From a virus, in the IMG/VR virus record IMGVR_UViG_3300030331_004162, positions 1 to 57,663 of that record: a DNA stretch of 57,663 nt. One strand, given 5' to 3'. Under the pieces are notes generated by a model. That model saw only the letters and a program-made list of their open reading frames with translations, ran no database searches and was not told the DNA's origin. Shown one piece after another: positions 1 to 57,663 of the stretch; position 1 is the stretch's first letter, and the number at the start of each line of letters is the position of its first letter. Position numbers and translations under genes: made by a program.

Positions 1-222
1 GGCGAAAAGTTCAACGCGAAGCCGCGCATCCGATTGTCCACGATTCACGGCACAAAGGGCGGCGAAGCAGAGAACGTGGTGATCCTGCCTGACCTGACTG
101 CCGCGGCCATGGAGGAAGGCGGCGATGATCTACACCGCGTTTTCTATGTGGGGGTCACCCGCACATTGAAAAACCTCTACATCCTTGAACCGGACGACTA
201 TCTAAGGGCCTATGCGTTATGA
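1..222 (+). CDS. UvrD/Rep-like SF1 helicase, C-terminal fragment
   Basis: The reading frame is open from base 1, so this is the end of a gene that begins outside the window. Superfamily 1A motif V is visible as STIHGTKG followed by NVVIL, and motif VI as RVFYVGVTRTLKNLYIL, with the conserved TR arginine that contacts ATP. The matching N-terminal half of such a helicase ends the window at 57663, in the same codon phase. Known family members are 3'-5' DNA helicases that unwind duplex ahead of replication or repair. The stop overlaps a possible ATG at 219. A separate second helicase is possible but less likely. Confidence 0.85.
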   Translation, partial: GEKFNAKPRIRLSTIHGTKGGEAENVVILPDLTAAAMEEGGDDLHRVFYVGVTRTLKNLYILEPDDYLRAYAL

Positions 223-236
223 AAAAGGAAACCGAA

Positions 237-377
237 ATGAGTCACACCCCGTGTCCCAAGTGCAAGAACAAAGCTGAAGAGATCATTCTTGCCTCAGAGA
301 ATAAGCGTGTGGGTTGGTGGTGCAGAGCCTGCGGCCACTTTGAAAAAGCCATCCTAAGAGAGAGGAAAGTGGCATGA
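237..377 (+). CDS. Small zinc-ribbon protein
   Basis: This 46-residue protein carries CPKC near its start and CRAC 21 residues later, a four-cysteine zinc-ribbon arrangement. AAGGAA lies 8 bases before the chosen ATG. An in-frame ATG at 219 that overlaps the helicase stop would add six residues. The end overlaps the polymerase start (ATGA), so the two are likely translated together between helicase and polymerase. A nucleic-acid-binding role is an inference; the fold call rests only on cysteine spacing. Confidence 0.75.
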   Translation: MSHTPCPKCKNKAEEIILASENKRVGWWCRACGHFEKAILRERKVA

Positions 378-2275
378 CAAAACTACAGATGGCGATGTTC
401 CCGCCCAAATCCGATTGGGTGCCCCCCGTAGAGCTACCGGATATCTTTGACGCTGACGAAATAGCCATAGACGTTGAAACACGCGACCCGAACCTCAAGC
501 AGAAGGGGCCGGGCTGGCCAACGAAGGACGGCGAGGTGGTGGGCTATGCAATAGCGGTAGGCGGCTGGAAATGCTACATCCCAGTGGGCCATGCAGGCGG
601 CGGCAACCTAGACAAGCGTATTGTCAGCAAATGGCTCAAAAAGGTCTTTGAGTGCCCTGCCGACAAGATCATGCACAACGCCCAGTACGATCTCGGCTGG
701 CTACGTGCAGAGGGCTTCGAGGTCAAAGGCCGCGTGATCGATACCATGATCACCGCCAGCTTGATTGACGAAAACCGCTTCAGCTACAGCCTGAATGCAC
801 TGTGTTACGACTACCTCGGCAAGACGAAGTCTGAGAAGACACTGGTAGAGGCCGCAAAGGAGTTTGGCGTGGACCCCAAGGGCGAGATGTGGAAGCTTCC
901 CGCCATGTATGTAGGGCCTTATGCAGAGACAGACGCAGAGATTACGCTGGAGCTATGGAATCACTTCAAAACCCTGCTGAACCGTGAAGACCTGTGGGAC
1001 GTGTGGAATTTAGAGATTCGCCTGCTCCCGCATCTTGTCGAAATGACCAAGCGCGGCATACGGGTAGACTTGGACCGCGCTGAACGAACCAAGCAAGTCC
1101 TGATTAAGCAAGAGAAAGAAGCTCTCAAACAAATCAAGGCGCTGGCAGGCACGGATGTAGAAATCTGGGCGGCACAATCTATCGCCAAAGCTTTTGACAA
1201 ACTGAGTATTCCGTACCCCAGCACAGAAAAAGGGTCACCCAGCTTTACCAAATCGTTCCTGTCGGAACATAACCACGACCTCGCCAAGTGGATCGTCAAA
1301 GCCCGCAACCTCAACAAGACTAGCGGCTCGTTTATCGATGGCATTCTGAAATACGTACATGACGGCAGGATTCATAGCCACATCAACCAGCTACGGTCAG
1401 ACGACGGAGGAACCGTCTCAGGCCGCATCTCCATGAACTCGCCCAACCTGCAACAGATACCGGCCCGCGATCCAGAGCTAGGCCCCATGATCCGCTCGCT
1501 ATTCTTACCAGAAGAAGGCCAGCAGTGGGCGGCTATCGACTTCTCGCAACAGGAACCACGGATCTTGGTGCACTTTGCCAAGAACTACGGCGATTACAAA
1601 GGTATGCCGCTGGAGGGCGTCGAGGCTTTTGTGGATGCGTACCGAAACGATCCCAACATGGACTTTCACACCATGGTCAGCGAGATGGCCCGCATCCCCC
1701 GTAAGCAAGCCAAGGTCATCAACCTCGGCATGATGTATGGGATGGGTGTCAATAAATTGTCAGATCAACTGGATGTCAGTGTGGACGAAGCCAAAGCCCT
1801 GACCCAGCAATATCACAAGCGCGTTCCCTTCGTAAAAGGACTCATGAAAGGCGTACAGAAGAAACTGGAGGACCCGCGGTCATCCGGTAGTGTGCGGTCC
1901 CTGCGCGGCAGAAAGTGCCGCTTTGACCTTTGGGAGCCTGACGCGTTTGAGATGCACAAAGCCCTGCCTCGCGAAGAAGCGATCGCGGCTCACGGACCAA
2001 CGACCAGACTACGGCGGGCCTACACCTACAAAGCCTTGAACCGTCTGATCCAAGCGTCTGCCGCGGACATGACCAAGCAGGCCATGGTGGACGTGTGTGA
2101 AGCAGGGCACGTGCCAATGCTACAGGTGCATGACGAACTGGCCTTCTCAGTTGAGAGCAAAGACCACGCTCGAGAGCTTTCAGAAATCATGCAAAACGCC
2201 GTGCCGCTACAAGTTCCCAACAAATGTGACGTGGACTACGGGCCAAGTTGGGGTGAGGGTGAAGAGCTTGATTAA
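374..2275 (+). CDS. polA: DNA polymerase I, family A, with 3'-5' exonuclease
   Basis: This 633-residue replicative polymerase is a typical phage PolA length with no 5'-exonuclease domain. The DnaQ-like proofreading domain shows Exo I IDVET (D33, E35), Exo II HNAQYDLGW and Exo III YAETDAEI. Polymerase motif A is IDFSQQEPR (D389), motif B is RKQAKVINLGMMYG (R443, K447, Y455) and motif C is HDE at 586-588. Residue 451, equivalent to Phe762 of E. coli Pol I and Tyr526 of T7, is leucine, a variant common in marine phages. It starts in an ATGA overlap with the zinc-ribbon gene. Its last codons overlap a promoter-like sequence for the next gene. Confidence 0.97.
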   Translation: MTKLQMAMFPPKSDWVPPVELPDIFDADEIAIDVETRDPNLKQKGPGWPTKDGEVVGYAIAVGGWKCYIPVGHAGGGNLDKRIVSKWLKKVFECPADKIMHNAQYDLGWLRAEGFEVKGRVIDTMITASLIDENRFSYSLNALCYDYLGKTKSEKTLVEAAKEFGVDPKGEMWKLPAMYVGPYAETDAEITLELWNHFKTLLNREDLWDVWNLEIRLLPHLVEMTKRGIRVDLDRAERTKQVLIKQEKEALKQIKALAGTDVEIWAAQSIAKAFDKLSIPYPSTEKGSPSFTKSFLSEHNHDLAKWIVKARNLNKTSGSFIDGILKYVHDGRIHSHINQLRSDDGGTVSGRISMNSPNLQQIPARDPELGPMIRSLFLPEEGQQWAAIDFSQQEPRILVHFAKNYGDYKGMPLEGVEAFVDAYRNDPNMDFHTMVSEMARIPRKQAKVINLGMMYGMGVNKLSDQLDVSVDEAKALTQQYHKRVPFVKGLMKGVQKKLEDPRSSGSVRSLRGRKCRFDLWEPDAFEMHKALPREEAIAAHGPTTRLRRAYTYKALNRLIQASAADMTKQAMVDVCEAGHVPMLQVHDELAFSVESKDHARELSEIMQNAVPLQVPNKCDVDYGPSWGEGEELD

Positions 2276-2296
2276 TCTCATAACTATGCGTAGAAT
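2268..2296 (+). promoter_or_regulatory. Sigma70-like promoter before the thermonuclease gene
   Basis: TTGATT at 2268-2273 and TAGAAT at 2291-2296 are separated by exactly 17 bases. The box overlaps the polymerase stop codon. The predicted transcription start falls about 1-2 bases before the ATG at 2305, and no Shine-Dalgarno sequence is visible, so the message could be leaderless. Confidence 0.5.
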
Positions 2297-2304
2297 CGTA
2301 TAGC

Positions 2305-2733
2305 ATGGAATTGTACTGCTACCGCGCCCAAGTGCTACGCGTCATTGACGGGGACAGCCTGTCTCTGAACGTCCGGTTGGGATTTGACGTGTCCCTCAAA
2401 ATGAGCGTCCGCCTGTACGGCATCGATACTGCGGAAACGCGCAGGGTAAGCGGGGGCACTGAGGACCTCAAAGCATTAGGCCGCTTTGCCAAACAATTTG
2501 TGAGCAATCTGTTGCCCGTTGGCACAGAGGTGACCATCCGGACCACATTAGATTCCAAAGGTAAATTTGGCAGGGTGTTGGCCACCGTCATGATTGACGG
2601 CGACGAAGACTCGTTAAACGACTTCATGGTAGCGCAACGACTAGCTATCCCGTACTACGGACAGAACAAGAAACTCACCCTCGAGCAACACAAAATGTGT
2701 GTAGCTCACCATAGAAAACTTGGTAATATCTAG
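2305..2733 (+). CDS. Thermonuclease-like nuclease (SNase fold)
   Basis: This 142-residue protein matches the staphylococcal nuclease family. VIDGDSL near residue 14, VRLYGIDTAE near 36 and SKGKFGRVLA near 75-85 correspond to the calcium-binding and catalytic segments. The family hydrolyses DNA and RNA; a role in host DNA degradation or nucleotide salvage is inferred. No signal peptide is visible, so it should act in the cytoplasm. It follows polA by 29 bases and has no clear ribosome site, fitting the leaderless promoter described just upstream. Confidence 0.85.
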   Translation: MELYCYRAQVLRVIDGDSLSLNVRLGFDVSLKMSVRLYGIDTAETRRVSGGTEDLKALGRFAKQFVSNLLPVGTEVTIRTTLDSKGKFGRVLATVMIDGDEDSLNDFMVAQRLAIPYYGQNKKLTLEQHKMCVAHHRKLGNI

Positions 2734-2742
2734 GAGAATCAA

Positions 2743-2973
2743 ATGGATACAACCAAATGGAAATCCACTTTGTTACCTCGAGACGTGTACGAGGAAGTGG
2801 TGGTCATTGCCCGCGTCGAAGGCCGCACGATTAGCGGACAACTGCGCTACATCATTGAGCAATGGAAGATGCAGAATCTGTCCAATCGTGATCAGGAGTA
2901 CATCTCTGAGCAGGTGGACACATTCAAGAAAGAGAACGACACCCCTTTGAGTTCCAAGAGCTTTAGCATATGA
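2743..2973 (+). CDS. Ribbon-helix-helix-like small protein
   Basis: A 76-residue protein beginning MDTTKWKSTLLPRDVYEEVV. A short beta-forming stretch is followed by two predicted helices (DVYEEVVVIARVEG, SGQLRYIIEQW), which resembles Arc/CopG-type ribbon-helix-helix DNA-binding proteins. A charged C-terminal tail follows. TAGGAGA about 5 bases before the ATG is a good ribosome site. The stop overlaps the next start (ATGA). It could be an early regulator, but the fold call is by eye. Confidence 0.75.
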   Translation: MDTTKWKSTLLPRDVYEEVVVIARVEGRTISGQLRYIIEQWKMQNLSNRDQEYISEQVDTFKKENDTPLSSKSFSI

Positions 2974-3149
2974 CCATTCAGCAAGAGTTCGATAAAGCTT
3001 TGAAAAAGTTTGAAGAGGACTTTGCAAACGGTACGGTGTCCAAGGATCAGTTCGACAAGCTGGAAGTCTGGCAACAATTGCTCCAAGCTAAAGGTGAAGC
3101 GGAGCGGGAACATAATGCAAAAGATATTAATAACCCAAGAAGAAATTGA
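2970..3149 (+). CDS. Small charged helical protein, unknown function
   Basis: This 59-residue ORF starts in an ATGA overlap with the ribbon-helix-helix-like gene and overlaps the next gene by 35 bases. The product begins MTIQQEFDKALKKFEEDF and is rich in Lys, Glu and Gln, so a helical or coiled-coil structure is likely. I do not recognise a family. Support comes from the tight overlap and the lack of any competing frame. Confidence 0.6.
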   Translation: MTIQQEFDKALKKFEEDFANGTVSKDQFDKLEVWQQLLQAKGEAEREHNAKDINNPRRN

Positions 3150-3288
3150 AGACGTGCTTATTTCAATACAAGCCGGACAGCAAACCGCTAACCGTCTTAA
3201 ACAGCCCATAGCTATTCAAAAAGATCTGTCCATTACGCCTTTGTCAGAGGCGACCATGGAGGTTCTTGAAATCATCCGACCTGAGTGA
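3115..3288 (+). CDS. Small protein, unknown function
   Basis: A 57-residue protein beginning MQKILITQEEIEDVLISIQ. The ATG at 3115 is chosen because the longer frame from 3010 lies over the preceding gene in another phase. GGAGCGGGA lies 5-13 bases upstream. The product is probably alpha-helical with no recognisable motif. It is the last gene before an intrinsic terminator at 3399. Confidence 0.6.
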   Translation: MQKILITQEEIEDVLISIQAGQQTANRLKQPIAIQKDLSITPLSEATMEVLEIIRPE

Positions 3289-3398
3289 TAGGTTGGCATT
3301 CCGCGATAACCTCTCATGGGGGGTAATCGTCGGACTCCTAAGAGATATTAGGGATTAACCATAGTTTTCTCCAAAGTGACTGCAAAATGATGATCCCG

Positions 3399-3426
3399 AC
3401 CCGGCCCCAGAGCCGGGTTTTTTTTG
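3399..3426 (+). terminator. Intrinsic terminator
   Basis: ACCCGGC and GCCGGGT form a perfect 7-bp stem (3399-3405 and 3412-3418) around a 6-base loop, followed by a run of T. It closes the left-end operon. Confidence 0.85.
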
Positions 3427-3487
3427 CGCGGCTTCTGCATATATGTTAGTTTATGAGAACCATCGTACACCGATACAGGAGAGCGTG

Positions 3488-3706
3488 ATGGCTAAAAAGC
3501 GAGCAAGAACCAAGACTGGTCAGTTTGTGGCAGATGACCCGAACACGCCAGAGAACGAGGCGTGGGTTACAGTGGGCGGCGTCGAAGCGTCAGGGACCAC
3601 GGACAACGAAGCAAAGCCCGAGAAATTCAAGCCGATGACATGGAAAGAGTACGCCATCCTTGGTGGTATCCTTTTGATTATGAGCTTGGTAGGCATAACT
3701 GGGTGA
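3488..3706 (+). CDS. Small single-span membrane protein
   Basis: A 72-residue protein with a basic N-terminus (MAKKRARTKTGQF), an acidic middle and one C-terminal hydrophobic segment (AILGGILLIMSLVGI). ACAGGAGAG lies 5-13 bases before the ATG. Similar KKRARTKxGQFxxDDPxTP proteins occur in marine phages by my recollection, with no known function. Topology would place the N-terminus in the cytoplasm. A TATATGTTAGT box at 3439, after the terminator, may be its promoter. Confidence 0.7.
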   Translation: MAKKRARTKTGQFVADDPNTPENEAWVTVGGVEASGTTDNEAKPEKFKPMTWKEYAILGGILLIMSLVGITG

Positions 3707-4041
3707 GAGAAACCACAATCATTATAGACATTTCAGCTTTACACCCTGACCATTACCCTCGGATAAAGAAGATGCTGAAAAACTTGAAGCTAAAACGAGT
3801 AAAACTTTATGTCGTTGACTTGATCGACGGTATGTCTATTGCGCTAAACATTTTATTTGGCGGAAACCCTGCGGAAACAATATCCAGCCGCGCTTTCCGG
3901 ACCACTGAAAGTTGTTTTTGGAGAATCCTCCGCAGAATACTCGACACGCTACTTACGCCACGGGCAGACAATCATTGCTGTAAGTCTTACAATCGTTGCC
4001 TCGAAAGGTCCAAAGCCTTATTAGGCAACAGGTTTAGATGA
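3703..4041 (+). CDS. Small protein, unknown; possible frameshift near residue 50
   Basis: A GTG start overlaps the preceding stop, and the frame runs 112 residues to an ATGA overlap with the next gene. The first half (IIIDISALHPDHYPRIKKML, VKLYVVDLIDGMSIALN) looks like normal protein. The second half is rich in Cys, Arg and Trp and looks less natural. The +2 frame from 3848 to 4024 instead reads a plausible sequence including PLKVVFGESSAEYS and GQTIIAVSLTIVASKG. A frameshift, programmed or not, is possible around 3848-3900. No family recognised. Confidence 0.5.
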   Translation: MRETTIIIDISALHPDHYPRIKKMLKNLKLKRVKLYVVDLIDGMSIALNILFGGNPAETISSRAFRTTESCFWRILRRILDTLLTPRADNHCCKSYNRCLERSKALLGNRFR

Positions 4042-4316
4042 GCGATAAAAAGTTAGTGACCACTAACCAGCGTCGAGAGATTGCCCAGTTGTTGGAAGAC
4101 GATCAGGCTTTCCTCGACTTTGTCATAAACGAAACCACAAATGACTCATGGCTGGGGGATGAAACCTGTAAGAGCATGATGAAAATCCTGTCCGCCGAAA
4201 GCGAGCAGGAGTTCTTTTCGGGGCTGTGCCACATGGGCTTTGAAATCTACACCGACTATCTCCTCGAGAAGCATCAGGACTATTTGAACTCGGCCCACGG
4301 GTCCATGCTCCATTGA
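4038..4316 (+). CDS. Small acidic protein, unknown function
   Basis: A 92-residue acidic protein beginning MSDKKLVTTNQRREIAQLLE, probably mostly helical, with two cysteines and no recognised motif. It starts in an ATGA overlap and ends overlapping the next ATG by one base (TGATG), so it belongs to one translationally coupled set with the genes at 3488-4576. Confidence 0.7.
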   Translation: MSDKKLVTTNQRREIAQLLEDDQAFLDFVINETTNDSWLGDETCKSMMKILSAESEQEFFSGLCHMGFEIYTDYLLEKHQDYLNSAHGSMLH

Positions 4317-4576
4317 TGCAACCCTGCCCGGAAGACTACGTCCGGTGCTACACCCCCGAAGAATGGGACGACCTCCAGTTCCTGCTCGAAGAAAACGACA
4401 TAGCCTATGACGTAGGCCCCATGGGGGACGTAGAGTCCGCCATCCACTTCACGTGGGAGCTTCTGTTCCTGTCCCCATGGGAACTAGCCTACATCTCCAT
4501 ACCCATGACCGTCATAGCCTTTTACGTGCTGACTATCTACAGCGCCTTCAAATACATCCAACGCAAGTTTCGATAG
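4316..4576 (+). CDS. Small membrane protein, unknown function
   Basis: An 86-residue protein with an acidic N-terminal half and one strong C-terminal hydrophobic stretch (ELAYISIPMTVIAFYVLTIY) followed by a basic tail (KYIQRKFR). This fits a single transmembrane helix. ATG at 4316 is preferred to TTG at 4313 because it gives a TGATG junction. It is the last gene before a 352-base non-coding region. Confidence 0.7.
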   Translation: MQPCPEDYVRCYTPEEWDDLQFLLEENDIAYDVGPMGDVESAIHFTWELLFLSPWELAYISIPMTVIAFYVLTIYSAFKYIQRKFR

Positions 4577-4601
4577 AAAACCAAAACGCAACCCTTTCCG
4601 T

Positions 4602-4628
4602 TTTTCTATCATTTGACTATGAGAGTAA
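4602..4628 (+). repeat. Promoter-region repeat, copy 1
   Basis: This 27-base stretch, containing CATTTGAC followed by TATGAGAGTAA, recurs almost exactly at 4863-4890 with one substitution and one inserted base. TTGACT at 4613 would make a -35 box. GAGAGT at 4621 matches the box seen upstream of other small genes here. The second copy is followed by a gene; this one is followed only by non-coding sequence. Confidence 0.75.
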
Positions 4629-4632
4629 TCCT

Positions 4633-4778
4633 CTGTAAGGTGCGAATGGGCTCTCGCAACCTCTTTTGGGTAGGACAAGGTTGCACCTACACAGCCTTGT
4701 CCCAGTGGGTTTATTCATTGTCCCACGCCCAACCGGTCTTGGCTGTGGTCGGTTGCAACACCTAGTCTGTGCGTTTTT
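4633..4778 (+). ncRNA. Candidate structured non-coding RNA
   Basis: The 352-base gap 4577-4928 holds no convincing gene. After the repeat-associated promoter, TGCGA/TCGCA (4641-4645, 4654-4658) and GGACAAGG/CCTTGTCC (4673-4680, 4695-4702) can form stems. A palindromic GGTTGCAAC lies just before a six-T run at 4773-4778. The promoter, stems and T-run suggest a transcribed RNA of about 145 bases. It could also be only a leader or an operator region. No known RNA family is recognised. Confidence 0.3.
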
Positions 4779-4862
4779 TGTTGTTGGACGTGTCTACAAA
4801 AAATGTATTAATGCGAGGCGAGGGTCAAAGTCATAAAGTACTCGTAAAGACTAGGGCACAGC

Positions 4863-4909
4863 TTTTCTACCATTTGACGTATGAGAGTAAAGCGTGGTAA
4901 AATGTTTTA
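4863..4909 (+). promoter_or_regulatory. Promoter-repeat copy 2 with A/T hairpin
   Basis: TTGACG at 4874-4879 and TAAAAT at 4898-4903 lie 18 bases apart, a good sigma70 pair. Alternatively GAGAGT at 4883-4888 is the -10 box, as in the other cassettes. TAAAA-TG-TTTTA (4898-4909) is a hairpin with the same AATGTT centre as the 8.5-13 kb leaders. AGGAGA precedes the gene at 4929. Confidence 0.55.
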
Positions 4910-4928
4910 TGGCTACTAGGAGAAAGCT

Positions 4929-5126
4929 ATGAAATTAACTTATCGAAAAGCCCTCAATAGAGGCTGGGAACCCGTGCTATACCACACGGACAACGGACAA
5001 CGGGCCGCCGCGATTATGAAGCGGGGCCGTAAATGGATGGAGATCATGTGGGCAGACGGTTCCAAGAAACGTGTGCAACTTGCCGAAGAACGATACATGC
5101 GCCCCATGACCAGTAAGCGGGGGTGA
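4929..5126 (+). CDS. Small basic protein, unknown function
   Basis: A 65-residue basic protein beginning MKLTYRKALNRGWEPVLYHT, with a likely all-beta core (RAAAIMKRGRKWMEIMWADG). AGGAGAAAGCT precedes the ATG. It is first in a coupled row that continues to 7147 with one-base overlaps (TGATG). No family recognised; the basic charge would suit nucleic-acid binding, but that is a guess. Confidence 0.75.
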   Translation: MKLTYRKALNRGWEPVLYHTDNGQRAAAIMKRGRKWMEIMWADGSKKRVQLAEERYMRPMTSKRG

Positions 5127-6106
5127 TGACCATGCAACGTCCAGATCGCGAAATCATTCGTCTTTTAGACAAAAAAATGAAAAAAGGTGGTGGACCTTGG
5201 CGGGGCTGGGGAAAGGCTCTTAACTTGCCCCTTATTTCTTTAACAGAGCCTCTTTTTTTTGATGGCCCTGTAGGCGTCCACCTAAAAAAAACTTTTAACA
5301 TGGACCCAAAAAAGCCTTTTGAAAATAAAGACGGCACTTTTAATTTCCCGGATGAAGCCGTGCTTGAACCGGTTGAACCCGTCTTTGATGAGTTTGTTTT
5401 TCATTGCAAAGATAAGGTCCGGCTTACGGGAGAAAAGGATGAATTAATCGTAACTCAATGGGGCATATTTTTAGACCCGGCAAAGCATATTTCAGCGTTT
5501 AAAAATTTACGGATTGATCACCCTCAAAAGTGCAGTACAGCTTGTAAGTATTTGTCTTTAGTCGTTCAGTACGAAGATCGGCCTGAATCTGTTTTTACAT
5601 GGCAGGGGCTGGTTGATGGAGTGATGAATGATGAGGGAGAAATTGAAGAAGTAGCTATTCCGAATGACGCATCTAAGGAATATTGGGGAACTAAGATAGC
5701 TGGCTTAAATACACACGCGGTAGCGTCCTATGTAAAAGCAGGAATGGTCTGGCATTACGCAAAGTACGGTGATAAGCACATCGTCGAGGTAGTGCCCACC
5801 AAGCCCAAAGCCCAGAAGAAAAGCTCCCTGTACAAAAACCGACCATGGCTCACGGCCAGCGGACCACACATCCTTTTCCTTGACCGGATGCCCACCACGC
5901 AGAAAGCAGGGACCGGCACCCACGCTTCACCTAAGCCACACCGCCGCAGAGGCCACTGGAAGACGCTGAGTCACCCACGGTACAGGCACCACCCCCAGTA
6001 TCAACAAAAGATTTACGTCAAACCCAGCTTCGTAGGACCCCGGCAAACCACCTATGAAGGTAATATCTACCGGCTCGTACAGCCATTAGAAGAGAGACTA
6101 TCGTGA
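5126..6106 (+). CDS. Uncharacterised phage protein with basic RRRGHW C-terminal domain
   Basis: A 326-residue protein. Residues 1-215 are mixed charge and encoded by visibly AT-richer DNA (about 5150-5760). The last 110 residues are Pro, His and Arg rich, contain RRRGHWKTLSHPRYRHH and end in a GNIYRL segment. Similar RRGHxRxLRHPRF tails close several phage proteins known to me only as hypothetical. A change in base composition near 5780 suggests two domains of different origin. ATG 5126 is preferred to GTG 5123. Function unknown. Confidence 0.75.
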   Translation: MTMQRPDREIIRLLDKKMKKGGGPWRGWGKALNLPLISLTEPLFFDGPVGVHLKKTFNMDPKKPFENKDGTFNFPDEAVLEPVEPVFDEFVFHCKDKVRLTGEKDELIVTQWGIFLDPAKHISAFKNLRIDHPQKCSTACKYLSLVVQYEDRPESVFTWQGLVDGVMNDEGEIEEVAIPNDASKEYWGTKIAGLNTHAVASYVKAGMVWHYAKYGDKHIVEVVPTKPKAQKKSSLYKNRPWLTASGPHILFLDRMPTTQKAGTGTHASPKPHRRRGHWKTLSHPRYRHHPQYQQKIYVKPSFVGPRQTTYEGNIYRLVQPLEERLS

Positions 6107-6480
6107 TGGAAGCTACCGTACTGCTCAAAGTCCTTGAAGAAACCGACAGGTGTACCCTGTCCTTCGACATGGATGATTTTAAGTTTCTGTCGCACACCAG
6201 CATGGCCGCTTTTTTCTGGGAGCAAGAGGGTCGTTTTGAAGTCCTGCGGTCCTCCGAAGGTGAAGTGACCCATGACGAAGACATACCCCGAGAAGGTAAA
6301 GACGGCTGGTACATGTACTGGGTAGGTAATGGCAGTGGAGGGGGCGAGGCAGATGCTCTACTCGCTTGGAAAATCCTACTCAGCCAAGGTTATGACGGTT
6401 ACCTCTTATGGGATTGTGCCGAAGACGGAATACGTGACGGATGTCATGTGATCCTGACGGAGTATGTCGGTTATGGCTGA
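6106..6480 (+). CDS. Small acidic protein, unknown function
   Basis: A 124-residue acidic protein beginning MEATVLLKVLEETDRCTLSF. It contains a Gly-rich GNGSGGGEAD segment and ends in a beta-like VILTEYVGYG. It starts one base inside the preceding stop (TGATG) and overlaps the next gene slightly. No motif recognised. The acidic charge contrasts with the strongly basic protein that follows, so the two might interact, but nothing shows this directly. Confidence 0.7.
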   Translation: MEATVLLKVLEETDRCTLSFDMDDFKFLSHTSMAAFFWEQEGRFEVLRSSEGEVTHDEDIPREGKDGWYMYWVGNGSGGGEADALLAWKILLSQGYDGYLLWDCAEDGIRDGCHVILTEYVGYG

Positions 6481-7147
6481 TCTTAAAAAATATCGTCATA
6501 TTATTACTGATGGGATGTGGGCTGGAAATAAATACATCCCACGTCCCAAAAAGCATCGTCCGTTAAAACGCCGTAAGCCGCGCGTACTTAGACTTCAAGA
6601 TAAATATGTCGATGAACTGGTTCGCCTCAACAACGAATGCACCTACGACTACGATACACCCTGTCTGGAAAACTTTGAGCCCAGCAGAGACTTGGTCTAC
6701 AGCTACGGAGAACTGGTGGACTGCGAAGATGTACGTAGATACGACAACCGTGGGCGGCCTCGGTTTGAAGATGATGGTCTGAGGAAAAAAGGTAAACCAA
6801 AAGGCCGTCCACATAAAAGAAAGTACAAACGACCTGAAGAACTGAACATCAGACCGCGTATGCCCGAGCAGGCGCGGTGGGTCAGGCGGAAAGAAGATGA
6901 TGCCACGGAACACGGGCCACGGGGCCTCGAGGCGGGCGTTATCAGGGCCACCAAAGAAAAGAGTCTGGAGCAGGTGCGCGAGGAACGGCTCTTGCTTCAC
7001 AGGTCAGCGTCCGCGGCACAGAAGCGTTGGAAGGAGCGACGGCTGAAGCAGAGGATGATAGTCAGAGAGATCAAGCGGCTGGTAGACGAAAATGAAATAG
7101 CCGAAGCTCGGAAATACTACGAACTCTTAAAACGCCTTTTTATATAG
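6473..7147 (+). CDS. Highly basic protein, unknown function
   Basis: A 224-residue protein very rich in Arg and Lys, with basic tracts (RPKKHRPLKRRKPR, KKGKPKGRPHKRKYKR) and a predicted C-terminal helix (RLKQRMIVREIKRLVDENE). GGAG about 10 bases upstream favours ATG 6473; ATG 6464 is an alternative. The composition suggests binding to nucleic acid. It is the last gene before the structured region upstream of the small terminase gene. Confidence 0.7.
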   Translation: MADLKKYRHIITDGMWAGNKYIPRPKKHRPLKRRKPRVLRLQDKYVDELVRLNNECTYDYDTPCLENFEPSRDLVYSYGELVDCEDVRRYDNRGRPRFEDDGLRKKGKPKGRPHKRKYKRPEELNIRPRMPEQARWVRRKEDDATEHGPRGLEAGVIRATKEKSLEQVREERLLLHRSASAAQKRWKERRLKQRMIVREIKRLVDENEIAEARKYYELLKRLFI

Positions 7148-7192
7148 TGTTTTCCCAGAGAAATAAAAAAATAAAAAATAAAATTGAAAAAT

Positions 7193-7272
7193 GGCGGGAC
7201 CGGCGGGACCGGCGGGACGCGGCTCTGGGGGCCGCATAAATACTGGGTTCTTGAGGTCCCGTCAGGGTCCCG
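7193..7272 (+). repeat. Tandem 9-mers and inverted copies upstream of terS
   Basis: GGCGGGACC occurs three times in tandem at 7193-7219 (last copy one mismatch). GGTCCCG occurs twice, inverted, at 7255-7261 and 7266-7272. Between them GCGGC/GCCGC (7219-7223, 7231-7235) forms another stem. The 280-base gap 7148-7427 holds no gene. The array could be a pac or terminase-binding site, an attenuator or an operator. Confidence 0.7.
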
Positions 7273-7349
7273 TTGGTCACATTTTTGATTTCGAGAGCGC
7301 TTAATCAAGCTATGTCTATAAGGGCTTTTGAGTTTTGAAAAAAATATTT

Positions 7350-7377
7350 TTGTTTTTCTGTAGAAATACTATATAGA
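7350..7377 (+). promoter_or_regulatory. Possible promoter for terS
   Basis: TTGTTT at 7350-7355 and TATAGA at 7372-7377 are 16 bases apart in an AT-rich stretch, 50 bases before the terS start. It is plausible but not strong. Confidence 0.35.
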
Positions 7378-7427
7378 TCGGGCTTTTTAAGCTAAGTTAT
7401 CGCAACTTACTCGGATACGGAGGCCCC

Positions 7428-8117
7428 ATGGCCAAGAACAGATACGCCAATGTTTTGGACACCAAAGCGGCGGCTTTGCCGGAAGCAAAGCGCCAGCAGA
7501 CTAACCGACCCCCTTTGGCAGAGAAGCGTTTGACCCGCAGGCAGGAACTGTTTGTACGTGAGCTTGTAGCGAAGGACGGGCAGATCACCATGCGGGAAGC
7601 GGCCATCAATGCGGGCTACCCTGAGAAGTCTGCTCATGTCCGCGCTTCTGAGCTAACCAACCCCCGCATTTCTCCCCATGTGTGCAGAGCCATTCGCGAA
7701 TACCGGCAGGAGCTTGATCAGAAGTACGGCGTGGAATACCAGCGCCACCTGAGAGATCTGCAAATCATTCGGGATGCCGCCCTCGAGCAAGGCGCGTTCA
7801 GTGCGGCAGTGCAGGCTGAGTACCGCAGGGGTCAGGCGCAGGGTGACATCTACGTTAGCAAGACAGAGATTCGTCACGGCACGATTGAGCAAATGAGCAA
7901 AGAAGAGGTCATGAAAGCTTTGAACGAACTGAAGCAGACCTATGCCCCTTTGACCCATGACGCGGGGGCAGAGGATGCTGGCAATCGAAAACGCGCTCGA
8001 GAGCGTTTAGCGGAGGAAACAGATGGACATACTGGACGGGAAGCCGAAGACCAAGAAACAGAGGGAGGCGAGCTTCTGGCAGTCTCTGAAAAAAGCGATG
8101 AGGGACAACTTTCCTGA
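7428..8117 (+). CDS. terS: Terminase small subunit
   Basis: This 229-residue protein resembles Terminase_2-type small subunits. LTRRQELFVRELVAKDG, EAAINAGYPEKSA and ASELTNPRISPHV (about residues 35-85) match the N-terminal helix-turn-helix that binds the packaging site. A helical middle for oligomerisation and an acidic tail follow. GGAGG lies 4-5 bases before the ATG. The last 95 bases overlap the nuclease gene in another frame. Unlike most phages, the large subunit is 6 kb away (14292), separated by accessory genes. The tandem repeats just upstream are a candidate target. Confidence 0.85.
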   Translation: MAKNRYANVLDTKAAALPEAKRQQTNRPPLAEKRLTRRQELFVRELVAKDGQITMREAAINAGYPEKSAHVRASELTNPRISPHVCRAIREYRQELDQKYGVEYQRHLRDLQIIRDAALEQGAFSAAVQAEYRRGQAQGDIYVSKTEIRHGTIEQMSKEEVMKALNELKQTYAPLTHDAGAEDAGNRKRARERLAEETDGHTGREAEDQETEGGELLAVSEKSDEGQLS

Positions 8118-8457
8118 TTGGTCAGCCACACGCTTAGAATCCAGAGCCACCTTGGGTGTGCCGGATGTCTTGATCATGGACAATCAGGGTGATTGGCACA
8201 TGATTGAACTGAAGACCACAGCCAACATGAGCGTTGATATGTCCCCTCACCAAGTTGCCTTCTTGACTAAACACGCGAGGGGCAGTGTTTGGATAGCCGT
8301 CAAACTGACCAGCGCCACAGGCCATGAGGTATTTCTTTATCGCGGTGAGCGGGCAGTGGACGTAAAGCTAGAGGGATTACGAGCTACACCGGATAAACAC
8401 TTCAGTTTCCCTGTTTCCTACAGGGAGGTCCTCACAAGTATTGCAAGTATGCGCTGA
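8023..8457 (+). CDS. PD-(D/E)XK nuclease (VRR-NUC or resolvase-like)
   Basis: This 144-residue protein has the restriction-endonuclease-fold signature: GVPDVLIMD (D48) followed by MIELKTT (E62, K64), then SPHQVAFL. VRR-NUC and phage Holliday-junction resolvase-type enzymes share this order and cut branched or replicating DNA in a metal-dependent way. CGGAGGAAACAG before the ATG is a strong ribosome site, which supports the start inside terS. Resolving branched DNA before packaging is a reasonable inferred role. The substrate cannot be told from sequence. Confidence 0.8.
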   Translation: MDILDGKPKTKKQREASFWQSLKKAMRDNFPDWSATRLESRATLGVPDVLIMDNQGDWHMIELKTTANMSVDMSPHQVAFLTKHARGSVWIAVKLTSATGHEVFLYRGERAVDVKLEGLRATPDKHFSFPVSYREVLTSIASMR

Positions 8458-8463
8458 CCCGCA

Positions 8464-8502
8464 TATAGTGGCGGTGGGCAATGTTGCCCGTTACTTGGAG
8501 AA
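8464..8502 (+). promoter_or_regulatory. Promoter-hairpin-SD cassette A
   Basis: TATAGT (8464-8469) is followed after 6 bases by the hairpin GGGCAA-TG-TTGCCC (8476-8489), then CTTGGAGA. The box-to-stem spacing is the same as in the cassettes at 9688, 11096, 12586 and 13079, so the hairpin should form the 5' end of the RNA. Confidence 0.65.
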
Positions 8503-8506
8503 AACA

Positions 8507-8992
8507 ATGAAAGCAAAAGACATAAACCGCGCCATCGATACGCTAAGGGCGTATTGCGCTGACTTGCAGTACTGGAAGGATTGTGGCCCCGAACACTGGA
8601 TATCGTGCACGTGTGGCACACCTGCTCCGTATTTAAACGAAAGAGTTCACGGTCTGAAAGCTCACGCTGAGTCTGTCGATAAAGCAGAGTCCTTTATGAA
8701 GGATTACATTGCTGACGTTCAACAGGCGATCGATGACCTGACCCAATTGAAGGAAACGCAGTCAGGTGAAACAAAGGTCTACGAGCTTTTCAAGTCCTAC
8801 ACCGTCTCTGAGGTCTATCACGTCCCTGCTGACTCTCTCGAGCAGGCTATTGAGATCATGGACTACGACCACAAGCGTAAGGAATACGATGGCGACTATG
8901 ACACTCACCCTGATGGCACAGATGTTGTGACCGGAGGCGGCGAATGGACTCGCGAGGAGTATGAAGCTGAGTATGGGGAGATCGAGTCATGA
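8507..8992 (+). CDS. Accessory protein, unknown function
   Basis: A 161-residue acidic protein. The ATG at 8507 is placed by the TTGGAGA ribosome site and the cassette A hairpin, so the longer in-frame extension is rejected. The N-terminal part contains WISCTCGTPAP, and the middle is helical (DYIADVQQAIDDLTQL). The C-terminal half (YELFKSYTVSEVYHVPADSLEQAIEIM) resembles small domains seen in phage early proteins. It ends acidic (EEYEAEYGEIES). It heads a run of four ATGA-coupled genes. No family assigned. Confidence 0.75.
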   Translation: MKAKDINRAIDTLRAYCADLQYWKDCGPEHWISCTCGTPAPYLNERVHGLKAHAESVDKAESFMKDYIADVQQAIDDLTQLKETQSGETKVYELFKSYTVSEVYHVPADSLEQAIEIMDYDHKRKEYDGDYDTHPDGTDVVTGGGEWTREEYEAEYGEIES

Positions 8993-9168
8993 GAGCAGAA
9001 TTGCTGACAAAAACGAACGAAGAATTGCTGACAAAAATGTTTCGGTGTCTGCTGAAGAACGTCAAAAATCTGACGGGCAATGAATATGCCTATGATGATG
9101 AAGTGGGCGACAGCGTATCTTTGGAAGACTGTGAATCCATGCTTTTACGTTTGGAGGATAAGTCATGA
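8989..9168 (+). CDS. Small protein, unknown function
   Basis: This 59-residue ORF starts and ends in ATGA overlaps. The product begins MRAELLTKTNEELLTKMF; the duplicated ELLTK comes from a short direct DNA repeat of GAATTGCTGACAAAAA (9 to 24 bases into the ORF and again 27 bases on). It is otherwise mixed charge with an acidic C-terminal half. No family recognised; gene status rests on the tight coupling. Confidence 0.6.
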   Translation: MRAELLTKTNEELLTKMFRCLLKNVKNLTGNEYAYDDEVGDSVSLEDCESMLLRLEDKS

Positions 9169-9416
9169 GCCTGATCACATTGTGGACTGTGGAGTCCGGA
9201 GAGAAGTGCCGGTGGTTTGTTACCGAGAAAGCCGCGAGGCTCTATGCCCATGACACGTGGTTGAAGGAGGAAGATGGTGTGCCTTTTGTTAGCCACAAGG
9301 TCATCTGGGACGATCTGGAGTTGTGTGAGATTCTGAATCACATTGAGGGCTTTACCGAAGTGGGCGAGTCGCAGTTAGGGGCTTATCCACCAATTGATTT
9401 CAAGCGGCTCGTATGA
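9165..9416 (+). CDS. Small protein, unknown function
   Basis: An 83-residue protein beginning MSLITLWTVESGEKCRWFVT. It contains the segments WFVTEKAARLYAHDTWL and VSHKVIWDDLELCEIL, a compact alpha/beta pattern often seen in phage accessory proteins. GGAGGATAAGTC precedes the ATG. It is coupled on both sides by ATGA overlaps. No known family. Confidence 0.65.
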   Translation: MSLITLWTVESGEKCRWFVTEKAARLYAHDTWLKEEDGVPFVSHKVIWDDLELCEILNHIEGFTEVGESQLGAYPPIDFKRLV

Positions 9417-9601
9417 TTTTTCTTTTGGGCTGGCTCGAGAAAAGGTTGAAAGTGCCGGACGTAGAGCCAAAACAACAGCCGTATTTTCGTTACCCCATGC
9501 CGGACCCGTATCACGGGTTCTTTGAAACCAAAGATCGGACAGGCGTAGACGGTGGGACAGATCCGGAGGAAGAAATTCCGGAGCCAGACTCAGACCCGTA
9601 G
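9413..9601 (+). CDS. Small acidic protein, unknown function
   Basis: A 62-residue protein with a hydrophobic start (MIFLLGWLEKRL), a Pro/Tyr-rich middle (YFRYPMPDPYHGFF) and an acidic tail (DPEEEIPEPDSDP). It is the last of four coupled genes and is followed 11 bases later by a strong terminator. The hydrophobic N-terminus is too short for a confident membrane call. Confidence 0.6.
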   Translation: MIFLLGWLEKRLKVPDVEPKQQPYFRYPMPDPYHGFFETKDRTGVDGGTDPEEEIPEPDSDP

Positions 9602-9612
9602 ACACGTCTCTT

Positions 9613-9636
9613 AACCCCGCCCCAGCGGGGTTTTTT
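9613..9636 (+). terminator. Intrinsic terminator of the 8.5-9.6 kb unit
   Basis: AACCCCGC and GCGGGGTT form an 8-bp stem (9613-9620, 9625-9632) with a 4-base loop and six T. It is the first of six near-identical CCCCGC/GCGGGG terminators in the accessory island. Confidence 0.9.
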
Positions 9637-9664
9637 ATGCCTATAGAAATTTTTAAAAAAACTG

Positions 9665-9727
9665 TTGTCCTGCACGTCTCTGTATGCGATAGTGGCTATG
9701 CGGCAATCCTGCCGCGTTTGCTTTGGA
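9665..9727 (+). promoter_or_regulatory. Promoter-hairpin-SD cassette B
   Basis: TTGTCC (9665-9670), 17 bases, GATAGT (9688-9693) with an upstream TG, 6 bases, hairpin GCGGCA-ATCC-TGCCGC (9700-9715), then TTTGGAGA. It is the clearest promoter of the set because a -35 box is visible. Confidence 0.7.
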
Positions 9728-9735
9728 GAGCAATT

Positions 9736-10869
9736 ATGCAAAATTCAATTGAAAACTCAGACCAGACCCTGACCCGTTTGCTTCAACAGGTACAGGATCA
9801 AGCCGCCAGATCGCAGGACTTTCTGGCCCCGACGAATCAGCTTCAGCTTGTGACCGGTGATGCGGGTGACGGTAGCAAAGTCAGTCAGATCATCATGGAG
9901 CAGACAGGGGGTGCACCTACCCAAATTCTGTCCGCTAATGATGTGGCGTTTGATCAGATCAGCCAGCGGGCCGGTATTGATGTCCGGACTGCCCGCCGCC
10001 TTCAGCAGGATTATTCCGCTGAATTTGATGGCCTGATCAATGCTATCTGGCAGAAGGAACCGGCGGTGCGAATGATTCGTTCATTCCAGCACACTGATAA
10101 CGCGGGCACGGCTCGAGCGTTTGTCAGCGATAAGTTTAAGACATTCGACAATGTGCACCTGTTGAATTCGGCCCTGCCCGAGCTAATGGAAAGTGACGCC
10201 CAGTGGCAAGTGGTAAACGGCACGGTGACTGATAAGCGCCTGTACCTCCGCCTGAAGTCTGCGGTCATTACGGGTGAGGGCGCGGCGGTGGGCGACATCA
10301 TGGCGCTTGGCATTGGCATGAGTAACAGCGAGGTCGGGTGCGGTAGCGTCAACGTGTATCAAATGCACTGGACGCTGGCCTGCTTAAATGGATTGCAGAC
10401 CGAAAAGCGTACCCGCAAGTCTCACATCACTGGCGCTCGAGGCGATGCTGATACGTGGGGCCTACTGACGGACGAAGCAAAGGATGCGGATAATCATGCG
10501 CTGGCGCTTCAAATGCGGGACGTTACCGCGGCGTATGCCAGCCGTGAGTCATTTGACGAAGTGCTGGAAAAGATGAAAACCGCGCACGATGACAAAGTCG
10601 AGGGCTCGCCGCAGTCGGCAGTTGAGGCCATGGGCAAAGTGCTGGCGCTTACTAAAAAGGATACCGCCAGTTTAATGGACGGCCTGCTGGCCACTATCGG
10701 GCAGTCAGGTTATGCCGGTCAGCCGGTTACCCGTGCCACTATGGTAAACGCGGTTACAGCGGTAGCGCATACCGCGGACGCTGACAGTGTGGACGATTGG
10801 CAAAAGCTTGGCGGGCGCGTGTTGGATCTGCCCCGCTCCGATTGGCAACGTGTGGCGATGGCGGCTTAA
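9736..10869 (+). CDS. DUF932-family protein
   Basis: This 377-residue protein matches the DUF932 (phage/plasmid-like) family. Signature segments are RAFVSDKFKTFDNVHLLNSA, KRLYLRLKSAV, GDIMALGIGMSNSEVGCGSV and LACLNGLQ. The family is widespread on plasmids and phages, and its biochemical role is not established. The start follows the cassette B hairpin and TTTGGAGA; the longer frame from 9637 is rejected. It has its own promoter and shares a terminator at 11057 with the small gene that follows, so it behaves as an independent accessory unit. Confidence 0.85.
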   Translation: MQNSIENSDQTLTRLLQQVQDQAARSQDFLAPTNQLQLVTGDAGDGSKVSQIIMEQTGGAPTQILSANDVAFDQISQRAGIDVRTARRLQQDYSAEFDGLINAIWQKEPAVRMIRSFQHTDNAGTARAFVSDKFKTFDNVHLLNSALPELMESDAQWQVVNGTVTDKRLYLRLKSAVITGEGAAVGDIMALGIGMSNSEVGCGSVNVYQMHWTLACLNGLQTEKRTRKSHITGARGDADTWGLLTDEAKDADNHALALQMRDVTAAYASRESFDEVLEKMKTAHDDKVEGSPQSAVEAMGKVLALTKKDTASLMDGLLATIGQSGYAGQPVTRATMVNAVTAVAHTADADSVDDWQKLGGRVLDLPRSDWQRVAMAA

Positions 10870-10870
10870 A

Positions 10871-11038
10871 GTGGCCGCTTATCGCGTGGAAGTAGTGCAA
10901 ACCAGTGTTTTTTATTTTGAGGCAGATAATCCTGAGCAGGCGCGTCAGATCGCTACCGAGGATTTTATCTGGGACGAAGATCAGGATGCCCCTAACAGCT
11001 ACGGCGTCCACTTCAACATTTTTGAGATAGAAGACTGA
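10871..11038 (+). CDS. Small acidic protein, unknown function
   Basis: A 55-residue protein with a GTG start one base after the DUF932 stop. The sequence (YRVEVVQTSVFYFEADNPEQARQIATEDF) shows a strand-strand-helix pattern like small phage proteins with a xxVxAxxxxEAxxxA core. It is acidic at the C-terminus and ends just before a terminator. The GTG start is inferred from position and a GGCGG upstream. Confidence 0.6.
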   Translation: MAAYRVEVVQTSVFYFEADNPEQARQIATEDFIWDEDQDAPNSYGVHFNIFEIED

Positions 11039-11056
11039 TTTAACACTCCAAAGTGT

Positions 11057-11082
11057 GCCCCGCTCCGGCGGGGCTTTTTTTT
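11057..11082 (+). terminator. Intrinsic terminator
   Basis: GCCCCGC-TCCG-GCGGGGC (11057-11074) is a perfect 7-bp stem followed by eight T. It closes the DUF932 unit. Confidence 0.9.
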
Positions 11083-11090
11083 GTCTGCTG

Positions 11091-11136
11091 TATGCGATAG
11101 TCTAAGCGGGCCGCGATTGGCGGCGACTTTGGAGAA
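11091..11136 (+). promoter_or_regulatory. Promoter-hairpin-SD cassette C
   Basis: TATGCGATAGT (11091-11101) contains an extended -10 (TG, one base, GATAGT). Six bases later GCCGC-GATTG-GCGGC (11110-11124) forms a hairpin, then CTTTGGAGA. The -35 position falls in the T-run of the preceding terminator and is poor. Confidence 0.65.
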
Positions 11137-11143
11137 TACAAAA

Positions 11144-11839
11144 ATGCAACTATTAGATACTCGGGGCGCGAACCCCAAACTGAAAAAAACCGGCAAGGCG
11201 GCCCCGTTCCGCTATGCGGGGTTATCGCTTTATCCGGATAACATACTTTGCGCGGGAGCGAAGGCGGCGGGTTGTATGGATTGGTGCTTAGTAAATGAGG
11301 GCCGCGGGCGGTTCGATAACGTGCGAGAGGCGCGCCAGCGTAAGGCGGCATATTTGCATAATGATCGTGCGGGGTTTCTCGAGCAATTGCACCGTGAGTT
11401 ATCTAACTTCACAAAGCTTTGTGAGCGCACTGGCGAGCGTGGCGCGGTCCGGCTTAATGTTGTCTCGGATGTTAAGTGGGAACGGTACGGGATACCGCAA
11501 GCGCACCCCGAGCTTCTGTTTGTTGACTATTCAAAGCAAGCGGCGAGACTTGGAAAAACCCCCGATAACTACAAGCTCATTTTCAGCTATAGCGGGCGGC
11601 CCCAATACCGAAACCAAAACCGGCGGGCTTTCCAAACGGACGCCCCCGTGGCGGTAGTTTTTCGGGGCGGGTTTCCGCGGATGTTCCGCGGGCGGCCCGT
11701 GATAGACGGGGACCGAGATGACATCGCCAATGCTTTTGCTACTGGTCAGATAGTCGGGCTAACCCCAAAAGGATCGGCCCGCAACGATCGGTCCGGTTTT
11801 GTAGTGGATAACCCCGATTTGATAGGGGCCGCGTCATGA
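11144..11839 (+). CDS. GP88-like protein
   Basis: This 231-residue protein resembles the Gene product 88 (GP88) family of phages. It has an N-terminal NPKL segment, a cysteine cluster (LCAGAKAAGCMDWCLVNEGRG; C near residues 37, 45, 49), then VREARQRKAAYL, VRLNVVSDVKWE and a LFVDYSKQ/YKLIFSYSGRP region. The family is of unknown function; the three or four clustered cysteines would suit metal or Fe-S binding. The ATG is set by the cassette C hairpin and TTTGGAGA. It is coupled to the next gene by ATGA. Confidence 0.75.
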   Translation: MQLLDTRGANPKLKKTGKAAPFRYAGLSLYPDNILCAGAKAAGCMDWCLVNEGRGRFDNVREARQRKAAYLHNDRAGFLEQLHRELSNFTKLCERTGERGAVRLNVVSDVKWERYGIPQAHPELLFVDYSKQAARLGKTPDNYKLIFSYSGRPQYRNQNRRAFQTDAPVAVVFRGGFPRMFRGRPVIDGDRDDIANAFATGQIVGLTPKGSARNDRSGFVVDNPDLIGAAS

Positions 11840-12075
11840 TGCGCGATTACGAGATGTTTTCTACGGTCTCCCGAAAAGATAACCCGAGCCCCGAAGAATT
11901 AGAAAACGCGGTGCGGGTTTATATTGATCACGTACAAAATCAATCCCCCATTGTCGGCACGTCTCATTTTACCTACGGGTATATGATGAAGCGGTACGGG
12001 GAAGCTTTCCAAACTGCGCTCGATGCGTACTTTGATAGCCTGCCCCCGCCCACCATAGTGATAGGGACCGACTAA
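11836..12075 (+). CDS. Small protein, unknown function
   Basis: A 79-residue protein beginning MMRDYEMFSTVSRKDNPSPE, with a predicted helix NAVRVYIDHVQ and a C-terminal proline patch (SLPPPTIVIGTD). It starts in an ATGA overlap with the GP88-like gene and ends 7 bases before a terminator region, so the two share a transcript. No family recognised. Confidence 0.65.
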   Translation: MMRDYEMFSTVSRKDNPSPEELENAVRVYIDHVQNQSPIVGTSHFTYGYMMKRYGEAFQTALDAYFDSLPPPTIVIGTD

Positions 12076-12082
12076 AACCAAG

Positions 12083-12106
12083 CCCCGCCTCGGCGGGGTT
12101 TTTTTT
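12083..12106 (+). terminator. Intrinsic terminator
   Basis: CCCCGCC and GGCGGGG (12083-12089, 12092-12098) form a stem with a very short loop, followed by eight T. Confidence 0.9.
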
Positions 12107-12116
12107 ATCCGCCATA

Positions 12117-12162
12117 TATGCGAGAGTATGCGCTGCCGTAATGTTGCGGCGACTTTGGAGAA
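12117..12162 (+). promoter_or_regulatory. Promoter-hairpin-SD cassette D
   Basis: TATGCGAGAGT (12117-12127) is followed after 7 bases by the hairpin GCCGTAA-TG-TTGCGGC (12135-12150), which includes one G-U pair, then CTTTGGAGAATAGAACC before the ATG. The hairpin and ribosome site are nearly identical to cassette E. Confidence 0.65.
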
Positions 12163-12169
12163 TAGAACC

Positions 12170-12307
12170 ATGGCTAAAGCTTGGAGAAAAAAAGGGAAGC
12201 GGGCGCGGCAGGAGCGCGCCCTTGCGCGACTGTTAGCAAAGCCCACGCATACCGGTCGGGACTTGGTGGATATTGCTAACCTGAAAAAGTGTCTCGGGGT
12301 TTCATGA
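12170..12307 (+). CDS. Very small basic protein
   Basis: A 45-residue Arg/Lys-rich protein beginning MAKAWRKKGKRARQERALAR. It lies directly behind cassette D, has a clear TTTGGAGA site, and ends in an ATGA overlap with the zinc protein gene. The expression signals are the main evidence that it is real. The basic helix could bind nucleic acid. Confidence 0.65.
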   Translation: MAKAWRKKGKRARQERALARLLAKPTHTGRDLVDIANLKKCLGVS

Positions 12308-12528
12308 TGCGGTGCGAAAACAAAGTAGCGCAGACTTATTACCCCGCCCTTGATCCCTTCCCCCGCACCATTGAATTGCCGTGCGGGTCTACATCAATAC
12401 ATGGGGGCACACTGGTCTGCGAAGACTGCCAGAGTAAGCACTATGCCGGTTGGCCGGACCGATGCCCGCACGGGGTGCCGGTTCAACCGTGGGATGGCTA
12501 CTGCCCCGCTTGTGAGTTTGGGGAGTAG
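12304..12528 (+). CDS. Small cysteine-rich, probably zinc-binding protein
   Basis: A 74-residue protein with Cys/His pairs spread along it: RCENKV near the start, LPCGS, LVCEDCQSKH, DRCPHGVP and GYCPACEFG. The last two look like zinc knuckles. The ATGA overlap with the upstream basic protein suggests coupled expression. A DNA- or protein-binding adaptor role is an inference. Confidence 0.7.
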   Translation: MMRCENKVAQTYYPALDPFPRTIELPCGSTSIHGGTLVCEDCQSKHYAGWPDRCPHGVPVQPWDGYCPACEFGE

Positions 12529-12543
12529 CAACCCCCGCCGACT

Positions 12544-12570
12544 AACCCCGCCTCGAGCGGGGTTTTTTTT
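12544..12570 (+). terminator. Intrinsic terminator
   Basis: AACCCCGC-CTCGA-GCGGGGTT (12544-12564) is an 8-bp stem followed by a run of T. The loop is part of a CTCGAG site. Confidence 0.9.
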
Positions 12571-12580
12571 GACCGCGGGG

Positions 12581-12627
12581 TATGCGACACTAGCCGTGCC
12601 GTAATGTTGCGGCGAATCTTTGGAGAA
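12581..12627 (+). promoter_or_regulatory. Promoter-hairpin-SD cassette E
   Basis: TATGCGACACT (12581-12591), 6 bases, hairpin GCCGTAA-TG-TTGCGGC (12598-12613), then CTTTGGAGAATAGAACC and the ATG at 12635. Confidence 0.65.
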
Positions 12628-12634
12628 TAGAACC

Positions 12635-13018
12635 ATGTCAATACGTGTTGATTTGAGCCAAGACCAAGAGGTCGAAGTTACTGCGACTTTTGAAGTGTGC
12701 GACGAAGTCCCTGATTATGTTAGGGCGGACAATGCAGAAGATATCTTGGAGTTAATGAACGATAGCAATATCAATATGGCCGAAGTTATCGAGGCCGCCG
12801 TGTTAAATGGGGTTGATATGCCCGAGGCACATTCCGTTACTTTTGACAATGTGATGGCCTTTCTGGACGGCCGCGGTCCCGAGGGTGATCAATACATCAA
12901 AATTATCGGTAGCGCGTTAGTCGGTCTGCGCTTGGATCTCGAGAACACGGAGCGAGCGAATATTCAGTTGCGCGAGACTATCGATAGAATGTCCGCGGCT
13001 GATCAGAAAACCGCCTGA
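12635..13018 (+). CDS. Acidic accessory protein, unknown function
   Basis: A 127-residue strongly acidic protein beginning MSIRVDLSQDQEVEVTATFE. A beta-rich N-terminal part is followed by helices (AEVIEAAVLNGVDMPE) and a C-terminal coiled-coil-like segment (LVGLRLDLENTERANIQLRE). It forms a single-gene transcription unit between cassette E and the terminator at 13038. The high acidity would allow DNA mimicry, as in some anti-restriction proteins, but there is no direct evidence for that. Confidence 0.7.
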   Translation: MSIRVDLSQDQEVEVTATFEVCDEVPDYVRADNAEDILELMNDSNINMAEVIEAAVLNGVDMPEAHSVTFDNVMAFLDGRGPEGDQYIKIIGSALVGLRLDLENTERANIQLRETIDRMSAADQKTA

Positions 13019-13037
13019 GCAATTCCGGCTATCTTTT

Positions 13038-13063
13038 ACCCCGCCTCGAGCGGGGTTTTTTTT
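13038..13063 (+). terminator. Intrinsic terminator
   Basis: ACCCCGC-CTCGA-GCGGGGT (13038-13056) is a 7-bp stem followed by a run of T. Confidence 0.9.
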
Positions 13064-13074
13064 GTCTGGCTTTT

Positions 13075-13120
13075 ATCGCATACTGCGCTTGCCGCAATGT
13101 CGCGGTAAACATTTTGGAGA
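13075..13120 (+). promoter_or_regulatory. Promoter-hairpin-SD cassette F
   Basis: CATACT (13079-13084), 6 bases, hairpin GCCGC-AATGTC-GCGGT (13091-13106) with one G-U closing pair, then TTTTGGAGA before the ATG at 13129. Confidence 0.6.
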
Positions 13121-13128
13121 CAGACACT

Positions 13129-13374
13129 ATGTCGAATAACTTTCAAAACGAGCTAGAGCATGTTGGCGTTGCCAAGACCCGCGTCTGGGAACTGGCCACC
13201 GCCGCCGATCGAATCCACACTGCAGTCTGCGCGCTGGATATCCAGAACCGAAAGGTACTGGCAAAGCATTACCCCGCCTTCCTGCAAGTCGCGGAAGAAT
13301 TCGCGAAATTCGATGACACTCTGCTGGCGGAAATGGGCGTAAAGTTTAAGCGCGCTAAGGGCGGCAAATCATGA
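13129..13374 (+). CDS. Small helical protein, unknown function
   Basis: An 81-residue protein beginning MSNNFQNELEHVGVAKTRVW. It looks almost entirely helical and has a basic C-terminus (FKRAKGGKS). It lies behind cassette F with a TTTTGGAGA site, and ends in an ATGA overlap with the next gene. No family recognised. Confidence 0.7.
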   Translation: MSNNFQNELEHVGVAKTRVWELATAADRIHTAVCALDIQNRKVLAKHYPAFLQVAEEFAKFDDTLLAEMGVKFKRAKGGKS

Positions 13375-13613
13375 TCCGGATCGCACCGATTGATCAGATA
13401 CACGGCGACATGATTGTGTGGGTCTGCGTTAAACGTCTGGGCGACTTTAAACCGATTGATGGCGGGGAGTACGTGGTTCAGAAAACGCGCAAGGCACAGC
13501 CGCTGATATACCGAGCGGTTAACCGTAGGCTGAAGCCCACGGGGGACACGCTGGCGCGGTGGGGGTTCTTTGATGGCCCCGAAGATGTGATCCGCATACC
13601 CGCCCGCCGCTGA
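13371..13613 (+). CDS. Small basic protein, unknown function
   Basis: An 80-residue basic, probably beta-rich protein beginning MIRIAPIDQIHGDMIVWVCV. It is coupled to the preceding gene (ATGA) and followed by the last terminator of the island. No family recognised. Confidence 0.65.
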   Translation: MIRIAPIDQIHGDMIVWVCVKRLGDFKPIDGGEYVVQKTRKAQPLIYRAVNRRLKPTGDTLARWGFFDGPEDVIRIPARR

Positions 13614-13633
13614 CCAGTAGCGGCCACCACTGG

Positions 13634-13661
13634 ACCCCGCCCTCGAGGCGGGGTTTTTTTT
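13634..13661 (+). terminator. Intrinsic terminator, end of accessory island
   Basis: CCCCGCC-CTCGA-GGCGGGG (13635-13653) is a 7-bp stem followed by eight T. The TCTCCGACACT shortly after (13669-13679) resembles the cassette E box, but no gene follows. Confidence 0.9.
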
Positions 13662-14096
13662 GCCTGCCGTCTCCGACACTTTTTGCTTCCAGACCGGGCG
13701 ACCGTTCGGCAGCAAAACCTGGCGTCTCATACCCCCGCGAGCCTAGTGTTTACGCCATTCTGTTTCGCCGTTTTTGCACTAATCGCGAAAACGCATTCTC
13801 GAAACCACTTCAACTTGCACACGTAACAACTGGCGCGGGGTCCGCGCCCCGAGCACCGCCCGAAACGTACCGCGCCCCCTGCCGCCGGTCCCATGGGCCG
13901 CGGCCCGCGGGCCGTTGCCGTTGTCATGACGCCCCGCGCCCCGTGGGCCGCGGTCCGCGGGACCCAGTCCCCGATCGCGTCAGCGGGCCGTGGGCCGCGA
14001 TTTTTGGCGAATTTTCCGCGAAACGCGCCCGCGCCTAAGCAAGCGGCAACTAATGCCATGTTTCTCACGAACAACAGAACAGAAAAACGATATCGA

Positions 14097-14112
14097 TGTT
14101 CCACGTGGAACA
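14097..14112. promoter_or_regulatory. parS-like 16-bp palindrome, copy 1
   Basis: TGTTCCACGTGGAACA is a perfect inverted repeat. It equals the parS sequence bound by ParB in Pseudomonas as I know it. It lies in non-coding DNA upstream of terL, and six T follow after one base. Exact copies occur at 22335 and 25278. Confidence 0.7.
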
Positions 14113-14238
14113 ATTTTTTCGGAAAAAACCCGTAAGCCCCGAGCCGAGGTCCCTGAAACGTGTTACGGTTCAAAAAAAACGCGTACAGGAGTCCCAGAGC
14201 TTCAAAAATTTTGCAAAAAATTGAGAGCTACCGGATCG

Positions 14239-14254
14239 CATATATGTTTATAAT
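14239..14254 (+). promoter_or_regulatory. Possible promoter for the packaging/head operon
   Basis: TATAAT at 14249-14254 is a perfect -10 box with TG a few bases upstream. No good -35 is visible at standard spacing. It lies 37 bases before the terL start. Confidence 0.45.
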
Positions 14255-14291
14255 TGAAGTGAGTACTTACTAACCCCGAGAGCTAGTGTTT

Positions 14292-15770
14292 ATGCGGAGT
14301 AATGGTTCTAGTTTTGAGTCTTTAGAGGAAGCGGAAGAGAAGATTCTGAAGCTCGAATACCGGCTGGCGCAGATTGAGCAGGTTGAGTCGTGTCAGAGAG
14401 ACTATTTGAGCTTTGTCCGGACGATGTGGCCCGAGTTTATTGCGGGTCGGCACCACAAGATCATGGCCGAGAAGCTTGAGCGAGTGGCCAGTGGGGAGTT
14501 GAAGCGGTTGATCATCAACATGCCGCCGCGTCACACGAAGTCTGAGTTTGCGAGTTTCCTGTTTCCGGCTTGGATGATTGGTAAAAACCCTGCAATGAAG
14601 ATTATTCAGGCTACGCACACCACGGAACTTGCGGTCAACTTTGGCCGGAAGATCAAGAATCTGCTGGAGAGAGATGATTATCTGGAGATTTTCCCTGATG
14701 CGGCGCTTTCTGCTGACTCGAAGGCGTCCGGTAGGTGGGACACGGCCCGTGGTGGTATGTATTACGGCGTAGGTGTGGGGTCAAACTTGGCGGGACGTGG
14801 TGGTGATTTGATCATTATTGACGATCCGCACTCTGAGCAGACGGCGATGTCGCTGAGTGGCTTTGATGATGCATGGGATTGGTACACAGGTGGTCCTCGA
14901 CAGCGTTTGCAACCGGGCGGGGCCATCATTGTGGTGATGACGAGGTGGTCAGAGAAGGATTTGACGGGTCAATTGATCCGGGCACAGGGTCGCGATGAGT
15001 TAGCGGACACTTGGGAAGTCATTGAGTTCCCGATGGAGATGCCTTCTGGGCAACCTTTGTGGCCGGAGTTCTGGTCATTTGAGGAAATGCAGGCGGTAAA
15101 GGGATCAATTCCCTTGCCCAAGTGGAATGCCCAGTACCAGCAGAACCCTACTGGTGATGAAAACGCGATTATCAAGCGCGAGTGGTGGAATGTGTGGGAT
15201 AAACAGCAGATTCCGCAGTTGCAATACGTGATTCAGAGCTATGACACGGCTTTTTCCAAGAATACGCGGGCGGATTACAGTGCGATTACGACTTGGGGCG
15301 TGTTTTATCCTGAAGAAGGCACGGTTGCGGGGCTAATTTTGCTGGATGCAAAGAAAGGGCGCTGGGATTTCCCTGAATTGAAGCAAGTTGCGATGGAATC
15401 CTACAAATTTTGGGAGCCTGAGACGGTAATTATTGAGGCAAAGGCGAGTGGTATGCCTTTGACCCACGAACTACGGAACATGGGCATCCCTGTGGTAAAC
15501 TTTACGCCGAGTCGCGGTAACGATAAGGTATCGCGAGTACACAGTGTTTCTCCGCTTTTTGAAAGCGGGATGATTTGGGCACCGGATGAGTCTTGGGCGC
15601 ACGATGTGATAGAAGAGTGTGCGGCGTTCCCTAATGGGGAGTATGATGACTTGGTAGACAGCACCACGCAGGCGTTGATGCGATACCGACAGGGTAACTT
15701 TGTTCAGTTGCCATCAGATTATTGGGAAGATGAGAGTGCGAATCTTCGGCCAATGCAATATTACGGGTAG
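14292..15770 (+). CDS. terL: Terminase large subunit
   Basis: This 492-residue protein is the packaging motor ATPase and nuclease. The Walker A-like NMPPRHTKS (residues 78-84), Walker B LIIIDDPHS (D177, D178) and MTRWSEKDLTG form the N-terminal ATPase. The RNase H-fold nuclease begins at SYDTAFS (D318), continues with VIIEAKASG and ends near DDLVDSTTQAL. This layout fits the TIGR01630-type phage terminases. ATG 14292 is preferred to GTG 14286 because GAGAG then lies 9 bases away. It heads the late operon. Confidence 0.95.
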   Translation: MRSNGSSFESLEEAEEKILKLEYRLAQIEQVESCQRDYLSFVRTMWPEFIAGRHHKIMAEKLERVASGELKRLIINMPPRHTKSEFASFLFPAWMIGKNPAMKIIQATHTTELAVNFGRKIKNLLERDDYLEIFPDAALSADSKASGRWDTARGGMYYGVGVGSNLAGRGGDLIIIDDPHSEQTAMSLSGFDDAWDWYTGGPRQRLQPGGAIIVVMTRWSEKDLTGQLIRAQGRDELADTWEVIEFPMEMPSGQPLWPEFWSFEEMQAVKGSIPLPKWNAQYQQNPTGDENAIIKREWWNVWDKQQIPQLQYVIQSYDTAFSKNTRADYSAITTWGVFYPEEGTVAGLILLDAKKGRWDFPELKQVAMESYKFWEPETVIIEAKASGMPLTHELRNMGIPVVNFTPSRGNDKVSRVHSVSPLFESGMIWAPDESWAHDVIEECAAFPNGEYDDLVDSTTQALMRYRQGNFVQLPSDYWEDESANLRPMQYYG

Positions 15771-15775
15771 ATCTT

Positions 15776-17284
15776 ATGGGAAATAAAATGTTGATGTCCG
15801 GCATCGGTTCATATGCTCCTCAATACATGAGCAACGGGGGTGGAGTACCGCTTGTTGGCGGCTCAAACCCTGCCGGATTAAATTTTTCCGGGGCTTTTAG
15901 TTACGACGCCTTGACGGAAGAACAAAAACAACAGCTTGCCAATATGGGCATTGGTTACAACGTAACGGGAGCCACGGGCACCGGACGGGGTGGACAGGGT
16001 GGCGCTGGAGGGGCCAAAGCCGGACAAGGTCAGACGCCACTGCCTTCTTATTTGTACTTTGACGGCAACATGGTTGTACCGTACCGCGAAACCAATAACC
16101 GTCAGATGATAGACACGTTACGTCTTTTAGGTCTGGTAAGCGATGAGGACTACGCGTGGTTTAGTAATTATTTTAAAAATGAGCGCGGAGATGCTACGTG
16201 GCTCAATTCTTATTTTAATCGTCCGGATGAGAACTTTCAGAGAGAACGGTTTTTTGAACGCACAGACTTTGACGATGAGACAGACGCGAGATGGAACCGG
16301 ATATTTGATTCGATAGATGCGGCCAGCAAAACGGGCGGCTTTGCGACAGACGATAATTTCTTGATGCAGTATACCGACCAAGGGATTCGCTCTACTTTTG
16401 GCGCGGTGCGTCCTATGGGCGGTACGCCAAGGTCGCCCTTTTTTACGACTAGTGATGTGCTTGTTGATTCTTCGGAACAACCTAACCTTTACACTTACAA
16501 CGATGGTCAGTTTGATCCCATGACCCAACCGGCCCCGGTAAATCCATACCAGACTCCGGCGTCTGATTTAGCTTATCCGTATGTCCCACCCTCTGGCCCA
16601 ACGCCCACATTGACTGCTACGACGGCTGACGCACAGCCGGTCAACTTGGAGGATACACAGGGCCGTGGAGATATTTACACGCCTACTGCCACGCCTACTC
16701 CCGTAACGCAAACTACTACTCCTGTCACTACCGCCCCTACCCCTACCCCGACGCCCTTTGTTGACGAAGAGCTTATGGCATTGGATGACGAGCAGAAAAG
16801 TGTGTACGACGTTGTTAAATTTCTTGTGGAAAGCCGTCGGGGCGATCAGCTAACAAACGCTGAAGCCAACCAAATTTTGACGGCTTATGATGCAACAGGA
16901 CGAGATTCAACAAAGCTTCAGAGTCTAATTGCTGGGGATGTCAGCGGACAGGGCAATATTGACGTAGATCCCGGTGACGTGGCTTTGGCTCAAGGGCAAG
17001 CAATTTCGTCCACACCTTTTGTGCCTACCGGTGGGACAGGATTAACTTCTACACAAGCCGCACTCAAAGCCATGGAAGAGCGTAAAGCCGCCGAAGCACA
17101 GGCGGGGCAGTTCGCTATGGGTGGCATTGTGGATTTGACCGGCGGCATGGACATGTCGATGACCGGCCAAGGGTTAGAGACTTTCCTGAATCCAGAACGA
17201 TCTAAAGCGACCCTTCGCCGTAACCTCGCGAAAACCGCACCACGGCCCACGATGCAAACGGGCATCATGCCCATGGCCCGATAA
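15776..17284 (+). CDS. Large low-complexity virion-type protein, unknown
   Basis: A 502-residue protein lying between terL and portal. It has a Gly-rich segment (TGTGRGGQGGAGG), an ordered middle with many aromatic residues, and a Thr/Pro linker (PTPVTQTTTPVTTAPTPTP, near residues 302-321). The C-terminal AMGGIVDLTGGMDM resembles the GGxV tails of other phage ejection-type proteins, such as that at 42518. A virion or ejection role is inferred from composition and position. Confidence 0.75.
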   Translation: MGNKMLMSGIGSYAPQYMSNGGGVPLVGGSNPAGLNFSGAFSYDALTEEQKQQLANMGIGYNVTGATGTGRGGQGGAGGAKAGQGQTPLPSYLYFDGNMVVPYRETNNRQMIDTLRLLGLVSDEDYAWFSNYFKNERGDATWLNSYFNRPDENFQRERFFERTDFDDETDARWNRIFDSIDAASKTGGFATDDNFLMQYTDQGIRSTFGAVRPMGGTPRSPFFTTSDVLVDSSEQPNLYTYNDGQFDPMTQPAPVNPYQTPASDLAYPYVPPSGPTPTLTATTADAQPVNLEDTQGRGDIYTPTATPTPVTQTTTPVTTAPTPTPTPFVDEELMALDDEQKSVYDVVKFLVESRRGDQLTNAEANQILTAYDATGRDSTKLQSLIAGDVSGQGNIDVDPGDVALAQGQAISSTPFVPTGGTGLTSTQAALKAMEERKAAEAQAGQFAMGGIVDLTGGMDMSMTGQGLETFLNPERSKATLRRNLAKTAPRPTMQTGIMPMAR

Positions 17285-17285
17285 C

Positions 17286-17798
17286 ATGTCAGATGGAATA
17301 ATGGGGTTAATTAATGAAGCGCGGGCTTACGCAGAATCAAAGTACGCGGCACATTTAGGAATGGACGACGACGCTATTGCTTGGGCCAATTCTGTTGGAG
17401 AAAAATACGGAAAAGCCGGTCAGTTTGATGGAACAGCCGATGCCGCAAGACATATAGCTTTAGGGTGGCTAACTACGCAGACACCGGACCCAGAGCGCGC
17501 TTTTAAATCAATTCAAAACCGTGAAGATTTTGGACTAGATCGTATTTCTGAATTTTTTAATCCCGAACATCGTGGTCGTCGGATGGATTTGCATAACAAC
17601 CGGTTAGGTTACGAGCTTCCGGCTAAGACAAGAGACGAAGCTGAAAAACTCATTAATCAGCTTATTCTTTCTAAAGAAGCTGAATATATGACCCCCGAAG
17701 AAAGCCGCAAAATGAGAGGCTATGCTATGGGCGGTGAAGCGCGATATGATATAAGACGCGGCGTGGGCGCATTTGCCCCATACACTAGGAGTGCCTGA
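17286..17798 (+). CDS. Uncharacterised phage protein (DUF6973-like pattern)
   Basis: A 170-residue protein. ADAARHIALGWLTTQ, SIQNREDFG, MDLHNNRLGYELP and EKLINQLI follow a pattern I associate with DUF6973-type phage proteins (conserved D, RH, NN and G). The AMGGEARYDIRRG tail is shared in style with neighbouring virion proteins. It abuts the portal gene with a one-base overlap. The DUF link is from memory and should be treated as tentative. Confidence 0.65.
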   Translation: MSDGIMGLINEARAYAESKYAAHLGMDDDAIAWANSVGEKYGKAGQFDGTADAARHIALGWLTTQTPDPERAFKSIQNREDFGLDRISEFFNPEHRGRRMDLHNNRLGYELPAKTRDEAEKLINQLILSKEAEYMTPEESRKMRGYAMGGEARYDIRRGVGAFAPYTRSA

Positions 17799-20233
17799 TG
17801 GCCAATGGTGACGATAAAGCACAGCTATCTTCGTTGATGGATAGCACGGCCCCTCGTTCTGAATTAGAAGATGCCGATCTTGAGTTGGACATTGAGATAG
17901 CCGCACCCGGTACTTTTGTAGGTAAAGTCAACGAGGTTTTGCCGGAAGGCATAGAGATTGAGGCCGAAGAAGATGGTGGAGTTACTGTCGATTTTGATCC
18001 TATGGCCATGGTTGGCCTTGATGACGGCGATTTCTATCGCAACTTGGCAGAGGAGTTGGACGATAGAGAGCTTGGCCGCCTATCTTCAGAGCTTTTAGGC
18101 GAGTTTGAAGCTAACAAATCTTCGCGTTCCGAGTGGGAGGACGCGTATTCCAAGGGCTTGGAGCTTTTGGGGTACAATTACGAAGAGCGCACAATGCCCT
18201 TTAGAGGGGCCACGGGCGTAACTCACCCATTGCTTGCAGAAGCGGCCACACAGTTTCAGGCACAGGCATTTAATGAGCTTTTGCCGCCGTCAGGGCCTGT
18301 TCGCACCCAGATTATTGGTGAAAAGACGCGAGAAAACGAAGCGCAGGCGTTTCGTGTAAAAGAGTTTATGAACTACTACATCACCAACGTGATGGAGGAG
18401 TACACGCCTGAGTTTGATCAGATGCTGTTTTACCTGCCGCTGGCCGGTTCTACTTTCAAGAAAGTTTATTATGACGAGGCGATAGATCGCGCTGTCAGCA
18501 AGTTTGTCCCCGCAGAGGACATTGTGGTGCCGTATGGTGCCAGTGATTTAGATTCTTGTGAAAACATCACTCAGGTCGTGAAGATGACTTTAAATGATCT
18601 GCGTATCCGGCAGGTCATGGGTTTTTACAGGGACATCCCCGTTATTCCGGCGCAAGGCGCAGAAGACGAGATTACGGGTGAGATCAATAAACTAGATGGG
18701 GTAGAACCCAGCAATCTGGATTATGACTGCACTTTGCTTGAGTGCCACGTCAATCTGGACCTAGAAGGTTTTGAAGACACGGGGGAAGATGGCGAGCCAA
18801 CGGGCATCAAAGTTCCGTATATCGTCACGATAAGCGAAGATAGCGGCCAAGTTCTGTCTATTCGACGCAATTTTAAAGAAGAAGACGACGTAAAGAAAAA
18901 GATCCAGTATTTCGTGCACTACAAGTTTTTGCCGGGTTTTGGATTTTACGGCCTTGGTTTAATCCATACCATTGGTGGCCTGTCTCGCACAGCCACTGCG
19001 GCCTTACGTCAGTTGATTGATGCGGGTACGTTGTCGAATCTACCGGCAGGTTTCAAGGCCCGTGGCCTACGGGTCAGGGACGATGAAGAACCGCTACAGC
19101 CCGGTGAGTTTAGGGATGTAGATGCGCCCGGTGGGGCTATCAGGGACTCTTTAATGCCGTTGCCGTTCAAGGGTCCAGACACCACGTTGTTCCAGCTTCT
19201 GGGCTTTGTGGTAGATGCGGGTCGTCGGTTCGCGACGATTACGGACATGAAAGTGGGCGATGGTAACCAGCAGGCGGCTGTCGGAACGACGGTAGCGTTG
19301 TTGGAACAGGGCTCACGGGTCATGAGTGCGGTGCATAAACGTCTGCACTATGGGATGCGTCAGGAGTTCAAGCTTCTCGCGCGGGTAATGTCCGAGTATT
19401 TGCCGCAGGAATACCCTTATGCGGTGATGGGGGGTGATCGTGCGATCATGCAACGGGACTTTGATGACCGGATAGACGTTGTTCCGGTATCAAACCCCAA
19501 CTCTTTCTCGCAGGCACAGCGTATTTCACTGGCGCAAGCCCAGCTACAGATGGCCATGCAGGCCCCTCAAATGCATGATATGCATGAAGCATATCGTCGT
19601 ATGTATGAGGCTTTGGGGGTCAATGACGTAGACAAAATATTGATAGCGCCGTCCTCAGACGATCCAATACCAAAAGATCCCGCACAGGAAAACATGGATG
19701 TTCTTGATGGTGTTCAGTTGAAGGCCTTTGAGGGTCAGGACCATGATGCACACATTATGGCGCATTTAATTTTTTCGACTTCTCCTACATTACAGGCGAT
19801 GCCTACTGCCGCGATAGCTCTTCAAAAGCACATCATTGAACATGTGAAATTGAAATGTCAGGAAATGGCTACGGCACAAATGTTGCAACGAACCGGTGGC
19901 CAACCTTTGAACGCGGACATGGAGCTTGAGTTAGAAGCCATGGTCGCTCAAATCAATGCACAAGAGTTTGCCAAGCTGAAACAGCTTACAGCACAGATCA
20001 CGGGCCAGAACCAAGGTGACCCGCTGGTGCAACTCAAGCAACAGGAGCTTCAGTTGGATGCTCAGAAGCAACAGGCAGAGTTGCAGATGGATCAGGCAGA
20101 GTTGCAGATGGATCAACAACGTATGGCTAACAAGCAGACTGAGTTCCAGCAACGACTTGCTAGTCAGGAACGACAGACGCAGGCTAGAATCGACGCGGCT
20201 TTACAACGTGAATTGTTAAAACGAGGTAATTGA
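17798..20233 (+). CDS. Portal protein (P22 type)
   Basis: At 811 residues it is long, like P22-type portals. The core from about residue 110 has the typical WEDAYSKGLELLGYNYEER, PFRGATGVTHPLLAEA and FQAQAFNELLPPSGPVRT segments. The C-terminus is a Gln-rich coiled coil with repeated heptads (AELQMDQAELQMDQQ), matching the barrel helix that projects into the head. Twelve copies form the portal ring through which terminase packages DNA. The first 110 residues are very acidic. Confidence 0.92.
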   Translation: MANGDDKAQLSSLMDSTAPRSELEDADLELDIEIAAPGTFVGKVNEVLPEGIEIEAEEDGGVTVDFDPMAMVGLDDGDFYRNLAEELDDRELGRLSSELLGEFEANKSSRSEWEDAYSKGLELLGYNYEERTMPFRGATGVTHPLLAEAATQFQAQAFNELLPPSGPVRTQIIGEKTRENEAQAFRVKEFMNYYITNVMEEYTPEFDQMLFYLPLAGSTFKKVYYDEAIDRAVSKFVPAEDIVVPYGASDLDSCENITQVVKMTLNDLRIRQVMGFYRDIPVIPAQGAEDEITGEINKLDGVEPSNLDYDCTLLECHVNLDLEGFEDTGEDGEPTGIKVPYIVTISEDSGQVLSIRRNFKEEDDVKKKIQYFVHYKFLPGFGFYGLGLIHTIGGLSRTATAALRQLIDAGTLSNLPAGFKARGLRVRDDEEPLQPGEFRDVDAPGGAIRDSLMPLPFKGPDTTLFQLLGFVVDAGRRFATITDMKVGDGNQQAAVGTTVALLEQGSRVMSAVHKRLHYGMRQEFKLLARVMSEYLPQEYPYAVMGGDRAIMQRDFDDRIDVVPVSNPNSFSQAQRISLAQAQLQMAMQAPQMHDMHEAYRRMYEALGVNDVDKILIAPSSDDPIPKDPAQENMDVLDGVQLKAFEGQDHDAHIMAHLIFSTSPTLQAMPTAAIALQKHIIEHVKLKCQEMATAQMLQRTGGQPLNADMELELEAMVAQINAQEFAKLKQLTAQITGQNQGDPLVQLKQQELQLDAQKQQAELQMDQAELQMDQQRMANKQTEFQQRLASQERQTQARIDAALQRELLKRGN

Positions 20234-20234
20234 T

Positions 20235-20435
20235 ATGAGAGTTAAAGTAGACGGCGCACCGCCCAAGAACCCCCCAAACCCTGTAGCCAAGGCCGATATT
20301 CAAGGTCAAGGCTCTATTCCTTATGCTGTAGCAAAAGAGGAAAAGACTCCGGATATTACGTTTGCCAAGGTAACTACAGGCAAAAAGCGTGGTATGGGGG
20401 CGGCTTTACGTGGCTCACGCTTCACTAACGCTTAA
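20235..20435 (+). CDS. Small basic protein, unknown function
   Basis: A 66-residue protein beginning MRVKVDGAPPKNPPNPVAKA, Lys and Pro rich, ending GMGAALRGSRFTN. It lies between portal and holin and is probably a small virion or head-associated protein. GAGGTAAT precedes the ATG. No family recognised. Confidence 0.7.
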   Translation: MRVKVDGAPPKNPPNPVAKADIQGQGSIPYAVAKEEKTPDITFAKVTTGKKRGMGAALRGSRFTNA

Positions 20436-20449
20436 TTTAGGGGGTTTTG

Positions 20450-20851
20450 ATGCTACAAGCACTGATAGGTCCTGTTACCGGTTTACTGGATAAGTTTATA
20501 CCGGACGCTGACGAAAAGGCGAAGCTTGCACATGAAATTGCAACAATGTCCGAGCGTCATGCTCAAGAGCTTGCAAAAGGTCAGATTGAGATTAACAAGG
20601 CCGAAGCGGCACACAAGTCTATGTTTGTCGCGGGCTGGCGACCATTTGTTGGGTGGACTTGCGGTGTTGCTCTGGCTTGGCACTTTGTCGGCCAGCCTAT
20701 TGCTGTTTTTGTCATCACATTTGCTGGTGTGGAAGCCCCTCCGTTACCTGTGTTTGAAATGGAGAGCCTTCTTACAGTTTTGCTTGGGATGTTGGGCCTC
20801 GGTGGTCTACGGACCTTTGAGAAGACCAAACAGGTAGCTCGCGAAAAATGA
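20450..20851 (+). CDS. Holin (3TM family)
   Basis: This 133-residue protein matches the Holin_3TMs / GTA-type holin family. An N-terminal DKFIPDADEKAKLAHE amphipathic helix is followed by AGWRPFVGWTCGVALAW, VFVITF and LLTVLLGMLGLGGLRTFEK as membrane segments. Holins form holes in the inner membrane and time lysis. The endolysin lies 0.35 kb downstream in the same operon. GGGGG about 5 bases before the ATG is the ribosome site; TTG at 20447 is rejected. Confidence 0.85.
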   Translation: MLQALIGPVTGLLDKFIPDADEKAKLAHEIATMSERHAQELAKGQIEINKAEAAHKSMFVAGWRPFVGWTCGVALAWHFVGQPIAVFVITFAGVEAPPLPVFEMESLLTVLLGMLGLGGLRTFEKTKQVAREK

Positions 20852-21018
20852 AATGTTATGACTGCCAAACTGAACTGATCTGGGGCGGCGATCACGATAA
20901 TGATCGTGACGATGAGCATTTAATCGAAACTAATCTTTCTTGTCCCGAATGCGGTGCGTTTGTAGTGGTTTGGTGGGGAAAGAAAGAGGACGAAAATCTT
21001 GACGCCAGAACAGCTTAA
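20848..21018 (+). CDS. Small zinc-ribbon protein in lysis cassette
   Basis: A 56-residue protein with MKCYDCQTELIW at the start and LSCPECGAFVVVWW near residue 31, a two-CxxC zinc ribbon. It starts in an ATGA overlap with the holin gene. The DNA encoding the Asp-rich middle contains a 7-bp hairpin (TCACGAT/ATCGTGA). Its role is unknown; small CxxC proteins often sit beside lysis or head genes in marine phages. Confidence 0.7.
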   Translation: MKCYDCQTELIWGGDHDNDRDDEHLIETNLSCPECGAFVVVWWGKKEDENLDARTA

Positions 21019-21193
21019 CGCGTGGCGTATCATCCCGCGGATACTCATGTTTGCCATGATTGCCATGACATACCGGACGGTTGAGTGGTTTATGTCTTTG
21101 CCTGACCCCAATCCCGAGCAAGCGGCACTGGTGTCTGTGATGACGGGCGCTCTGACCGGCTCATTTGGTTTGTTTCTTGGGAAAAAAGAGTGA
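20999..21193 (+). CDS. Small two-span membrane protein, probably lysis-related
   Basis: A 64-residue protein with a TTG start 20 bases inside the preceding gene and AGAGGACG upstream. Two hydrophobic stretches (ILMFAMIAMTYRTVEWFM and ALVSVMTGALTGSFGLFLG) flank a short PDPNPEQ turn, so both ends would be on the same membrane face. Its place between the holin and the endolysin suggests a second holin, antiholin or pinholin-type role. Confidence 0.7.
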   Translation: MTPEQLNAWRIIPRILMFAMIAMTYRTVEWFMSLPDPNPEQAALVSVMTGALTGSFGLFLGKKE

Positions 21194-21540
21194 GCGAGTT
21201 TAAATACTTCAAGCTGTCTGATTTTAACTGTCAGGAGACAGGTGAGAACGAGATGGACTTGGACTTTATCAGGAGTCTTGACGAGCTAAGAGAAGCCTGC
21301 GGCTTTCCGTTCATAGTTAACTCTGGATTCAGGTCTGCCAGTCATAGCGTAGAGGCAAAGAAGTCAAAGCCGGGAATGCACAACTCGGGAGTTGCTGTTG
21401 ACATATCAGTAGCAGACGGTGTGCAAAGACTGGCAGTTGTGCAAAAAGCTATAGAGCATGGATTTACAGGCATTGGCGTAGCCAAGACATTTGTTCATGT
21501 AGACAAAAGAACCTCTACTCCGGTGATGTGGACATATTAG
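21190..21540 (+). CDS. Endolysin, M15-type peptidase
   Basis: This 116-residue protein matches the Peptidase M15 (VanY/D-Ala-D-Ala carboxypeptidase-like) family. SGFRSASHS, GMHNSGVAVDI (H64, D71) and FVHVDKR (H103) supply the zinc ligands and catalytic residues. Such enzymes cut peptide cross-links in peptidoglycan. There is no signal peptide, so it depends on the nearby holin. The GTG start overlaps the upstream stop. Confidence 0.9.
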   Translation: MSEFKYFKLSDFNCQETGENEMDLDFIRSLDELREACGFPFIVNSGFRSASHSVEAKKSKPGMHNSGVAVDISVADGVQRLAVVQKAIEHGFTGIGVAKTFVHVDKRTSTPVMWTY

Positions 21541-21596
21541 TTGCTCCTTTTAGACTGTCGTGGTATATAGATAAGACTTTCTGAGATGGAGCGCAT

Positions 21597-21794
21597 GTGG
21601 ACTCATTACACCTAGTTCAATTTATACAAAAGGTTATAAAGGAACGTCGCACACAAGTCTTAGAATTGTTGGAAAACAATAGCGTAAAGTCGATGGAGCA
21701 GTACCAAAACCTTATGGGGGAGCTATCGGCTTTGAATCATGTAGCACAGGAACTCTCGGGCCTGCTAGAAAAACAGGAGCAACTAAATGACTGA
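21597..21794 (+). CDS. Small helical protein, unknown function
   Basis: A 65-residue protein starting with GTG, with GATGGAG 4-10 bases upstream. The sequence (FIQKVIKERRTQVLELLENN, LNHVAQELSGLLEKQEQL) is one or two long helices. Short helical proteins of this style often sit beside head genes in marine phages. It overlaps the GroES gene by 8 bases. TATAGATAAGAC at 21564 might be a promoter. Confidence 0.65.
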   Translation: MDSLHLVQFIQKVIKERRTQVLELLENNSVKSMEQYQNLMGELSALNHVAQELSGLLEKQEQLND

Positions 21795-22233
21795 TCTAGC
21801 TGAAGAAATTGACCTAGACGCCGCCGCAGAAGGCGTCAAATCCCTTTACAAAGCTCCACAGCCCAAGGTACTTGACCCCGAGGCCATGGACAAAAGTCTT
21901 TTGGAGCGTATGCCACAGCCCACCGGCTGGCGCATGTTAATCCTCCCATACCGCGGTAAAGAAACCACGGAAGGCGGTATTTATATTCCCAATCAAGTCT
22001 TGAACGACACTCAGCTTCAGACTGTCGTGGGATATGTCGTTAAGCAAGGCCCCCTTTGCTACAAAGACGCTGAAAAGTTCCCTGACGGCCCATGGTGCAC
22101 CGAAAAACAGTGGGTAATCTTTGCTCGTTATGCTGGTTCTCGGTTCCGTATTGACGGCGGGGAGTGCAGGATTTTGAATGATGACGAAATCTTAGCGACT
22201 ATTGACGATCCAGAAGACATTCTTAGTTTGTAA
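21787..22233 (+). CDS. GroES-like co-chaperonin
   Basis: This 148-residue protein has a Cpn10 core after about 45 extra N-terminal residues. GWRMLILPYRGKETTEGGIYIP covers the first strands and the mobile loop, followed by VVGYVVKQGP, VIFARYAGSRFRIDGGE and CRILNDDEILATI. GroES caps the GroEL chamber. No GroEL is present, so it must work with the host protein. It lies directly before the scaffold and capsid genes, which suggests help in capsid folding, as with T4 gp31. Confidence 0.85.
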   Translation: MTDLAEEIDLDAAAEGVKSLYKAPQPKVLDPEAMDKSLLERMPQPTGWRMLILPYRGKETTEGGIYIPNQVLNDTQLQTVVGYVVKQGPLCYKDAEKFPDGPWCTEKQWVIFARYAGSRFRIDGGECRILNDDEILATIDDPEDILSL

Positions 22234-22245
22234 AGGAGAAGCACC

Positions 22246-23166
22246 ATGGGAGAACCTGCTGAAGAACCTCAATTTGAATTAGATGTGGGAGATGCTGAAG
22301 CCACAGAGGTGGAGATTGAGCAACCTGAAGAAGATGTTCCACGTGGAACAACTGATTCGGAAGAACCTGTGATTGAGGTAGAGCAAGAAGCCTCGCCTGA
22401 CGACGAAATGGCCGAGTACAGCGAATCTGTACAGAAACGCATTAATCGTTTGACTAAAAAAATGCGCGAAGCCGAGCGTCGTGAAGAAGAGGCCCTGAAG
22501 TTTGCACAAAATGTGCAGGCCGAATCAGAACAAATCAAACAGAGGATGCAAAACCTAGATCAAGGTTTTATGACCGAATACGGTCAGCGCATCCAACTCC
22601 AACAACAGCAGGCTGAAGCGGCCCTCAAACGCGCTGTTGAGTTAGGTGATGCAGAAGGAACCGTAGTCGCTCAGAAAGAACTGACGGATATCACCATTGC
22701 GGCTAACCAATATGCTCAAGCTCAGAGACGTGCTGAAGCTAATCAACAGGTTCCGCAACAACAGGCTCCACAAGCCGCACCGCAACAACAAGCCCCACAA
22801 CAGCCTCAAAGGCCTGATCCCAAAGCAGAGCAGTGGGCGGAAAAAAACTCTTGGTTTGGTCAAGACGAGGCAATGACTTTTGCCGCCTTTGGAATTCACA
22901 AAAAATTAGTGGAAGACGAGGGGTTTGACCCGCAAGGGGATGACTACTACAATGAATTGGACTCTAGAATTAAGCGGGAGTTCCCGCATAAATTTGGAGA
23001 GGAGCAATCCACTGGCCGCAAGCCCGCTCAGAATGTTGCCGGTGTCTCACGCTCCACCAAAACTGGGCGCAGTGGTAAAAGGGTCAAACTCTCCCCGACC
23101 CAAGTAACAATTGCTAAAAAGTTGGGAGTGCCGCTTGAAGAATACGCGAAATACGTAAAGGAGTAA
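22246..23166 (+). CDS. Scaffold-like head assembly protein
   Basis: A 306-residue protein with a very acidic N-terminus, a central coiled coil (RINRLTKKMREAERREEEAL and following), a Pro/Gln linker (QQAPQAAPQQQAPQQPQ) and a basic C-terminus (TKTGRSGKRVKLSPTQ). Position between portal and capsid plus this composition is typical of phage scaffold proteins, which direct procapsid assembly and then leave. A parS-like palindrome is embedded at codons for DVPRGT. AAAGGAG precedes the ATG. Confidence 0.8.
   Translation: MGEPAEEPQFELDVGDAEATEVEIEQPEEDVPRGTTDSEEPVIEVEQEASPDDEMAEYSESVQKRINRLTKKMREAERREEEALKFAQNVQAESEQIKQRMQNLDQGFMTEYGQRIQLQQQQAEAALKRAVELGDAEGTVVAQKELTDITIAANQYAQAQRRAEANQQVPQQQAPQAAPQQQAPQQPQRPDPKAEQWAEKNSWFGQDEAMTFAAFGIHKKLVEDEGFDPQGDDYYNELDSRIKREFPHKFGEEQSTGRKPAQNVAGVSRSTKTGRSGKRVKLSPTQVTIAKKLGVPLEEYAKYVKE
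22335..22350. promoter_or_regulatory. parS-like 16-bp palindrome, copy 2, inside CDS
   Basis: TGTTCCACGTGGAACA lies within the scaffold gene and is read as part of DVPRGT. It is identical to the intergenic copies at 14097 and 25278, although coding constraints alone would not keep all 16 bases. Confidence 0.65.
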
Positions 23167-23170
23167 GACT

Positions 23171-23653
23171 ATGTCCACAGAGAAGAAAGGCTTTGAGGGC
23201 ATTAACCGCTCCTCACGTGAAACAGCGTCAAGGGAGACACAGGGACGGCGTAAGCCTTGGACTCCCCCGTCTATGTTAGACGCCCCGCCCGCACCAGAGG
23301 GCTTTAAACATCGTTGGATACGCGCCGAAGTAAGGGGTTTTGACGACACCAAGAATATTTCGGCAAGGTTGCGAGAAGGCTATGAGCTTGTTCGCCAAGA
23401 TGAGTATCCAGATTTTGAAGCACCGGTAATTGATTCGGGTAAATATGAGGGTGTGTTTGGTGTTGGCGGATTGATGCTCGCTCGTATACCGTTGGAAACA
23501 GTAGAAGAACGCGCTGAGTATTTTGCTCAACGTAACGCGGACCAGATCGAAGCTGTGGAAAGCGATATGATGCGAGAAAACGCTCATCCAACGATGGCAA
23601 TCGGTAAACCCGAACGCCAGAGTCGTGTAACTTTTGGCGGCCCCAAAAAATAG
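23171..23653 (+). CDS. Head-module protein, unknown function
   Basis: A 160-residue protein with a basic, disordered start (NRSSRETASRETQGRRKPW) and an ordered middle (HRWIRAEVRGFDDTKNISAR, REGYELVRQDEY, GVGGLMLARIPLE). It ends in a disordered tail (RQSRVTFGGPKK). It lies between scaffold and decoration-type genes, as does a similar hypothetical protein in related marine phages as I recall. AAGGAGTAAGACT precedes the start. Confidence 0.75.
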   Translation: MSTEKKGFEGINRSSRETASRETQGRRKPWTPPSMLDAPPAPEGFKHRWIRAEVRGFDDTKNISARLREGYELVRQDEYPDFEAPVIDSGKYEGVFGVGGLMLARIPLETVEERAEYFAQRNADQIEAVESDMMRENAHPTMAIGKPERQSRVTFGGPKK

Positions 23654-23679
23654 GGCCGCACAGAATGGAGAACTAAGTT

Positions 23680-24330
23680 ATGGCAAATCAAGAAACTGCC
23701 TTTGGTCTTCGTCCTGTAGGTCTGGTAGGAAGCGGTGTTAACAGCACCGGAGTTACTCAGTATGAAATTGCTAGTAACAACACTAATGCTATTTTTAACG
23801 GAAGCATCTGTGTTCCCACTGCCGCAGGCGTTATAGACCAAGCTGGAGCTACAAGTGGCGGCACTACGCAAGCCCTTGGCGTTCTGGTAGGGGTTGAATA
23901 TCAAGACGCCACACAAAAGAAACCTGTGTTTCTTAATTACTGGCCCGGATCAGGAAGCGTATCGGTAGATACCAATTTTCCTGTAAAGGCTCTTGTGGCT
24001 GATAACCCTGATCAACTGTTCGTCGTTGCGGCGGATGCATCTCTCACTGACCGAGCTACTGCATTAACGGCTGTTTTTGCTAACGCAAGTCTGGGAACTT
24101 CTGCCCGTACCGGTTCTACCGATACAGGCAAGTCAAATTCTCAGCTTTCTGTAAGCAGTATTGCTGTTACTGCTACGCTACCTTTGCGTATCGTAGGTTT
24201 GGTTGATGATGAAGCTAATCAAGATTACGCTTCAGTAGGGGCACATCTGCTTGTTCGATTGAACGCTCATTTCAACGCTGGCACACGTGGTTTTGCTTCA
24301 CAAACCACTGCCGACTCAACCGGCATTTAA
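23680..24330 (+). CDS. Head decoration-type structural protein
   Basis: A 216-residue Ala/Thr/Ser-rich, beta-rich protein beginning MANQETAFGLRPVGLVGSGV, the usual style of phage structural proteins next to the capsid gene. It contains QALGVLVGVEYQDATQKKPVF and ends HFNAGTRGFASQTTADSTG. ATGGAGAACTAAGTT precedes the start. A decoration or capsid-stabilising role is inferred from position and composition. Confidence 0.75.
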   Translation: MANQETAFGLRPVGLVGSGVNSTGVTQYEIASNNTNAIFNGSICVPTAAGVIDQAGATSGGTTQALGVLVGVEYQDATQKKPVFLNYWPGSGSVSVDTNFPVKALVADNPDQLFVVAADASLTDRATALTAVFANASLGTSARTGSTDTGKSNSQLSVSSIAVTATLPLRIVGLVDDEANQDYASVGAHLLVRLNAHFNAGTRGFASQTTADSTGI

Positions 24331-24343
24331 GGGGGATTAAGTA

Positions 24344-25249
24344 ATGGCTATTTCTCGCGCACAGTTGGCGAAGGAACTTGAGCCGGGGCTTAACGCTCTT
24401 TTCGGACTTGAGTATGATCGCTACGAGCAAGAACACTCTGAAATCTTTGAAGAAGAGACTTCAGATCGTGCTTTTGAAGAAGAAGTAATGCTGTCTGGCT
24501 TCGGCACTGCGCCGGTTAAGTCAGAAGGTGGTGCTATTTCGTTTGATGACGCGCAGGAGACATTTACTGCACGTTATACTCACGAAACGATTGCACTGGC
24601 ATTTTCAATCACCGAAGAGGCGATTGAAGACAACCTGTATGACCGCCTTGCTTCTCGTTACACTCGTGCTTTGGCACGATCCATGTCCCAGACCAAGCAG
24701 ATTAAGGCCGCTTCAATTCTGAACAACGCCTTTAGCACCGGTTCTCCTGTTGGAGATGGTGCCGCTCTCTGCTCTTCGGCTCACCCGTCCCTTTCAGGGA
24801 ACCAGCGTAACTTGCTGTCAACTGCCGCTGACCTCAACGAGACTTCTCTTGAGCAGATGTTGATTGACATTGCCGGTTTCACGGATGAGCGTGGTCTGAA
24901 GATCGCGGTACGTGGTATGAAGTTGATTATTCCTAAAGAACTGCAATTTATTGCGGAAAGAGTAATTAACTCTAACCTAAGAACTGCCACGGCGGACAAC
25001 GACCTAAATGCCATGAAATCCATGGGCATGCTCCCAGATGGGGCGGTAGTTAATCATTTCTTGACCGACACAGATGCGTTCTTCATTAAGACTGACGCAC
25101 CTAACGGTTTTAAAATGTTTAACAGAAGCCCCATCAAGACTGCCATGGAAGGTGACTTTGATACTGGAAACATGCGTTTTAAAGCGCGTGAGCGATACAG
25201 TTTTGGAGTTTCCGATTGGCGTTGTGTTTTTGCCACACCGGGTGCTTAA
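24344..25249 (+). CDS. Major capsid protein
   Basis: A 301-residue protein of Mu gpT-like / HK97-fold capsid type. The helical N-arm (LEPGLNALFGLEYDRYEQEHSEIFEEETS) is followed by EEVMLSGFGTAPVKSEGGAI, FSITEEAIEDNLYDRLASRYTRALARSMSQTK and the variable GAALCSSAHPSLSG loop, all familiar from this group. It lies after scaffold and decoration genes and is closed by a strong terminator. AAGGGGGATTAAGTA precedes the ATG. Confidence 0.9.
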   Translation: MAISRAQLAKELEPGLNALFGLEYDRYEQEHSEIFEEETSDRAFEEEVMLSGFGTAPVKSEGGAISFDDAQETFTARYTHETIALAFSITEEAIEDNLYDRLASRYTRALARSMSQTKQIKAASILNNAFSTGSPVGDGAALCSSAHPSLSGNQRNLLSTAADLNETSLEQMLIDIAGFTDERGLKIAVRGMKLIIPKELQFIAERVINSNLRTATADNDLNAMKSMGMLPDGAVVNHFLTDTDAFFIKTDAPNGFKMFNRSPIKTAMEGDFDTGNMRFKARERYSFGVSDWRCVFATPGA

Positions 25250-25254
25250 AAACA

Positions 25255-25280
25255 AAGCCGCCTTCGGGCGGCTTTTTTGT
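25255..25280 (+). terminator. Intrinsic terminator after capsid gene
   Basis: AAGCCGCC-TTCG-GGCGGCTT (25255-25274) is an 8-bp stem with a stable TTCG loop, followed by T. The T-run merges into the parS-like site at 25278. Confidence 0.92.
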
Positions 25281-25293
25281 TCCACGTGGAACA
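25278..25293. promoter_or_regulatory. parS-like 16-bp palindrome, copy 3
   Basis: TGTTCCACGTGGAACA sits between the capsid terminator and a TATAAA box at 25304-25309. It covers the place a -35 box would occupy, so a protein bound here could act as a repressor. Confidence 0.7.
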
Positions 25294-25296
25294 TTT

Positions 25297-25309
25297 ATGT
25301 TAGTATAAA
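25297..25309 (+). promoter_or_regulatory. Possible promoter for the tail/neck operon
   Basis: TATGTTAGTATAAA resembles the TATATGTTAGT box at 3439, with TATAAA at 25304-25309 as -10. No -35 is visible because the parS-like palindrome fills that position. It follows a terminator and precedes the gene at 25364. Confidence 0.4.
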
Positions 25310-25363
25310 TTTTTCCTGACAGCCTCATACTGAGGTTGACACTGGCCACGACAGGAGAACCTC

Positions 25364-25846
25364 ATGGCTAATACTACGTTTAACGGTCCCGTCCGTTCCG
25401 AAAACGGTTTTTCAGATATCACCAAAAACTCCACTACCGGCGCTGTAACCAGCACCATGACGCTTTCTACCTACGAAACTACTATCACGGTAGCTGACGG
25501 TGCCACTACGGGCAAAGAGTCTGCAATTGGTATTCCAGATAATTTTATCCCTATGGGCGTTACAATTGCCGTTACTACCGCCGCCGCAAACTCTGTCACG
25601 CTTAATGATATCGGCACAGATGCTGATACTGACGGTTTTGTTGATGGTATTTCTGCCGCTCTAAATTCAACTGGTTTCAAGGGGTTTTTCCCATGTAACG
25701 GTGTCCTTGGCATGTCCGGTGGAACAACCACTGCGGCTACTGGTACAGCGGACGAGGTTGAGCTTGTTGTTTCGGGAGATCCCGGCGGCGACACAGTTAT
25801 TGTTTTGAAGTTTTTTGGAATTTCCAGCACTTCTGACGCATCATAA
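25364..25846 (+). CDS. Structural protein, unknown
   Basis: A 160-residue Thr/Ala/Gly-rich protein beginning MANTTFNGPVRSENGFSDIT. The NGPVRSENGF opening is familiar from small virion proteins after the capsid gene in marine phages. A beta-sandwich is likely (TTITVADGATTGKES, VTIAVTTAAANSVTL). ACAGGAGAACCTC precedes the ATG. It is probably a decoration or head-fibre protein. Confidence 0.75.
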   Translation: MANTTFNGPVRSENGFSDITKNSTTGAVTSTMTLSTYETTITVADGATTGKESAIGIPDNFIPMGVTIAVTTAAANSVTLNDIGTDADTDGFVDGISAALNSTGFKGFFPCNGVLGMSGGTTTAATGTADEVELVVSGDPGGDTVIVLKFFGISSTSDAS

Positions 25847-25858
25847 CGGGAGATTTCC

Positions 25859-26131
25859 ATGGCTAATTCAGACGTAAGATCAAAACGTCTGACCGGAACA
25901 GGCTCTGCTGGTGTAGGGCCTGCTCGTATTCGTCAGATTCAAGTTTTTTCAGCATCTGGTACTCCAAGGCTAACCATTACTGACGCTAGTGGGGGTAGCA
26001 CAGTACTAGATTTGGATTTTTCTGCGAGTGAAACACACTCAGTTAATATCCCTGATGAAGGCATAAAAGTGTCTGATATTTTTGTCAGTGTTTTAACTAA
26101 CATTACAGCAATCACGGTGTTTTTTAGCTGA
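25859..26131 (+). CDS. Small structural protein, unknown
   Basis: A 90-residue beta-rich protein beginning MANSDVRSKRLTGTGSAGVG. RIRQIQVFSASGTPRLTITD and VLDLDFSASETHSVNIPDEGIKVSD suggest a small jelly-roll-type virion protein. GGGAGATTTCC precedes the ATG. It overlaps the next gene by one base. Function inferred only from context. Confidence 0.7.
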   Translation: MANSDVRSKRLTGTGSAGVGPARIRQIQVFSASGTPRLTITDASGGSTVLDLDFSASETHSVNIPDEGIKVSDIFVSVLTNITAITVFFS

Positions 26132-26415
26132 TGGCCACCACCAAAGACGTAAAAAGGCTCCCCTCTGGTCGTTTAAGCTACCGAGGGGAAACTTTTTCGG
26201 GCTACAACAAGCCTAAAAAAACCCCCGGAAAGTCCAAAAAAAGTGCGGTTTTGGCTAAAAAAGGCAAGGAAGTAAAACTTGTTCGCTTTGGTGATCCGAA
26301 CATGTCGATTAAAAAGTCACAGCCGGGCCGCAGAAGTAATTTTAGAGCGCGTCACAATTGTGATACGGCAAAGGATAAATTTTCTGCTAGGTATTGGTCC
26401 TGTAAAGCTTGGTAA
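26131..26415 (+). CDS. DUF6321-like basic phage protein
   Basis: A 94-residue basic protein. RFGDPNMSIKKSQPGRRSNFRARHNC and KFSARYWSCKAW carry the RRxxFRARHxC and ARYWSCxxW signature I associate with DUF6321, a family spread through marine and T4-like phages. The paired Cys/His could bind metal. Function is not established. It heads a cluster of short Lys-rich proteins. Confidence 0.8.
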   Translation: MATTKDVKRLPSGRLSYRGETFSGYNKPKKTPGKSKKSAVLAKKGKEVKLVRFGDPNMSIKKSQPGRRSNFRARHNCDTAKDKFSARYWSCKAW

Positions 26416-26420
26416 TCGCC

Positions 26421-26603
26421 ATGAGGTTAGAAGATGTTTTAGCCAAGCTAAACCAGCATGAGGCGGAATGTGCGCTTCGTTATGCTCGTATTGAAGAAAG
26501 GCTGGATGACCAAAAACAGTCTTTAAACAAATTAGATATAAAAATTTGGGGTTTAGCTGTTTTGATTATAAGCGCCCCCATTTTTACTAAGATGATAGGG
26601 TGA
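26421..26603 (+). CDS. Small membrane protein with coiled coil (XhlA-like pattern)
   Basis: A 60-residue protein: an N-terminal coiled coil (MRLEDVLAKLNQHEAECALR, IEERLDDQKQSLNKLDIK) followed by one hydrophobic segment (IWGLAVLIISAPIFTKMI). This pattern resembles haemolysin XhlA-type phage proteins that anchor at the inner membrane. ATG 26421 is preferred to TTG 26409. A lysis role is possible, but the main lysis genes are at 20.4-21.5 kb. Confidence 0.65.
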   Translation: MRLEDVLAKLNQHEAECALRYARIEERLDDQKQSLNKLDIKIWGLAVLIISAPIFTKMIG

Positions 26604-26607
26604 TGTT

Positions 26608-26862
26608 ATGGGTATGGGGATTTCGGGCTCAAGGGTAAAAACAGGGCCAAAAAAATCAAAAGTCCAAGTCACTTACATGCGTAAAGGTGGTGCGGCGTCT
26701 AGTAAAAGCAAGGGCAGTAAAATTTGTCCTGAAGGTAAGGCGTGGGCAAAGCGAACTTTTGACACATACCCCTCTGCTTACGCTAATTTAGCCGCTAGTA
26801 AATATTGCAAAGACCCTAATTATGCTAAGAAATCAAAAGGTGGCAAAAGAAAAGGGAAGTAA
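26608..26862 (+). CDS. Lys-rich phage protein with KxCPEGKAW motif
   Basis: An 84-residue protein with basic ends and a conserved core: SKICPEGKAWAKRTFDTYPS followed by ANLAASKYCKDPNYAK. I know this core from hypothetical proteins in marine phages and cyanophages, where it lies near DUF5872/DUF6321-type genes, as here. Two cysteines flank the helical part. Function unknown. Confidence 0.75.
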   Translation: MGMGISGSRVKTGPKKSKVQVTYMRKGGAASSKSKGSKICPEGKAWAKRTFDTYPSAYANLAASKYCKDPNYAKKSKGGKRKGK

Positions 26863-26871
26863 GGTTCTGAA

Positions 26872-27018
26872 ATGGCTGAATTAACTGTTGCTCAGAAACG
26901 AAAGATGATAGCTGAATTGCGTAAAGCATCTAAACTACACGCTGGTCAAGCAGACCGTTTAGAAAAAACTTTGCCGGGTTCAAAAAAATCTGGAAAAAAA
27001 GGCAATGGGCGAACTTAA
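26872..27018 (+). CDS. Very small basic helical protein
   Basis: A 48-residue protein beginning MAELTVAQKRKMIAELRKAS and ending in a Lys/Gly tail. It overlaps the next gene by 14 bases. GGTTCTGAA precedes the ATG, so the ribosome site is weak. The helical basic style matches its neighbours, but no family is recognised. Confidence 0.6.
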   Translation: MAELTVAQKRKMIAELRKASKLHAGQADRLEKTLPGSKKSGKKGNGRT

Positions 27019-27328
27019 AAATTGGCTGGACCAAGATTGGGTCCGTATTGATAGCAGTGGAAACATTGTTGGTGAATGCGGCACCTCTAAAGATAAAAAA
27101 CGTCCAGATCGTTGTTTGCCTCGTTCTAAAGCCAACAGCTTGAGCAAATCCGAACGTGCCTCTACAGCGCGTAAAAAGAAGCGTGAGGGCGCGAAAGGTA
27201 AGCAAGTCGTAGCTAATACTAAAGCCGCTAAAGTCCGCAAAGCCGCCAATGGTGGAGAAATACGTAAAAATCACCGGGGTTGTGGTGCCGTGATGCCGGA
27301 GCGTAGAAAAAAGACTAGGTATGACTAG
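27005..27328 (+). CDS. DUF5872-like basic phage protein
   Basis: A 107-residue protein. LKNWLDQDWVRIDSSGNIVG, ECGTSKDKKRPDRCLPRSKA and SLSKSERASTARKKKREGAK follow the pattern of a DUF5872-like family known from T4-like cyanophages, marine phages and large DNA viruses. The two cysteines flank the CGTSKDKKxPxxCLP core. It ends PERRKKTRYD. Function is not established. Confidence 0.75.
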   Translation: MGELKNWLDQDWVRIDSSGNIVGECGTSKDKKRPDRCLPRSKANSLSKSERASTARKKKREGAKGKQVVANTKAAKVRKAANGGEIRKNHRGCGAVMPERRKKTRYD

Positions 27329-27330
27329 TC

Positions 27331-27924
27331 ATGGACCTAGAACAAAAAGTCATTGAAGAAATAAAAGAATGGGCAAACCAAGTTCTAGATAAGCCTAACT
27401 CTTTTTTTAACAACCTTCCGGCGTGTCCTTACGCCAGAAAAGCTTTTTTATCTGACAAAGTAGGTTTTTCGTTTAGTTACGAAAAATCTATGCACCACTT
27501 ATACACAGTTTTGTCACAGTTTGATGACACCTACGATGTAATTTTGTGTGTGCAATTTGATTTTGTGAGTGAATCACAAGAATTTCATGATTACATCGGG
27601 GCTTTGAATGACGCCATAGCTACAGGCACTTTTGTGCAAAAAGACTTGTGGGTCATGGGCTTTCACCCGTATGACGAAGGCGAAGAGGCATTTGACCAAG
27701 AATTTGATTATTTAGTGGACGAGCCATACGCCATGTTTTTTGTGCAACGGCTTTCCACTATTGAAAAATCGGCAGAAATGCTGAGAGAAAAGGGGTACTA
27801 TGATCAGTACCTAAATGACCCAGAAACCGCTGGTTTGTGGGATGAGCGTCAGGAACTATATAGGAGACTCTGTGATGCCGGGAATGAGAAATGGTATGGC
27901 CAAGAAAAAAGCCAAGCCTGTTAA
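27331..27924 (+). CDS. Uncharacterised phage protein with LPACPYARKA motif
   Basis: A 197-residue acidic protein. The segment NNLPACPYARKAF near residue 28 and the aromatic YEKSMHHLYTVLSQFDDTYD follow a pattern I have seen in uncharacterised proteins of marine phages and bacteria. LWVMGFHPYDEGEEAFDQEF and FVQRLSTIEKSAEMLREKGY complete it. It contrasts with its strongly basic neighbours. The end overlaps the next gene by 50 bases in a different frame. Function unknown. Confidence 0.75.
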   Translation: MDLEQKVIEEIKEWANQVLDKPNSFFNNLPACPYARKAFLSDKVGFSFSYEKSMHHLYTVLSQFDDTYDVILCVQFDFVSESQEFHDYIGALNDAIATGTFVQKDLWVMGFHPYDEGEEAFDQEFDYLVDEPYAMFFVQRLSTIEKSAEMLREKGYYDQYLNDPETAGLWDERQELYRRLCDAGNEKWYGQEKSQAC

Positions 27925-28225
27925 GAAAATGCGTGGCGGTGGTAATCCAAAAGCGAAAGCCAAGCCTGTTAAGAAAAGAAACGGCGGCGAGGCCATGATG
28001 GACCCCCCGCCTAAAGCAAAAGCACTGCCTAAGAAAATGCGTGGCGGTGGCATGGCAATGAAGGACAAACCCCCCGGCCTAAGAGGCGGTGGTAATCCAA
28101 AAGCAAAAGCCAAGCCTGTTAAGAAAAGAGGTGGCGGCGGCGTAAAAGCCAAGAAAAAAGCCAAGCCTATTAAAAGAGGCATGGGCGGTGCCGTAGTCCG
28201 TAGTAGCTCAAAGAAGTCTTTGTAG
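27875..28225 (+). CDS. Lys/Gly-repeat protein
   Basis: A 116-residue, extremely basic, low-complexity protein made of repeats of a KAKPVKKxRGGG type, with GGGNPKAKAKPVKK twice. The underlying DNA is repetitive too, so the copy number may drift. AGGAGACTCTGTG precedes the ATG, which justifies a start inside the previous gene. It looks like a DNA-condensing or histone-like tail protein, but that is an inference from charge alone. Confidence 0.7.
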   Translation: MPGMRNGMAKKKAKPVKKMRGGGNPKAKAKPVKKRNGGEAMMDPPPKAKALPKKMRGGGMAMKDKPPGLRGGGNPKAKAKPVKKRGGGGVKAKKKAKPIKRGMGGAVVRSSSKKSL

Positions 28226-28227
28226 CC

Positions 28228-28644
28228 ATGAAAAAGGACTTAAAGCCTGTTCCAAAGGGGAACAAAGGTTTGCCAAAACTACCGACTGAGGTCCGAAACA
28301 AGATGGGCTTCATGAAGCACGGTGGTCCGGTAAACGCACACAAACAGGAAGCTATGAGCCCTTGTCCAAAGCCACGGGTCCGAGGTTATGAAAAAGGTGG
28401 TGGTGTGACTCTGCCTAGGTCAGAAACAACCATTATCCCTGATCACGAAGGTCCTAGAAAGGACAGTGATTATTATGATTACCTTAGCTCTGCTGAAAAA
28501 TCGGGGTCGGCAGGGGCTGGAGCGGTAAGAGGTATTGGTTCTGGTTTAGGTAAAGGTAAGCCTGTTCTCCCGAAAAAAAAGCCTAAACGAAAAACTGACG
28601 ACGAGCGATTGTTAGAGAAAATCAGAAAAAAGGCTAAAGAATGA
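28228..28644 (+). CDS. Basic Gly/Pro-rich protein, unknown function
   Basis: A 138-residue basic protein beginning MKKDLKPVPKGNKGLPKLPT. It has a MKHGGPVNAHK segment, an acidic middle (DHEGPRKDSDYYDYLSSAEK) and a Lys tail (KKKPKRKTDDERLLEKIRKK). GxMKHGGxV tails are frequent in marine phage virion proteins as I recall. It overlaps the next start by ATGA. Confidence 0.65.
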   Translation: MKKDLKPVPKGNKGLPKLPTEVRNKMGFMKHGGPVNAHKQEAMSPCPKPRVRGYEKGGGVTLPRSETTIIPDHEGPRKDSDYYDYLSSAEKSGSAGAGAVRGIGSGLGKGKPVLPKKKPKRKTDDERLLEKIRKKAKE

Positions 28645-29309
28645 CTACGTCAGGTTCAACAGACTTTGAGTTAGATGTAAGTGACTACATCGAAGAGGCT
28701 TATGAACGCTGTGGGCTAGAAGTCCGCACGGGTTATGACCTTAAAACTGCAAAAAGGTCGTTGAACTTGATGTTGGCCGATTGGGCAAACCGGGGTTTGA
28801 ATCAATGGACAATTGAGCAAACAACGGTTTCGCTTACCGAAGACACTGCTGAGTATACGCTTGGAGCATCCACCATTGACGTGCTGGACGCCGTCATACG
28901 AAGAAGTGGAACAGATTTTGCGCTGGAACGGATTAGTAGGGGCGATTACATCAATATACCCACTAAAACGACCAAAGCACGTCCTTCTCAGTTCTTTGTA
29001 GATCGGCAAATCAACCCTGTGTTGAAGCTGTGGCCTGTACCTGAAAACAGCACAGACACAGTCATTATTGACAAGCTTGTACGTATGGATGACGCAGACA
29101 CGTTTACAAACACCATGGATTTGCCGTTTCGGTTTTACCCTTGTTTGGCCGCAGGTTTGGCGTATTACCTTTCAATGAAACGTGCCCCTGAACGCGTACA
29201 GCTTCTCAAGGCGGTCTATGAAGAAGAGTTTGACAGGGCCGCATCTGAGGATAGGGACAGGTCTTCTTTTAACATTCAACCCTCAATGGCTTACTCAAGG
29301 ATTCTGTAA
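28641..29309 (+). CDS. Head-tail connector (P22 gp4-like)
   Basis: This 222-residue protein resembles podoviral neck adaptors. YIEEAYERCGLEV, AKRSLNLMLADWANRGLNQW and an FRFYPCLAAGLAYYLSMKRAP helix match tail accessory factors of the P22 gp4 type. They bind the portal and hold the tail. It is followed by a second adaptor gene at 29665. The start overlaps the upstream stop (ATGA). Confidence 0.8.
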   Translation: MTTSGSTDFELDVSDYIEEAYERCGLEVRTGYDLKTAKRSLNLMLADWANRGLNQWTIEQTTVSLTEDTAEYTLGASTIDVLDAVIRRSGTDFALERISRGDYINIPTKTTKARPSQFFVDRQINPVLKLWPVPENSTDTVIIDKLVRMDDADTFTNTMDLPFRFYPCLAAGLAYYLSMKRAPERVQLLKAVYEEEFDRAASEDRDRSSFNIQPSMAYSRIL

Positions 29310-29668
29310 TGGCTAGGTTTGCTAACGGTAAGTTTGCATACGGCATATCAGATCGCTCGGGCTTTCGTTACAAGCTAAACGAAATGAAACGTGAGTGGAC
29401 GGGGATGTTGGTGGGTCCTGATGAGTATGAGCCAAAACACCCCCAGCTAGAGCCTCGTAGGAAAGCTGTGGACCCACAAGCTTTGTTAAACCCTAGACCA
29501 CAGCCAGACAATCCAACCAGTGCTTTTTTGGTTAAGACTACAAATGGTATTAGCTATTTGGGTAATGGAAATTGGTCTACCTCGGGTGTAGCTCAGTTGC
29601 CATCAGAGCTTGATGCGACCGACGCTCTGACAGGCTCTGTAGGCTCAGTTACGGTGACTACCTCATGA
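29309..29668 (+). CDS. Small virion protein with VGSVTV C-terminus
   Basis: A 119-residue protein beginning MARFANGKFAYGISDRSGFR, with a KLNEMKREWTGMLVGPDEYE segment that I know from hypothetical proteins between neck genes. It ends DALTGSVGSVTVTTS. The same TGSVGSVTV ending occurs in the protein at 42179 and as a repeat in 38525. One-base and ATGA overlaps tie it to both adaptors. Confidence 0.75.
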   Translation: MARFANGKFAYGISDRSGFRYKLNEMKREWTGMLVGPDEYEPKHPQLEPRRKAVDPQALLNPRPQPDNPTSAFLVKTTNGISYLGNGNWSTSGVAQLPSELDATDALTGSVGSVTVTTS

Positions 29669-30312
29669 GTTTTACTTTTGGTGAATTAAAACAGGCCATA
29701 AAAGATTACACGGAAAACGACGAAACGACGTTTACCAATAATCTCCCTGTGTTTATCCGCAATGCTGAAGAGCGCATTCTCAAAAATGTACAGCTTTCGG
29801 AGTTTCGTAAAAATGTGGTGGGGACTTCTACCGCTTCTAATCAGTTTTTAGATTGCCCGTCTGATTTTTTGGCCCCGTTTTCGCTTTCTTTTGAAGTTTC
29901 TTCGTCCAAAATTTTTGTTGAATATAAAGACGTTAATTTTTTGCAGACGTTTAACCCAAACAGTAGCACCACAGGGACGCCTAGATACTACGCGATGTTT
30001 GATAGCAGTAATTTTATTTTAGCGCCTACTCCAGATGCCGCTTTGACCGCGGAGCTACACTATTACTACCGACCCGCCAGTTTGACCAGTTTGAGCGATA
30101 CAAGTCAGTCATGGCTTAGTGAAAACGCGCCCTTGGCGCTGTTATACGGCAGTTTGCTAGAGGCGTACACCTTTATGAAAGGTGAGCAGGATGTTCTAGC
30201 TCTGTACACTGCTCAATTGCAAAACGCTCTTATTGGTATGAAGCAGTTTGGAGAATCTAAAGAAGTGACGGATCAATATATGACCGGCATGGTCATAAGG
30301 CCTAAACAATGA
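29665..30312 (+). CDS. Phage adaptor protein (DUF6682-like)
   Basis: This 215-residue protein resembles the phage adaptor family DUF6682. MSFTFGELKQAIKDYTENDE, LPVFIRNAEERILKNVQL, FLDCPSDFLAPFSL and ALLYGSLLEAYTFMKGEQDVL are its typical segments. It probably forms part of the ring between portal and tail. It starts and ends with four-base overlaps. Confidence 0.8.
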   Translation: MSFTFGELKQAIKDYTENDETTFTNNLPVFIRNAEERILKNVQLSEFRKNVVGTSTASNQFLDCPSDFLAPFSLSFEVSSSKIFVEYKDVNFLQTFNPNSSTTGTPRYYAMFDSSNFILAPTPDAALTAELHYYYRPASLTSLSDTSQSWLSENAPLALLYGSLLEAYTFMKGEQDVLALYTAQLQNALIGMKQFGESKEVTDQYMTGMVIRPKQ

Positions 30313-30599
30313 ACTTTGAAGGGGTTACACTATCACCGGGCATAGTCGAAGTTCAGACTACTCAACATCGTGGTTTCACCCCGGAAGAGGTGGCTGACCG
30401 ATGCTTAACCAAACTTCTTAGCGTTTCTGATACGGCACCGCCCGCTATCAGAGATCAAGCGATAGCTTATAAGGAGCATATGAGAGCGGTTCTTGTCTTC
30501 TACATGAAGGAAGCCGTTCAAAGCGACAGGACTACTGTTAACAACGCTCTGCTTGATGCAGGGCACAAAGATTTGGCTGAACTTATCGGGAGATTATGA
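30309..30599 (+). CDS. Small protein, unknown function
   Basis: A 96-residue protein beginning MNFEGVTLSPGIVEVQTTQH. The segment GFTPEEVADRCLTKLLSVSD, a PAIRDQAIAYKEHMRAVLVFYMKEA helix and a closing DAGHKDLAELIGRL suggest a compact helical protein. I associate such genes with marine phage neck modules, function unknown. It is coupled to the adaptor gene (ATGA). Confidence 0.75.
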   Translation: MNFEGVTLSPGIVEVQTTQHRGFTPEEVADRCLTKLLSVSDTAPPAIRDQAIAYKEHMRAVLVFYMKEAVQSDRTTVNNALLDAGHKDLAELIGRL

Positions 30600-30600
30600 C

Positions 30601-31047
30601 ATGGCCTTCTCAGGAAATTTTATGTGTACCAGCTTTAAGCAAGAACTGCTTCAGGCCAAACACGATTTTACAAATAGCTCTGGCGATACGTACAAGCTGG
30701 CAATGTACACCAACTCTGCTAGTTTTAATGCGTCAACCACGGCGTATACAACCAGCAATGAGATTAGCGGAACAGGCTACTCAGCGGGTGGGGGAACACT
30801 GACCAACGTGACCCCGACCACTTCGGGAACTACGGCCTTGACCGACTTTGCCGATCTCACGTTCTCCAGTAGCACCCTGACGGCGCGTGGAGCCTTGATT
30901 TATAACACCACGACAGGTAGTGGCAGCGGAACTACTAACACCGTGCTTGTTCTGGATTTTGGCGCTGATAAGTCATCAAGCTCTGGTGACTTTACGATTG
31001 TGTTCCCAACGGCTGACGCATCTAACGCTATTATTAGGATCGCATAA
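30601..31047 (+). CDS. Tail/fibre-associated structural protein
   Basis: A 148-residue protein beginning MAFSGNFMCTSFKQELLQAK. The sequence is Thr/Ser-rich and beta-forming (YKLAMYTNSASFNASTTAYT, GTGYSAGGGTLTNVTPTTSG, ADLTFSSSTLTARGALIYNT). This style is common in short proteins just before marine podoviral fibre genes. The ATG is one base after the previous stop. Confidence 0.75.
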   Translation: MAFSGNFMCTSFKQELLQAKHDFTNSSGDTYKLAMYTNSASFNASTTAYTTSNEISGTGYSAGGGTLTNVTPTTSGTTALTDFADLTFSSSTLTARGALIYNTTTGSGSGTTNTVLVLDFGADKSSSSGDFTIVFPTADASNAIIRIA

Positions 31048-31049
31048 TC

Positions 31050-32075
31050 ATGGCCTTGGTCGTTGCTGATCGCGTAAAAGAAACCACCACATCGACAGGT
31101 ACAGGCGCGATTACGCTCGGGGGTGCAGAATCCAACTTCCGCACCTTTTCGTCTGTCCTGTCGGATGCGGACACCACTTACTACGCCATCATTGATGACA
31201 ACAACGTCGCTTTTGAGGTTGGTCTAGGCACTTATGCAAGTAGCGGTAACACGATAACCCGCACCACGGTTCTTGCCAGTTCCAATAGCAACAATGCCGT
31301 GAACTTTAGTGCGGGAACCAAAGATGTGTTCCTGACCTATCCTGCGGATAAGTCTGTAAACAGAGACGCCTCGGGTAATGTCTCGGTTAGCGGCGGTGTA
31401 ACGGCAACATCTTTTACTGGCCCTGTCACAGCTACTCAGGTAGACCTGACCGGACAGGGTGATCTTCGTTTACAAGATAGTTCTGGCGGCGAGTACGTGG
31501 CTTTGCAGGCGGCTTCGACGCTAGGCTCTAGCTACACGTTAACTTTGCCTACAAGCGATGGTAGTGCAGATCAAGTTCTTCAAACAGATGGGTCAGGAGT
31601 TTTAAGCTGGGTTACTCATGGCATTACTCATTTAGATACTTGGCGAATAACGTCAAACATTACATCCGATGCAGTTCCAATTACTACTTGGTCAAATAGT
31701 GCAGCATATCCAAATTTGCAGCCTACTTTGGGTACGGCAATGTCTCTTAGCAGCGGACTTTTTACTTTTCCCGTTACAGGATATTGGGAAGTACAGTTTT
31801 TTGGACAATATTATAATACTGGAAGCGATAATATGGGCATTGGTATACAAGCGTACGAAGCCGATGGAACTCTTAGGAGCGTGTCCGTCGCCGCTGTAGG
31901 AGAAACTGCTTCATATTATAATCAGATAAATCTTACCTCTTATTTAAATATTACAAATGTTTCTACTCAAAAAGTACGATTTTTTGCAAATAGTATAGTA
32001 AGTGGAAGACTTGAAGGCGCCACAGATCGAGATAAAACATATGTTGTATTCAAGCGCATTGCAGGCTCGGTTTAA
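31050..32075 (+). CDS. Tail fibre protein with C1q-like C-terminal domain
   Basis: A 341-residue protein. Residues 1-110 form a fibre N-terminal domain (MALVVADRVKETTTSTGTGA, DTTYYAIIDDNN, VGLGTYASSGNTITRTTVLA) shared with the paralogue at 32158. A linker of about 80 residues follows. The last 145 residues look like a C1q/TNF-type jelly roll (GLFTFPVTGYWEVQFFGQYY, KTYVVFKRIAGSV), usually the trimeric receptor-binding tip. The DNA of that tip (from about 31620) is visibly AT-richer than the rest, suggesting a swapped domain. Confidence 0.8.
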   Translation: MALVVADRVKETTTSTGTGAITLGGAESNFRTFSSVLSDADTTYYAIIDDNNVAFEVGLGTYASSGNTITRTTVLASSNSNNAVNFSAGTKDVFLTYPADKSVNRDASGNVSVSGGVTATSFTGPVTATQVDLTGQGDLRLQDSSGGEYVALQAASTLGSSYTLTLPTSDGSADQVLQTDGSGVLSWVTHGITHLDTWRITSNITSDAVPITTWSNSAAYPNLQPTLGTAMSLSSGLFTFPVTGYWEVQFFGQYYNTGSDNMGIGIQAYEADGTLRSVSVAAVGETASYYNQINLTSYLNITNVSTQKVRFFANSIVSGRLEGATDRDKTYVVFKRIAGSV

Positions 32076-32157
32076 AAAAGACTAGGAGATAGCCAATAGT
32101 TGAAAGTTCTACTTCTTGGGAGCTGGTGGATTAAATCAAGGCTAATTGGAGAAAACA

Positions 32158-32820
32158 ATGGCACTTGTCATTAAAGACAGAGTAAAAGAGACAACAACGA
32201 CCACCGGCACGGGAAACATTGCCTTGGGCGGCGCGGTCAACAACTTTGTCACGTTTTCTTCTGTTCTGTCAAACAGTGATACAACTTACTACGCGATTGT
32301 AGACAGCAATAACTCTGACTTTGAGGTGGGGCTGGGAACATACGCCAGTAGCGGCAACACAATCGCTAGAACCACCGTGCTTGCAAGCTCTAACAGCGGT
32401 TCTGCTGTTGATTTGTCAGCAGGAAGCAAGGTTATTTTTTGCGCCTTCCCAGCCGACAAAGCGGTGGTTGAAGACGCCAACGGTGTAGTGTCAATAGAAA
32501 ATTTGCAGTTTGACACTAACGCGATCAAGTCTACAAACACCAACGGCAACATACAGCTATTTCCGTCAGGGACAGGCTTTACAGAGCTTTACGGCAATAC
32601 CAATGCTGGTGCTATCCGGTTTAATTGCGAGTCAAACAGCCACGGTGTAACCCTTAAAGGGCCACCCCACAGTGCCTCTGCCACTTACAGCCTAGAGCTT
32701 CCAAATGCAGATGGAACAAGCGGTCAGGCGTTACTGACAGATGGCTCTGGCAAACTGTCATTTGGAGCCGCAGGGATTAACACAGGCAAAGCCATTGCGA
32801 TGGCTATTGTATTTGGATAG
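32158..32820 (+). CDS. Tail fibre protein, paralogue of the 31050 product
   Basis: A 220-residue protein whose first 110 residues closely match those of the preceding fibre (MALVIKDRVKETTTTTGTGN, YYAIVDSNN, VGLGTYASSGNTIARTTVLA). The C-terminal part differs: IQLFPSGTGFTELYGNTNAG and LPNADGTSGQALLTDGSGKL. It lacks the C1q-like tip. TTGGAGAAAACAATG at the start is identical to cassette A. The 82 bases between the two fibre genes hold nothing else clear. Confidence 0.8.
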   Translation: MALVIKDRVKETTTTTGTGNIALGGAVNNFVTFSSVLSNSDTTYYAIVDSNNSDFEVGLGTYASSGNTIARTTVLASSNSGSAVDLSAGSKVIFCAFPADKAVVEDANGVVSIENLQFDTNAIKSTNTNGNIQLFPSGTGFTELYGNTNAGAIRFNCESNSHGVTLKGPPHSASATYSLELPNADGTSGQALLTDGSGKLSFGAAGINTGKAIAMAIVFG

Positions 32821-32830
32821 GAGCTAAGAG

Positions 32831-33205
32831 ATGGCGGCACCAAACATTGTCAATGTCAGTACAATTACAGGCAAATCGTTTTACCTTGCGCTAGCCAACA
32901 CAAGCGCAACTGCGCTGGTCAGCAACGCTGCATCAAGTGGTAAAGTTTTCAAGATCAACATGATTCAGGTTGCCAATGTCGATGGGTCTGTAGCCTGTGA
33001 TGTGACCGTTAAGTATCACACACAAGATGATATTGGTGGCACGGGATATGCCTTGGTGTCTACCGTATCCGTTCCACAGGATTCGGCACTGGTTGTTTTA
33101 GACAAAAACACAGCCATGTATCTTGAAGAAGACCGATCCATCTCTGTCACAGCAGGGACGGCAAATGATCTTGAGGTTCTTGTTAGCTACGAAGAAATTA
33201 GCTAG
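32831..33205 (+). CDS. Small structural protein, unknown
   Basis: A 124-residue beta-rich protein beginning MAAPNIVNVSTITGKSFYLA. It continues with KVFKINMIQVANVDGSVACD and ALVVLDKNTAMYLEEDRSIS, a pattern shared by small phage head-fibre or tail proteins in marine phages as I recall. It lies between fibres and propeller proteins. Function inferred from context. Confidence 0.75.
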   Translation: MAAPNIVNVSTITGKSFYLALANTSATALVSNAASSGKVFKINMIQVANVDGSVACDVTVKYHTQDDIGGTGYALVSTVSVPQDSALVVLDKNTAMYLEEDRSISVTAGTANDLEVLVSYEEIS

Positions 33206-33214
33206 GTCTGAGCC

Positions 33215-34645
33215 ATGAAGTTCTTGGGCAAAGACCCCAACATCATTGATGCCTATTACACCGCTACGGCTGAAGGCGCGATTACGGCTGGAAAACCTGT
33301 CATTGTTGAGGCAGATGGTGATGTAGCTCAAGTAGCGTTAGGTGGTTCAGAACTAGGTTCTGCCGCCGTTGTTGATAGCAATAATGTCTCTCAAACTCTA
33401 ATAGCCTATGACTCAAGTGCGGGCAAGGTGGTTATTGCGTACAGAGACAATACAAACGCAAATAAAGGACAAGCCCGAGTAGGCACTGTTTCTGGAAGTT
33501 CAATTACTTTTGGTACAGAGGTTGCTTTTGCTGACGCGCAAACTACCCCTCTGGGCATTTCGTATGATGCGAATGCAGAAAAGGTGGTTATCATTTTTTA
33601 TGACGATGACAACTCAAACTATGGCACGGCTGTTGTCGGCACGATAAGCGGTACGGATATTAGTTTTGGCACAGAGGTTGTTTATAACTCTGCCAACTCA
33701 TACGGCGGAGGCATAGCTTACGACATCAACGCTCAAAAACATTTGATTGCTTACAGAGATAGTGATAATCGCGGCAAGGCCCGCGTGGGCACGGTGTCGG
33801 GGACGAGTATTTCTTTTGGAACTGAGGCGCAGTTTGAGTCAAGTACTTTCTATTACGGCGAAGTAACCTACGACGAAACCGCACAAAAAAGTATTATTTT
33901 CTGGAATAGAGGGTTTGGTAGCGGTCAGGCAGTTGTCGCTACGATTAGCGGCACTGATGTCACTTATGGAAGCATTGCAGAGTTCTCGTCTAGCGCGTTA
34001 GGTTCTGAAGGCCCAGAGGGGGCTTATGATGCAACATCACAAAAAGTAGTTGTTGCTTATGCAGACAACGGTAATTCTGGTTATGGCACTGCTAAAGTCT
34101 GCACTATTAGCGGAACAAGTGTAAGTTTTGGGAGCGCCCAAGTTTACAACTCTACCGCAGAGGCTATGACGGGTCTTGGGGCTGGTGGAGGAAAGCTCGT
34201 TGTGGCGTATTCAATCAACTCAACAAGCAAAGGAAAACTCAACGTAGGAACAGTGTCTGGGACATCCATATCGTGGGATTCCGCTGTAGAGTTTGAGGAC
34301 GCACAAGTTGAAAATACTGCTGTTGCATACGATTCCACAGCAGGCCGATTTGTCATTGCTTATCGAGATCAGGGAAATTCTAGCGCCGGTACATCAATAG
34401 TTTTTGCGGCTGTTACCGTAAACCTCACCTCAGAAAACTACATAGGCATCGCCGCCGATACTTACTCTGACAATGAAGACTCAACGATTGGCATAGTCGG
34501 CTGCATAGATCGTAATCAAACCAGCCTGACAGCAGGCCAGCAATATTTTGTTCAGACTGACGGCACACTTAGCACCACAGCAGGATCGCCGTCTGTTCTG
34601 GCTGGCACTGCCATATCCGCTACTGAACTGGTGGTGAAAGAATGA
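33215..34645 (+). CDS. Seven-bladed propeller virion protein, copy 1
   Basis: A 476-residue protein. After an N-terminal ITAGKPVIVEADGDVAQVA segment, seven repeats of about 50 residues follow, each with YDxxAxKxxIAYRD and GTVSGTSISFG-like strands. I count seven such units (for example AYDSSAGKVVIAYRD first, AYDSTAGRFVIAYRD last), fitting a seven-bladed beta-propeller. The C-terminal domain is shared with both neighbours (NLTSENYIGIAADTYS, SLTAGQQYFVQTDGTLS). It is the most diverged of three tandem copies. A receptor- or surface-binding role is inferred. Confidence 0.8.
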   Translation: MKFLGKDPNIIDAYYTATAEGAITAGKPVIVEADGDVAQVALGGSELGSAAVVDSNNVSQTLIAYDSSAGKVVIAYRDNTNANKGQARVGTVSGSSITFGTEVAFADAQTTPLGISYDANAEKVVIIFYDDDNSNYGTAVVGTISGTDISFGTEVVYNSANSYGGGIAYDINAQKHLIAYRDSDNRGKARVGTVSGTSISFGTEAQFESSTFYYGEVTYDETAQKSIIFWNRGFGSGQAVVATISGTDVTYGSIAEFSSSALGSEGPEGAYDATSQKVVVAYADNGNSGYGTAKVCTISGTSVSFGSAQVYNSTAEAMTGLGAGGGKLVVAYSINSTSKGKLNVGTVSGTSISWDSAVEFEDAQVENTAVAYDSTAGRFVIAYRDQGNSSAGTSIVFAAVTVNLTSENYIGIAADTYSDNEDSTIGIVGCIDRNQTSLTAGQQYFVQTDGTLSTTAGSPSVLAGTAISATELVVKE

Positions 34646-36078
34646 AGGTCATAGGTGACAGTTTGCCAAGAAGGTTCAAGGCCAAGGCCAGCGGTTCGAT
34701 TACTGCGGGTAAGCCTGTAATCGTTGAAGCTGACGGTGATGTAGCTCAAGTCGCTACATCGGCGGCGGCAGTTGGCACACCTGCCGTTTTTGAAAATTCT
34801 GAACTCGCTGATCCCTTTGTTGTTTACGACTCTAACGCTCAAAAGGTCGTGATAGCTTATAGAGACAGGGGAAATTCTGATTACGGGACCGCAATTGTTG
34901 GCACTGTCAGCGATACATCCATTAGTTTTGGTAGTTCCGCAGTATTTGAAAGCGCGACTTCCACTTATATGTATGCCGCCTATGATGCCAATGCTCAAAA
35001 AGTGGTTATCGTCTATAGCGACGGCGGAAATTCTCAGTACGGCACAGCAGTTGTTGGAACAGTAAGCGGGACTTCGATTAGCTTTGGAACAGCGGTAGTT
35101 TTTGAAAGTGCGTTTATTGACTTTCCTTCAGTGGCCTACGATTCCAATGCTCAAAAAGTGGTCATAGCTTTTCGTGACGTTGGAAATTCCAACTACGGAA
35201 CCGCCATAGTGGGAACAGTTAGTGGTACGTCGATTAGTTTTGGTAGTGCCGCAGTATTTGAAAGCGCAAATACTAATGACGTTGAAGCCGTTTACGATGC
35301 TAGCGCCCAAAAAGTGGTCATTTTGTACAGAGATAATGGCAACTCTGACTATGGAACCGGCATCGTAGGGACAGTGAGTGGGACATCTATCAGTTTTGGC
35401 AGTGCGGCTGTATTTGAAAGCGCGAAGAGTGAGTATATGTCTGCCGTTTATGATTCTAACGCTCAAAAAATTGTAGTAGCTTACAGAGACGGTGGAAACT
35501 CTAACTACGGGACCGCTGTTGTTGGGACGGTAAGCGGGACTTCAATCACTTTTGGCAGTGCAACTGTATTTGAAAGTGCAGACATTCCCTTTCTCTCAGC
35601 CGTTTACGACTCTAAAAACCAAAAAGTGTTTATAGCCTATGAAGACACAGGAAATTCTAGCTATGGCACTTTCGTTTCTGGAACAGTCAGTGGAAATTCT
35701 ATTAGTTTTGAATCACCAGCGGTATTTGACAGCACGGACTCTGACAAAATCGCGGCCGCTTATGATGCTAACGCCGAAAGGGTTGTCATCGCTTATAGAG
35801 ACGGTGGAAATTCTGAGTACGGAACCGCTGTTGTAGTTCGCCCCGCTAGCACAAATCTCACCTCAGAAAATTTTATTGGTATTGCAGAGTACGCGGCGTC
35901 TGACACGGAAACAGCCACCGTGCTAATCAAGGGCGGCGTCAGCACCACACAGTCCAGCCTGACGGCAGGTCAGACATACTTTGTGCAAGGTGATGGCACG
36001 ATAGCAACGTCAGCGGATAGCCCTAGCGTTACTGCTGGCACGGCTGTTACATCCACCAAACTGATAGTGAAGGGCTGA
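34642..36078 (+). CDS. Seven-bladed propeller virion protein, copy 2
   Basis: A 478-residue paralogue with the most regular repeats: VYDSNAQKVVIAYRD, GGNSNYGTAVVGTVSG and TSISFGSAAVFESA recur at about 52-residue spacing, seven times from about residue 45 to 400. The N-terminal ITAGKPVIVEADGDVAQVA and C-terminal SLTAGQTYFVQGDGTIATSA domains match copies 1 and 3. It starts in an ATGA overlap with copy 1. The regular DNA repeats make recombination between copies likely. Confidence 0.85.
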   Translation: MKVIGDSLPRRFKAKASGSITAGKPVIVEADGDVAQVATSAAAVGTPAVFENSELADPFVVYDSNAQKVVIAYRDRGNSDYGTAIVGTVSDTSISFGSSAVFESATSTYMYAAYDANAQKVVIVYSDGGNSQYGTAVVGTVSGTSISFGTAVVFESAFIDFPSVAYDSNAQKVVIAFRDVGNSNYGTAIVGTVSGTSISFGSAAVFESANTNDVEAVYDASAQKVVILYRDNGNSDYGTGIVGTVSGTSISFGSAAVFESAKSEYMSAVYDSNAQKIVVAYRDGGNSNYGTAVVGTVSGTSITFGSATVFESADIPFLSAVYDSKNQKVFIAYEDTGNSSYGTFVSGTVSGNSISFESPAVFDSTDSDKIAAAYDANAERVVIAYRDGGNSEYGTAVVVRPASTNLTSENFIGIAEYAASDTETATVLIKGGVSTTQSSLTAGQTYFVQGDGTIATSADSPSVTAGTAVTSTKLIVKG

Positions 36079-36079
36079 T

Positions 36080-37537
36080 ATGAGCTATATAGGCAGACAG
36101 CTTAATGTGCCAGCCAGCACGGTTGAGTTGACGGCGGAGGGTGCGATCACTGCTGGAAAACCTGTAGTTGTTGAGGCTGACGGTGACGTAGCTCAAATCG
36201 TCCAAACGAGCGTTACCCAAGGTGTTGGCTCCCCTGTAGTCTTTACTAGCACTGCCGCATACTCCAATGAACACGCGAGCGTGTTTGATAGCAATAACAA
36301 CAAAGTTGTTTTTTGTTATAGCGATTACGGCAACAGTGGTTACGGCACTGCTGTTGTAGGAACTGTGAGTGGAACAACGATCTCTTTTGGTACTCCAGTA
36401 GTTTTTGAAAGCGCACAGACGGGTACAGAAGTTTCAGCCGCTTTTGACTCTAGCAATAACAAGGTAGTAATTGCATATCGAGACGGCGGCAACTCAACCT
36501 ATGGCACGGCTATTGTCGGCACGGTTTCGGGCGATAGTATCAGCTTTGGCGCAGCCGCAGTTTTTGAAAGCGCAATTACCTCGAAGATCGGTATTTGTTT
36601 TGATAGCTCCAATAACAAGGCGGTGATTGTCTACACAGATCAAGGTAATTCAAATTACGGCACGGCTGTTGTGGCCACAGTCAGTGGGACATCAATCAGC
36701 TTTGGAACTCCTGTAGTCTATAGGTCTGCTAGGGCTGAAGACAATGTGGCAACATTTGATACTACTAACAACAAAGTTGTCGTCGCTTATGAATATAGAA
36801 CAACCGGAGCAGGCGAGGCTGTTGTCGGGACCGTTATCGGTACAAGCATCTCGTTTGGTTCTACAGCAACTTTTGAGTCCGGCGACATTAAAGAATATCT
36901 AGCAATTACTTTTGACAGTAACACTGGTAAGGTTTTTATTAGTTATCAAGAAGGTAACAATCACCGTGGAATTGTTGGCACGGTTTCTGGTACAAGCATT
37001 TCATTCGGCTCTGCGGCAGACATCCAAAGTGGTGAGTCGTTATATGCGTCCTGTACTTTTGACAGCAGTGCAAATAAGGTGGTGGTCGCCTATGAAGATG
37101 GCGGTAACTCAAATTACGGCACTGCTGTACCAATAACGATAAGTGGCACAGGATTCAGCGTTGGCACGGCCACAGTTTTTGAAAGTGCAAACATTTCCTT
37201 TATTAGCTGCTGTTTTGATAGCAAGGCAAGCAAGGTTGCAATCCAGTATTCAGATACGGGTAACTCAAATTACGGCACTGGTGTGATTTTTCAAAACACG
37301 GACGCAATCACAAACCTTACCTCAGAAAACTTTATTGGCTTTGCAGAAAACGACTGCACCGATAACGGCTTGGCGACCATTCAGTTAGGCGGTTCAGTTA
37401 ACGACAAACAGACCAGCCTGACGGCAGGGCAAACGTATTTTGTACAGACTGATGGCACAATAGGCACAAGTGCCGACTCGCCATCTGTGACAGCAGGCAC
37501 AGCAGTTTCATCCACCGAAATTTTAGTAAAGGGCTAA
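36080..37537 (+). CDS. Seven-bladed propeller virion protein, copy 3
   Basis: A 485-residue paralogue in which the repeat motif is FDSSNNKVVIAYRD instead of YDSNAQKVVIAYRD; seven units are countable (VFDSNNNKVVFCYSD to CFDSKASKVAIQYSD). End domains match the other two copies (ITAGKPVVVEADGDVAQIV; SLTAGQTYFVQTDGTIGTSA). It starts one base after copy 2. Repeat sequences within each copy resemble each other more than across copies, which suggests within-gene homogenisation or separate repeat expansion. Confidence 0.85.
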   Translation: MSYIGRQLNVPASTVELTAEGAITAGKPVVVEADGDVAQIVQTSVTQGVGSPVVFTSTAAYSNEHASVFDSNNNKVVFCYSDYGNSGYGTAVVGTVSGTTISFGTPVVFESAQTGTEVSAAFDSSNNKVVIAYRDGGNSTYGTAIVGTVSGDSISFGAAAVFESAITSKIGICFDSSNNKAVIVYTDQGNSNYGTAVVATVSGTSISFGTPVVYRSARAEDNVATFDTTNNKVVVAYEYRTTGAGEAVVGTVIGTSISFGSTATFESGDIKEYLAITFDSNTGKVFISYQEGNNHRGIVGTVSGTSISFGSAADIQSGESLYASCTFDSSANKVVVAYEDGGNSNYGTAVPITISGTGFSVGTATVFESANISFISCCFDSKASKVAIQYSDTGNSNYGTGVIFQNTDAITNLTSENFIGFAENDCTDNGLATIQLGGSVNDKQTSLTAGQTYFVQTDGTIGTSADSPSVTAGTAVSSTEILVKG

Positions 37538-37540
37538 AAC

Positions 37541-37807
37541 ATGAAAACCATTACCGAAAACGCAACCAAATTGTCGAAGTATCTTTTTGAGGACAGCAAG
37601 GCTGTGGCTATGGGTTCTGACAAGATTACGGTTGGCGACCCGTCTTCACCGGACTTTTACGTTGCTGATCTAAACTCCAGCAATGCCACGCTGACTGAGA
37701 GTGTGACGGACGCGCCTAGCAACTGGTCAGGCAATCGGTACACCTACGACCCTAGTGCTGATCCAAAATGGGTAGCAAACCCAGATTGGGTCGATCCCAG
37801 TGCGTAA
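37541..37807 (+). CDS. Small tail-associated protein
   Basis: An 88-residue acidic protein beginning MKTITENATKLSKYLFEDSK and ending ADPKWVANPDWVDPSA. The DPxWVANPDWVDP ending and its location after fibre genes resemble small phage tail proteins or fibre chaperones. No catalytic motif is present. It starts 4 bases after the propeller stop. Confidence 0.7.
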   Translation: MKTITENATKLSKYLFEDSKAVAMGSDKITVGDPSSPDFYVADLNSSNATLTESVTDAPSNWSGNRYTYDPSADPKWVANPDWVDPSA

Positions 37808-37810
37808 TAT

Positions 37811-38011
37811 GTGGAAACAATCGTCCTGTATTTGGTGTTGGAAACCTACACTTATACATGGGCGATAGGCAGTAGAACACGGCTAGAACATTACCGGATT
37901 TGTCGATACAAGGAGCTAAATAGCACATCGGATCAAACGTACACTTGGTACTTGCCGTATTTCAGTTCGTATTGTGATCCCTATGTAGTATACGAGGTTC
38001 CAAATGATTGA
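37811..38011 (+). CDS. Small aromatic-rich protein, unknown function
   Basis: A 66-residue protein from a GTG start, rich in Tyr and Thr (LYLVLETYTYTWAIGSRTRL, YLPYFSSYCDPYVVYEVPND). The GTG sits 3 bases after the previous stop and the end overlaps the next gene by 8 bases. The frame from ATG 37809 stops after 18 codons. The tight fit between neighbours supports it, but the ribosome site is unclear. Confidence 0.55.
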   Translation: METIVLYLVLETYTYTWAIGSRTRLEHYRICRYKELNSTSDQTYTWYLPYFSSYCDPYVVYEVPND

Positions 38012-38480
38012 CCCCATTACAGCGGCGGCGGCGGCGACCAAGGCGTATGCGGGGGTCAAAGCCTTTATTGAGGCGGGCAAAAGTATAGAAGATACCTTTT
38101 CCGTGGTGGCGCGTTGGCAAGCAAGCGCCTCAGACATTTTGTACGCTAGTCAGCGCCAGAAAAAACGCACAAATCCTCTAAAACAAGTGGTTTTTGCTCA
38201 GTCAGTTGAAGCAGAGGCCGCGCAGATGTTTGCCGCAAAGAAACGCATAGAAAACCAACGCAAAGAAATAGTTACGCTGTTGCAGTATGCATACGGCAAT
38301 GAGGGGCTTGAAGAGTACAGAAGATGTATGAGAGAGGTGCAGGAGCAAAGGCAAAGGGAAGTTTATGCCCAGCAGGAAGCCAAGGACGCAATGGTTAAAT
38401 CGTTCTGGATTGTTGTGTTAGTGGGGATAGCAGGCGGCATCATAGCCTTTATTTTTGAGGCGGTGTCAAGTAAGGGGTAG
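38004..38480 (+). CDS. Membrane-anchored helical phage protein
   Basis: A 158-residue protein beginning MIDPITAAAAATKAYAGVKA, with long charged helices (FAAKKRIENQRKEIVTLLQY, REVQEQRQREVYAQQEAKDA) and one C-terminal transmembrane segment (SFWIVVLVGIAGGIIAFIF). Similar proteins with an AAATKAYAGVKAxIEAGKxIEDT start occur in marine phages as I recall, function unknown. TATACT at 38481, just after the stop, may be a promoter for the next gene. Confidence 0.75.
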   Translation: MIDPITAAAAATKAYAGVKAFIEAGKSIEDTFSVVARWQASASDILYASQRQKKRTNPLKQVVFAQSVEAEAAQMFAAKKRIENQRKEIVTLLQYAYGNEGLEEYRRCMREVQEQRQREVYAQQEAKDAMVKSFWIVVLVGIAGGIIAFIFEAVSSKG

Positions 38481-38524
38481 TATACTGTGACAGCGCCCAC
38501 TCAAAGCGGACCTAACTAACGCCT

Positions 38525-39310
38525 ATGTTTGGTTTAACCGGATTTTCAGCCACACCGTTTAGCACCCCTTCTGCGTTTGGTCCGGTGGGTGTCACGGGTG
38601 TTGCGGCTACAAGCGGTGTCGGTAGCGTATCCATAAATGGTGACGCCGATGCAGTTATCACCGGCCTTCAGGCTACCGCTTCTGGCGGCGTTTTAGTTTT
38701 TAACGAGTCTGTATCTGTATCTGTAACAGGTTTAAACGGAACAGGTTCTGTAGGGTCTGTCGCTGCTGTTGAAGGTAAAACAGTAAACGTGACCGGGGTA
38801 GCGGCCTCCATGCCGATGACATCGTTGGAGGCGGGAGGCTCCCTGCTAGGTGGCTTGGCACTATCTGAAGAGCCGTTTGCCACGCTGTCTGATGACAGCC
38901 TTCAGATTAGCTTTGAGCAAGGCGTTGGGGCGTCTGTCACCGGCCTTGCCGCTACATCTGCGGTGGGCTCTGTTACGGTTACCGGTCTTGCCAATGTATC
39001 CTTAACCGGTATAGCAGGCACGGGTGGCGTTGGTTCTGTCACCGTAGATGCCGCAGGGCAAGTAGAAGTTACGGGAATAGCGGCCACGGGTGGTGTTGGC
39101 GCCGTCACTGTTACGCAGGGCACCGGCGTAAATGTGGCCCTCACGGGATCTTTTGCCGTGGGCCGGGTTGGAGTAGCCAGTGCAATAGGGGAAATACAAA
39201 TTCAGGTCACGGGCGTGGCGGCGACAGGGGAAGTGGGTCAGGTTACCCCGTTTGCTTGGAACCCCATAGTTCCGGATCAGACTGCCAATTGGGTAGAAAT
39301 AGCGGCGTAG
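38525..39310 (+). CDS. Repeat-rich structural protein (VTGxAATGxVGSVTV)
   Basis: A 261-residue protein built of imperfect repeats of about 20 residues centred on VTGVAATSGVGSVSI, VTGLAATSAVGSVTV, LTGIAGTGGVGSVTV and VTGIAATGGVGAVTV. It begins MFGLTGFSATPFSTPSAFGP and ends NPIVPDQTANWVEIAA. I recognise this style (repeat shaft plus IVPxQTxxWxEI end) from uncharacterised virion proteins of marine phages. The repeat suggests a beta-helical shaft. Confidence 0.8.
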   Translation: MFGLTGFSATPFSTPSAFGPVGVTGVAATSGVGSVSINGDADAVITGLQATASGGVLVFNESVSVSVTGLNGTGSVGSVAAVEGKTVNVTGVAASMPMTSLEAGGSLLGGLALSEEPFATLSDDSLQISFEQGVGASVTGLAATSAVGSVTVTGLANVSLTGIAGTGGVGSVTVDAAGQVEVTGIAATGGVGAVTVTQGTGVNVALTGSFAVGRVGVASAIGEIQIQVTGVAATGEVGQVTPFAWNPIVPDQTANWVEIAA

Positions 39311-39320
39311 CGAGGACATT

Positions 39321-40292
39321 ATGCCTAGTACATATACGACAAACCTTGGTATTGAAAAGATTGCTACTGGCGAGCAATCAGGTACGTGGGGCACAACCAC
39401 GAACACAAACTTTGATCTGATCGACAGCGCCATAGACGGCATTATTTCGGTCACTTTGTCCTCTGCAGGTAGTTCAGGTAGTCCCACCGACCTTCCTATA
39501 ACGGACGGGTCCACGTCTAACGGGCGTAACAAGTTCATTGAATTTACAGACGGGGGTGATCTTGGCGGCACCGCATACGTACAGTTAACCCCTAACAATG
39601 CCGAAAAAATCGTTCATATTCGCAATTCTTTAAGTGGCAGTCGATCAATCATTATTTTTCAGGGGACTTACAACGCCTCCAATGATTTTGAGATTGCCAA
39701 CGGAAAAGACGTTGTATTGAAGTTTAATGGTGGCGGCACGGGCGCTACCGTAACGCAAGTGTTTGTTGATCTTGTAGCTACAAATGTTACCGGTAATTTG
39801 ACGGGTAACGTCACGGGTAACGTCACGGGCGCGATTACGGGTAATGTCACAGGTGATTTGACAGGGAACGTCACGGGAAATGTTACTGGCAACGTCACAG
39901 GGAACATCACGGGTAACATATCTTCTAGCGGAACTTCTACTTTTGCCACGGTTGACATCAACGGTGGGGCGGTGGACGGTACTCCTGTTGGAGCTAATTC
40001 TCCTGCCACAGGCGCTTTTACTACTTTAAGCACTACGGGCACCGCTACTTTACCTACGGTAGATGTAGCTGGTGGTGAAATAGACGGCACAAACATAGGC
40101 GCATCGACGCCCGGTGCAGGAACTTTTAACGCCTTAGCCACTACCGGGGACAGCATTACGATACAAACATCACAAACCCCCGCAAGTTCTTCTGCTTCAG
40201 GAACAAAAGGTGAGTTAGCTTATGACACAGAGTATTTGTACATTTGCGTGGCCACAAACACTTGGAAACGTGTAGCGGTATCTACGTTTTAA
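39321..40292 (+). CDS. Tail fibre protein with GNVTG repeat shaft
   Basis: A 323-residue protein. The N-terminal domain (MPSTYTTNLGIEKIATGEQS, TWGTTTNTNFDLIDSAIDG) is a common phage fibre start. Residues 155-200 are tandem five-residue repeats (TGNVTGNVTGAITG), which should form a thin triple beta shaft. Two longer repeats follow (VDINGGAVDGTPVGANSPAT and VDVAGGEIDGTNIGASTPGA). The end (GTKGELAYDTEYLYICVATN) is typical of fibre tips. Confidence 0.85.
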   Translation: MPSTYTTNLGIEKIATGEQSGTWGTTTNTNFDLIDSAIDGIISVTLSSAGSSGSPTDLPITDGSTSNGRNKFIEFTDGGDLGGTAYVQLTPNNAEKIVHIRNSLSGSRSIIIFQGTYNASNDFEIANGKDVVLKFNGGGTGATVTQVFVDLVATNVTGNLTGNVTGNVTGAITGNVTGDLTGNVTGNVTGNVTGNITGNISSSGTSTFATVDINGGAVDGTPVGANSPATGAFTTLSTTGTATLPTVDVAGGEIDGTNIGASTPGAGTFNALATTGDSITIQTSQTPASSSASGTKGELAYDTEYLYICVATNTWKRVAVSTF

Positions 40293-40298
40293 CCAAAG

Positions 40299-42182
40299 AT
40301 GCCCCTAACAAAACTACAATTTAGACCCGGAATAAATCGCGAAACGACCTCATATACTAACGAAGGCGGGTGGTTTGATGGCGATAAAATACGTTTCCGG
40401 TTTGGGGTGCCTGAAAAAATAGGCGGCTGGGAACGAGCCACGGAAAGCACGTTTCTTGGCACTTGTCGTGCCCTCAAACCTTTTGTCGCGCTCGACGGCT
40501 CACGGTTCATGGGCCTTGGAACACACCTCAAGTACTACATTGAGGAAGGCGGCACCTATAACGACATTACGCCTATCCGTTCTACAACGAGCGCAGGGGA
40601 TGTGACGTTTAGCGCCACCAACGGTTCTTCAACTATTACGGTAGCAGACACGGCCCACGGAGCAGTGGCAGGAGACTATGTCACCTTTTCAGGCGCGGCA
40701 TCCTTGGGTGGCAATATTACGGCGGCAGTCTTAAACCAAGAATATCGCATAGATACGGTTGTTAACGACAACAGCTTTACCATCATAGCCAAAGATACGT
40801 CTGACGCCACCGTCACAGCTAACTCCAGTGACAGTGGTAATGGTGGTGGCTCTACGGTTGGCGCATATCAAATCAATACGGGTCTGGATACCTCCGTCAG
40901 GGGCACAGGCTGGGGCGTGGGAACGTGGGGTAGAGAAGGCTGGGGTGACGCCGCCGCCGCGACCGGCACGACCGCCATTCTACGTATCTGGACACATGAC
41001 AACTTTGGCGAAGATTTGATTATAAACGTCCGAGATGCGGGCATTTTTTATTGGGATAAGACCTTGGGACTGTCTTCACGGGCCGTGGCAATTTCAGACC
41101 GCACCAATGCGGACTCAACTACCCCGACGATAGCCAAGCAAGTATTAGTATCTGACCGCGACCGGCACATCATTGCGTTTGGCTGCGATGCGGAAAATGC
41201 CATTGGCACCCAAGACCCTTTGTTGATCCGGTTCAGTGACCAAGAAGACCCGACTACGTGGCAATCCTTGCCTTCTAATACAGCAGGCGACCTGCGTATT
41301 GGCTCGGGTTCCGAGATTGTGGCGGCGGTAGAAACACGTCAGCAAATCCTTGTATATACGGATGTTTCTCTACACGCCATGCAGTTTTTGGGGCCACCCT
41401 TCACTTTTGGTATCAGCTTGGTATCAGAAAACACCACGATCATGTCGCCTTTGGCTGCCATTGCACACGATGACGTGGTGTATTGGATGGGCTTTGAAGA
41501 GTTCTACGTGTTTAGTGGCCAAGTACAGCGTATTCCCTGTACGGTAAGGTCATACGTTTTTGATGATTTTAACCGTGAACAAAAGGAAAAGGTCTTTGCG
41601 GCGTCGAACTCGGCGTACAGCGAAATCTGGTGGTTCTACCCGTCGTCAACAGCTAATGAAATTGATCGCTACGTTGTATTTAATTATCAAGAAAATGCTT
41701 GGTATTACGGTACTTTGGTGCGTACAGCTTGGGTTGACCGTGGCATCAATGATTACCCGGTGGCTACGTTTACTGATGGCAGGCAATATTTCCAAGAACT
41801 GGGTCTGGATGACGCTACTTCTAGTCCTGCTGTTGCTATTAACGCCCACATAGAATCTAGCCAGATTGATCTTGCGGACGGTGAGCAGTTTGCCTTTATA
41901 CGCCGCCTCATCCCCGATATAACCTTTGAAAACTCCACTGCGGCCTCGCCAAACGTCGTTTTTACCACCAAAGTCCGTGATTTCCCCGGCGGTAACTACG
42001 ATTCAGAGGATGCGGCGACTGTTACACGATCTGCAACTACCCCTGTAGAACAGTTTACAAATCAGGTACATTTACGTCTGAGAGGCCGTAGCTTTGCGCT
42101 TCGTATAGCCTCCTCTGACACTGAAACGCAATGGCGGTTGGGCTCTGCCCGACTAGACGTGCGCCCGGATGGCCGCAGATGA
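40299..42182 (+). CDS. Tail nozzle / packaged-DNA stabilisation protein (P22 gp10-like)
   Basis: A 627-residue protein with the signature start LTKLQFRPGINRETTSYTNE, then GGWFDGDKIRFRFGVPEKIG and LDGSRFMGLGTHLKYYI. This matches the phage stabilisation protein family (P22 gp10 type), which forms the tail nozzle that closes the neck and holds packaged DNA. The middle holds beta-propeller-like strands (YWMGFEEFYVFSGQVQRIPC). It overlaps the next gene (ATGA). Confidence 0.85.
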   Translation: MPLTKLQFRPGINRETTSYTNEGGWFDGDKIRFRFGVPEKIGGWERATESTFLGTCRALKPFVALDGSRFMGLGTHLKYYIEEGGTYNDITPIRSTTSAGDVTFSATNGSSTITVADTAHGAVAGDYVTFSGAASLGGNITAAVLNQEYRIDTVVNDNSFTIIAKDTSDATVTANSSDSGNGGGSTVGAYQINTGLDTSVRGTGWGVGTWGREGWGDAAAATGTTAILRIWTHDNFGEDLIINVRDAGIFYWDKTLGLSSRAVAISDRTNADSTTPTIAKQVLVSDRDRHIIAFGCDAENAIGTQDPLLIRFSDQEDPTTWQSLPSNTAGDLRIGSGSEIVAAVETRQQILVYTDVSLHAMQFLGPPFTFGISLVSENTTIMSPLAAIAHDDVVYWMGFEEFYVFSGQVQRIPCTVRSYVFDDFNREQKEKVFAASNSAYSEIWWFYPSSTANEIDRYVVFNYQENAWYYGTLVRTAWVDRGINDYPVATFTDGRQYFQELGLDDATSSPAVAINAHIESSQIDLADGEQFAFIRRLIPDITFENSTAASPNVVFTTKVRDFPGGNYDSEDAATVTRSATTPVEQFTNQVHLRLRGRSFALRIASSDTETQWRLGSARLDVRPDGRR

Positions 42183-42478
42183 GCGGACGCCGCTTAGTAT
42201 TACCTCAGTTTCCACGGGCACCGGAACAATACGATGCCACGTATATGTCGGAGGTTGTGCGCTCATTCTCTGTATTTCTTGAGCTATTCAACAACCCCGG
42301 CGATGCACGGCACACGGAGCTTACTTTGACTAATTTACAGCAGAATGACTACAACCTAGAAACTGGCGCAGTGTTTCAGCAAGATGGCACGTTGAAAATA
42401 GTGATTGCCAATAAGCCGCATCCTGCCGGATTAGCGGGCACAGGTTCGGTAGGTTCTGTGACGGTATCAACCTCATAA
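42179..42478 (+). CDS. Small virion protein with VGSVTV C-terminus
   Basis: A 99-residue protein beginning MSGRRLVLPQFPRAPEQYDA, with a VRSFSVFLELFNNPGDARHT helix and a C-terminal LAGTGSVGSVTVSTS. The same nine-residue ending occurs in the neck gene at 29309 and within the repeats of 38525. It is coupled to the nozzle gene. A tail role is inferred. Confidence 0.75.
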   Translation: MSGRRLVLPQFPRAPEQYDATYMSEVVRSFSVFLELFNNPGDARHTELTLTNLQQNDYNLETGAVFQQDGTLKIVIANKPHPAGLAGTGSVGSVTVSTS

Positions 42479-42517
42479 GGGCTTTGATACAATCGCTGAT
42501 AATCATGGGATAGTTAT

Positions 42518-44368
42518 ATGACAGCCGCCGCACCCCGAAGTCCAGAGCCATATGAGGTCCCAGAAGGGGGCCTTGCGTCGTTTCTAACTGCAACAGTTGG
42601 AGATTGGTCAGACGAGGCGCTGAACGCCGACAACTACTATGACATTGTTAAGCCGACAGCAGAACAACTGGCGCAGTTTGGGCGAGAAGAAGATGATCGC
42701 ATAGCGCACGTTGCCACTGGCGAAACCATTATTCCCATGGCGGTCTTTGAAGAAGACCCCGAACTAAAAGAAGCTCTATTTACACGTATGCGAGAAATGG
42801 GCATTGACCCAGAGCGTTACATCGTGGGTAGCGATTTAAATAGCATCAACCCTGTCACAGGCCAGCCTGAGTTCTTCTTGAAGAAAATATTCAAGGGCGT
42901 CAAAAAAGCCGTCAAGGGCGTGGTCAAAGTATTTAAGAAAGTCGCGCCAATTATTCTTTCCACTGTGGGCTTCATAGTGGCTGGCCCTTTAGGCGCAAGT
43001 TTAGGTTCTGGGATTGGCACCTTAATTCAAGGCGGCAATCTTAAAGACGCCTTCAAATCTGCCTTAATCGCGGGAGCTACGGCGGGTATAACACAAGGTG
43101 CCATGGACGGCTTTGGCGCGGCAGGGCAAACGACGGGCGGCTTTGGTGCTAAATTATCTGCTGGAGTACAAGGCTTTGGAGAAAGTATAACCTCGGGGCT
43201 TTCTGGCGGTTATGTAGATCAGTTTACACAAGGTGTTGCAAATATAACGGGTCAAAGTGCGGCCCAAGCCGCTACTAACCAACCTGCGCTTACTGCGGCT
43301 GAAGCTGTGCAACAAGGTGCCGCTCCTGCCGGAGGTATTCCTACAAATATAGATATGACTCCACCCATAAGCGGTGGTCCGACAAATCTGAATATGACCG
43401 GTCCAACAAACCTAAATATGACCCCTGTCCCCGGTGCGGCTAAAGCACAGCTTGCTCGACAGGCAAAGACAGCCGCCGGAGGCATTCCCACGAATCTAGA
43501 TATGACTCCTGTCCCCGGTGCGGCTAAAGCACAGCTTGCCCAAGGACCGACCGCCGCACAACTTACACAAATGCAAGCACCTACGCTTACAGAAACAGCT
43601 TCAACACAACTTGATCCTTTTGTTCCGGCAAGTGACGCCGCCACAACAACCGTCAGCGATATTCCCGATTTGCAAGGCACGGGCTCTTCTGATCCCGGCG
43701 GCATTAACTTTGGCGAGGTGGCCTCTAGCGGGATACAACAAAACGCAGATAGAACATTTCTGGAGAAAGTTACCGATTATCTGTTCCGTGCAGGGCAAAC
43801 TCCTGCAGAAGTGGACGCCGCTGTATCTGCGGCTCGCTCGGATACATTAGCAAAAATGCTTAAAGATTATAATATTACTAGTATTACTCAAGCAGGTGAA
43901 GCGGGTCCGGTTATTGCAAAAGCTGTTGAAGCCGCCGCCGCAAAAGCGGGTCCGGGTCTTATGGCAAGATTTGGCCCCAGTGCGCTGGCTTTAACCGGCA
44001 TTGGCGCGGCGGCAGGGTTTTTTGACCAGCCCGAAATGGAGCCACTACCTGATGCCTTTGGCGGCATGACGGGTCAAAAGCTGATTGACATGTACCCCTC
44101 ACAATATACGTTGTCGACCCCCGGCGCATACATAGCTCCCTCCATGGCGGCGGCTGACGGGGGTGGCATCGATACGAGCAAGTTCCCTCGCCGCAATGGC
44201 AAGATAAGCGGCCCCGGCACCGAAACCTCTGACGACATCCCCGCTATGCTGTCTGATGGCGAGTTTGTCATGACGGCCAAGGCAGTGCGTGGCGCAGGGA
44301 ACGGTAGCCGTGAGGCAGGAATGCGGAACATGTACAACATGATGAGCCGCTTTGAGGGGAACGCTTAA
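42518..44368 (+). CDS. Ejection-type virion protein 1 (membrane-active segment)
   Basis: A 616-residue protein. Residues 118-172 hold a basic amphipathic stretch followed by a hydrophobic one (KKIFKGVKKAVKGVVKVFKK, VAPIILSTVGFIVAGPLGAS), suited to membrane insertion during DNA ejection. A low-complexity middle with repeats of GGIPTNLDMTPVPGAAKAQL follows. The end (GPGTETSDDIPAMLSDGEFV, MTAKAVRGAG) is a tail motif common to marine phage internal proteins as I recall. It begins a block of four large Ala/Gln-rich genes. Confidence 0.8.
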   Translation: MTAAAPRSPEPYEVPEGGLASFLTATVGDWSDEALNADNYYDIVKPTAEQLAQFGREEDDRIAHVATGETIIPMAVFEEDPELKEALFTRMREMGIDPERYIVGSDLNSINPVTGQPEFFLKKIFKGVKKAVKGVVKVFKKVAPIILSTVGFIVAGPLGASLGSGIGTLIQGGNLKDAFKSALIAGATAGITQGAMDGFGAAGQTTGGFGAKLSAGVQGFGESITSGLSGGYVDQFTQGVANITGQSAAQAATNQPALTAAEAVQQGAAPAGGIPTNIDMTPPISGGPTNLNMTGPTNLNMTPVPGAAKAQLARQAKTAAGGIPTNLDMTPVPGAAKAQLAQGPTAAQLTQMQAPTLTETASTQLDPFVPASDAATTTVSDIPDLQGTGSSDPGGINFGEVASSGIQQNADRTFLEKVTDYLFRAGQTPAEVDAAVSAARSDTLAKMLKDYNITSITQAGEAGPVIAKAVEAAAAKAGPGLMARFGPSALALTGIGAAAGFFDQPEMEPLPDAFGGMTGQKLIDMYPSQYTLSTPGAYIAPSMAAADGGGIDTSKFPRRNGKISGPGTETSDDIPAMLSDGEFVMTAKAVRGAGNGSREAGMRNMYNMMSRFEGNA

Positions 44369-44369
44369 C

Positions 44370-45587
44370 GTGGCTACTGAAACTACTCGCCAGATTATTC
44401 AGGAAGCGCCTGAGATAGAGGCAAAACGCCTTGAACTTTTAAACGCTGTCCGGAACTTTGTAGATCAAAACCTGTTTGCGGTAGGCCAAGAGGCCCCGCC
44501 ACCCGTTTTACCTCCCGCCTTTCAGGTAGCAGGGCTAACGCCTTTACAGCAACAAGCCGCGGCCCGTGCGGCACAGGGCGTAGGAGCGTTCCAACCTTTC
44601 GTAGACAACACGCTGGATGCGTTGCGAAGAAGCGAAGATTACGCAGAAACCTATGGTTTTGGCGGTCTTACCGAGGCTCTCGGCGCTACCCGTGAGGGGC
44701 AACAGGCCCTGTCACAGGCGGCACAGCTTGCGGCGGCACAAAGGGCACAACCCTTTGCGTACCAGCAGGCCGCTACAGACGCTCTGATTGGGACCGACGC
44801 GGCCTTTGACCCACGCGGCATTGGCGCGTTTATGAACCCGTTTGAAGACCAAGTGGTTCAGCAGGCTTTGGCTGACATTGATCGCGGCAGTCAGCAACAA
44901 CGACAACAGTTAGGCGCTCAAGCCGCCGCTACGGGGGCCTTTGGTGGCTCCCGACAAGCCGTGGCCGAGGGTGAACTGAACCGTGCGTTAGAGGAACAGA
45001 AAGCACGGACCGCGGCACAACTTCGTTTGGCTGGGTTCCAGCAGGCGAGCCAAGACGCACAACGATCTTTTGAAGCCGCACAGGCCCGACGTTTGCAACA
45101 AGCCCAACAGGTGGGTAACTTGGGCCTTCAGTTTGGTCAACTGGGTCAGGCAGACGTTGGTCAGCTTCAATCTTTGGGGCAAGCTAGTGCCCAGATGGGT
45201 CAAGGCTTCGGCACGTTGGCCCAGACAGGCGGTCAGTTGAGCAATGAGTTGGCTAACAGGGGCCTTCAGCAGGCCGGTCTGGGTCAGTTGCAACAACAGC
45301 TAAACCTTGGCGATGTTAAGACTCTGGAAGCTCTTGGTGCGCGGGATCAGGCTCTGCAACAAGCCATATTAGACGCACAGCGGCAGAGCAACCTACAACT
45401 GCAACAGTTCCCCTATCAACAGTATGCTTTCTTGAGTGACGTGTATAAAGGCACACCGTCCTCGCAACAAGTAACACAAATGTCTCAGACACAAGACCCC
45501 TCTATGTTCCAGCAAGTTGCGGGTCTGGGTATCGCTGGGTTGAGCGCCGCCGCTGGTGCCAAGAAAATAGGACTCTTTGACGGTTAA
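44370..45587 (+). CDS. Ejection-type virion protein 2 (Gln/Ala-rich helical)
   Basis: A 405-residue protein from a GTG start, with GAGGGG upstream. It is dominated by Gln, Ala and Leu (QQLGAQAAATGAFGGSRQAV, LQQAQQVGNLGLQFGQLGQ), predicting long helical bundles. The GSRQAVAEGELNRALEEQKA region is known to me from internal virion proteins of marine phages. No enzyme motif is seen. It probably enters the cell envelope with the DNA. Confidence 0.75.
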   Translation: MATETTRQIIQEAPEIEAKRLELLNAVRNFVDQNLFAVGQEAPPPVLPPAFQVAGLTPLQQQAAARAAQGVGAFQPFVDNTLDALRRSEDYAETYGFGGLTEALGATREGQQALSQAAQLAAAQRAQPFAYQQAATDALIGTDAAFDPRGIGAFMNPFEDQVVQQALADIDRGSQQQRQQLGAQAAATGAFGGSRQAVAEGELNRALEEQKARTAAQLRLAGFQQASQDAQRSFEAAQARRLQQAQQVGNLGLQFGQLGQADVGQLQSLGQASAQMGQGFGTLAQTGGQLSNELANRGLQQAGLGQLQQQLNLGDVKTLEALGARDQALQQAILDAQRQSNLQLQQFPYQQYAFLSDVYKGTPSSQQVTQMSQTQDPSMFQQVAGLGIAGLSAAAGAKKIGLFDG

Positions 45588-45592
45588 AAACT

Positions 45593-47749
45593 ATGAGTGT
45601 ATATAACAGACCATTATTTCGGCAGATGGGCGGTCCTGCACAGCCCATGCCGCAGGATATGGCTTCTCCCGCACAGCAATTACCGCCAGAGGCGGCTATG
45701 TTGCAACAGGTGGAGCAGGCATCTGCGGCGCAAGGGCAAGAGTTAGGGCAGGCATACGCCGAGCAGATGATGCAGGGCATTGACGCCGCGCAGTCCACCG
45801 AAGAATTAATTAACGCGTTCAGAGGCAACGAGATGCCACTGGACGCCCGCCGTGATGAACTGGCCGATTATGTCGGACAAGGGGACGCGGACCAGACGCC
45901 AGAGTCCGTATTGGCCATGGTCCAGCCGGTCATCATGATGACGGAAGAGGGGGCCATGAACAGCGGGATTGGCAACCTGATGCAACAACTTACCGGCGAC
46001 ATCGACATGATAACGGAAGGTGGGCAACCAACTGACATGGGTCAGGGGGTAGGAAGCTTGATGATGGCAGGGGCACCGGAGGCCCCTGCTCCACAAAATT
46101 TTAGACAAGGCGGTGAAGTAGCTTTTTTGCAGGACGCTAGTATTCCTACAGCCACGGCACCGTCAGGCTCTTTTAGACAATTAAGTAGTTCCGAGATTGC
46201 AAAACTTCTTAGTGGTGGTGACTTTAATTTTGGCACAGAGGTTCAAACTCAATATGAGTCTTTGTTGCCTCTTTTCAAAGAAATCGGCCTAGAAGGTCGG
46301 GCGCAACAAGAACAAGAACGCAAGGAGATGGATGAAGCGCAAGTTTTACTTTCTTTAGCGCGTGGTGGCCTCAGATTAGCGGCAGGTGACCGTGGCACAA
46401 GCGGCTCACTTGTATCGCAAATAGGATCTGCATTTGAGCCCACCGCCGCAGAAATTTCAGCCATTGCGGCACAGTCCCAAGACCGTAGAGATGCACTTCG
46501 AGCGCAAGATCAACAACTGCGTTTAGGTGCGCTTCAGGCGGGTATTAGCCAAGCCGGAGCGCAACAAACCCTTGATTTAAAGAGAGGCATAGCGGCAATT
46601 GACGCTCTTATCTCGGGAGGCACAGCTAAAGATGCTGTGACTGTTGAATTTGCTAACGGAGAAAGACAAACCTATGATTTAAGAACGCAATTTGCAGAAT
46701 ATCAAAATGCCATTGACAACTTAGGTGGCAGTGTCACAGATACAAAAACAACCAGTGATTACGGAAGTGGTTTAACCGGTCAAGCACAACAACGATTAAA
46801 TCAGCCCGAAAATATTCAAAGTTTGGTAAGAGGCCTTCTTGGCGAAAGAGATCAAGAAGCTTTACGGGCTTTAACAGACCTTGCTTCAATTCAAAAGTTT
46901 AACGAACAAACCGGTTATGCAGAAAGAAGTGTTCCGGTGCACTTACAGCCCTTTGTGCGTTTGATTAATGACCCCACAGCGTTACAACTTTTCCGAGAAC
47001 AAAACGCAGATTATAAAGAGGGTCTACTCAGAGACACGGAAAACATAGCAAACGACATTGCGGACGGGGCCGCCTCTACAGGGGCACTCTTTGAACATGT
47101 TACGGATAGAATTAATGATGCCGCAAAGATAGACATAGAAGCCGGAACGGGTATTCCCTCTGCTTTGACCGTCACGATAGACGGGGTTGCTCGAAGTTTT
47201 GCAGATATCTTTGGCGTTAAAATCGCTGATACAACGATTAGTGATGCCCCAGAAGCGAGAAGAATGCTGGAATCTGCAATGCAAAGTGTAGATCGTTATG
47301 TGGCGGGCGCTCCGGACGAGAGCCGATTGCTACAACAACAATATGAGCGTTTAGTTGAACAACTGCCAAACGCTTCTGCACTACAAATTGATAATGATGC
47401 CAAAAACAAACTTAAAAATTACAGGAACATCATTAGAGAAGATTTAAAAGTTCTTCAAGAAACTATAAGACGTTCACAGCTTTATAGGCCAAGCACGTTA
47501 GATGCGACTCGTAGACGACTTATGCAAGGCATACAGCTAGAAAAACTGCTAAACGCGTTGTATCAAAACTATGAATTTGGCCCCGCTGGACGAGACATCC
47601 CTACGGGGATATCCGGTCTGACCAAAGAGCAGGCAGAAAATATTGATGTGGAAGCGCTGACGCGGGACGTTCTTGAGCCACTAGAAAACCCAAGAGCTAC
47701 ACCCACGCAAATTGATTTTAGTGAGTACATTAAAGAAGTAAGCGGGTGA
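45593..47749 (+). CDS. Ejection-type virion protein 3
   Basis: A 718-residue protein. The N-terminal 170 residues are Gln/Met/Pro-rich (PLFRQMGGPAQPMPQDMASP, QQLPPEAAMLQQVEQASA) and contain FRQGGEVAFL, a motif seen in many marine phage internal proteins. The rest is helical (AQVLLSLARGGLRLAAGDRG, EPTAAEISAIAAQSQDRRDA). It lies between two other large internal proteins. No enzyme motif visible. Confidence 0.75.
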   Translation: MSVYNRPLFRQMGGPAQPMPQDMASPAQQLPPEAAMLQQVEQASAAQGQELGQAYAEQMMQGIDAAQSTEELINAFRGNEMPLDARRDELADYVGQGDADQTPESVLAMVQPVIMMTEEGAMNSGIGNLMQQLTGDIDMITEGGQPTDMGQGVGSLMMAGAPEAPAPQNFRQGGEVAFLQDASIPTATAPSGSFRQLSSSEIAKLLSGGDFNFGTEVQTQYESLLPLFKEIGLEGRAQQEQERKEMDEAQVLLSLARGGLRLAAGDRGTSGSLVSQIGSAFEPTAAEISAIAAQSQDRRDALRAQDQQLRLGALQAGISQAGAQQTLDLKRGIAAIDALISGGTAKDAVTVEFANGERQTYDLRTQFAEYQNAIDNLGGSVTDTKTTSDYGSGLTGQAQQRLNQPENIQSLVRGLLGERDQEALRALTDLASIQKFNEQTGYAERSVPVHLQPFVRLINDPTALQLFREQNADYKEGLLRDTENIANDIADGAASTGALFEHVTDRINDAAKIDIEAGTGIPSALTVTIDGVARSFADIFGVKIADTTISDAPEARRMLESAMQSVDRYVAGAPDESRLLQQQYERLVEQLPNASALQIDNDAKNKLKNYRNIIREDLKVLQETIRRSQLYRPSTLDATRRRLMQGIQLEKLLNALYQNYEFGPAGRDIPTGISGLTKEQAENIDVEALTRDVLEPLENPRATPTQIDFSEYIKEVSG

Positions 47750-47758
47750 TATAAAACC

Positions 47759-50700
47759 ATGTCTGAAAATCAACAAAGTCTGGATGTCCTATCTAACCAA
47801 GTTTTAGGTGGCGAAAGTGCCCCTAAAATGCTCCGGTTTGATATTGGTGCCGCACTTGAGGACCAAGTCCCTTTAGGTGAAATAAATAAGGAACTTGCCC
47901 GATTAAAAGGCTTTGATTATGGCCCTGCTTTTTCTGAAATAAGAGAGGCACGTTTAAAAGAAATAACTGACGCTGGAGTAGCAAAAGAAAATGTTTCACC
48001 GGAATCCTTAGACCTTTTTGCAAATGAAGTTTTGTTAGAGCAATTAAGTGATGGAGCCTATGCCCGCGAAGCAAATCCTAGAAAAAGAGGCGCGGCGCAG
48101 GCTATGTTCGTTGATGTTCCGGTAGGTCTGGGTTTTGCGAAAGGTGCGGTGATGGGCTTTGCAAAAACACCGGGTCCCATCCCCGCCAGAATAGTTGGAG
48201 GTGGTTTAGGTGCTTTGGGTTTAAGCACCCTTAGTTATGTGCCGGGGGAAATAATTCTCCGCGGGGACCCCACAGGACTCACTGATTACGAAGGTCTTTA
48301 TCCTTCTGAGCCGTTGCCGTCACAAAGAGCAGAAGTAGAAGCGGCAAGAACATATACCGGTGGATTATTAAGTTTGTTGACACTAGGCGGCGTAGTCAAA
48401 CAAGGCGTTGTTGATTTTGGCTCGGATTTTATCGCACGTAACATTGAAAATATGGCCCCCGGTTATAAAAGAAGTTTTAGCAAACTTGCTGAAAAAGTTG
48501 TTAGGGGCACGGAAGGTTTAGTCCAAGCAATAGGACGACCTTTAGGACGCCCTGAAACAGTTGGGCAACAAGCCGGTGCGGTTGTCAAAGCTGGTTTTGC
48601 GTCCGTCGCTCCCGCTATCGGCGCCTATCAGGCCGAAAAAATTGACCCTTACGACCCTTTAACTCGTTTTGGCTTTGAGGTAGGCGCTAGTGCGATCCCT
48701 ACAACAAGGATTGCAACTTTTGTAGGTGACAAAACTGTGGGGGCGTTTTTAAGAACGCTCAAAAATGTTTTTTCTAGAGAGGGTAGAGAGGATTCTGCAA
48801 GCAGACAAATTGTAGCGTCACTAGAAGCTCTTGATGCTAAATACGCTGACGTTGAATTTGATAGAGAAACTTTTTTAGCCGATCTTCAAGAAGCGTTAAA
48901 CGATTCGCCAATAGAAAAATTGGTGGATAAAGTAAACAGGGAATTACCCGAGTCTCGCCAACAACTCATAGTACCTCCTTTAACCGTGGCTCAAAGAACC
49001 GCTGGGGTAAAAAAAGACATTGCAACAGGAGCGGGCACTACAAAAGAAATAAACCCTTTGATCGGCCTTGAGGCGTTAGATAGGGGTTTAAGAAAAACAA
49101 ATCAGGGGGCCGGTGAGTTTGGAGAGTTGTCTGATCAACTTTATGAAGACTTTAAGTTGTTTGCCGGTCGTTTAATGGACGAACTTTTACGGCAAGCTCA
49201 AGGCAACCCTGAAGCTTTAGCCGAAGCCGCGCAAATACAAGAAGCTATTTTTTCTGCCGGCATCACTCACCGGTTAGAAGCGGCAAAAGAAGCGGCGATT
49301 ACACGATCTCAAAATGTTCAAACACCACTACGCAGAAAAACTCAAAGTGAATTATTGGTTACGTATGTTGATCAAGCTTTGGAAGATGTAAATTCAGCCA
49401 CTAACATGCTGTATGACCGCGCAAAGGAGCGGTTAGCGGGCCAAGACATTCAACCAACTTTTACTTTAGAAGCTATTAGACAGCTTCAAGATGACGGCGT
49501 CACGTCATTGCCCCCCGTTGTTTCCGAAATACTTAAAGAAATTAGTCCGGATGCTTCCAACTTGGAGGCTAATTTGAACCGACTTCGCAGTATCGAAGAT
49601 GACGCCTTCAAGACTTTAGAAGGGCTCCGAAGAGAGGCTAGATCATACTTGAATACTCTTCCGCCTCGAGTAGAAGACGGATTACAGCCCCTTTTAGCTC
49701 GTATAGAAGGTCTTCCTGCACAAGAACAAATTACAATATTAAGGGACGAGTTGGGCGAAGTGACCGCCGTAACGCAAACACGGGACATAAAGGGTCAGGC
49801 CGCGTATATCCGTAAATTAATCTCTGCGGCTACAGCGCAGGGTGAGTTTGATGCGATTGGCCTTCGGGTTGCGGATGCTCGCGCACGACTCACGGGCCAA
49901 GAGGCAACAGAACTTTCGCTGTCTCAGCTTCTGGATTACCGGAGACGGTTAGGTAAAGCAAACCGTATCACCGTAAATCAAAATTTGGCCGCTGAGAGTT
50001 ATCACATGAGCGTGGTAGAGGAAGGCATTGTTCGCGACTTGGAAGCTTTGTCTGGCGGAAGCTCATTGGTGGGAGAAGGGCCAGAGGCGTATCAATCTTT
50101 TGAGGCTCTTTTACAAAGTCTGGAAGAACAAAATTTAGAAGGCGTTCAGGCTGGTTTGATTTTGTTGCGTAAAGCTAATGCTTTTAACAGAGCGAAACAT
50201 GATGTTTTCACGCGCACATTTGTTGGTGATTTACGGCAAAAAGACGCTAAGGGTGGTATGAGAATTGAACCCAAGCTTGCTTTACAACATGTTTTTAGAG
50301 GCAGTTCCGATGAAGTTTCTATAAAAATTGACCAAATTGAAGATGCCATAAACTTTATAAATTCACCTATTTTTGCTGATGTACGTAGAAATTTAACGCA
50401 GGAAGAACTTGAACAGCTTTCTCAATCAGCGACCCGCCGCCTCGGTACATATCAGGCGGGTAAAAACGATATGCTTTTGGCGTTTTTTAGAAAAGCCATA
50501 GATCGTGACCCTGCTTCACCCACATATAACATGGTTAATCCCACAAAAGCGCAAACTTTTATCAATGATAATGAAGAAGCTTTAGGCGAACTATTTCCAG
50601 AAGTTTTTGAGGACATCAAAGACGCCATACAGGGACGATTAGAATTTAAAGATTTGCTTGCGGAGCAAGAGCGGCTTGCGAAATCTCTTAATGAGCAATT

Positions 50701-52405
50701 CGTGTTGCAACAATTTAAAGGGGTTTATGACAACCCCGGTAAAAGAATCAAAACAATTTTAGGGGTGCCCGGAAATCGCCCAGATAACCCCGTTAGAAAT
50801 TTTACTCAGTTGCTTGATGAAATTAGATCGGTTACGACAAGTGACAGGGGTCCCGAGTTTAGAAATCAAGTAAATAAAGCTTTAGTTTACTCTGTATTAG
50901 ATTCTGCATTTATTTACGCGGGAGGAAGGAACCCTGCGGACAAAATCAATTTTCTTAAATTCAGAGAGTTTTTGTTTGAGCCTATTGACGGCCAAGAAGG
51001 TAGCGGCGTCCCCTCCGTTGCAGATTTACTAGAAGAAAAGAACTTTATTACAAAAAAATCGTTTGAAGACTATCAGACGTTGATTAATCAATCTGCGGAC
51101 ATTGAGCAGGTGATGAGAAACTACGGCCCACAATCTATTGAAAAGTTGGTTGATAAAGGCGCTTTAGTATCTAACATATTGATTCGAGCTTTTGGCTCTA
51201 TAATTGGTAATGTGGGGCTTAACCGGCTCAAGGGTATTACCGGTAATATACCGGGAGCTTCAATGTCTGTGGCACAAACCACCTCAAACGCTACAGCGGA
51301 GCTTGGTTTGAACGCGCCACAGGCGAAAATACAGGACATTTTTACCGAAGCCTTGTTGGACCCGGAAGTAACTCAAGCTTTATTAGCGAGAGTGCCTAAA
51401 GACGAAAAAAAGGCACTTCAGTATTTTAGATCTCTTCCTGCAATTTTTTATACATCCGGTATACGTGGCGAGGTAGACGCTCTTCCGTCAGATAGTGGTG
51501 ATATAACAATCCCGCTTGGTGGAGCAGATAGTGATACTCTTGTAGAGCAAGAAACTGTTTCGCCTGCACCGGAACCTGCACCGGAACCCGCACCACAGCC
51601 TGCACCACAAGCGGAACCTAACTTAGTATCTGAGTTAGCGGCGGCACAAATGGAGGCAATGCGTCCTACTGCACAGCCTGCGCCAGACCCGGTCATGGCC
51701 CGTGTTGCACAGCGCCCAACTAATCTGTCTTCACCTGAACCTCGCGGCACCCCGTTAGACACTCGGCGCGAATTTGAAGCGATGGAAGGACAGCTTGCTG
51801 GTGCGGGAAGAGTTCCTGCCCAGCAACTAGGTGCCCTGACCATAGATCAACAGTTGGATGCACCGTTGTCAATCAAGAACAACAACCCCGGCAATCTACG
51901 AATGGCGGGACAGCCCGGAGCAGAAGAGGGCTTAGAGGGCTTTGCATCTTTTTCTACCCCCGGTCAGGGTCTGAATGCTTTGACCCGTCAGATTGTCCTC
52001 GATACGCAAACGCGAGGTCTGACCTTGGGTGAGTTCATAACCAAGTATGCACCTCCGTCAGAAAATGACACAGAAGGTTACATCCGGTTCATGGAGCAAA
52101 GGACGGGTGTACCCAGAAACAGGAAAGTGCCCGAATTTTTAGTTCGCGACATAGCCCGTGCGATCGTGGAATTTGAGGGCGGTAAGTTAGCCCTACGTTA
52201 TTTCTTTGGTGATGAGATGCGGGCCGAAAGAGAAGAAGTTACACCACCTCCTGTCGCACAAGCGCCCACACCACCGCCTACACCACCGCCAGTGGCGGCA
52301 AGAGCAACACCGCAGTCTATTCAGCGGGCCGCAAGAGTGTTAGGTCCTCAAGACGATATTGGGATGCTTGCCTCTGAAATGATGATGCGGGATAGACCGG
52401 CTTAA
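47759..52405 (+). CDS. Ejection-type virion protein 4 with NPGNLR hydrolase-like domain
   Basis: At 1548 residues it is the largest gene. Hydrophobic, Gly-rich segments near residues 118-165 (GLGFAKGAVMGFAKTPGPIP, VGGGLGALGLSTLSYVP) could contact membrane, and long helical stretches follow. A Pro/Ala/Glu linker (about residues 1265-1285) leads to a domain at 1372-1480 with NNNPGNLR, FATF-like ASFSTPGQGLNALTRQIV and KYAPPSENDTEGYI. That pattern occurs in virion-associated peptidoglycan hydrolases. It likely opens the cell wall during ejection. Its stop overlaps the SNF2 gene stop through TTAA. Confidence 0.8.
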   Translation: MSENQQSLDVLSNQVLGGESAPKMLRFDIGAALEDQVPLGEINKELARLKGFDYGPAFSEIREARLKEITDAGVAKENVSPESLDLFANEVLLEQLSDGAYAREANPRKRGAAQAMFVDVPVGLGFAKGAVMGFAKTPGPIPARIVGGGLGALGLSTLSYVPGEIILRGDPTGLTDYEGLYPSEPLPSQRAEVEAARTYTGGLLSLLTLGGVVKQGVVDFGSDFIARNIENMAPGYKRSFSKLAEKVVRGTEGLVQAIGRPLGRPETVGQQAGAVVKAGFASVAPAIGAYQAEKIDPYDPLTRFGFEVGASAIPTTRIATFVGDKTVGAFLRTLKNVFSREGREDSASRQIVASLEALDAKYADVEFDRETFLADLQEALNDSPIEKLVDKVNRELPESRQQLIVPPLTVAQRTAGVKKDIATGAGTTKEINPLIGLEALDRGLRKTNQGAGEFGELSDQLYEDFKLFAGRLMDELLRQAQGNPEALAEAAQIQEAIFSAGITHRLEAAKEAAITRSQNVQTPLRRKTQSELLVTYVDQALEDVNSATNMLYDRAKERLAGQDIQPTFTLEAIRQLQDDGVTSLPPVVSEILKEISPDASNLEANLNRLRSIEDDAFKTLEGLRREARSYLNTLPPRVEDGLQPLLARIEGLPAQEQITILRDELGEVTAVTQTRDIKGQAAYIRKLISAATAQGEFDAIGLRVADARARLTGQEATELSLSQLLDYRRRLGKANRITVNQNLAAESYHMSVVEEGIVRDLEALSGGSSLVGEGPEAYQSFEALLQSLEEQNLEGVQAGLILLRKANAFNRAKHDVFTRTFVGDLRQKDAKGGMRIEPKLALQHVFRGSSDEVSIKIDQIEDAINFINSPIFADVRRNLTQEELEQLSQSATRRLGTYQAGKNDMLLAFFRKAIDRDPASPTYNMVNPTKAQTFINDNEEALGELFPEVFEDIKDAIQGRLEFKDLLAEQERLAKSLNEQFVLQQFKGVYDNPGKRIKTILGVPGNRPDNPVRNFTQLLDEIRSVTTSDRGPEFRNQVNKALVYSVLDSAFIYAGGRNPADKINFLKFREFLFEPIDGQEGSGVPSVADLLEEKNFITKKSFEDYQTLINQSADIEQVMRNYGPQSIEKLVDKGALVSNILIRAFGSIIGNVGLNRLKGITGNIPGASMSVAQTTSNATAELGLNAPQAKIQDIFTEALLDPEVTQALLARVPKDEKKALQYFRSLPAIFYTSGIRGEVDALPSDSGDITIPLGGADSDTLVEQETVSPAPEPAPEPAPQPAPQAEPNLVSELAAAQMEAMRPTAQPAPDPVMARVAQRPTNLSSPEPRGTPLDTRREFEAMEGQLAGAGRVPAQQLGALTIDQQLDAPLSIKNNNPGNLRMAGQPGAEEGLEGFASFSTPGQGLNALTRQIVLDTQTRGLTLGEFITKYAPPSENDTEGYIRFMEQRTGVPRNRKVPEFLVRDIARAIVEFEGGKLALRYFFGDEMRAEREEVTPPPVAQAPTPPPTPPPVAARATPQSIQRAARVLGPQDDIGMLASEMMMRDRPA

Positions 52406-53853
52406 ATCAGCCAATCCTTGGCGCTTTCGCCCAGTACATCACCAGCGATATTGATCTTGTCCCGTAACGCCGACAGGATCTTTTCGTCTATTGTCCCCGG
52501 ACTGACCAGATCAACATAGGTCACGGTGTCCTTTTGGCCGATACGGTGGGCGCGGTCCTCGGACTGCAACCGAATCTCCAGATCGTAGCTGTTGCTGAAG
52601 TAGATGACGGTGTTGGCTTCTGTTAGCGTAATGCCATAGCCACCAGTGCGGGGCTGACCAACAAAGAACCGTAGCTCTGAATCAGGGTCTTGGAAGCGTT
52701 CGATGGTATCTTGCCGGTCTTCCTGCGCCGTCTCTCCAAAATAACTGGCCACGGACCCCGGACCGTACTTTTTAGCCAACGCCTCTTCGATGGCGTGGAT
52801 GTCATAAGTCCAAGTCGCCCAGATAATTGCCTTGCCCTGCACCTCTTCAACTACATCAAGAAGTTCCGGTAACCTATTGTTTTTTATGGGTTGTAGAGGT
52901 CCTTCGTCTGGTTGCAGGTGACCACAACAGATTTGCTGTAACCGCATGATCTGTGTCAGGACAGAGGCTGTGGTAGCCAACTCGCCTTTCTCCAGCCGTG
53001 CCAGCGCCAAATCCTGCATCTGCTTGTACACCACCACCTGCTCTTTGCTTAGATTGACCTCGCGCCGCAGGTATACCTTGTCCGGTAGATCAAGGCACTC
53101 TTCTTTTAGCACCCTGCTACTAAACCGGTCCAGCTTCTCGCCAAGCTCATCTAAGCGACGATATCCGACAATCTCGTTAAAACTATGCGGCCCCATGTTC
53201 CTGCGCTGAACTACCGCATACCGGCCCTGAAAGCCATAGAAGCTGTTGAAGCCCAACGCCTCTTGCTCCAGAAACGCACACTGGCTAAACAAATCCATGG
53301 GGCTTTTAGTGATGGGCGAGCCTGTCAGAATGCGTCGATACTTGGACGCCTGACCTATCTTGATCAGGTTCTTTGTCCGCTGGGCACCCTTATTCTTGAT
53401 CGTCGTGCTTTCATCCAGAATGGTGATGCAGTTGGGGTTAAGCTTTACAAACCGCTCCGCCGCTGTTGCACCTTTAGCGGTACTGAACGCTTCTGTGTTC
53501 ATCACCAAAATGTGCAGGAACCCCGGCTCACGCTTCTCTGGGTCAGCTATCTCGCGTATTGCCTCACGAAACTTCTTGGTGAAGTTGGGTTGCCACTTGA
53601 CGATTTTTGTCTGGATACGCTCGGGCAAATGCGCGGGTATTTCTTTCTTCACCCAGTTATCAAAGACACCTTTGGGCGCAATGACTAAAGCTGTGTTAAT
53701 CTCCTTCGCCTCATACAGCGCGCCCATCGTGTCAATGGCGACCTTGGACTTTCCTGTACCCATCTCCATGAAAAGCCCAAAGTAAGGCCGTTGCCACGAA
53801 TCATTAAAAACTTGTTGTTGATGTTCGTAAGGTTGTGTCGCGAAAGTGTACAT
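52402..53853 (-). CDS. SNF2-family helicase
   Basis: A 483-residue superfamily 2 helicase-like ATPase and the only minus-strand gene. Walker A is MEMGTGKS (32-36), the DExx motif is ILDESTTIKN (147-150), and motif III is LTGSPI. The C-terminal RecA domain has IIWATW, FVGQPRTGGYGITLTEANTV and QSEDRAHRIGQ with the arginine finger. SNF2 proteins translocate on double-stranded DNA; phage versions may clear proteins or aid recombination. The gene ends tail-to-tail with the 1548-residue gene and starts divergently from the 53945 operon. Confidence 0.92.
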   Translation of the reverse strand: MYTFATQPYEHQQQVFNDSWQRPYFGLFMEMGTGKSKVAIDTMGALYEAKEINTALVIAPKGVFDNWVKKEIPAHLPERIQTKIVKWQPNFTKKFREAIREIADPEKREPGFLHILVMNTEAFSTAKGATAAERFVKLNPNCITILDESTTIKNKGAQRTKNLIKIGQASKYRRILTGSPITKSPMDLFSQCAFLEQEALGFNSFYGFQGRYAVVQRRNMGPHSFNEIVGYRRLDELGEKLDRFSSRVLKEECLDLPDKVYLRREVNLSKEQVVVYKQMQDLALARLEKGELATTASVLTQIMRLQQICCGHLQPDEGPLQPIKNNRLPELLDVVEEVQGKAIIWATWTYDIHAIEEALAKKYGPGSVASYFGETAQEDRQDTIERFQDPDSELRFFVGQPRTGGYGITLTEANTVIYFSNSYDLEIRLQSEDRAHRIGQKDTVTYVDLVSPGTIDEKILSALRDKINIAGDVLGESAKDWLI

Positions 53854-53869
53854 ATAGGCCCTCTACGTG

Positions 53870-53937
53870 TTGACTGCAATAATATGCGATGGTACGCTGG
53901 CTGTCCAGCCCTCAAAAAAGGGCCTAACCACGAAAGG
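53870..53937 (+). promoter_or_regulatory. Promoter-hairpin leader for the replication operon
   Basis: TTGACT (53870-53875) and TATGCGATGGT (53883-53893) precede two hairpins, GCTGG-CTGT-CCAGC (53896-53909) and a GCCC/GGGC stem (53908-53924), then AAAGGAGA. The box matches the accessory cassettes, but the box-to-stem gap is 2 bases rather than 6. The 91-base divergent gap also serves the SNF2 gene. Confidence 0.55.
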
Positions 53938-53944
53938 AGATGCA

Positions 53945-54520
53945 ATGAGCGAGATGCTCTTAGATATGGAAGCCGACCAAGCCACGGCTTCCGCCATCGA
54001 GAAGATGGATAACACTGGCTTGAGTAGTGTAGCCGAGATCGCACGGGCAATCCGTAATCAAGAAGATCTGGTGGCGCAACTTGATGACAAGCTGAAAGAG
54101 GCCAAACGTGACCTCCTGAAGCTGACCGACGAGGACCTACCAGCCATGCTGGCGGAACTCGGCCTCAATGCCATCGAACTCGATGATGGTTCCAAAGTGA
54201 CCGTACAGGCGACCTACGGTGCCCACATTAAAGTGGCCGACCGTGAAAACGCCTTCCAATGGCTCCGAGATAACGATTACGGGGACATCATAAAGAATAC
54301 AGTCAGTTGTAACTTTGCCCGCGGCGAAGACCAACAGGCCGTGGACTTCATGGAAGCGGCACAGCGAATGGGTTACATCCCAGAGCAAAAAACCGAGGTC
54401 CACGCGCAAACGCTGAAAGCGTGGGTCAAAGAGCGGGTGGAAAATGGGGACTCTTTCCCCATGGACCTTTTCGGCGCGTACACAGGCCAGCGGGCCAAGA
54501 TTGCAAGGAGCAAATCATGA
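53945..54520 (+). CDS. SSB-associated conserved phage protein
   Basis: A 191-residue protein. An N-terminal helical pair (VAEIARAIRNQEDLVAQLDD, KLKEAKRDLLKLTDEDLPAM) is followed by IELDDGSKVTVQATYGAHIK and WLRDNDYGDIIKNTVSCNFA. It ends VHAQTLKAWVKERVENG. This protein regularly precedes SSB-like genes in marine podoviruses as I recall; its function is not established. AAAGGAGATGCA sets the ATG at 53945. It lies at the head of the SSB-primase-helicase operon. Confidence 0.75.
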   Translation: MSEMLLDMEADQATASAIEKMDNTGLSSVAEIARAIRNQEDLVAQLDDKLKEAKRDLLKLTDEDLPAMLAELGLNAIELDDGSKVTVQATYGAHIKVADRENAFQWLRDNDYGDIIKNTVSCNFARGEDQQAVDFMEAAQRMGYIPEQKTEVHAQTLKAWVKERVENGDSFPMDLFGAYTGQRAKIARSKS

Positions 54521-55299
54521 GTGCATCAAAAGCAGTAAAGAAGAAGGAAGAGGCTAATGAAATCGTACCGTTTAGCCCGGACATCTTTGAACAGGACGCC
54601 AATCTCGGCCTTGAAAACTTGGGCCAAGACGATCTGGCGTTACCTTTCCTCAAGCTTCTTAGCCGTCAGGACCCGGTGCTGGATGATCTGGACGACGCGA
54701 AAGCAGGCGATATCCTCAATACCGTATCGAATACGGTCTATTCGGGTAAAACAGGTATTCGTGTCATACCAAGTGCTTATCAGCGGCGCTTTATTGAGTG
54801 GGCTCCTCGGGGCACTGGTAGTGGCGCTCCTGTAAATATTTACACGCCGGAGGACACTCTGCCCAAAGTCGAGCGGGACCCCAACGACAATAAAGACTAT
54901 GTCGTGGGTGGGAATGGCACGTATCTGGAGGAAACACACCAGCACTTCGTAGTCATTCTTGAAGAGGACGGCACGACCTCGACTGCCTTGATACCGATGA
55001 AGTCTACGCAGTTGAAGAAAAGCCGAAGGTGGAACTCCACAATTGCCCAGCGCACTTTGGTGGGCAAGAACGGCCCGTTCACACCACCCCGTTTCAGCCA
55101 CATTTATCTGCTCAAGACTGTCTCTGAAGAGAACAGCAAGGGTAGCTGGCATGGCTGGGACATCAGCTTGGAAGGTGTCGTCGAAAACGGCGCACACTAC
55201 AAGCAAGCCAAAGAGTTTTCCGAATCCATTCTGCGCGGTGAGGTTGAAGTCAAACACACCGACGATGGCGCGGGTGCAGGAGAAGACGCACCCTTCTAA
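54517..55299 (+). CDS. Single-stranded DNA-binding protein, phage type
   Basis: A 260-residue protein. It has LPFLKLLSRQDPVLDD, a beta-rich core (SGKTGIRVIPSAYQRRFIEW, QHFVVILEEDGTTSTALIPM, STQLKKSRRWNS) and an acidic C-terminal tail closing in phenylalanine (DDGAGAGEDAPF). That tail is typical of SSBs, where it recruits replication partners. The AAGGAG site sets the ATG at 54517. The position before primase and helicase fits. The OB fold itself is inferred. Confidence 0.8.
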   Translation: MSASKAVKKKEEANEIVPFSPDIFEQDANLGLENLGQDDLALPFLKLLSRQDPVLDDLDDAKAGDILNTVSNTVYSGKTGIRVIPSAYQRRFIEWAPRGTGSGAPVNIYTPEDTLPKVERDPNDNKDYVVGGNGTYLEETHQHFVVILEEDGTTSTALIPMKSTQLKKSRRWNSTIAQRTLVGKNGPFTPPRFSHIYLLKTVSEENSKGSWHGWDISLEGVVENGAHYKQAKEFSESILRGEVEVKHTDDGAGAGEDAPF

Positions 55300-55306
55300 G
55301 GAAAAC

Positions 55307-55329
55307 GGGGGCTTCGGCCCCCTTAACTT
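55307..55329 (+). terminator. Hairpin after ssb, possible weak terminator
   Basis: GGGGGC-TTCG-GCCCCC (55307-55322) is a very stable hairpin, but the following TTAACTTT is a poor T-run. It may attenuate between SSB and primase or protect the ssb message end. Confidence 0.45.
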
Positions 55330-55342
55330 TGGCGAATAAAAA

Positions 55343-56881
55343 ATGTCTGATGCAGATCGTTTCTCGGTCATATTTGATGGCCTCAAACAAGCCTATGGCA
55401 CGTTTGAAATCGACAGAACAAGCTCTAATGGCAAATCACAAGGTAAAGCGCGAGTCATTCGCGAACCACGCACCACGGAGCATTTCCAGCAACATTTGGC
55501 TGGAGAAGGGGCAGGGATCGGGATCATCCCGATCAACGAGGACGACAAGTGCATTTGGGGTTGCATCGATATAGATGAATACCCGTTGGACCATGCAAAG
55601 TTGGTGGAGCGGATTCGCCACACTCAGATCCCTCTGGTAGTCTGTCGGTCCAAAAGCGGAGGCGCACACTGCTTCATCTTCTGCACCGATTGGGTGACCG
55701 CCAAGATCATGCAGTCCACACTTCAGCATCTAGCTAGTGGGCTGGGCTACGGCGGTAGCGAGATATTTCCGAAGCAAATCAAACTTTTTCTCGACCGAGG
55801 CGATATCGGTAACTTCCTCAATATGCCGTATTTCAATGCGGAAGAGGGGCTACGTTACGCTTTTAACGATGATGGGTCCGCCGCGACATTGCAGGAGTTC
55901 TTTGGTTTACATGCCGCGCACGTCCAGACCCCAGAGCAACTACAAGCACTCACGCAGGCTACCGTCGAAGGAACAGCGATTGTGGACGGCCCGCCCTGTC
56001 TCCAGACCTTATGTTCTCAGAAAATCAGTGAAGGGGGCCGCAACAACGGACTCTTCAGCATAGGGGTGTACTTGCGAAAAGCTTACCCCGACACGTGGCA
56101 GGACGAAATTCTCCACCACAACATGAGCTACATTGACCCGCCGTTGCCTCTAAATGAGGTAAACATTGTCGTAAAACAATTAGAGCGCAAAGATTACGCT
56201 TATCGTTGCACTGAGCCGCCCATCCAGCCCTATTGCAACCGTGAGCTATGCCAGACCCGCAAGTTTGGCATTGGAGCCGCTATCAGCGACATGGCCGTAG
56301 CAAACCTACGCAAATACAACTCCATCCCGCCCGTATGGTTCCTAGACGTGAACGGTGTACCGCTGGAACTGGACACTGACGCGCTCCAGAACCAGACCGT
56401 CTTCCAGAAAGCCTGTATCGAACAGCTTAACTTCATGCCCCAGACGATGCCCCGCCGCGGGTGGGAGGGCCGCATTAACCAGCTTATGAAGGAAATGGCT
56501 GAAACAGACGGGGCCATCATGGAGGTGAGCGAAGACGCCAGCATTAATGGACAGTTTTACGAGTTCTTGGACGAGTTCTGCACTTCTACACAAAAAGCCG
56601 AAGACAAAGAAGAAATTTTGCTCCGCCGCCCATGGGTGGACGAAGAGGGCGAGGCCGTCCATTTCAGACTCAAGGACTTTGAAGGCTTCCTGCGTAAAAA
56701 CCGCTTCAGTGAGTTTAAGACCCATAAAGTGGCCCAGCGCCTGCGGGATATCAATGGCGAGGCTGTGCAGTTAAAAATTAAGGGCAAAGCCATACGTGTG
56801 TGGCGCGTACCTTTACCGGAGACTCCTACCGGAGGACCAGAGTCCAAAAGCTTTGAACCACGGACCCCGGACCCGTTCTAA
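55343..56881 (+). CDS. AEP (TOTE-type) primase
   Basis: A 512-residue archaeo-eukaryotic-type primase. The catalytic core shows CIDIDEY (D76, D78), the SKSGGAH motif (S103-H109) and GSEIFPKQ. C289, C298 and C303 in YRCTEPPIQPYCNRELC form a zinc-binding segment typical of the PriCT/PriL-like region. The C-terminal half (FYEFLDEFCTSTQKAEDKEE, RLRDINGEAVQLKIKGKAIR) resembles winged-helix extensions of phage primases. TOTE-conflict-type primases share this order. It should make primers for PolA. One base overlaps the helicase start. Confidence 0.85.
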   Translation: MSDADRFSVIFDGLKQAYGTFEIDRTSSNGKSQGKARVIREPRTTEHFQQHLAGEGAGIGIIPINEDDKCIWGCIDIDEYPLDHAKLVERIRHTQIPLVVCRSKSGGAHCFIFCTDWVTAKIMQSTLQHLASGLGYGGSEIFPKQIKLFLDRGDIGNFLNMPYFNAEEGLRYAFNDDGSAATLQEFFGLHAAHVQTPEQLQALTQATVEGTAIVDGPPCLQTLCSQKISEGGRNNGLFSIGVYLRKAYPDTWQDEILHHNMSYIDPPLPLNEVNIVVKQLERKDYAYRCTEPPIQPYCNRELCQTRKFGIGAAISDMAVANLRKYNSIPPVWFLDVNGVPLELDTDALQNQTVFQKACIEQLNFMPQTMPRRGWEGRINQLMKEMAETDGAIMEVSEDASINGQFYEFLDEFCTSTQKAEDKEEILLRRPWVDEEGEAVHFRLKDFEGFLRKNRFSEFKTHKVAQRLRDINGEAVQLKIKGKAIRVWRVPLPETPTGGPESKSFEPRTPDPF

Positions 56882-57663
56882 TGTTCCGGATATTCGGGCC
56901 GCCCGGCACCGGCAAGACCACTACGTTGCTGAACATGGTGGAACAAACCCTCGACAAAGGTATCCCGCCCTCACAGGTGGGCTTCTTTGCGTTTACCCGT
57001 AAAGCGGCGACAGAGGCTAAAGAACGTGCCGCCAAGCGGTTTGAACTGGACCCTGACAAGGACCTGCCGTATTTTCGCACCATCCACTCTCTCGCATATC
57101 GGCTGATGGGCGTCAAAGAAACTGAGTTGATGGGTTTGCAGAATTACAAAGAGTTGTCCCAAGCCATAGGTTTTAACCTAAGTAGCTCGGCCAGCGATGA
57201 CGAGGATGTGTCGTTTAAGGCTACAGATCACCCCATCTTGCAACTCATCAACCTGTCAAAGACCAAGAAAACCGCGCTGGAGCATGAGTACAACCACTCC
57301 AACGTCAACTTCACGTGGATGGAAGTGAAGTATGTAGCGGACTCTTACGCCAACTACAAAAGCACCTTTGGCCTGATGGACTTTACAGACTTGATTATGC
57401 GTTTTGCCAAGGAAGCTGACCATCTGATGCCCCCGCTGAAGATATGCTTTCTGGATGAAGCGCAAGACCTGTCGCCCTTGCAGTGGGACATTGCTCATAA
57501 GCTGGATGAAAAGTCTGAGCGGATGTACGTGGCAGGCGATGACGATCAGGCTATTTATCGCTGGGCTGGCGCGGACGTTGACCATTTCATCAACTTGTCC
57601 GGTGATGCCGAAGTTTTAGAGCAAAGTTACCGCGTTCCCGAAGTAATTCACGTTTTAGCAGAG
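56881..57663 (+). CDS. UvrD/Rep-like SF1 helicase, N-terminal fragment
   Basis: The first 261 codons are intact and the gene runs off the window end. Walker A is GPPGTGKT (6-13), motif Ia is FTRKAATEAKERA, the DExx box is FLDEAQDLSPLQW, motif III is AGDDDQAIYRWAGAD and motif IV is LEQSYRVP. The 3' half should resemble the fragment at 1-222, which holds motifs V and VI. A direct join would give 334 residues, shorter than UvrD-like phage helicases, so sequence is probably missing between the two. Confidence 0.92.
   Translation, partial: MFRIFGPPGTGKTTTLLNMVEQTLDKGIPPSQVGFFAFTRKAATEAKERAAKRFELDPDKDLPYFRTIHSLAYRLMGVKETELMGLQNYKELSQAIGFNLSSSASDDEDVSFKATDHPILQLINLSKTKKTALEHEYNHSNVNFTWMEVKYVADSYANYKSTFGLMDFTDLIMRFAKEADHLMPPLKICFLDEAQDLSPLQWDIAHKLDEKSERMYVAGDDDQAIYRWAGADVDHFINLSGDAEVLEQSYRVPEVIHVLAE

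Follow-up and report, generated by a model that had tools for sequence, protein, structure and literature searches.

Gene content of the replication region

The window, i.e., the entire analyzed stretch of 57,663 nucleotides from a viral record, carries the genes of a replication module at its two ends. A gene for an SNF2-type SF2 ATPase lies on the minus strand (52402..53853; PF00176, E 1.4e-21; PF00271, E 8.9e-13; phrog_62, E 1e-113). It is followed on the plus strand by genes for a gp33-like protein (DUF7307; 53867..54520; PF23984, E 2.1e-32; phrog_2378, E 1.4e-45), which likely starts with the ATG at 53945, for a gp34-like, probable ssDNA-binding protein (54517..55299; PF23977, E 1.4e-59) and for an AEP (TOTE/CAPP-like) primase of 512 amino acids (55343..56881; PF22548, E 4.3e-12; phrog_21866, E 5e-101). 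The primase stop codon and the ATG of a UvrD-type SF1A helicase gene overlap by one base. The first 261 codons of this gene, encoding motifs I to IV, occupy 56881..57663 (plus strand; PF00580, E 1.3e-34; phrog_1967, E 8.5e-57), while the last 73 codons with motifs V and VI are found at 1..222 (plus strand; PF13538, E 5.3e-9; phrog_1967, E 4.1e-15), such that a single uvrD gene is split by the window end. The next gene encodes a family A DNA polymerase (PolA) with a 3'-5' exonuclease domain (374..2275, plus strand; PF00476, E 1.3e-63; PF01612, E 3.1e-15), which according to motif B alignment has leucine at position 762 (RKQAKVINLGMMYG).

All five replication parts named in a sequence-only reading of this DNA are thus present. 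The identities of SNF2, AEP-TOTE primase, UvrD and PolA are firm on the basis of Pfam and PHROGs matches. For the fifth, called SSB, the gene is real (54517-55299, PF23977) and an OB-like model together with an acidic tail suggests that the product is an SSB. A repeat search for an origin revealed no iteron array in 2280-7430, 12000-14300 and 53840-54000, where the direct repeats have just two copies each and are accompanied by some inverted ones. None of the 41 window ORFs compared with Pfam and PHROGs matched a ribonucleotide reductase, an enzyme missing from the published Leu762 Group II PolA set.

Absence of a ring helicase

The sequence-only reading had seen no ring helicase of the DnaB/gp4 type, and this was borne out: six-frame searches with DnaB_C and phrog_19 were negative across the window. 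Even at E<=10, phrog_19 gave no six-frame match in the window, in G003 or in DSL-LC04. DnaB matches were also absent from five relatives and from 18 named module-bearing phage records, 17 of which are described as complete or as genome assembly, as well as from 43 of 43 additional IMG/VR contigs, of which many are fragmentary. Nor did any of the 41 scanned window ORFs match a helicase-loader or DnaB-like family in Pfam or PHROGs.

The segment missing between the window end and its start measures 498 bp in relatives L001-L003, all of it inside uvrD, which in L001 is a single 500-codon ORF. Locus L030 is identical to the window end over 2321 of 2321 bases and contains 441 bp of the missing piece. 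With 498 bp, this piece is too small to hold a ring helicase, which disposes of the DnaB-type domain that might have been sought there. It is extremely improbable that a ring helicase is encoded but has diverged too far for the profiles or was lost from the assembly. Several of the 41 scanned ORFs belong to no family, and the family scans covered these 41 only, but the six-frame searches were negative throughout the window, the five relatives and the 18 phage records, and the gap lies within uvrD. In addition, a scan of window ORFs of at least 60 amino acids for Walker A ([AG]x4GK[ST], a pattern blind to some P-loop types) returned UvrD and two further ORFs, one in 23680-24330 and one in 38004-38480, both judged to be probable chance matches.

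The profile phrog_2165, which bears the name 'DNA helicase', matches an ORF of 144 amino acids at 8023-8457 (E 1.4e-11). This ORF, however, has no [AG]x4GK[ST] Walker A motif, and its remaining matches are to nucleases, namely the phrog_93 endonuclease (E 5e-6) and, below threshold, Hjc (E 0.005).

The UvrD-type helicase and the AEP primase

SF1 motifs I to VI were placed in UvrD and are intact and conserved across 109 copies. Residues G11, K12, D192, E193, Q195, D220, Q223, R251, R473 and R481 are kept in every aligned copy (109/109). The nearest solved structures are those of PcrA, UvrD and Rep, and by homology 3'-5' polarity is predicted for the phage enzyme.

The primase consists of an AEP domain (residues 1-208), a PriCT-1-like helical part and a winged-helix-like end (residues 400-493). 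D76, D78, S105, H109 and E140 are invariant in 25 of 25 aligned rows, and we take them to be the catalytic DxD, SxH and third acidic motifs. PF22548 matches with 46.6 bits (cut-off 27), and structure comparison places the fold next to CAPP PrimPol (Z 19.2, rmsd 2.9, 190 aligned residues). Motifs and fold identify the gene product as an AEP, for which de novo primer synthesis is predicted.

The 'zinc segment' noticed earlier in the primase proved to be C289-C298-C303, accompanied by a fourth cysteine, C219. All four are invariant in 25/25 rows of alignment A2 and 31/31 rows of alignment A3 and bracket the PriCT-1-like part with a spacing of 70-9-5. PriCT-1 itself scores above cut-off in two relatives, whereas the DSL-LC04 segment is not matched by it. 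A PriL-like nature of the four-cysteine site is kept as an idea only. The cysteines of yeast PriL (336, 417, 434 and 474) are spaced 81-17-40, unlike those of the phage primase, and profile A5 matched no PriL chain among PDB sequences, its sole row being a fucosyltransferase (E 0.17). The fold comparison barely covers residues 210-320.

The gp34-like protein and its neighbors

The family name of PF23977 (Pam3 gp34-like) implies no function. In fold comparison, the model of the gp34-like protein (pLDDT 82.1) scores best against the phiC31 RDF (Z 7.9, rmsd 4.3, 151 aligned residues) and BRCA2 (Z 5.9). Comparison with SSB and RPA chains gives Z values of 3-4.5, with bacterial SSBs reaching 4.5, which is below the level indicating kinship, and Foldseek returned no match at E<=0.001. 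The acidic tail ends with EDAPF in the window copy. In 141 of 148 complete copies the last residue is F, Y or W, and 116 of the 148 carry 'PF'. This tail resembles the C-terminal tip motif through which SSB binds host proteins. Judged from model and tail, the protein is probably an ssDNA-binding protein with an OB-like core.

The trio of SNF2, gp33 and gp34 also occurs in all six AEP-less phages sampled from about 500 records with gp34 hits (PB1, M6, JSF39, BcepF1, MyoSmar and Carpasina). These six yielded no match to the AEP profile (0/6) or to DnaB (0/6), no PolA profile match in the stretches searched, and a weak SF1 helicase match in each case (6/6). Because the trio is present in phages lacking the AEP, it is not tied to this replisome.

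Co-occurrence of the module genes

In six-frame searches, 24 of 25 AEP-hit records contained UvrD, SNF2 and gp34 and had no DnaB match. The 25th, MW202803, shows a match to the AEP domain only; it encodes DnaB and lacks UvrD, SNF2, gp34 and PolA. Six phage records from a separate list of 25 lie outside these searches, namely DMU1, 53, pB23, vB_AbaSI_2, 2AB-P and NC_041921, the last of which shares name and length with KY606587. Among 115 metagenomic virus loci (counted without L159-L162), UvrD follows the AEP in all 109 with at least 1 kb of downstream sequence; 106 were scored as directly next, and in the other three the UvrD ORF starts before the AEP end. PolA is found in 65/65 loci with 4.5 kb downstream of the AEP, gp34 and gp33 in 72/72 with 1.8 kb upstream, and SNF2 in 39/39 with 4.5 kb upstream. 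The set is widespread and recurs in many viruses from water: a scan of IMG/VR gave at least 600 stretches, of which 599 encode kin of the AEP, and among cultured phages the module is present in some that infect Dinoroseobacter, Pelagibacter, Pseudanabaena, Acinetobacter, Klebsiella, Salmonella and Providencia. The Nanhaiviruses Pan1, R26L and R5C have a second UvrD-profile match outside the module, plus weaker ones. As this match is stronger (E 6e-124 to 4e-133) than that of the module copy (1e-86 to 2e-103), the fork helicase of these three phages is ambiguous. The Acinetobacter phages JeffCo and Barton show one UvrD-profile match each, and DSL-LC04 is a complete relative with a single UvrD.

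SNF2 is conserved as strictly as UvrD (24/25 records, 39/39 loci), and one could envisage it as the fork motor. We regard this as very unlikely, since proteins of the SNF2 type usually move along duplex DNA and leave its strands paired, and since the SNF2-gp33-gp34 trio also exists in the six phages without AEP.

Bacterial genome records provide a further contrast. Of 41 stand-alone AEPs whose surrounding sequence leaves room for it, 34 have UvrD nearby, as opposed to none of 13 long AEPs. The long kin carry a C-terminal extension, and a helicase-type domain exceeded the Pfam cut-off in six of the nine scanned for domains. The analysis comprised 62 genome loci; four with AEP fragments and one without an AEP profile match fall outside the contrast. 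Among the seven stand-alone AEPs without UvrD, the sequence ends early in three, and four are Rhizobiales records (L196, L201, L215 and L216) whose visible sequence contains none of the other module genes. Trees of the AEP domain were calculated from 201 columns. The quick tree (69 rows) implies six changes between UvrD and the fused-or-DnaB state. In the careful tree (65 rows), which leaves out four long branches including the DnaB record, the fused state changes seven times, and supported branches force four or more of these changes. When relatedness is controlled for, only four pairs that are independent and rest on supported branches contrast in the fused state, with UvrD opposite in zero to two of them. 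The sign test for fused versus separate helicase is not significant, and four pairs cannot reach significance. With so few independent pairs, the contrast is a pattern and not a test.

Unwinding of the replication fork

We read the region as a replication module belonging to a tailed phage in which the fork operates without a ring helicase and UvrD would be the fork helicase, and assign this reading a probability of roughly 0.6. UvrD would unwind the fork in 3'-5' direction ahead of the Leu762 PolA, probably moving along the template of the leading strand. The stand-alone AEP, possibly in contact with the helicase, would prime the displaced strand, the gp34-like protein would coat single strands, and SNF2 and gp33 may serve as conserved helpers. 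The sequence-only reading had offered either UvrD or a recruited host helicase. The comparative evidence tips the balance towards UvrD, short of proof, because in phages UvrD is strictly linked to the stand-alone AEP, the module-bearing phage records searched gave no DnaB match and no UvrD is found near long AEPs with a C-terminal extension; host DnaB and strand displacement by PolA are less likely alternatives. The poor processivity of UvrD-type helicases speaks against the favored reading. We came across neither assays nor genetic work on this replication set in the literature.

Many phages recruit host DnaB, and the same could happen here, with UvrD acting in repair, recombination or fork restart. 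The conserved gp33 could then be a loader, and the likeness of the gp34 tail to the host-protein-binding tip of SSB would fit. Nevertheless, we consider this rather unlikely: no loader or DnaB-like family turned up in the 41 scanned ORFs, and recruitment would explain neither the position of UvrD behind the stand-alone AEP (109/109 virus loci) nor its absence near all 13 long AEPs. It is likewise unlikely that PolA displaces the strand in a phi29-like manner with UvrD merely assisting. Under this scheme the phage would have less need of its own primase and of a helicase whose linkage is strict and whose motifs are intact, and the Leu762 enzymes that have been tested may not stem from this gene set.

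A wider idea can be put forward tentatively, although we hold it to be doubtful. The module may represent a large group of bacterial viruses whose replication has an archaeo-eukaryotic layout. It would comprise a Leu762 PolA, an OB-fold SSB, a 3'-5' single-motor helicase on the template of the leading strand and a one-chain PriS-plus-PriL-like primase in which AEP and PriCT-1 are joined by a site of four cysteines that may hold Fe-S. The helicase would be interchangeable with the primase-fused helicase domains of other mobile elements. Fork polarity would then be opposite to that of a DnaB-DnaG fork.

Comparison with known systems

A Leu762 Group II PolA-SNF2-UvrD set without a ring helicase has already been described in virioplankton, according to passages of Nasko 2018 (PMC6302109), which also mention the poor processivity of UvrD-type helicases. 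Like that set, the window has Leu762, SNF2 and UvrD as neighbors and no ring helicase. It differs in that 'AEP' is absent from the main text of that article, whose primase passages concern DnaG; nor do the passages considered contain a gp33/gp34 pair. We found no published description of AEP as a partner or of the either-or pattern of helicases. These phages raise the question of whether a phage of 40-80 kb can rely on a non-ring SF1A helicase at its fork and make it testable.

HTVC023P-type pelagiphages and DSL-LC04 possess gp33, gp34, AEP, UvrD, PolA and SNF2. Their AEPs are 27.8% (HTVC023P) and 47.8% (DSL-LC04) identical to that of the window, and the gene order of DSL-LC04 is the same apart from one additional small gene between AEP and UvrD. 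CAPP (PDB 7nqd-7nqf) resembles the primase in its AEP fold and by profile match (E 2e-14), but is tied to CRISPR-Cas adaptation and not to phage replication in the relevant passages of PMC8211822.

In Thermococcus pTN2-like plasmids, a UvrD/Rep-type SF1 helicase gene lies directly 3' of that for an AEP primase-polymerase of the PolpTN2-like family, and the authors state that the helicase likely unwinds the plasmid during replication (PMC3543421, in part). These plasmids are a published precedent for a UvrD/Rep-type helicase that probably acts in replication. They differ in being archaeal, and PolA, SNF2 and gp34 are unmentioned in those sections. In the herpes simplex virus helicase-primase UL5/UL52/UL8, an AEP primase that has a putative Cys/His zinc motif works with an SF1 helicase. 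However, UL5 is described in the corresponding passages of PMC8187027 as SF1B and moving 5'-3', while the phage enzyme matches the SF1A helicases PcrA, UvrD and Rep.

Replication module at the joined window ends

No end repeat was found in the window, an IMG/VR virus record of 57,663 bases. Its last 5 kb contain the genes for an SNF2 protein (minus strand), a gp33-like protein (DUF7307), a gp34-like protein (family of Pam3 gp34), an AEP-TOTE primase and the 5' part of a UvrD-type helicase, while the 3' end of the latter is found at 1-222, followed by PolA. The two ends are thus neighbours in the genome, because UvrD starts at one and ends at the other. The primase stop codon (56879-56881) and the UvrD ATG (56881-56883) overlap by one base in the ORF coordinates, which suggests translational coupling. 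In three relatives (L001-L003), the gap between the ends is exactly 498 bp and lies wholly inside UvrD, which is intact in L001 (500 aa). Another locus, L030, is identical over the last 2,321 window bases and supplies 441 bp of the gap. The missing segment, which the sequence-only reading had considered as a hiding place for a ring helicase gene, is therefore excluded as such.

Directly after PolA, a staphylococcal-nuclease-like endonuclease is encoded (2305-2733). In L003, L005 and L006, identity to the window is 57-59% for gp33 and 45-46% for gp34, with 91% for the flanking SNF2 and 92-96% for AEP; the gp33-gp34 pair may have been swapped or may be diversifying as a unit.

Absence of DnaB matches and constancy of the module

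Six-frame searches with DnaB_C (PF03796) and phrog_19 covered 25 records: the window, five relatives from IMG/VR, and 19 named phage records out of the 25 matched by AEP. Neither profile matched any of the 24 module-bearing records. This search for hidden DnaB domains, negative in the window and 23 further records, confirms the earlier claim that the module comes without a DnaB-type helicase. Both profiles matched all 14 control genomes, DnaB_C above its cut-off in 11. Even at E<=10, phrog_19 gave no match in the window, the IMG/VR record G003 and DSL-LC04, and it was likewise negative in 43 further IMG/VR contigs, many of which are fragments. Among the module-bearing phage records, 18 in number, the descriptions give 16 as complete, one as a genome assembly and one (PSA28) as partial. 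The sole DnaB match came from MW202803 (phrog_19, E 1e-13; DnaB_C, E 3.5e-7, below cut-off), in which UvrD, gp34, SNF2 and PolA are all absent and the AEP match in tblastn is limited to residues 25-187. A 144-aa window protein (8023-8457) matching phrog_2165 ('DNA helicase') was not counted as a helicase, its other matches being nucleases (phrog_93 endonuclease, weak Hjc); its gene overlaps that of the small terminase.

UvrD (phrog_1967), gp34 (PF23977) and SNF2 (phrog_62) were each present in 24 of the 25 records, and PolA (PF00476) in 23. The two lacking PolA are MW202803 and G005, the latter a 42-kb fragment ending inside UvrD. Among the matches listed, 115 IMG/VR primase loci were examined, which are related, so that the counts are not independent: UvrD followed AEP in all 109 with at least 1 kb downstream and, where there was room, PolA was found in 65/65, gp34 with gp33 in 72/72 and SNF2 in 39/39. 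In named phages, AEP identity to the window is as low as 24%; we take their recorded hosts to be Gammaproteobacteria, Alphaproteobacteria and a cyanobacterium.

According to the part of Nasko et al. 2018 (PMC6302109) available to us, PolA groups with Leu762 have non-ring helicases, Group II is accompanied by SNF2 and UvrD, this combination is the second most abundant in their sample, and the Group II primase is given no name; the term 'AEP' does not occur in the main text. The gene set is thus of a published kind, Leu762 PolA-SNF2-UvrD. Added here are AEP as its constant primase, the lack of a DnaB match in all 24 module-bearing records of the six-frame searches, and the either-or relation described below. 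As far as the paper on HTVC023P-type phages was available (PMC9599517), its core genome lists helicases and DNA polymerase, the primase serves for phylogeny, and no comment on a missing ring helicase was found. Literature searches, mostly by listings, yielded no description of AEP-UvrD pairing in phages that we recognised. The same AEP-then-UvrD gene pair is reported for archaeal pTN2-like plasmids (PMC3543421), and herpesviruses pair AEP with an SF1B helicase (PMC8187027).

Matches to gp34 occur in about 500 phage records; in the six inspected, PB1, M6, JSF39, BcepF1, MyoSmar and Carpasina, SNF2, gp33 and gp34 also occur together. All six were negative for AEP and DnaB, and each gave a weak SF1 helicase match. 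The trio is hence not bound to the AEP-UvrD-PolA part. A lack of ring helicases may be more general among gp34-bearing phages, but six records are too small a sample to tell.

Separate UvrD or extended primase

Scanning bacterial genome records with an AEP alignment yielded 62 loci, mostly on MAG contigs. Stand-alone AEPs account for 44 (499-609 aa, with the exception of one 769-aa ORF and two truncated at contig ends), and UvrD was present in 34 of the 41 with at least 1 kb downstream. Three without UvrD (L200, L203, L204) have SNF2 downstream and the sequence ends early; four from Rhizobiales (L196, L201, L215 and L216; Mesorhizobium, Rhizobiaceae and Neorhizobium records) have no module gene in view. 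By contrast, UvrD, SNF2, gp34 and PolA were found near none of the 13 long AEPs (720-1087 aa). Nine of these were scanned for domains: four carry DUF5906, two of them also Pox_D5 or VapE above cut-off, two carry AAA_25, one each has sub-threshold Herpes_ori_bp and DUF927, and one showed the AEP domain only. In part following PMC5862659, DUF5906, D5 and VapE are presumably SF3-like and AAA_25 a RepA-like helicase domain. On a tree of AEP domains, the fused state changes seven times, with at least four of the changes on supported branches, and an independent-pair test offered 0-2 informative pairs of four, too few for significance. The pattern is compatible with functional replacement, short of proof.

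Proposed fork and its proteins

For the fork, every functional step of which we infer, UvrD would open the duplex, AEP would prime, PolA would copy, gp34 would protect single strands, and SNF2 and gp33 would assist. Of the two candidates of the sequence-only reading, UvrD and a host helicase, we favour UvrD, to which we give a probability of about 60% of being the fork helicase. The main result within the set against it comes from the Nanhaiviruses Pan1, R26L and R5C, each of which has, elsewhere in its genome, a second UvrD-profile match that outscores the one in the module.

The closest solved structures to UvrD are PcrA, UvrD and Rep, and SF1 motif residues are conserved in 109 copies. Its 2B part is probably reduced, because motifs IV and V lie ~190 residues apart compared with roughly 280 in PcrA, a figure partly from a non-significant alignment piece. 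Leu762 is present in 20 of 23 PolA sequences, including that of the window, and replaced by Phe in the three Nanhaiviruses. Strand displacement was reported for two of five primer-extending Leu762 PolAs (Keown et al. 2022, as far as available).

The gp34 model (pLDDT 82.1) found no Foldseek match at E<=0.001. Among the best VIA-align rows, the phiC31 recombination directionality factor scored Z 7.9, and OB folds from BRCA2, SSB and RPA scored Z 3-6; at all of these values chance is possible. The acidic C-terminus has F, Y or W as its last residue in 141 of 148 sequences (PF in 116), a tail like that of bacterial SSBs. The earlier naming of this protein as SSB is likely right, if not proven.

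The primase model (from alignment A3; mean pLDDT 81.6) has a pTM of 0.47, so that the individual domains can be relied on more than their placement relative to each other. Residues 1-208 resemble the CRISPR-associated PrimPol 7nqf_B (Z 19.2, rmsd 2.9, 190 aligned). All 25 alignment rows share D76, D78, S105, H109 and E140, which lie within DxD, SKSGGxH and EIFPK stretches, and also C219, C289, C298 and C303. PriCT-1 matched above cut-off in Bhz9 and MW202510, sub-threshold in the window and not in DSL-LC04. PriCT domains have been proposed as kin of the PriL Fe-S domain (PMC5862659, seen in part), which suggested that these cysteines might make up a PriL-like site; neither their spacing nor sequence searches gave direct support for it. 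Residues 400-493 form a winged-helix-like part.

Elsewhere in the window, a Gene product 88 family protein is encoded at 11081-11839 (PF17338, E 1.4e-30), and a GC-rich inverted repeat at 13887-13964, whose arms of 28 nt are 82% complementary, lies upstream of the large terminase gene.
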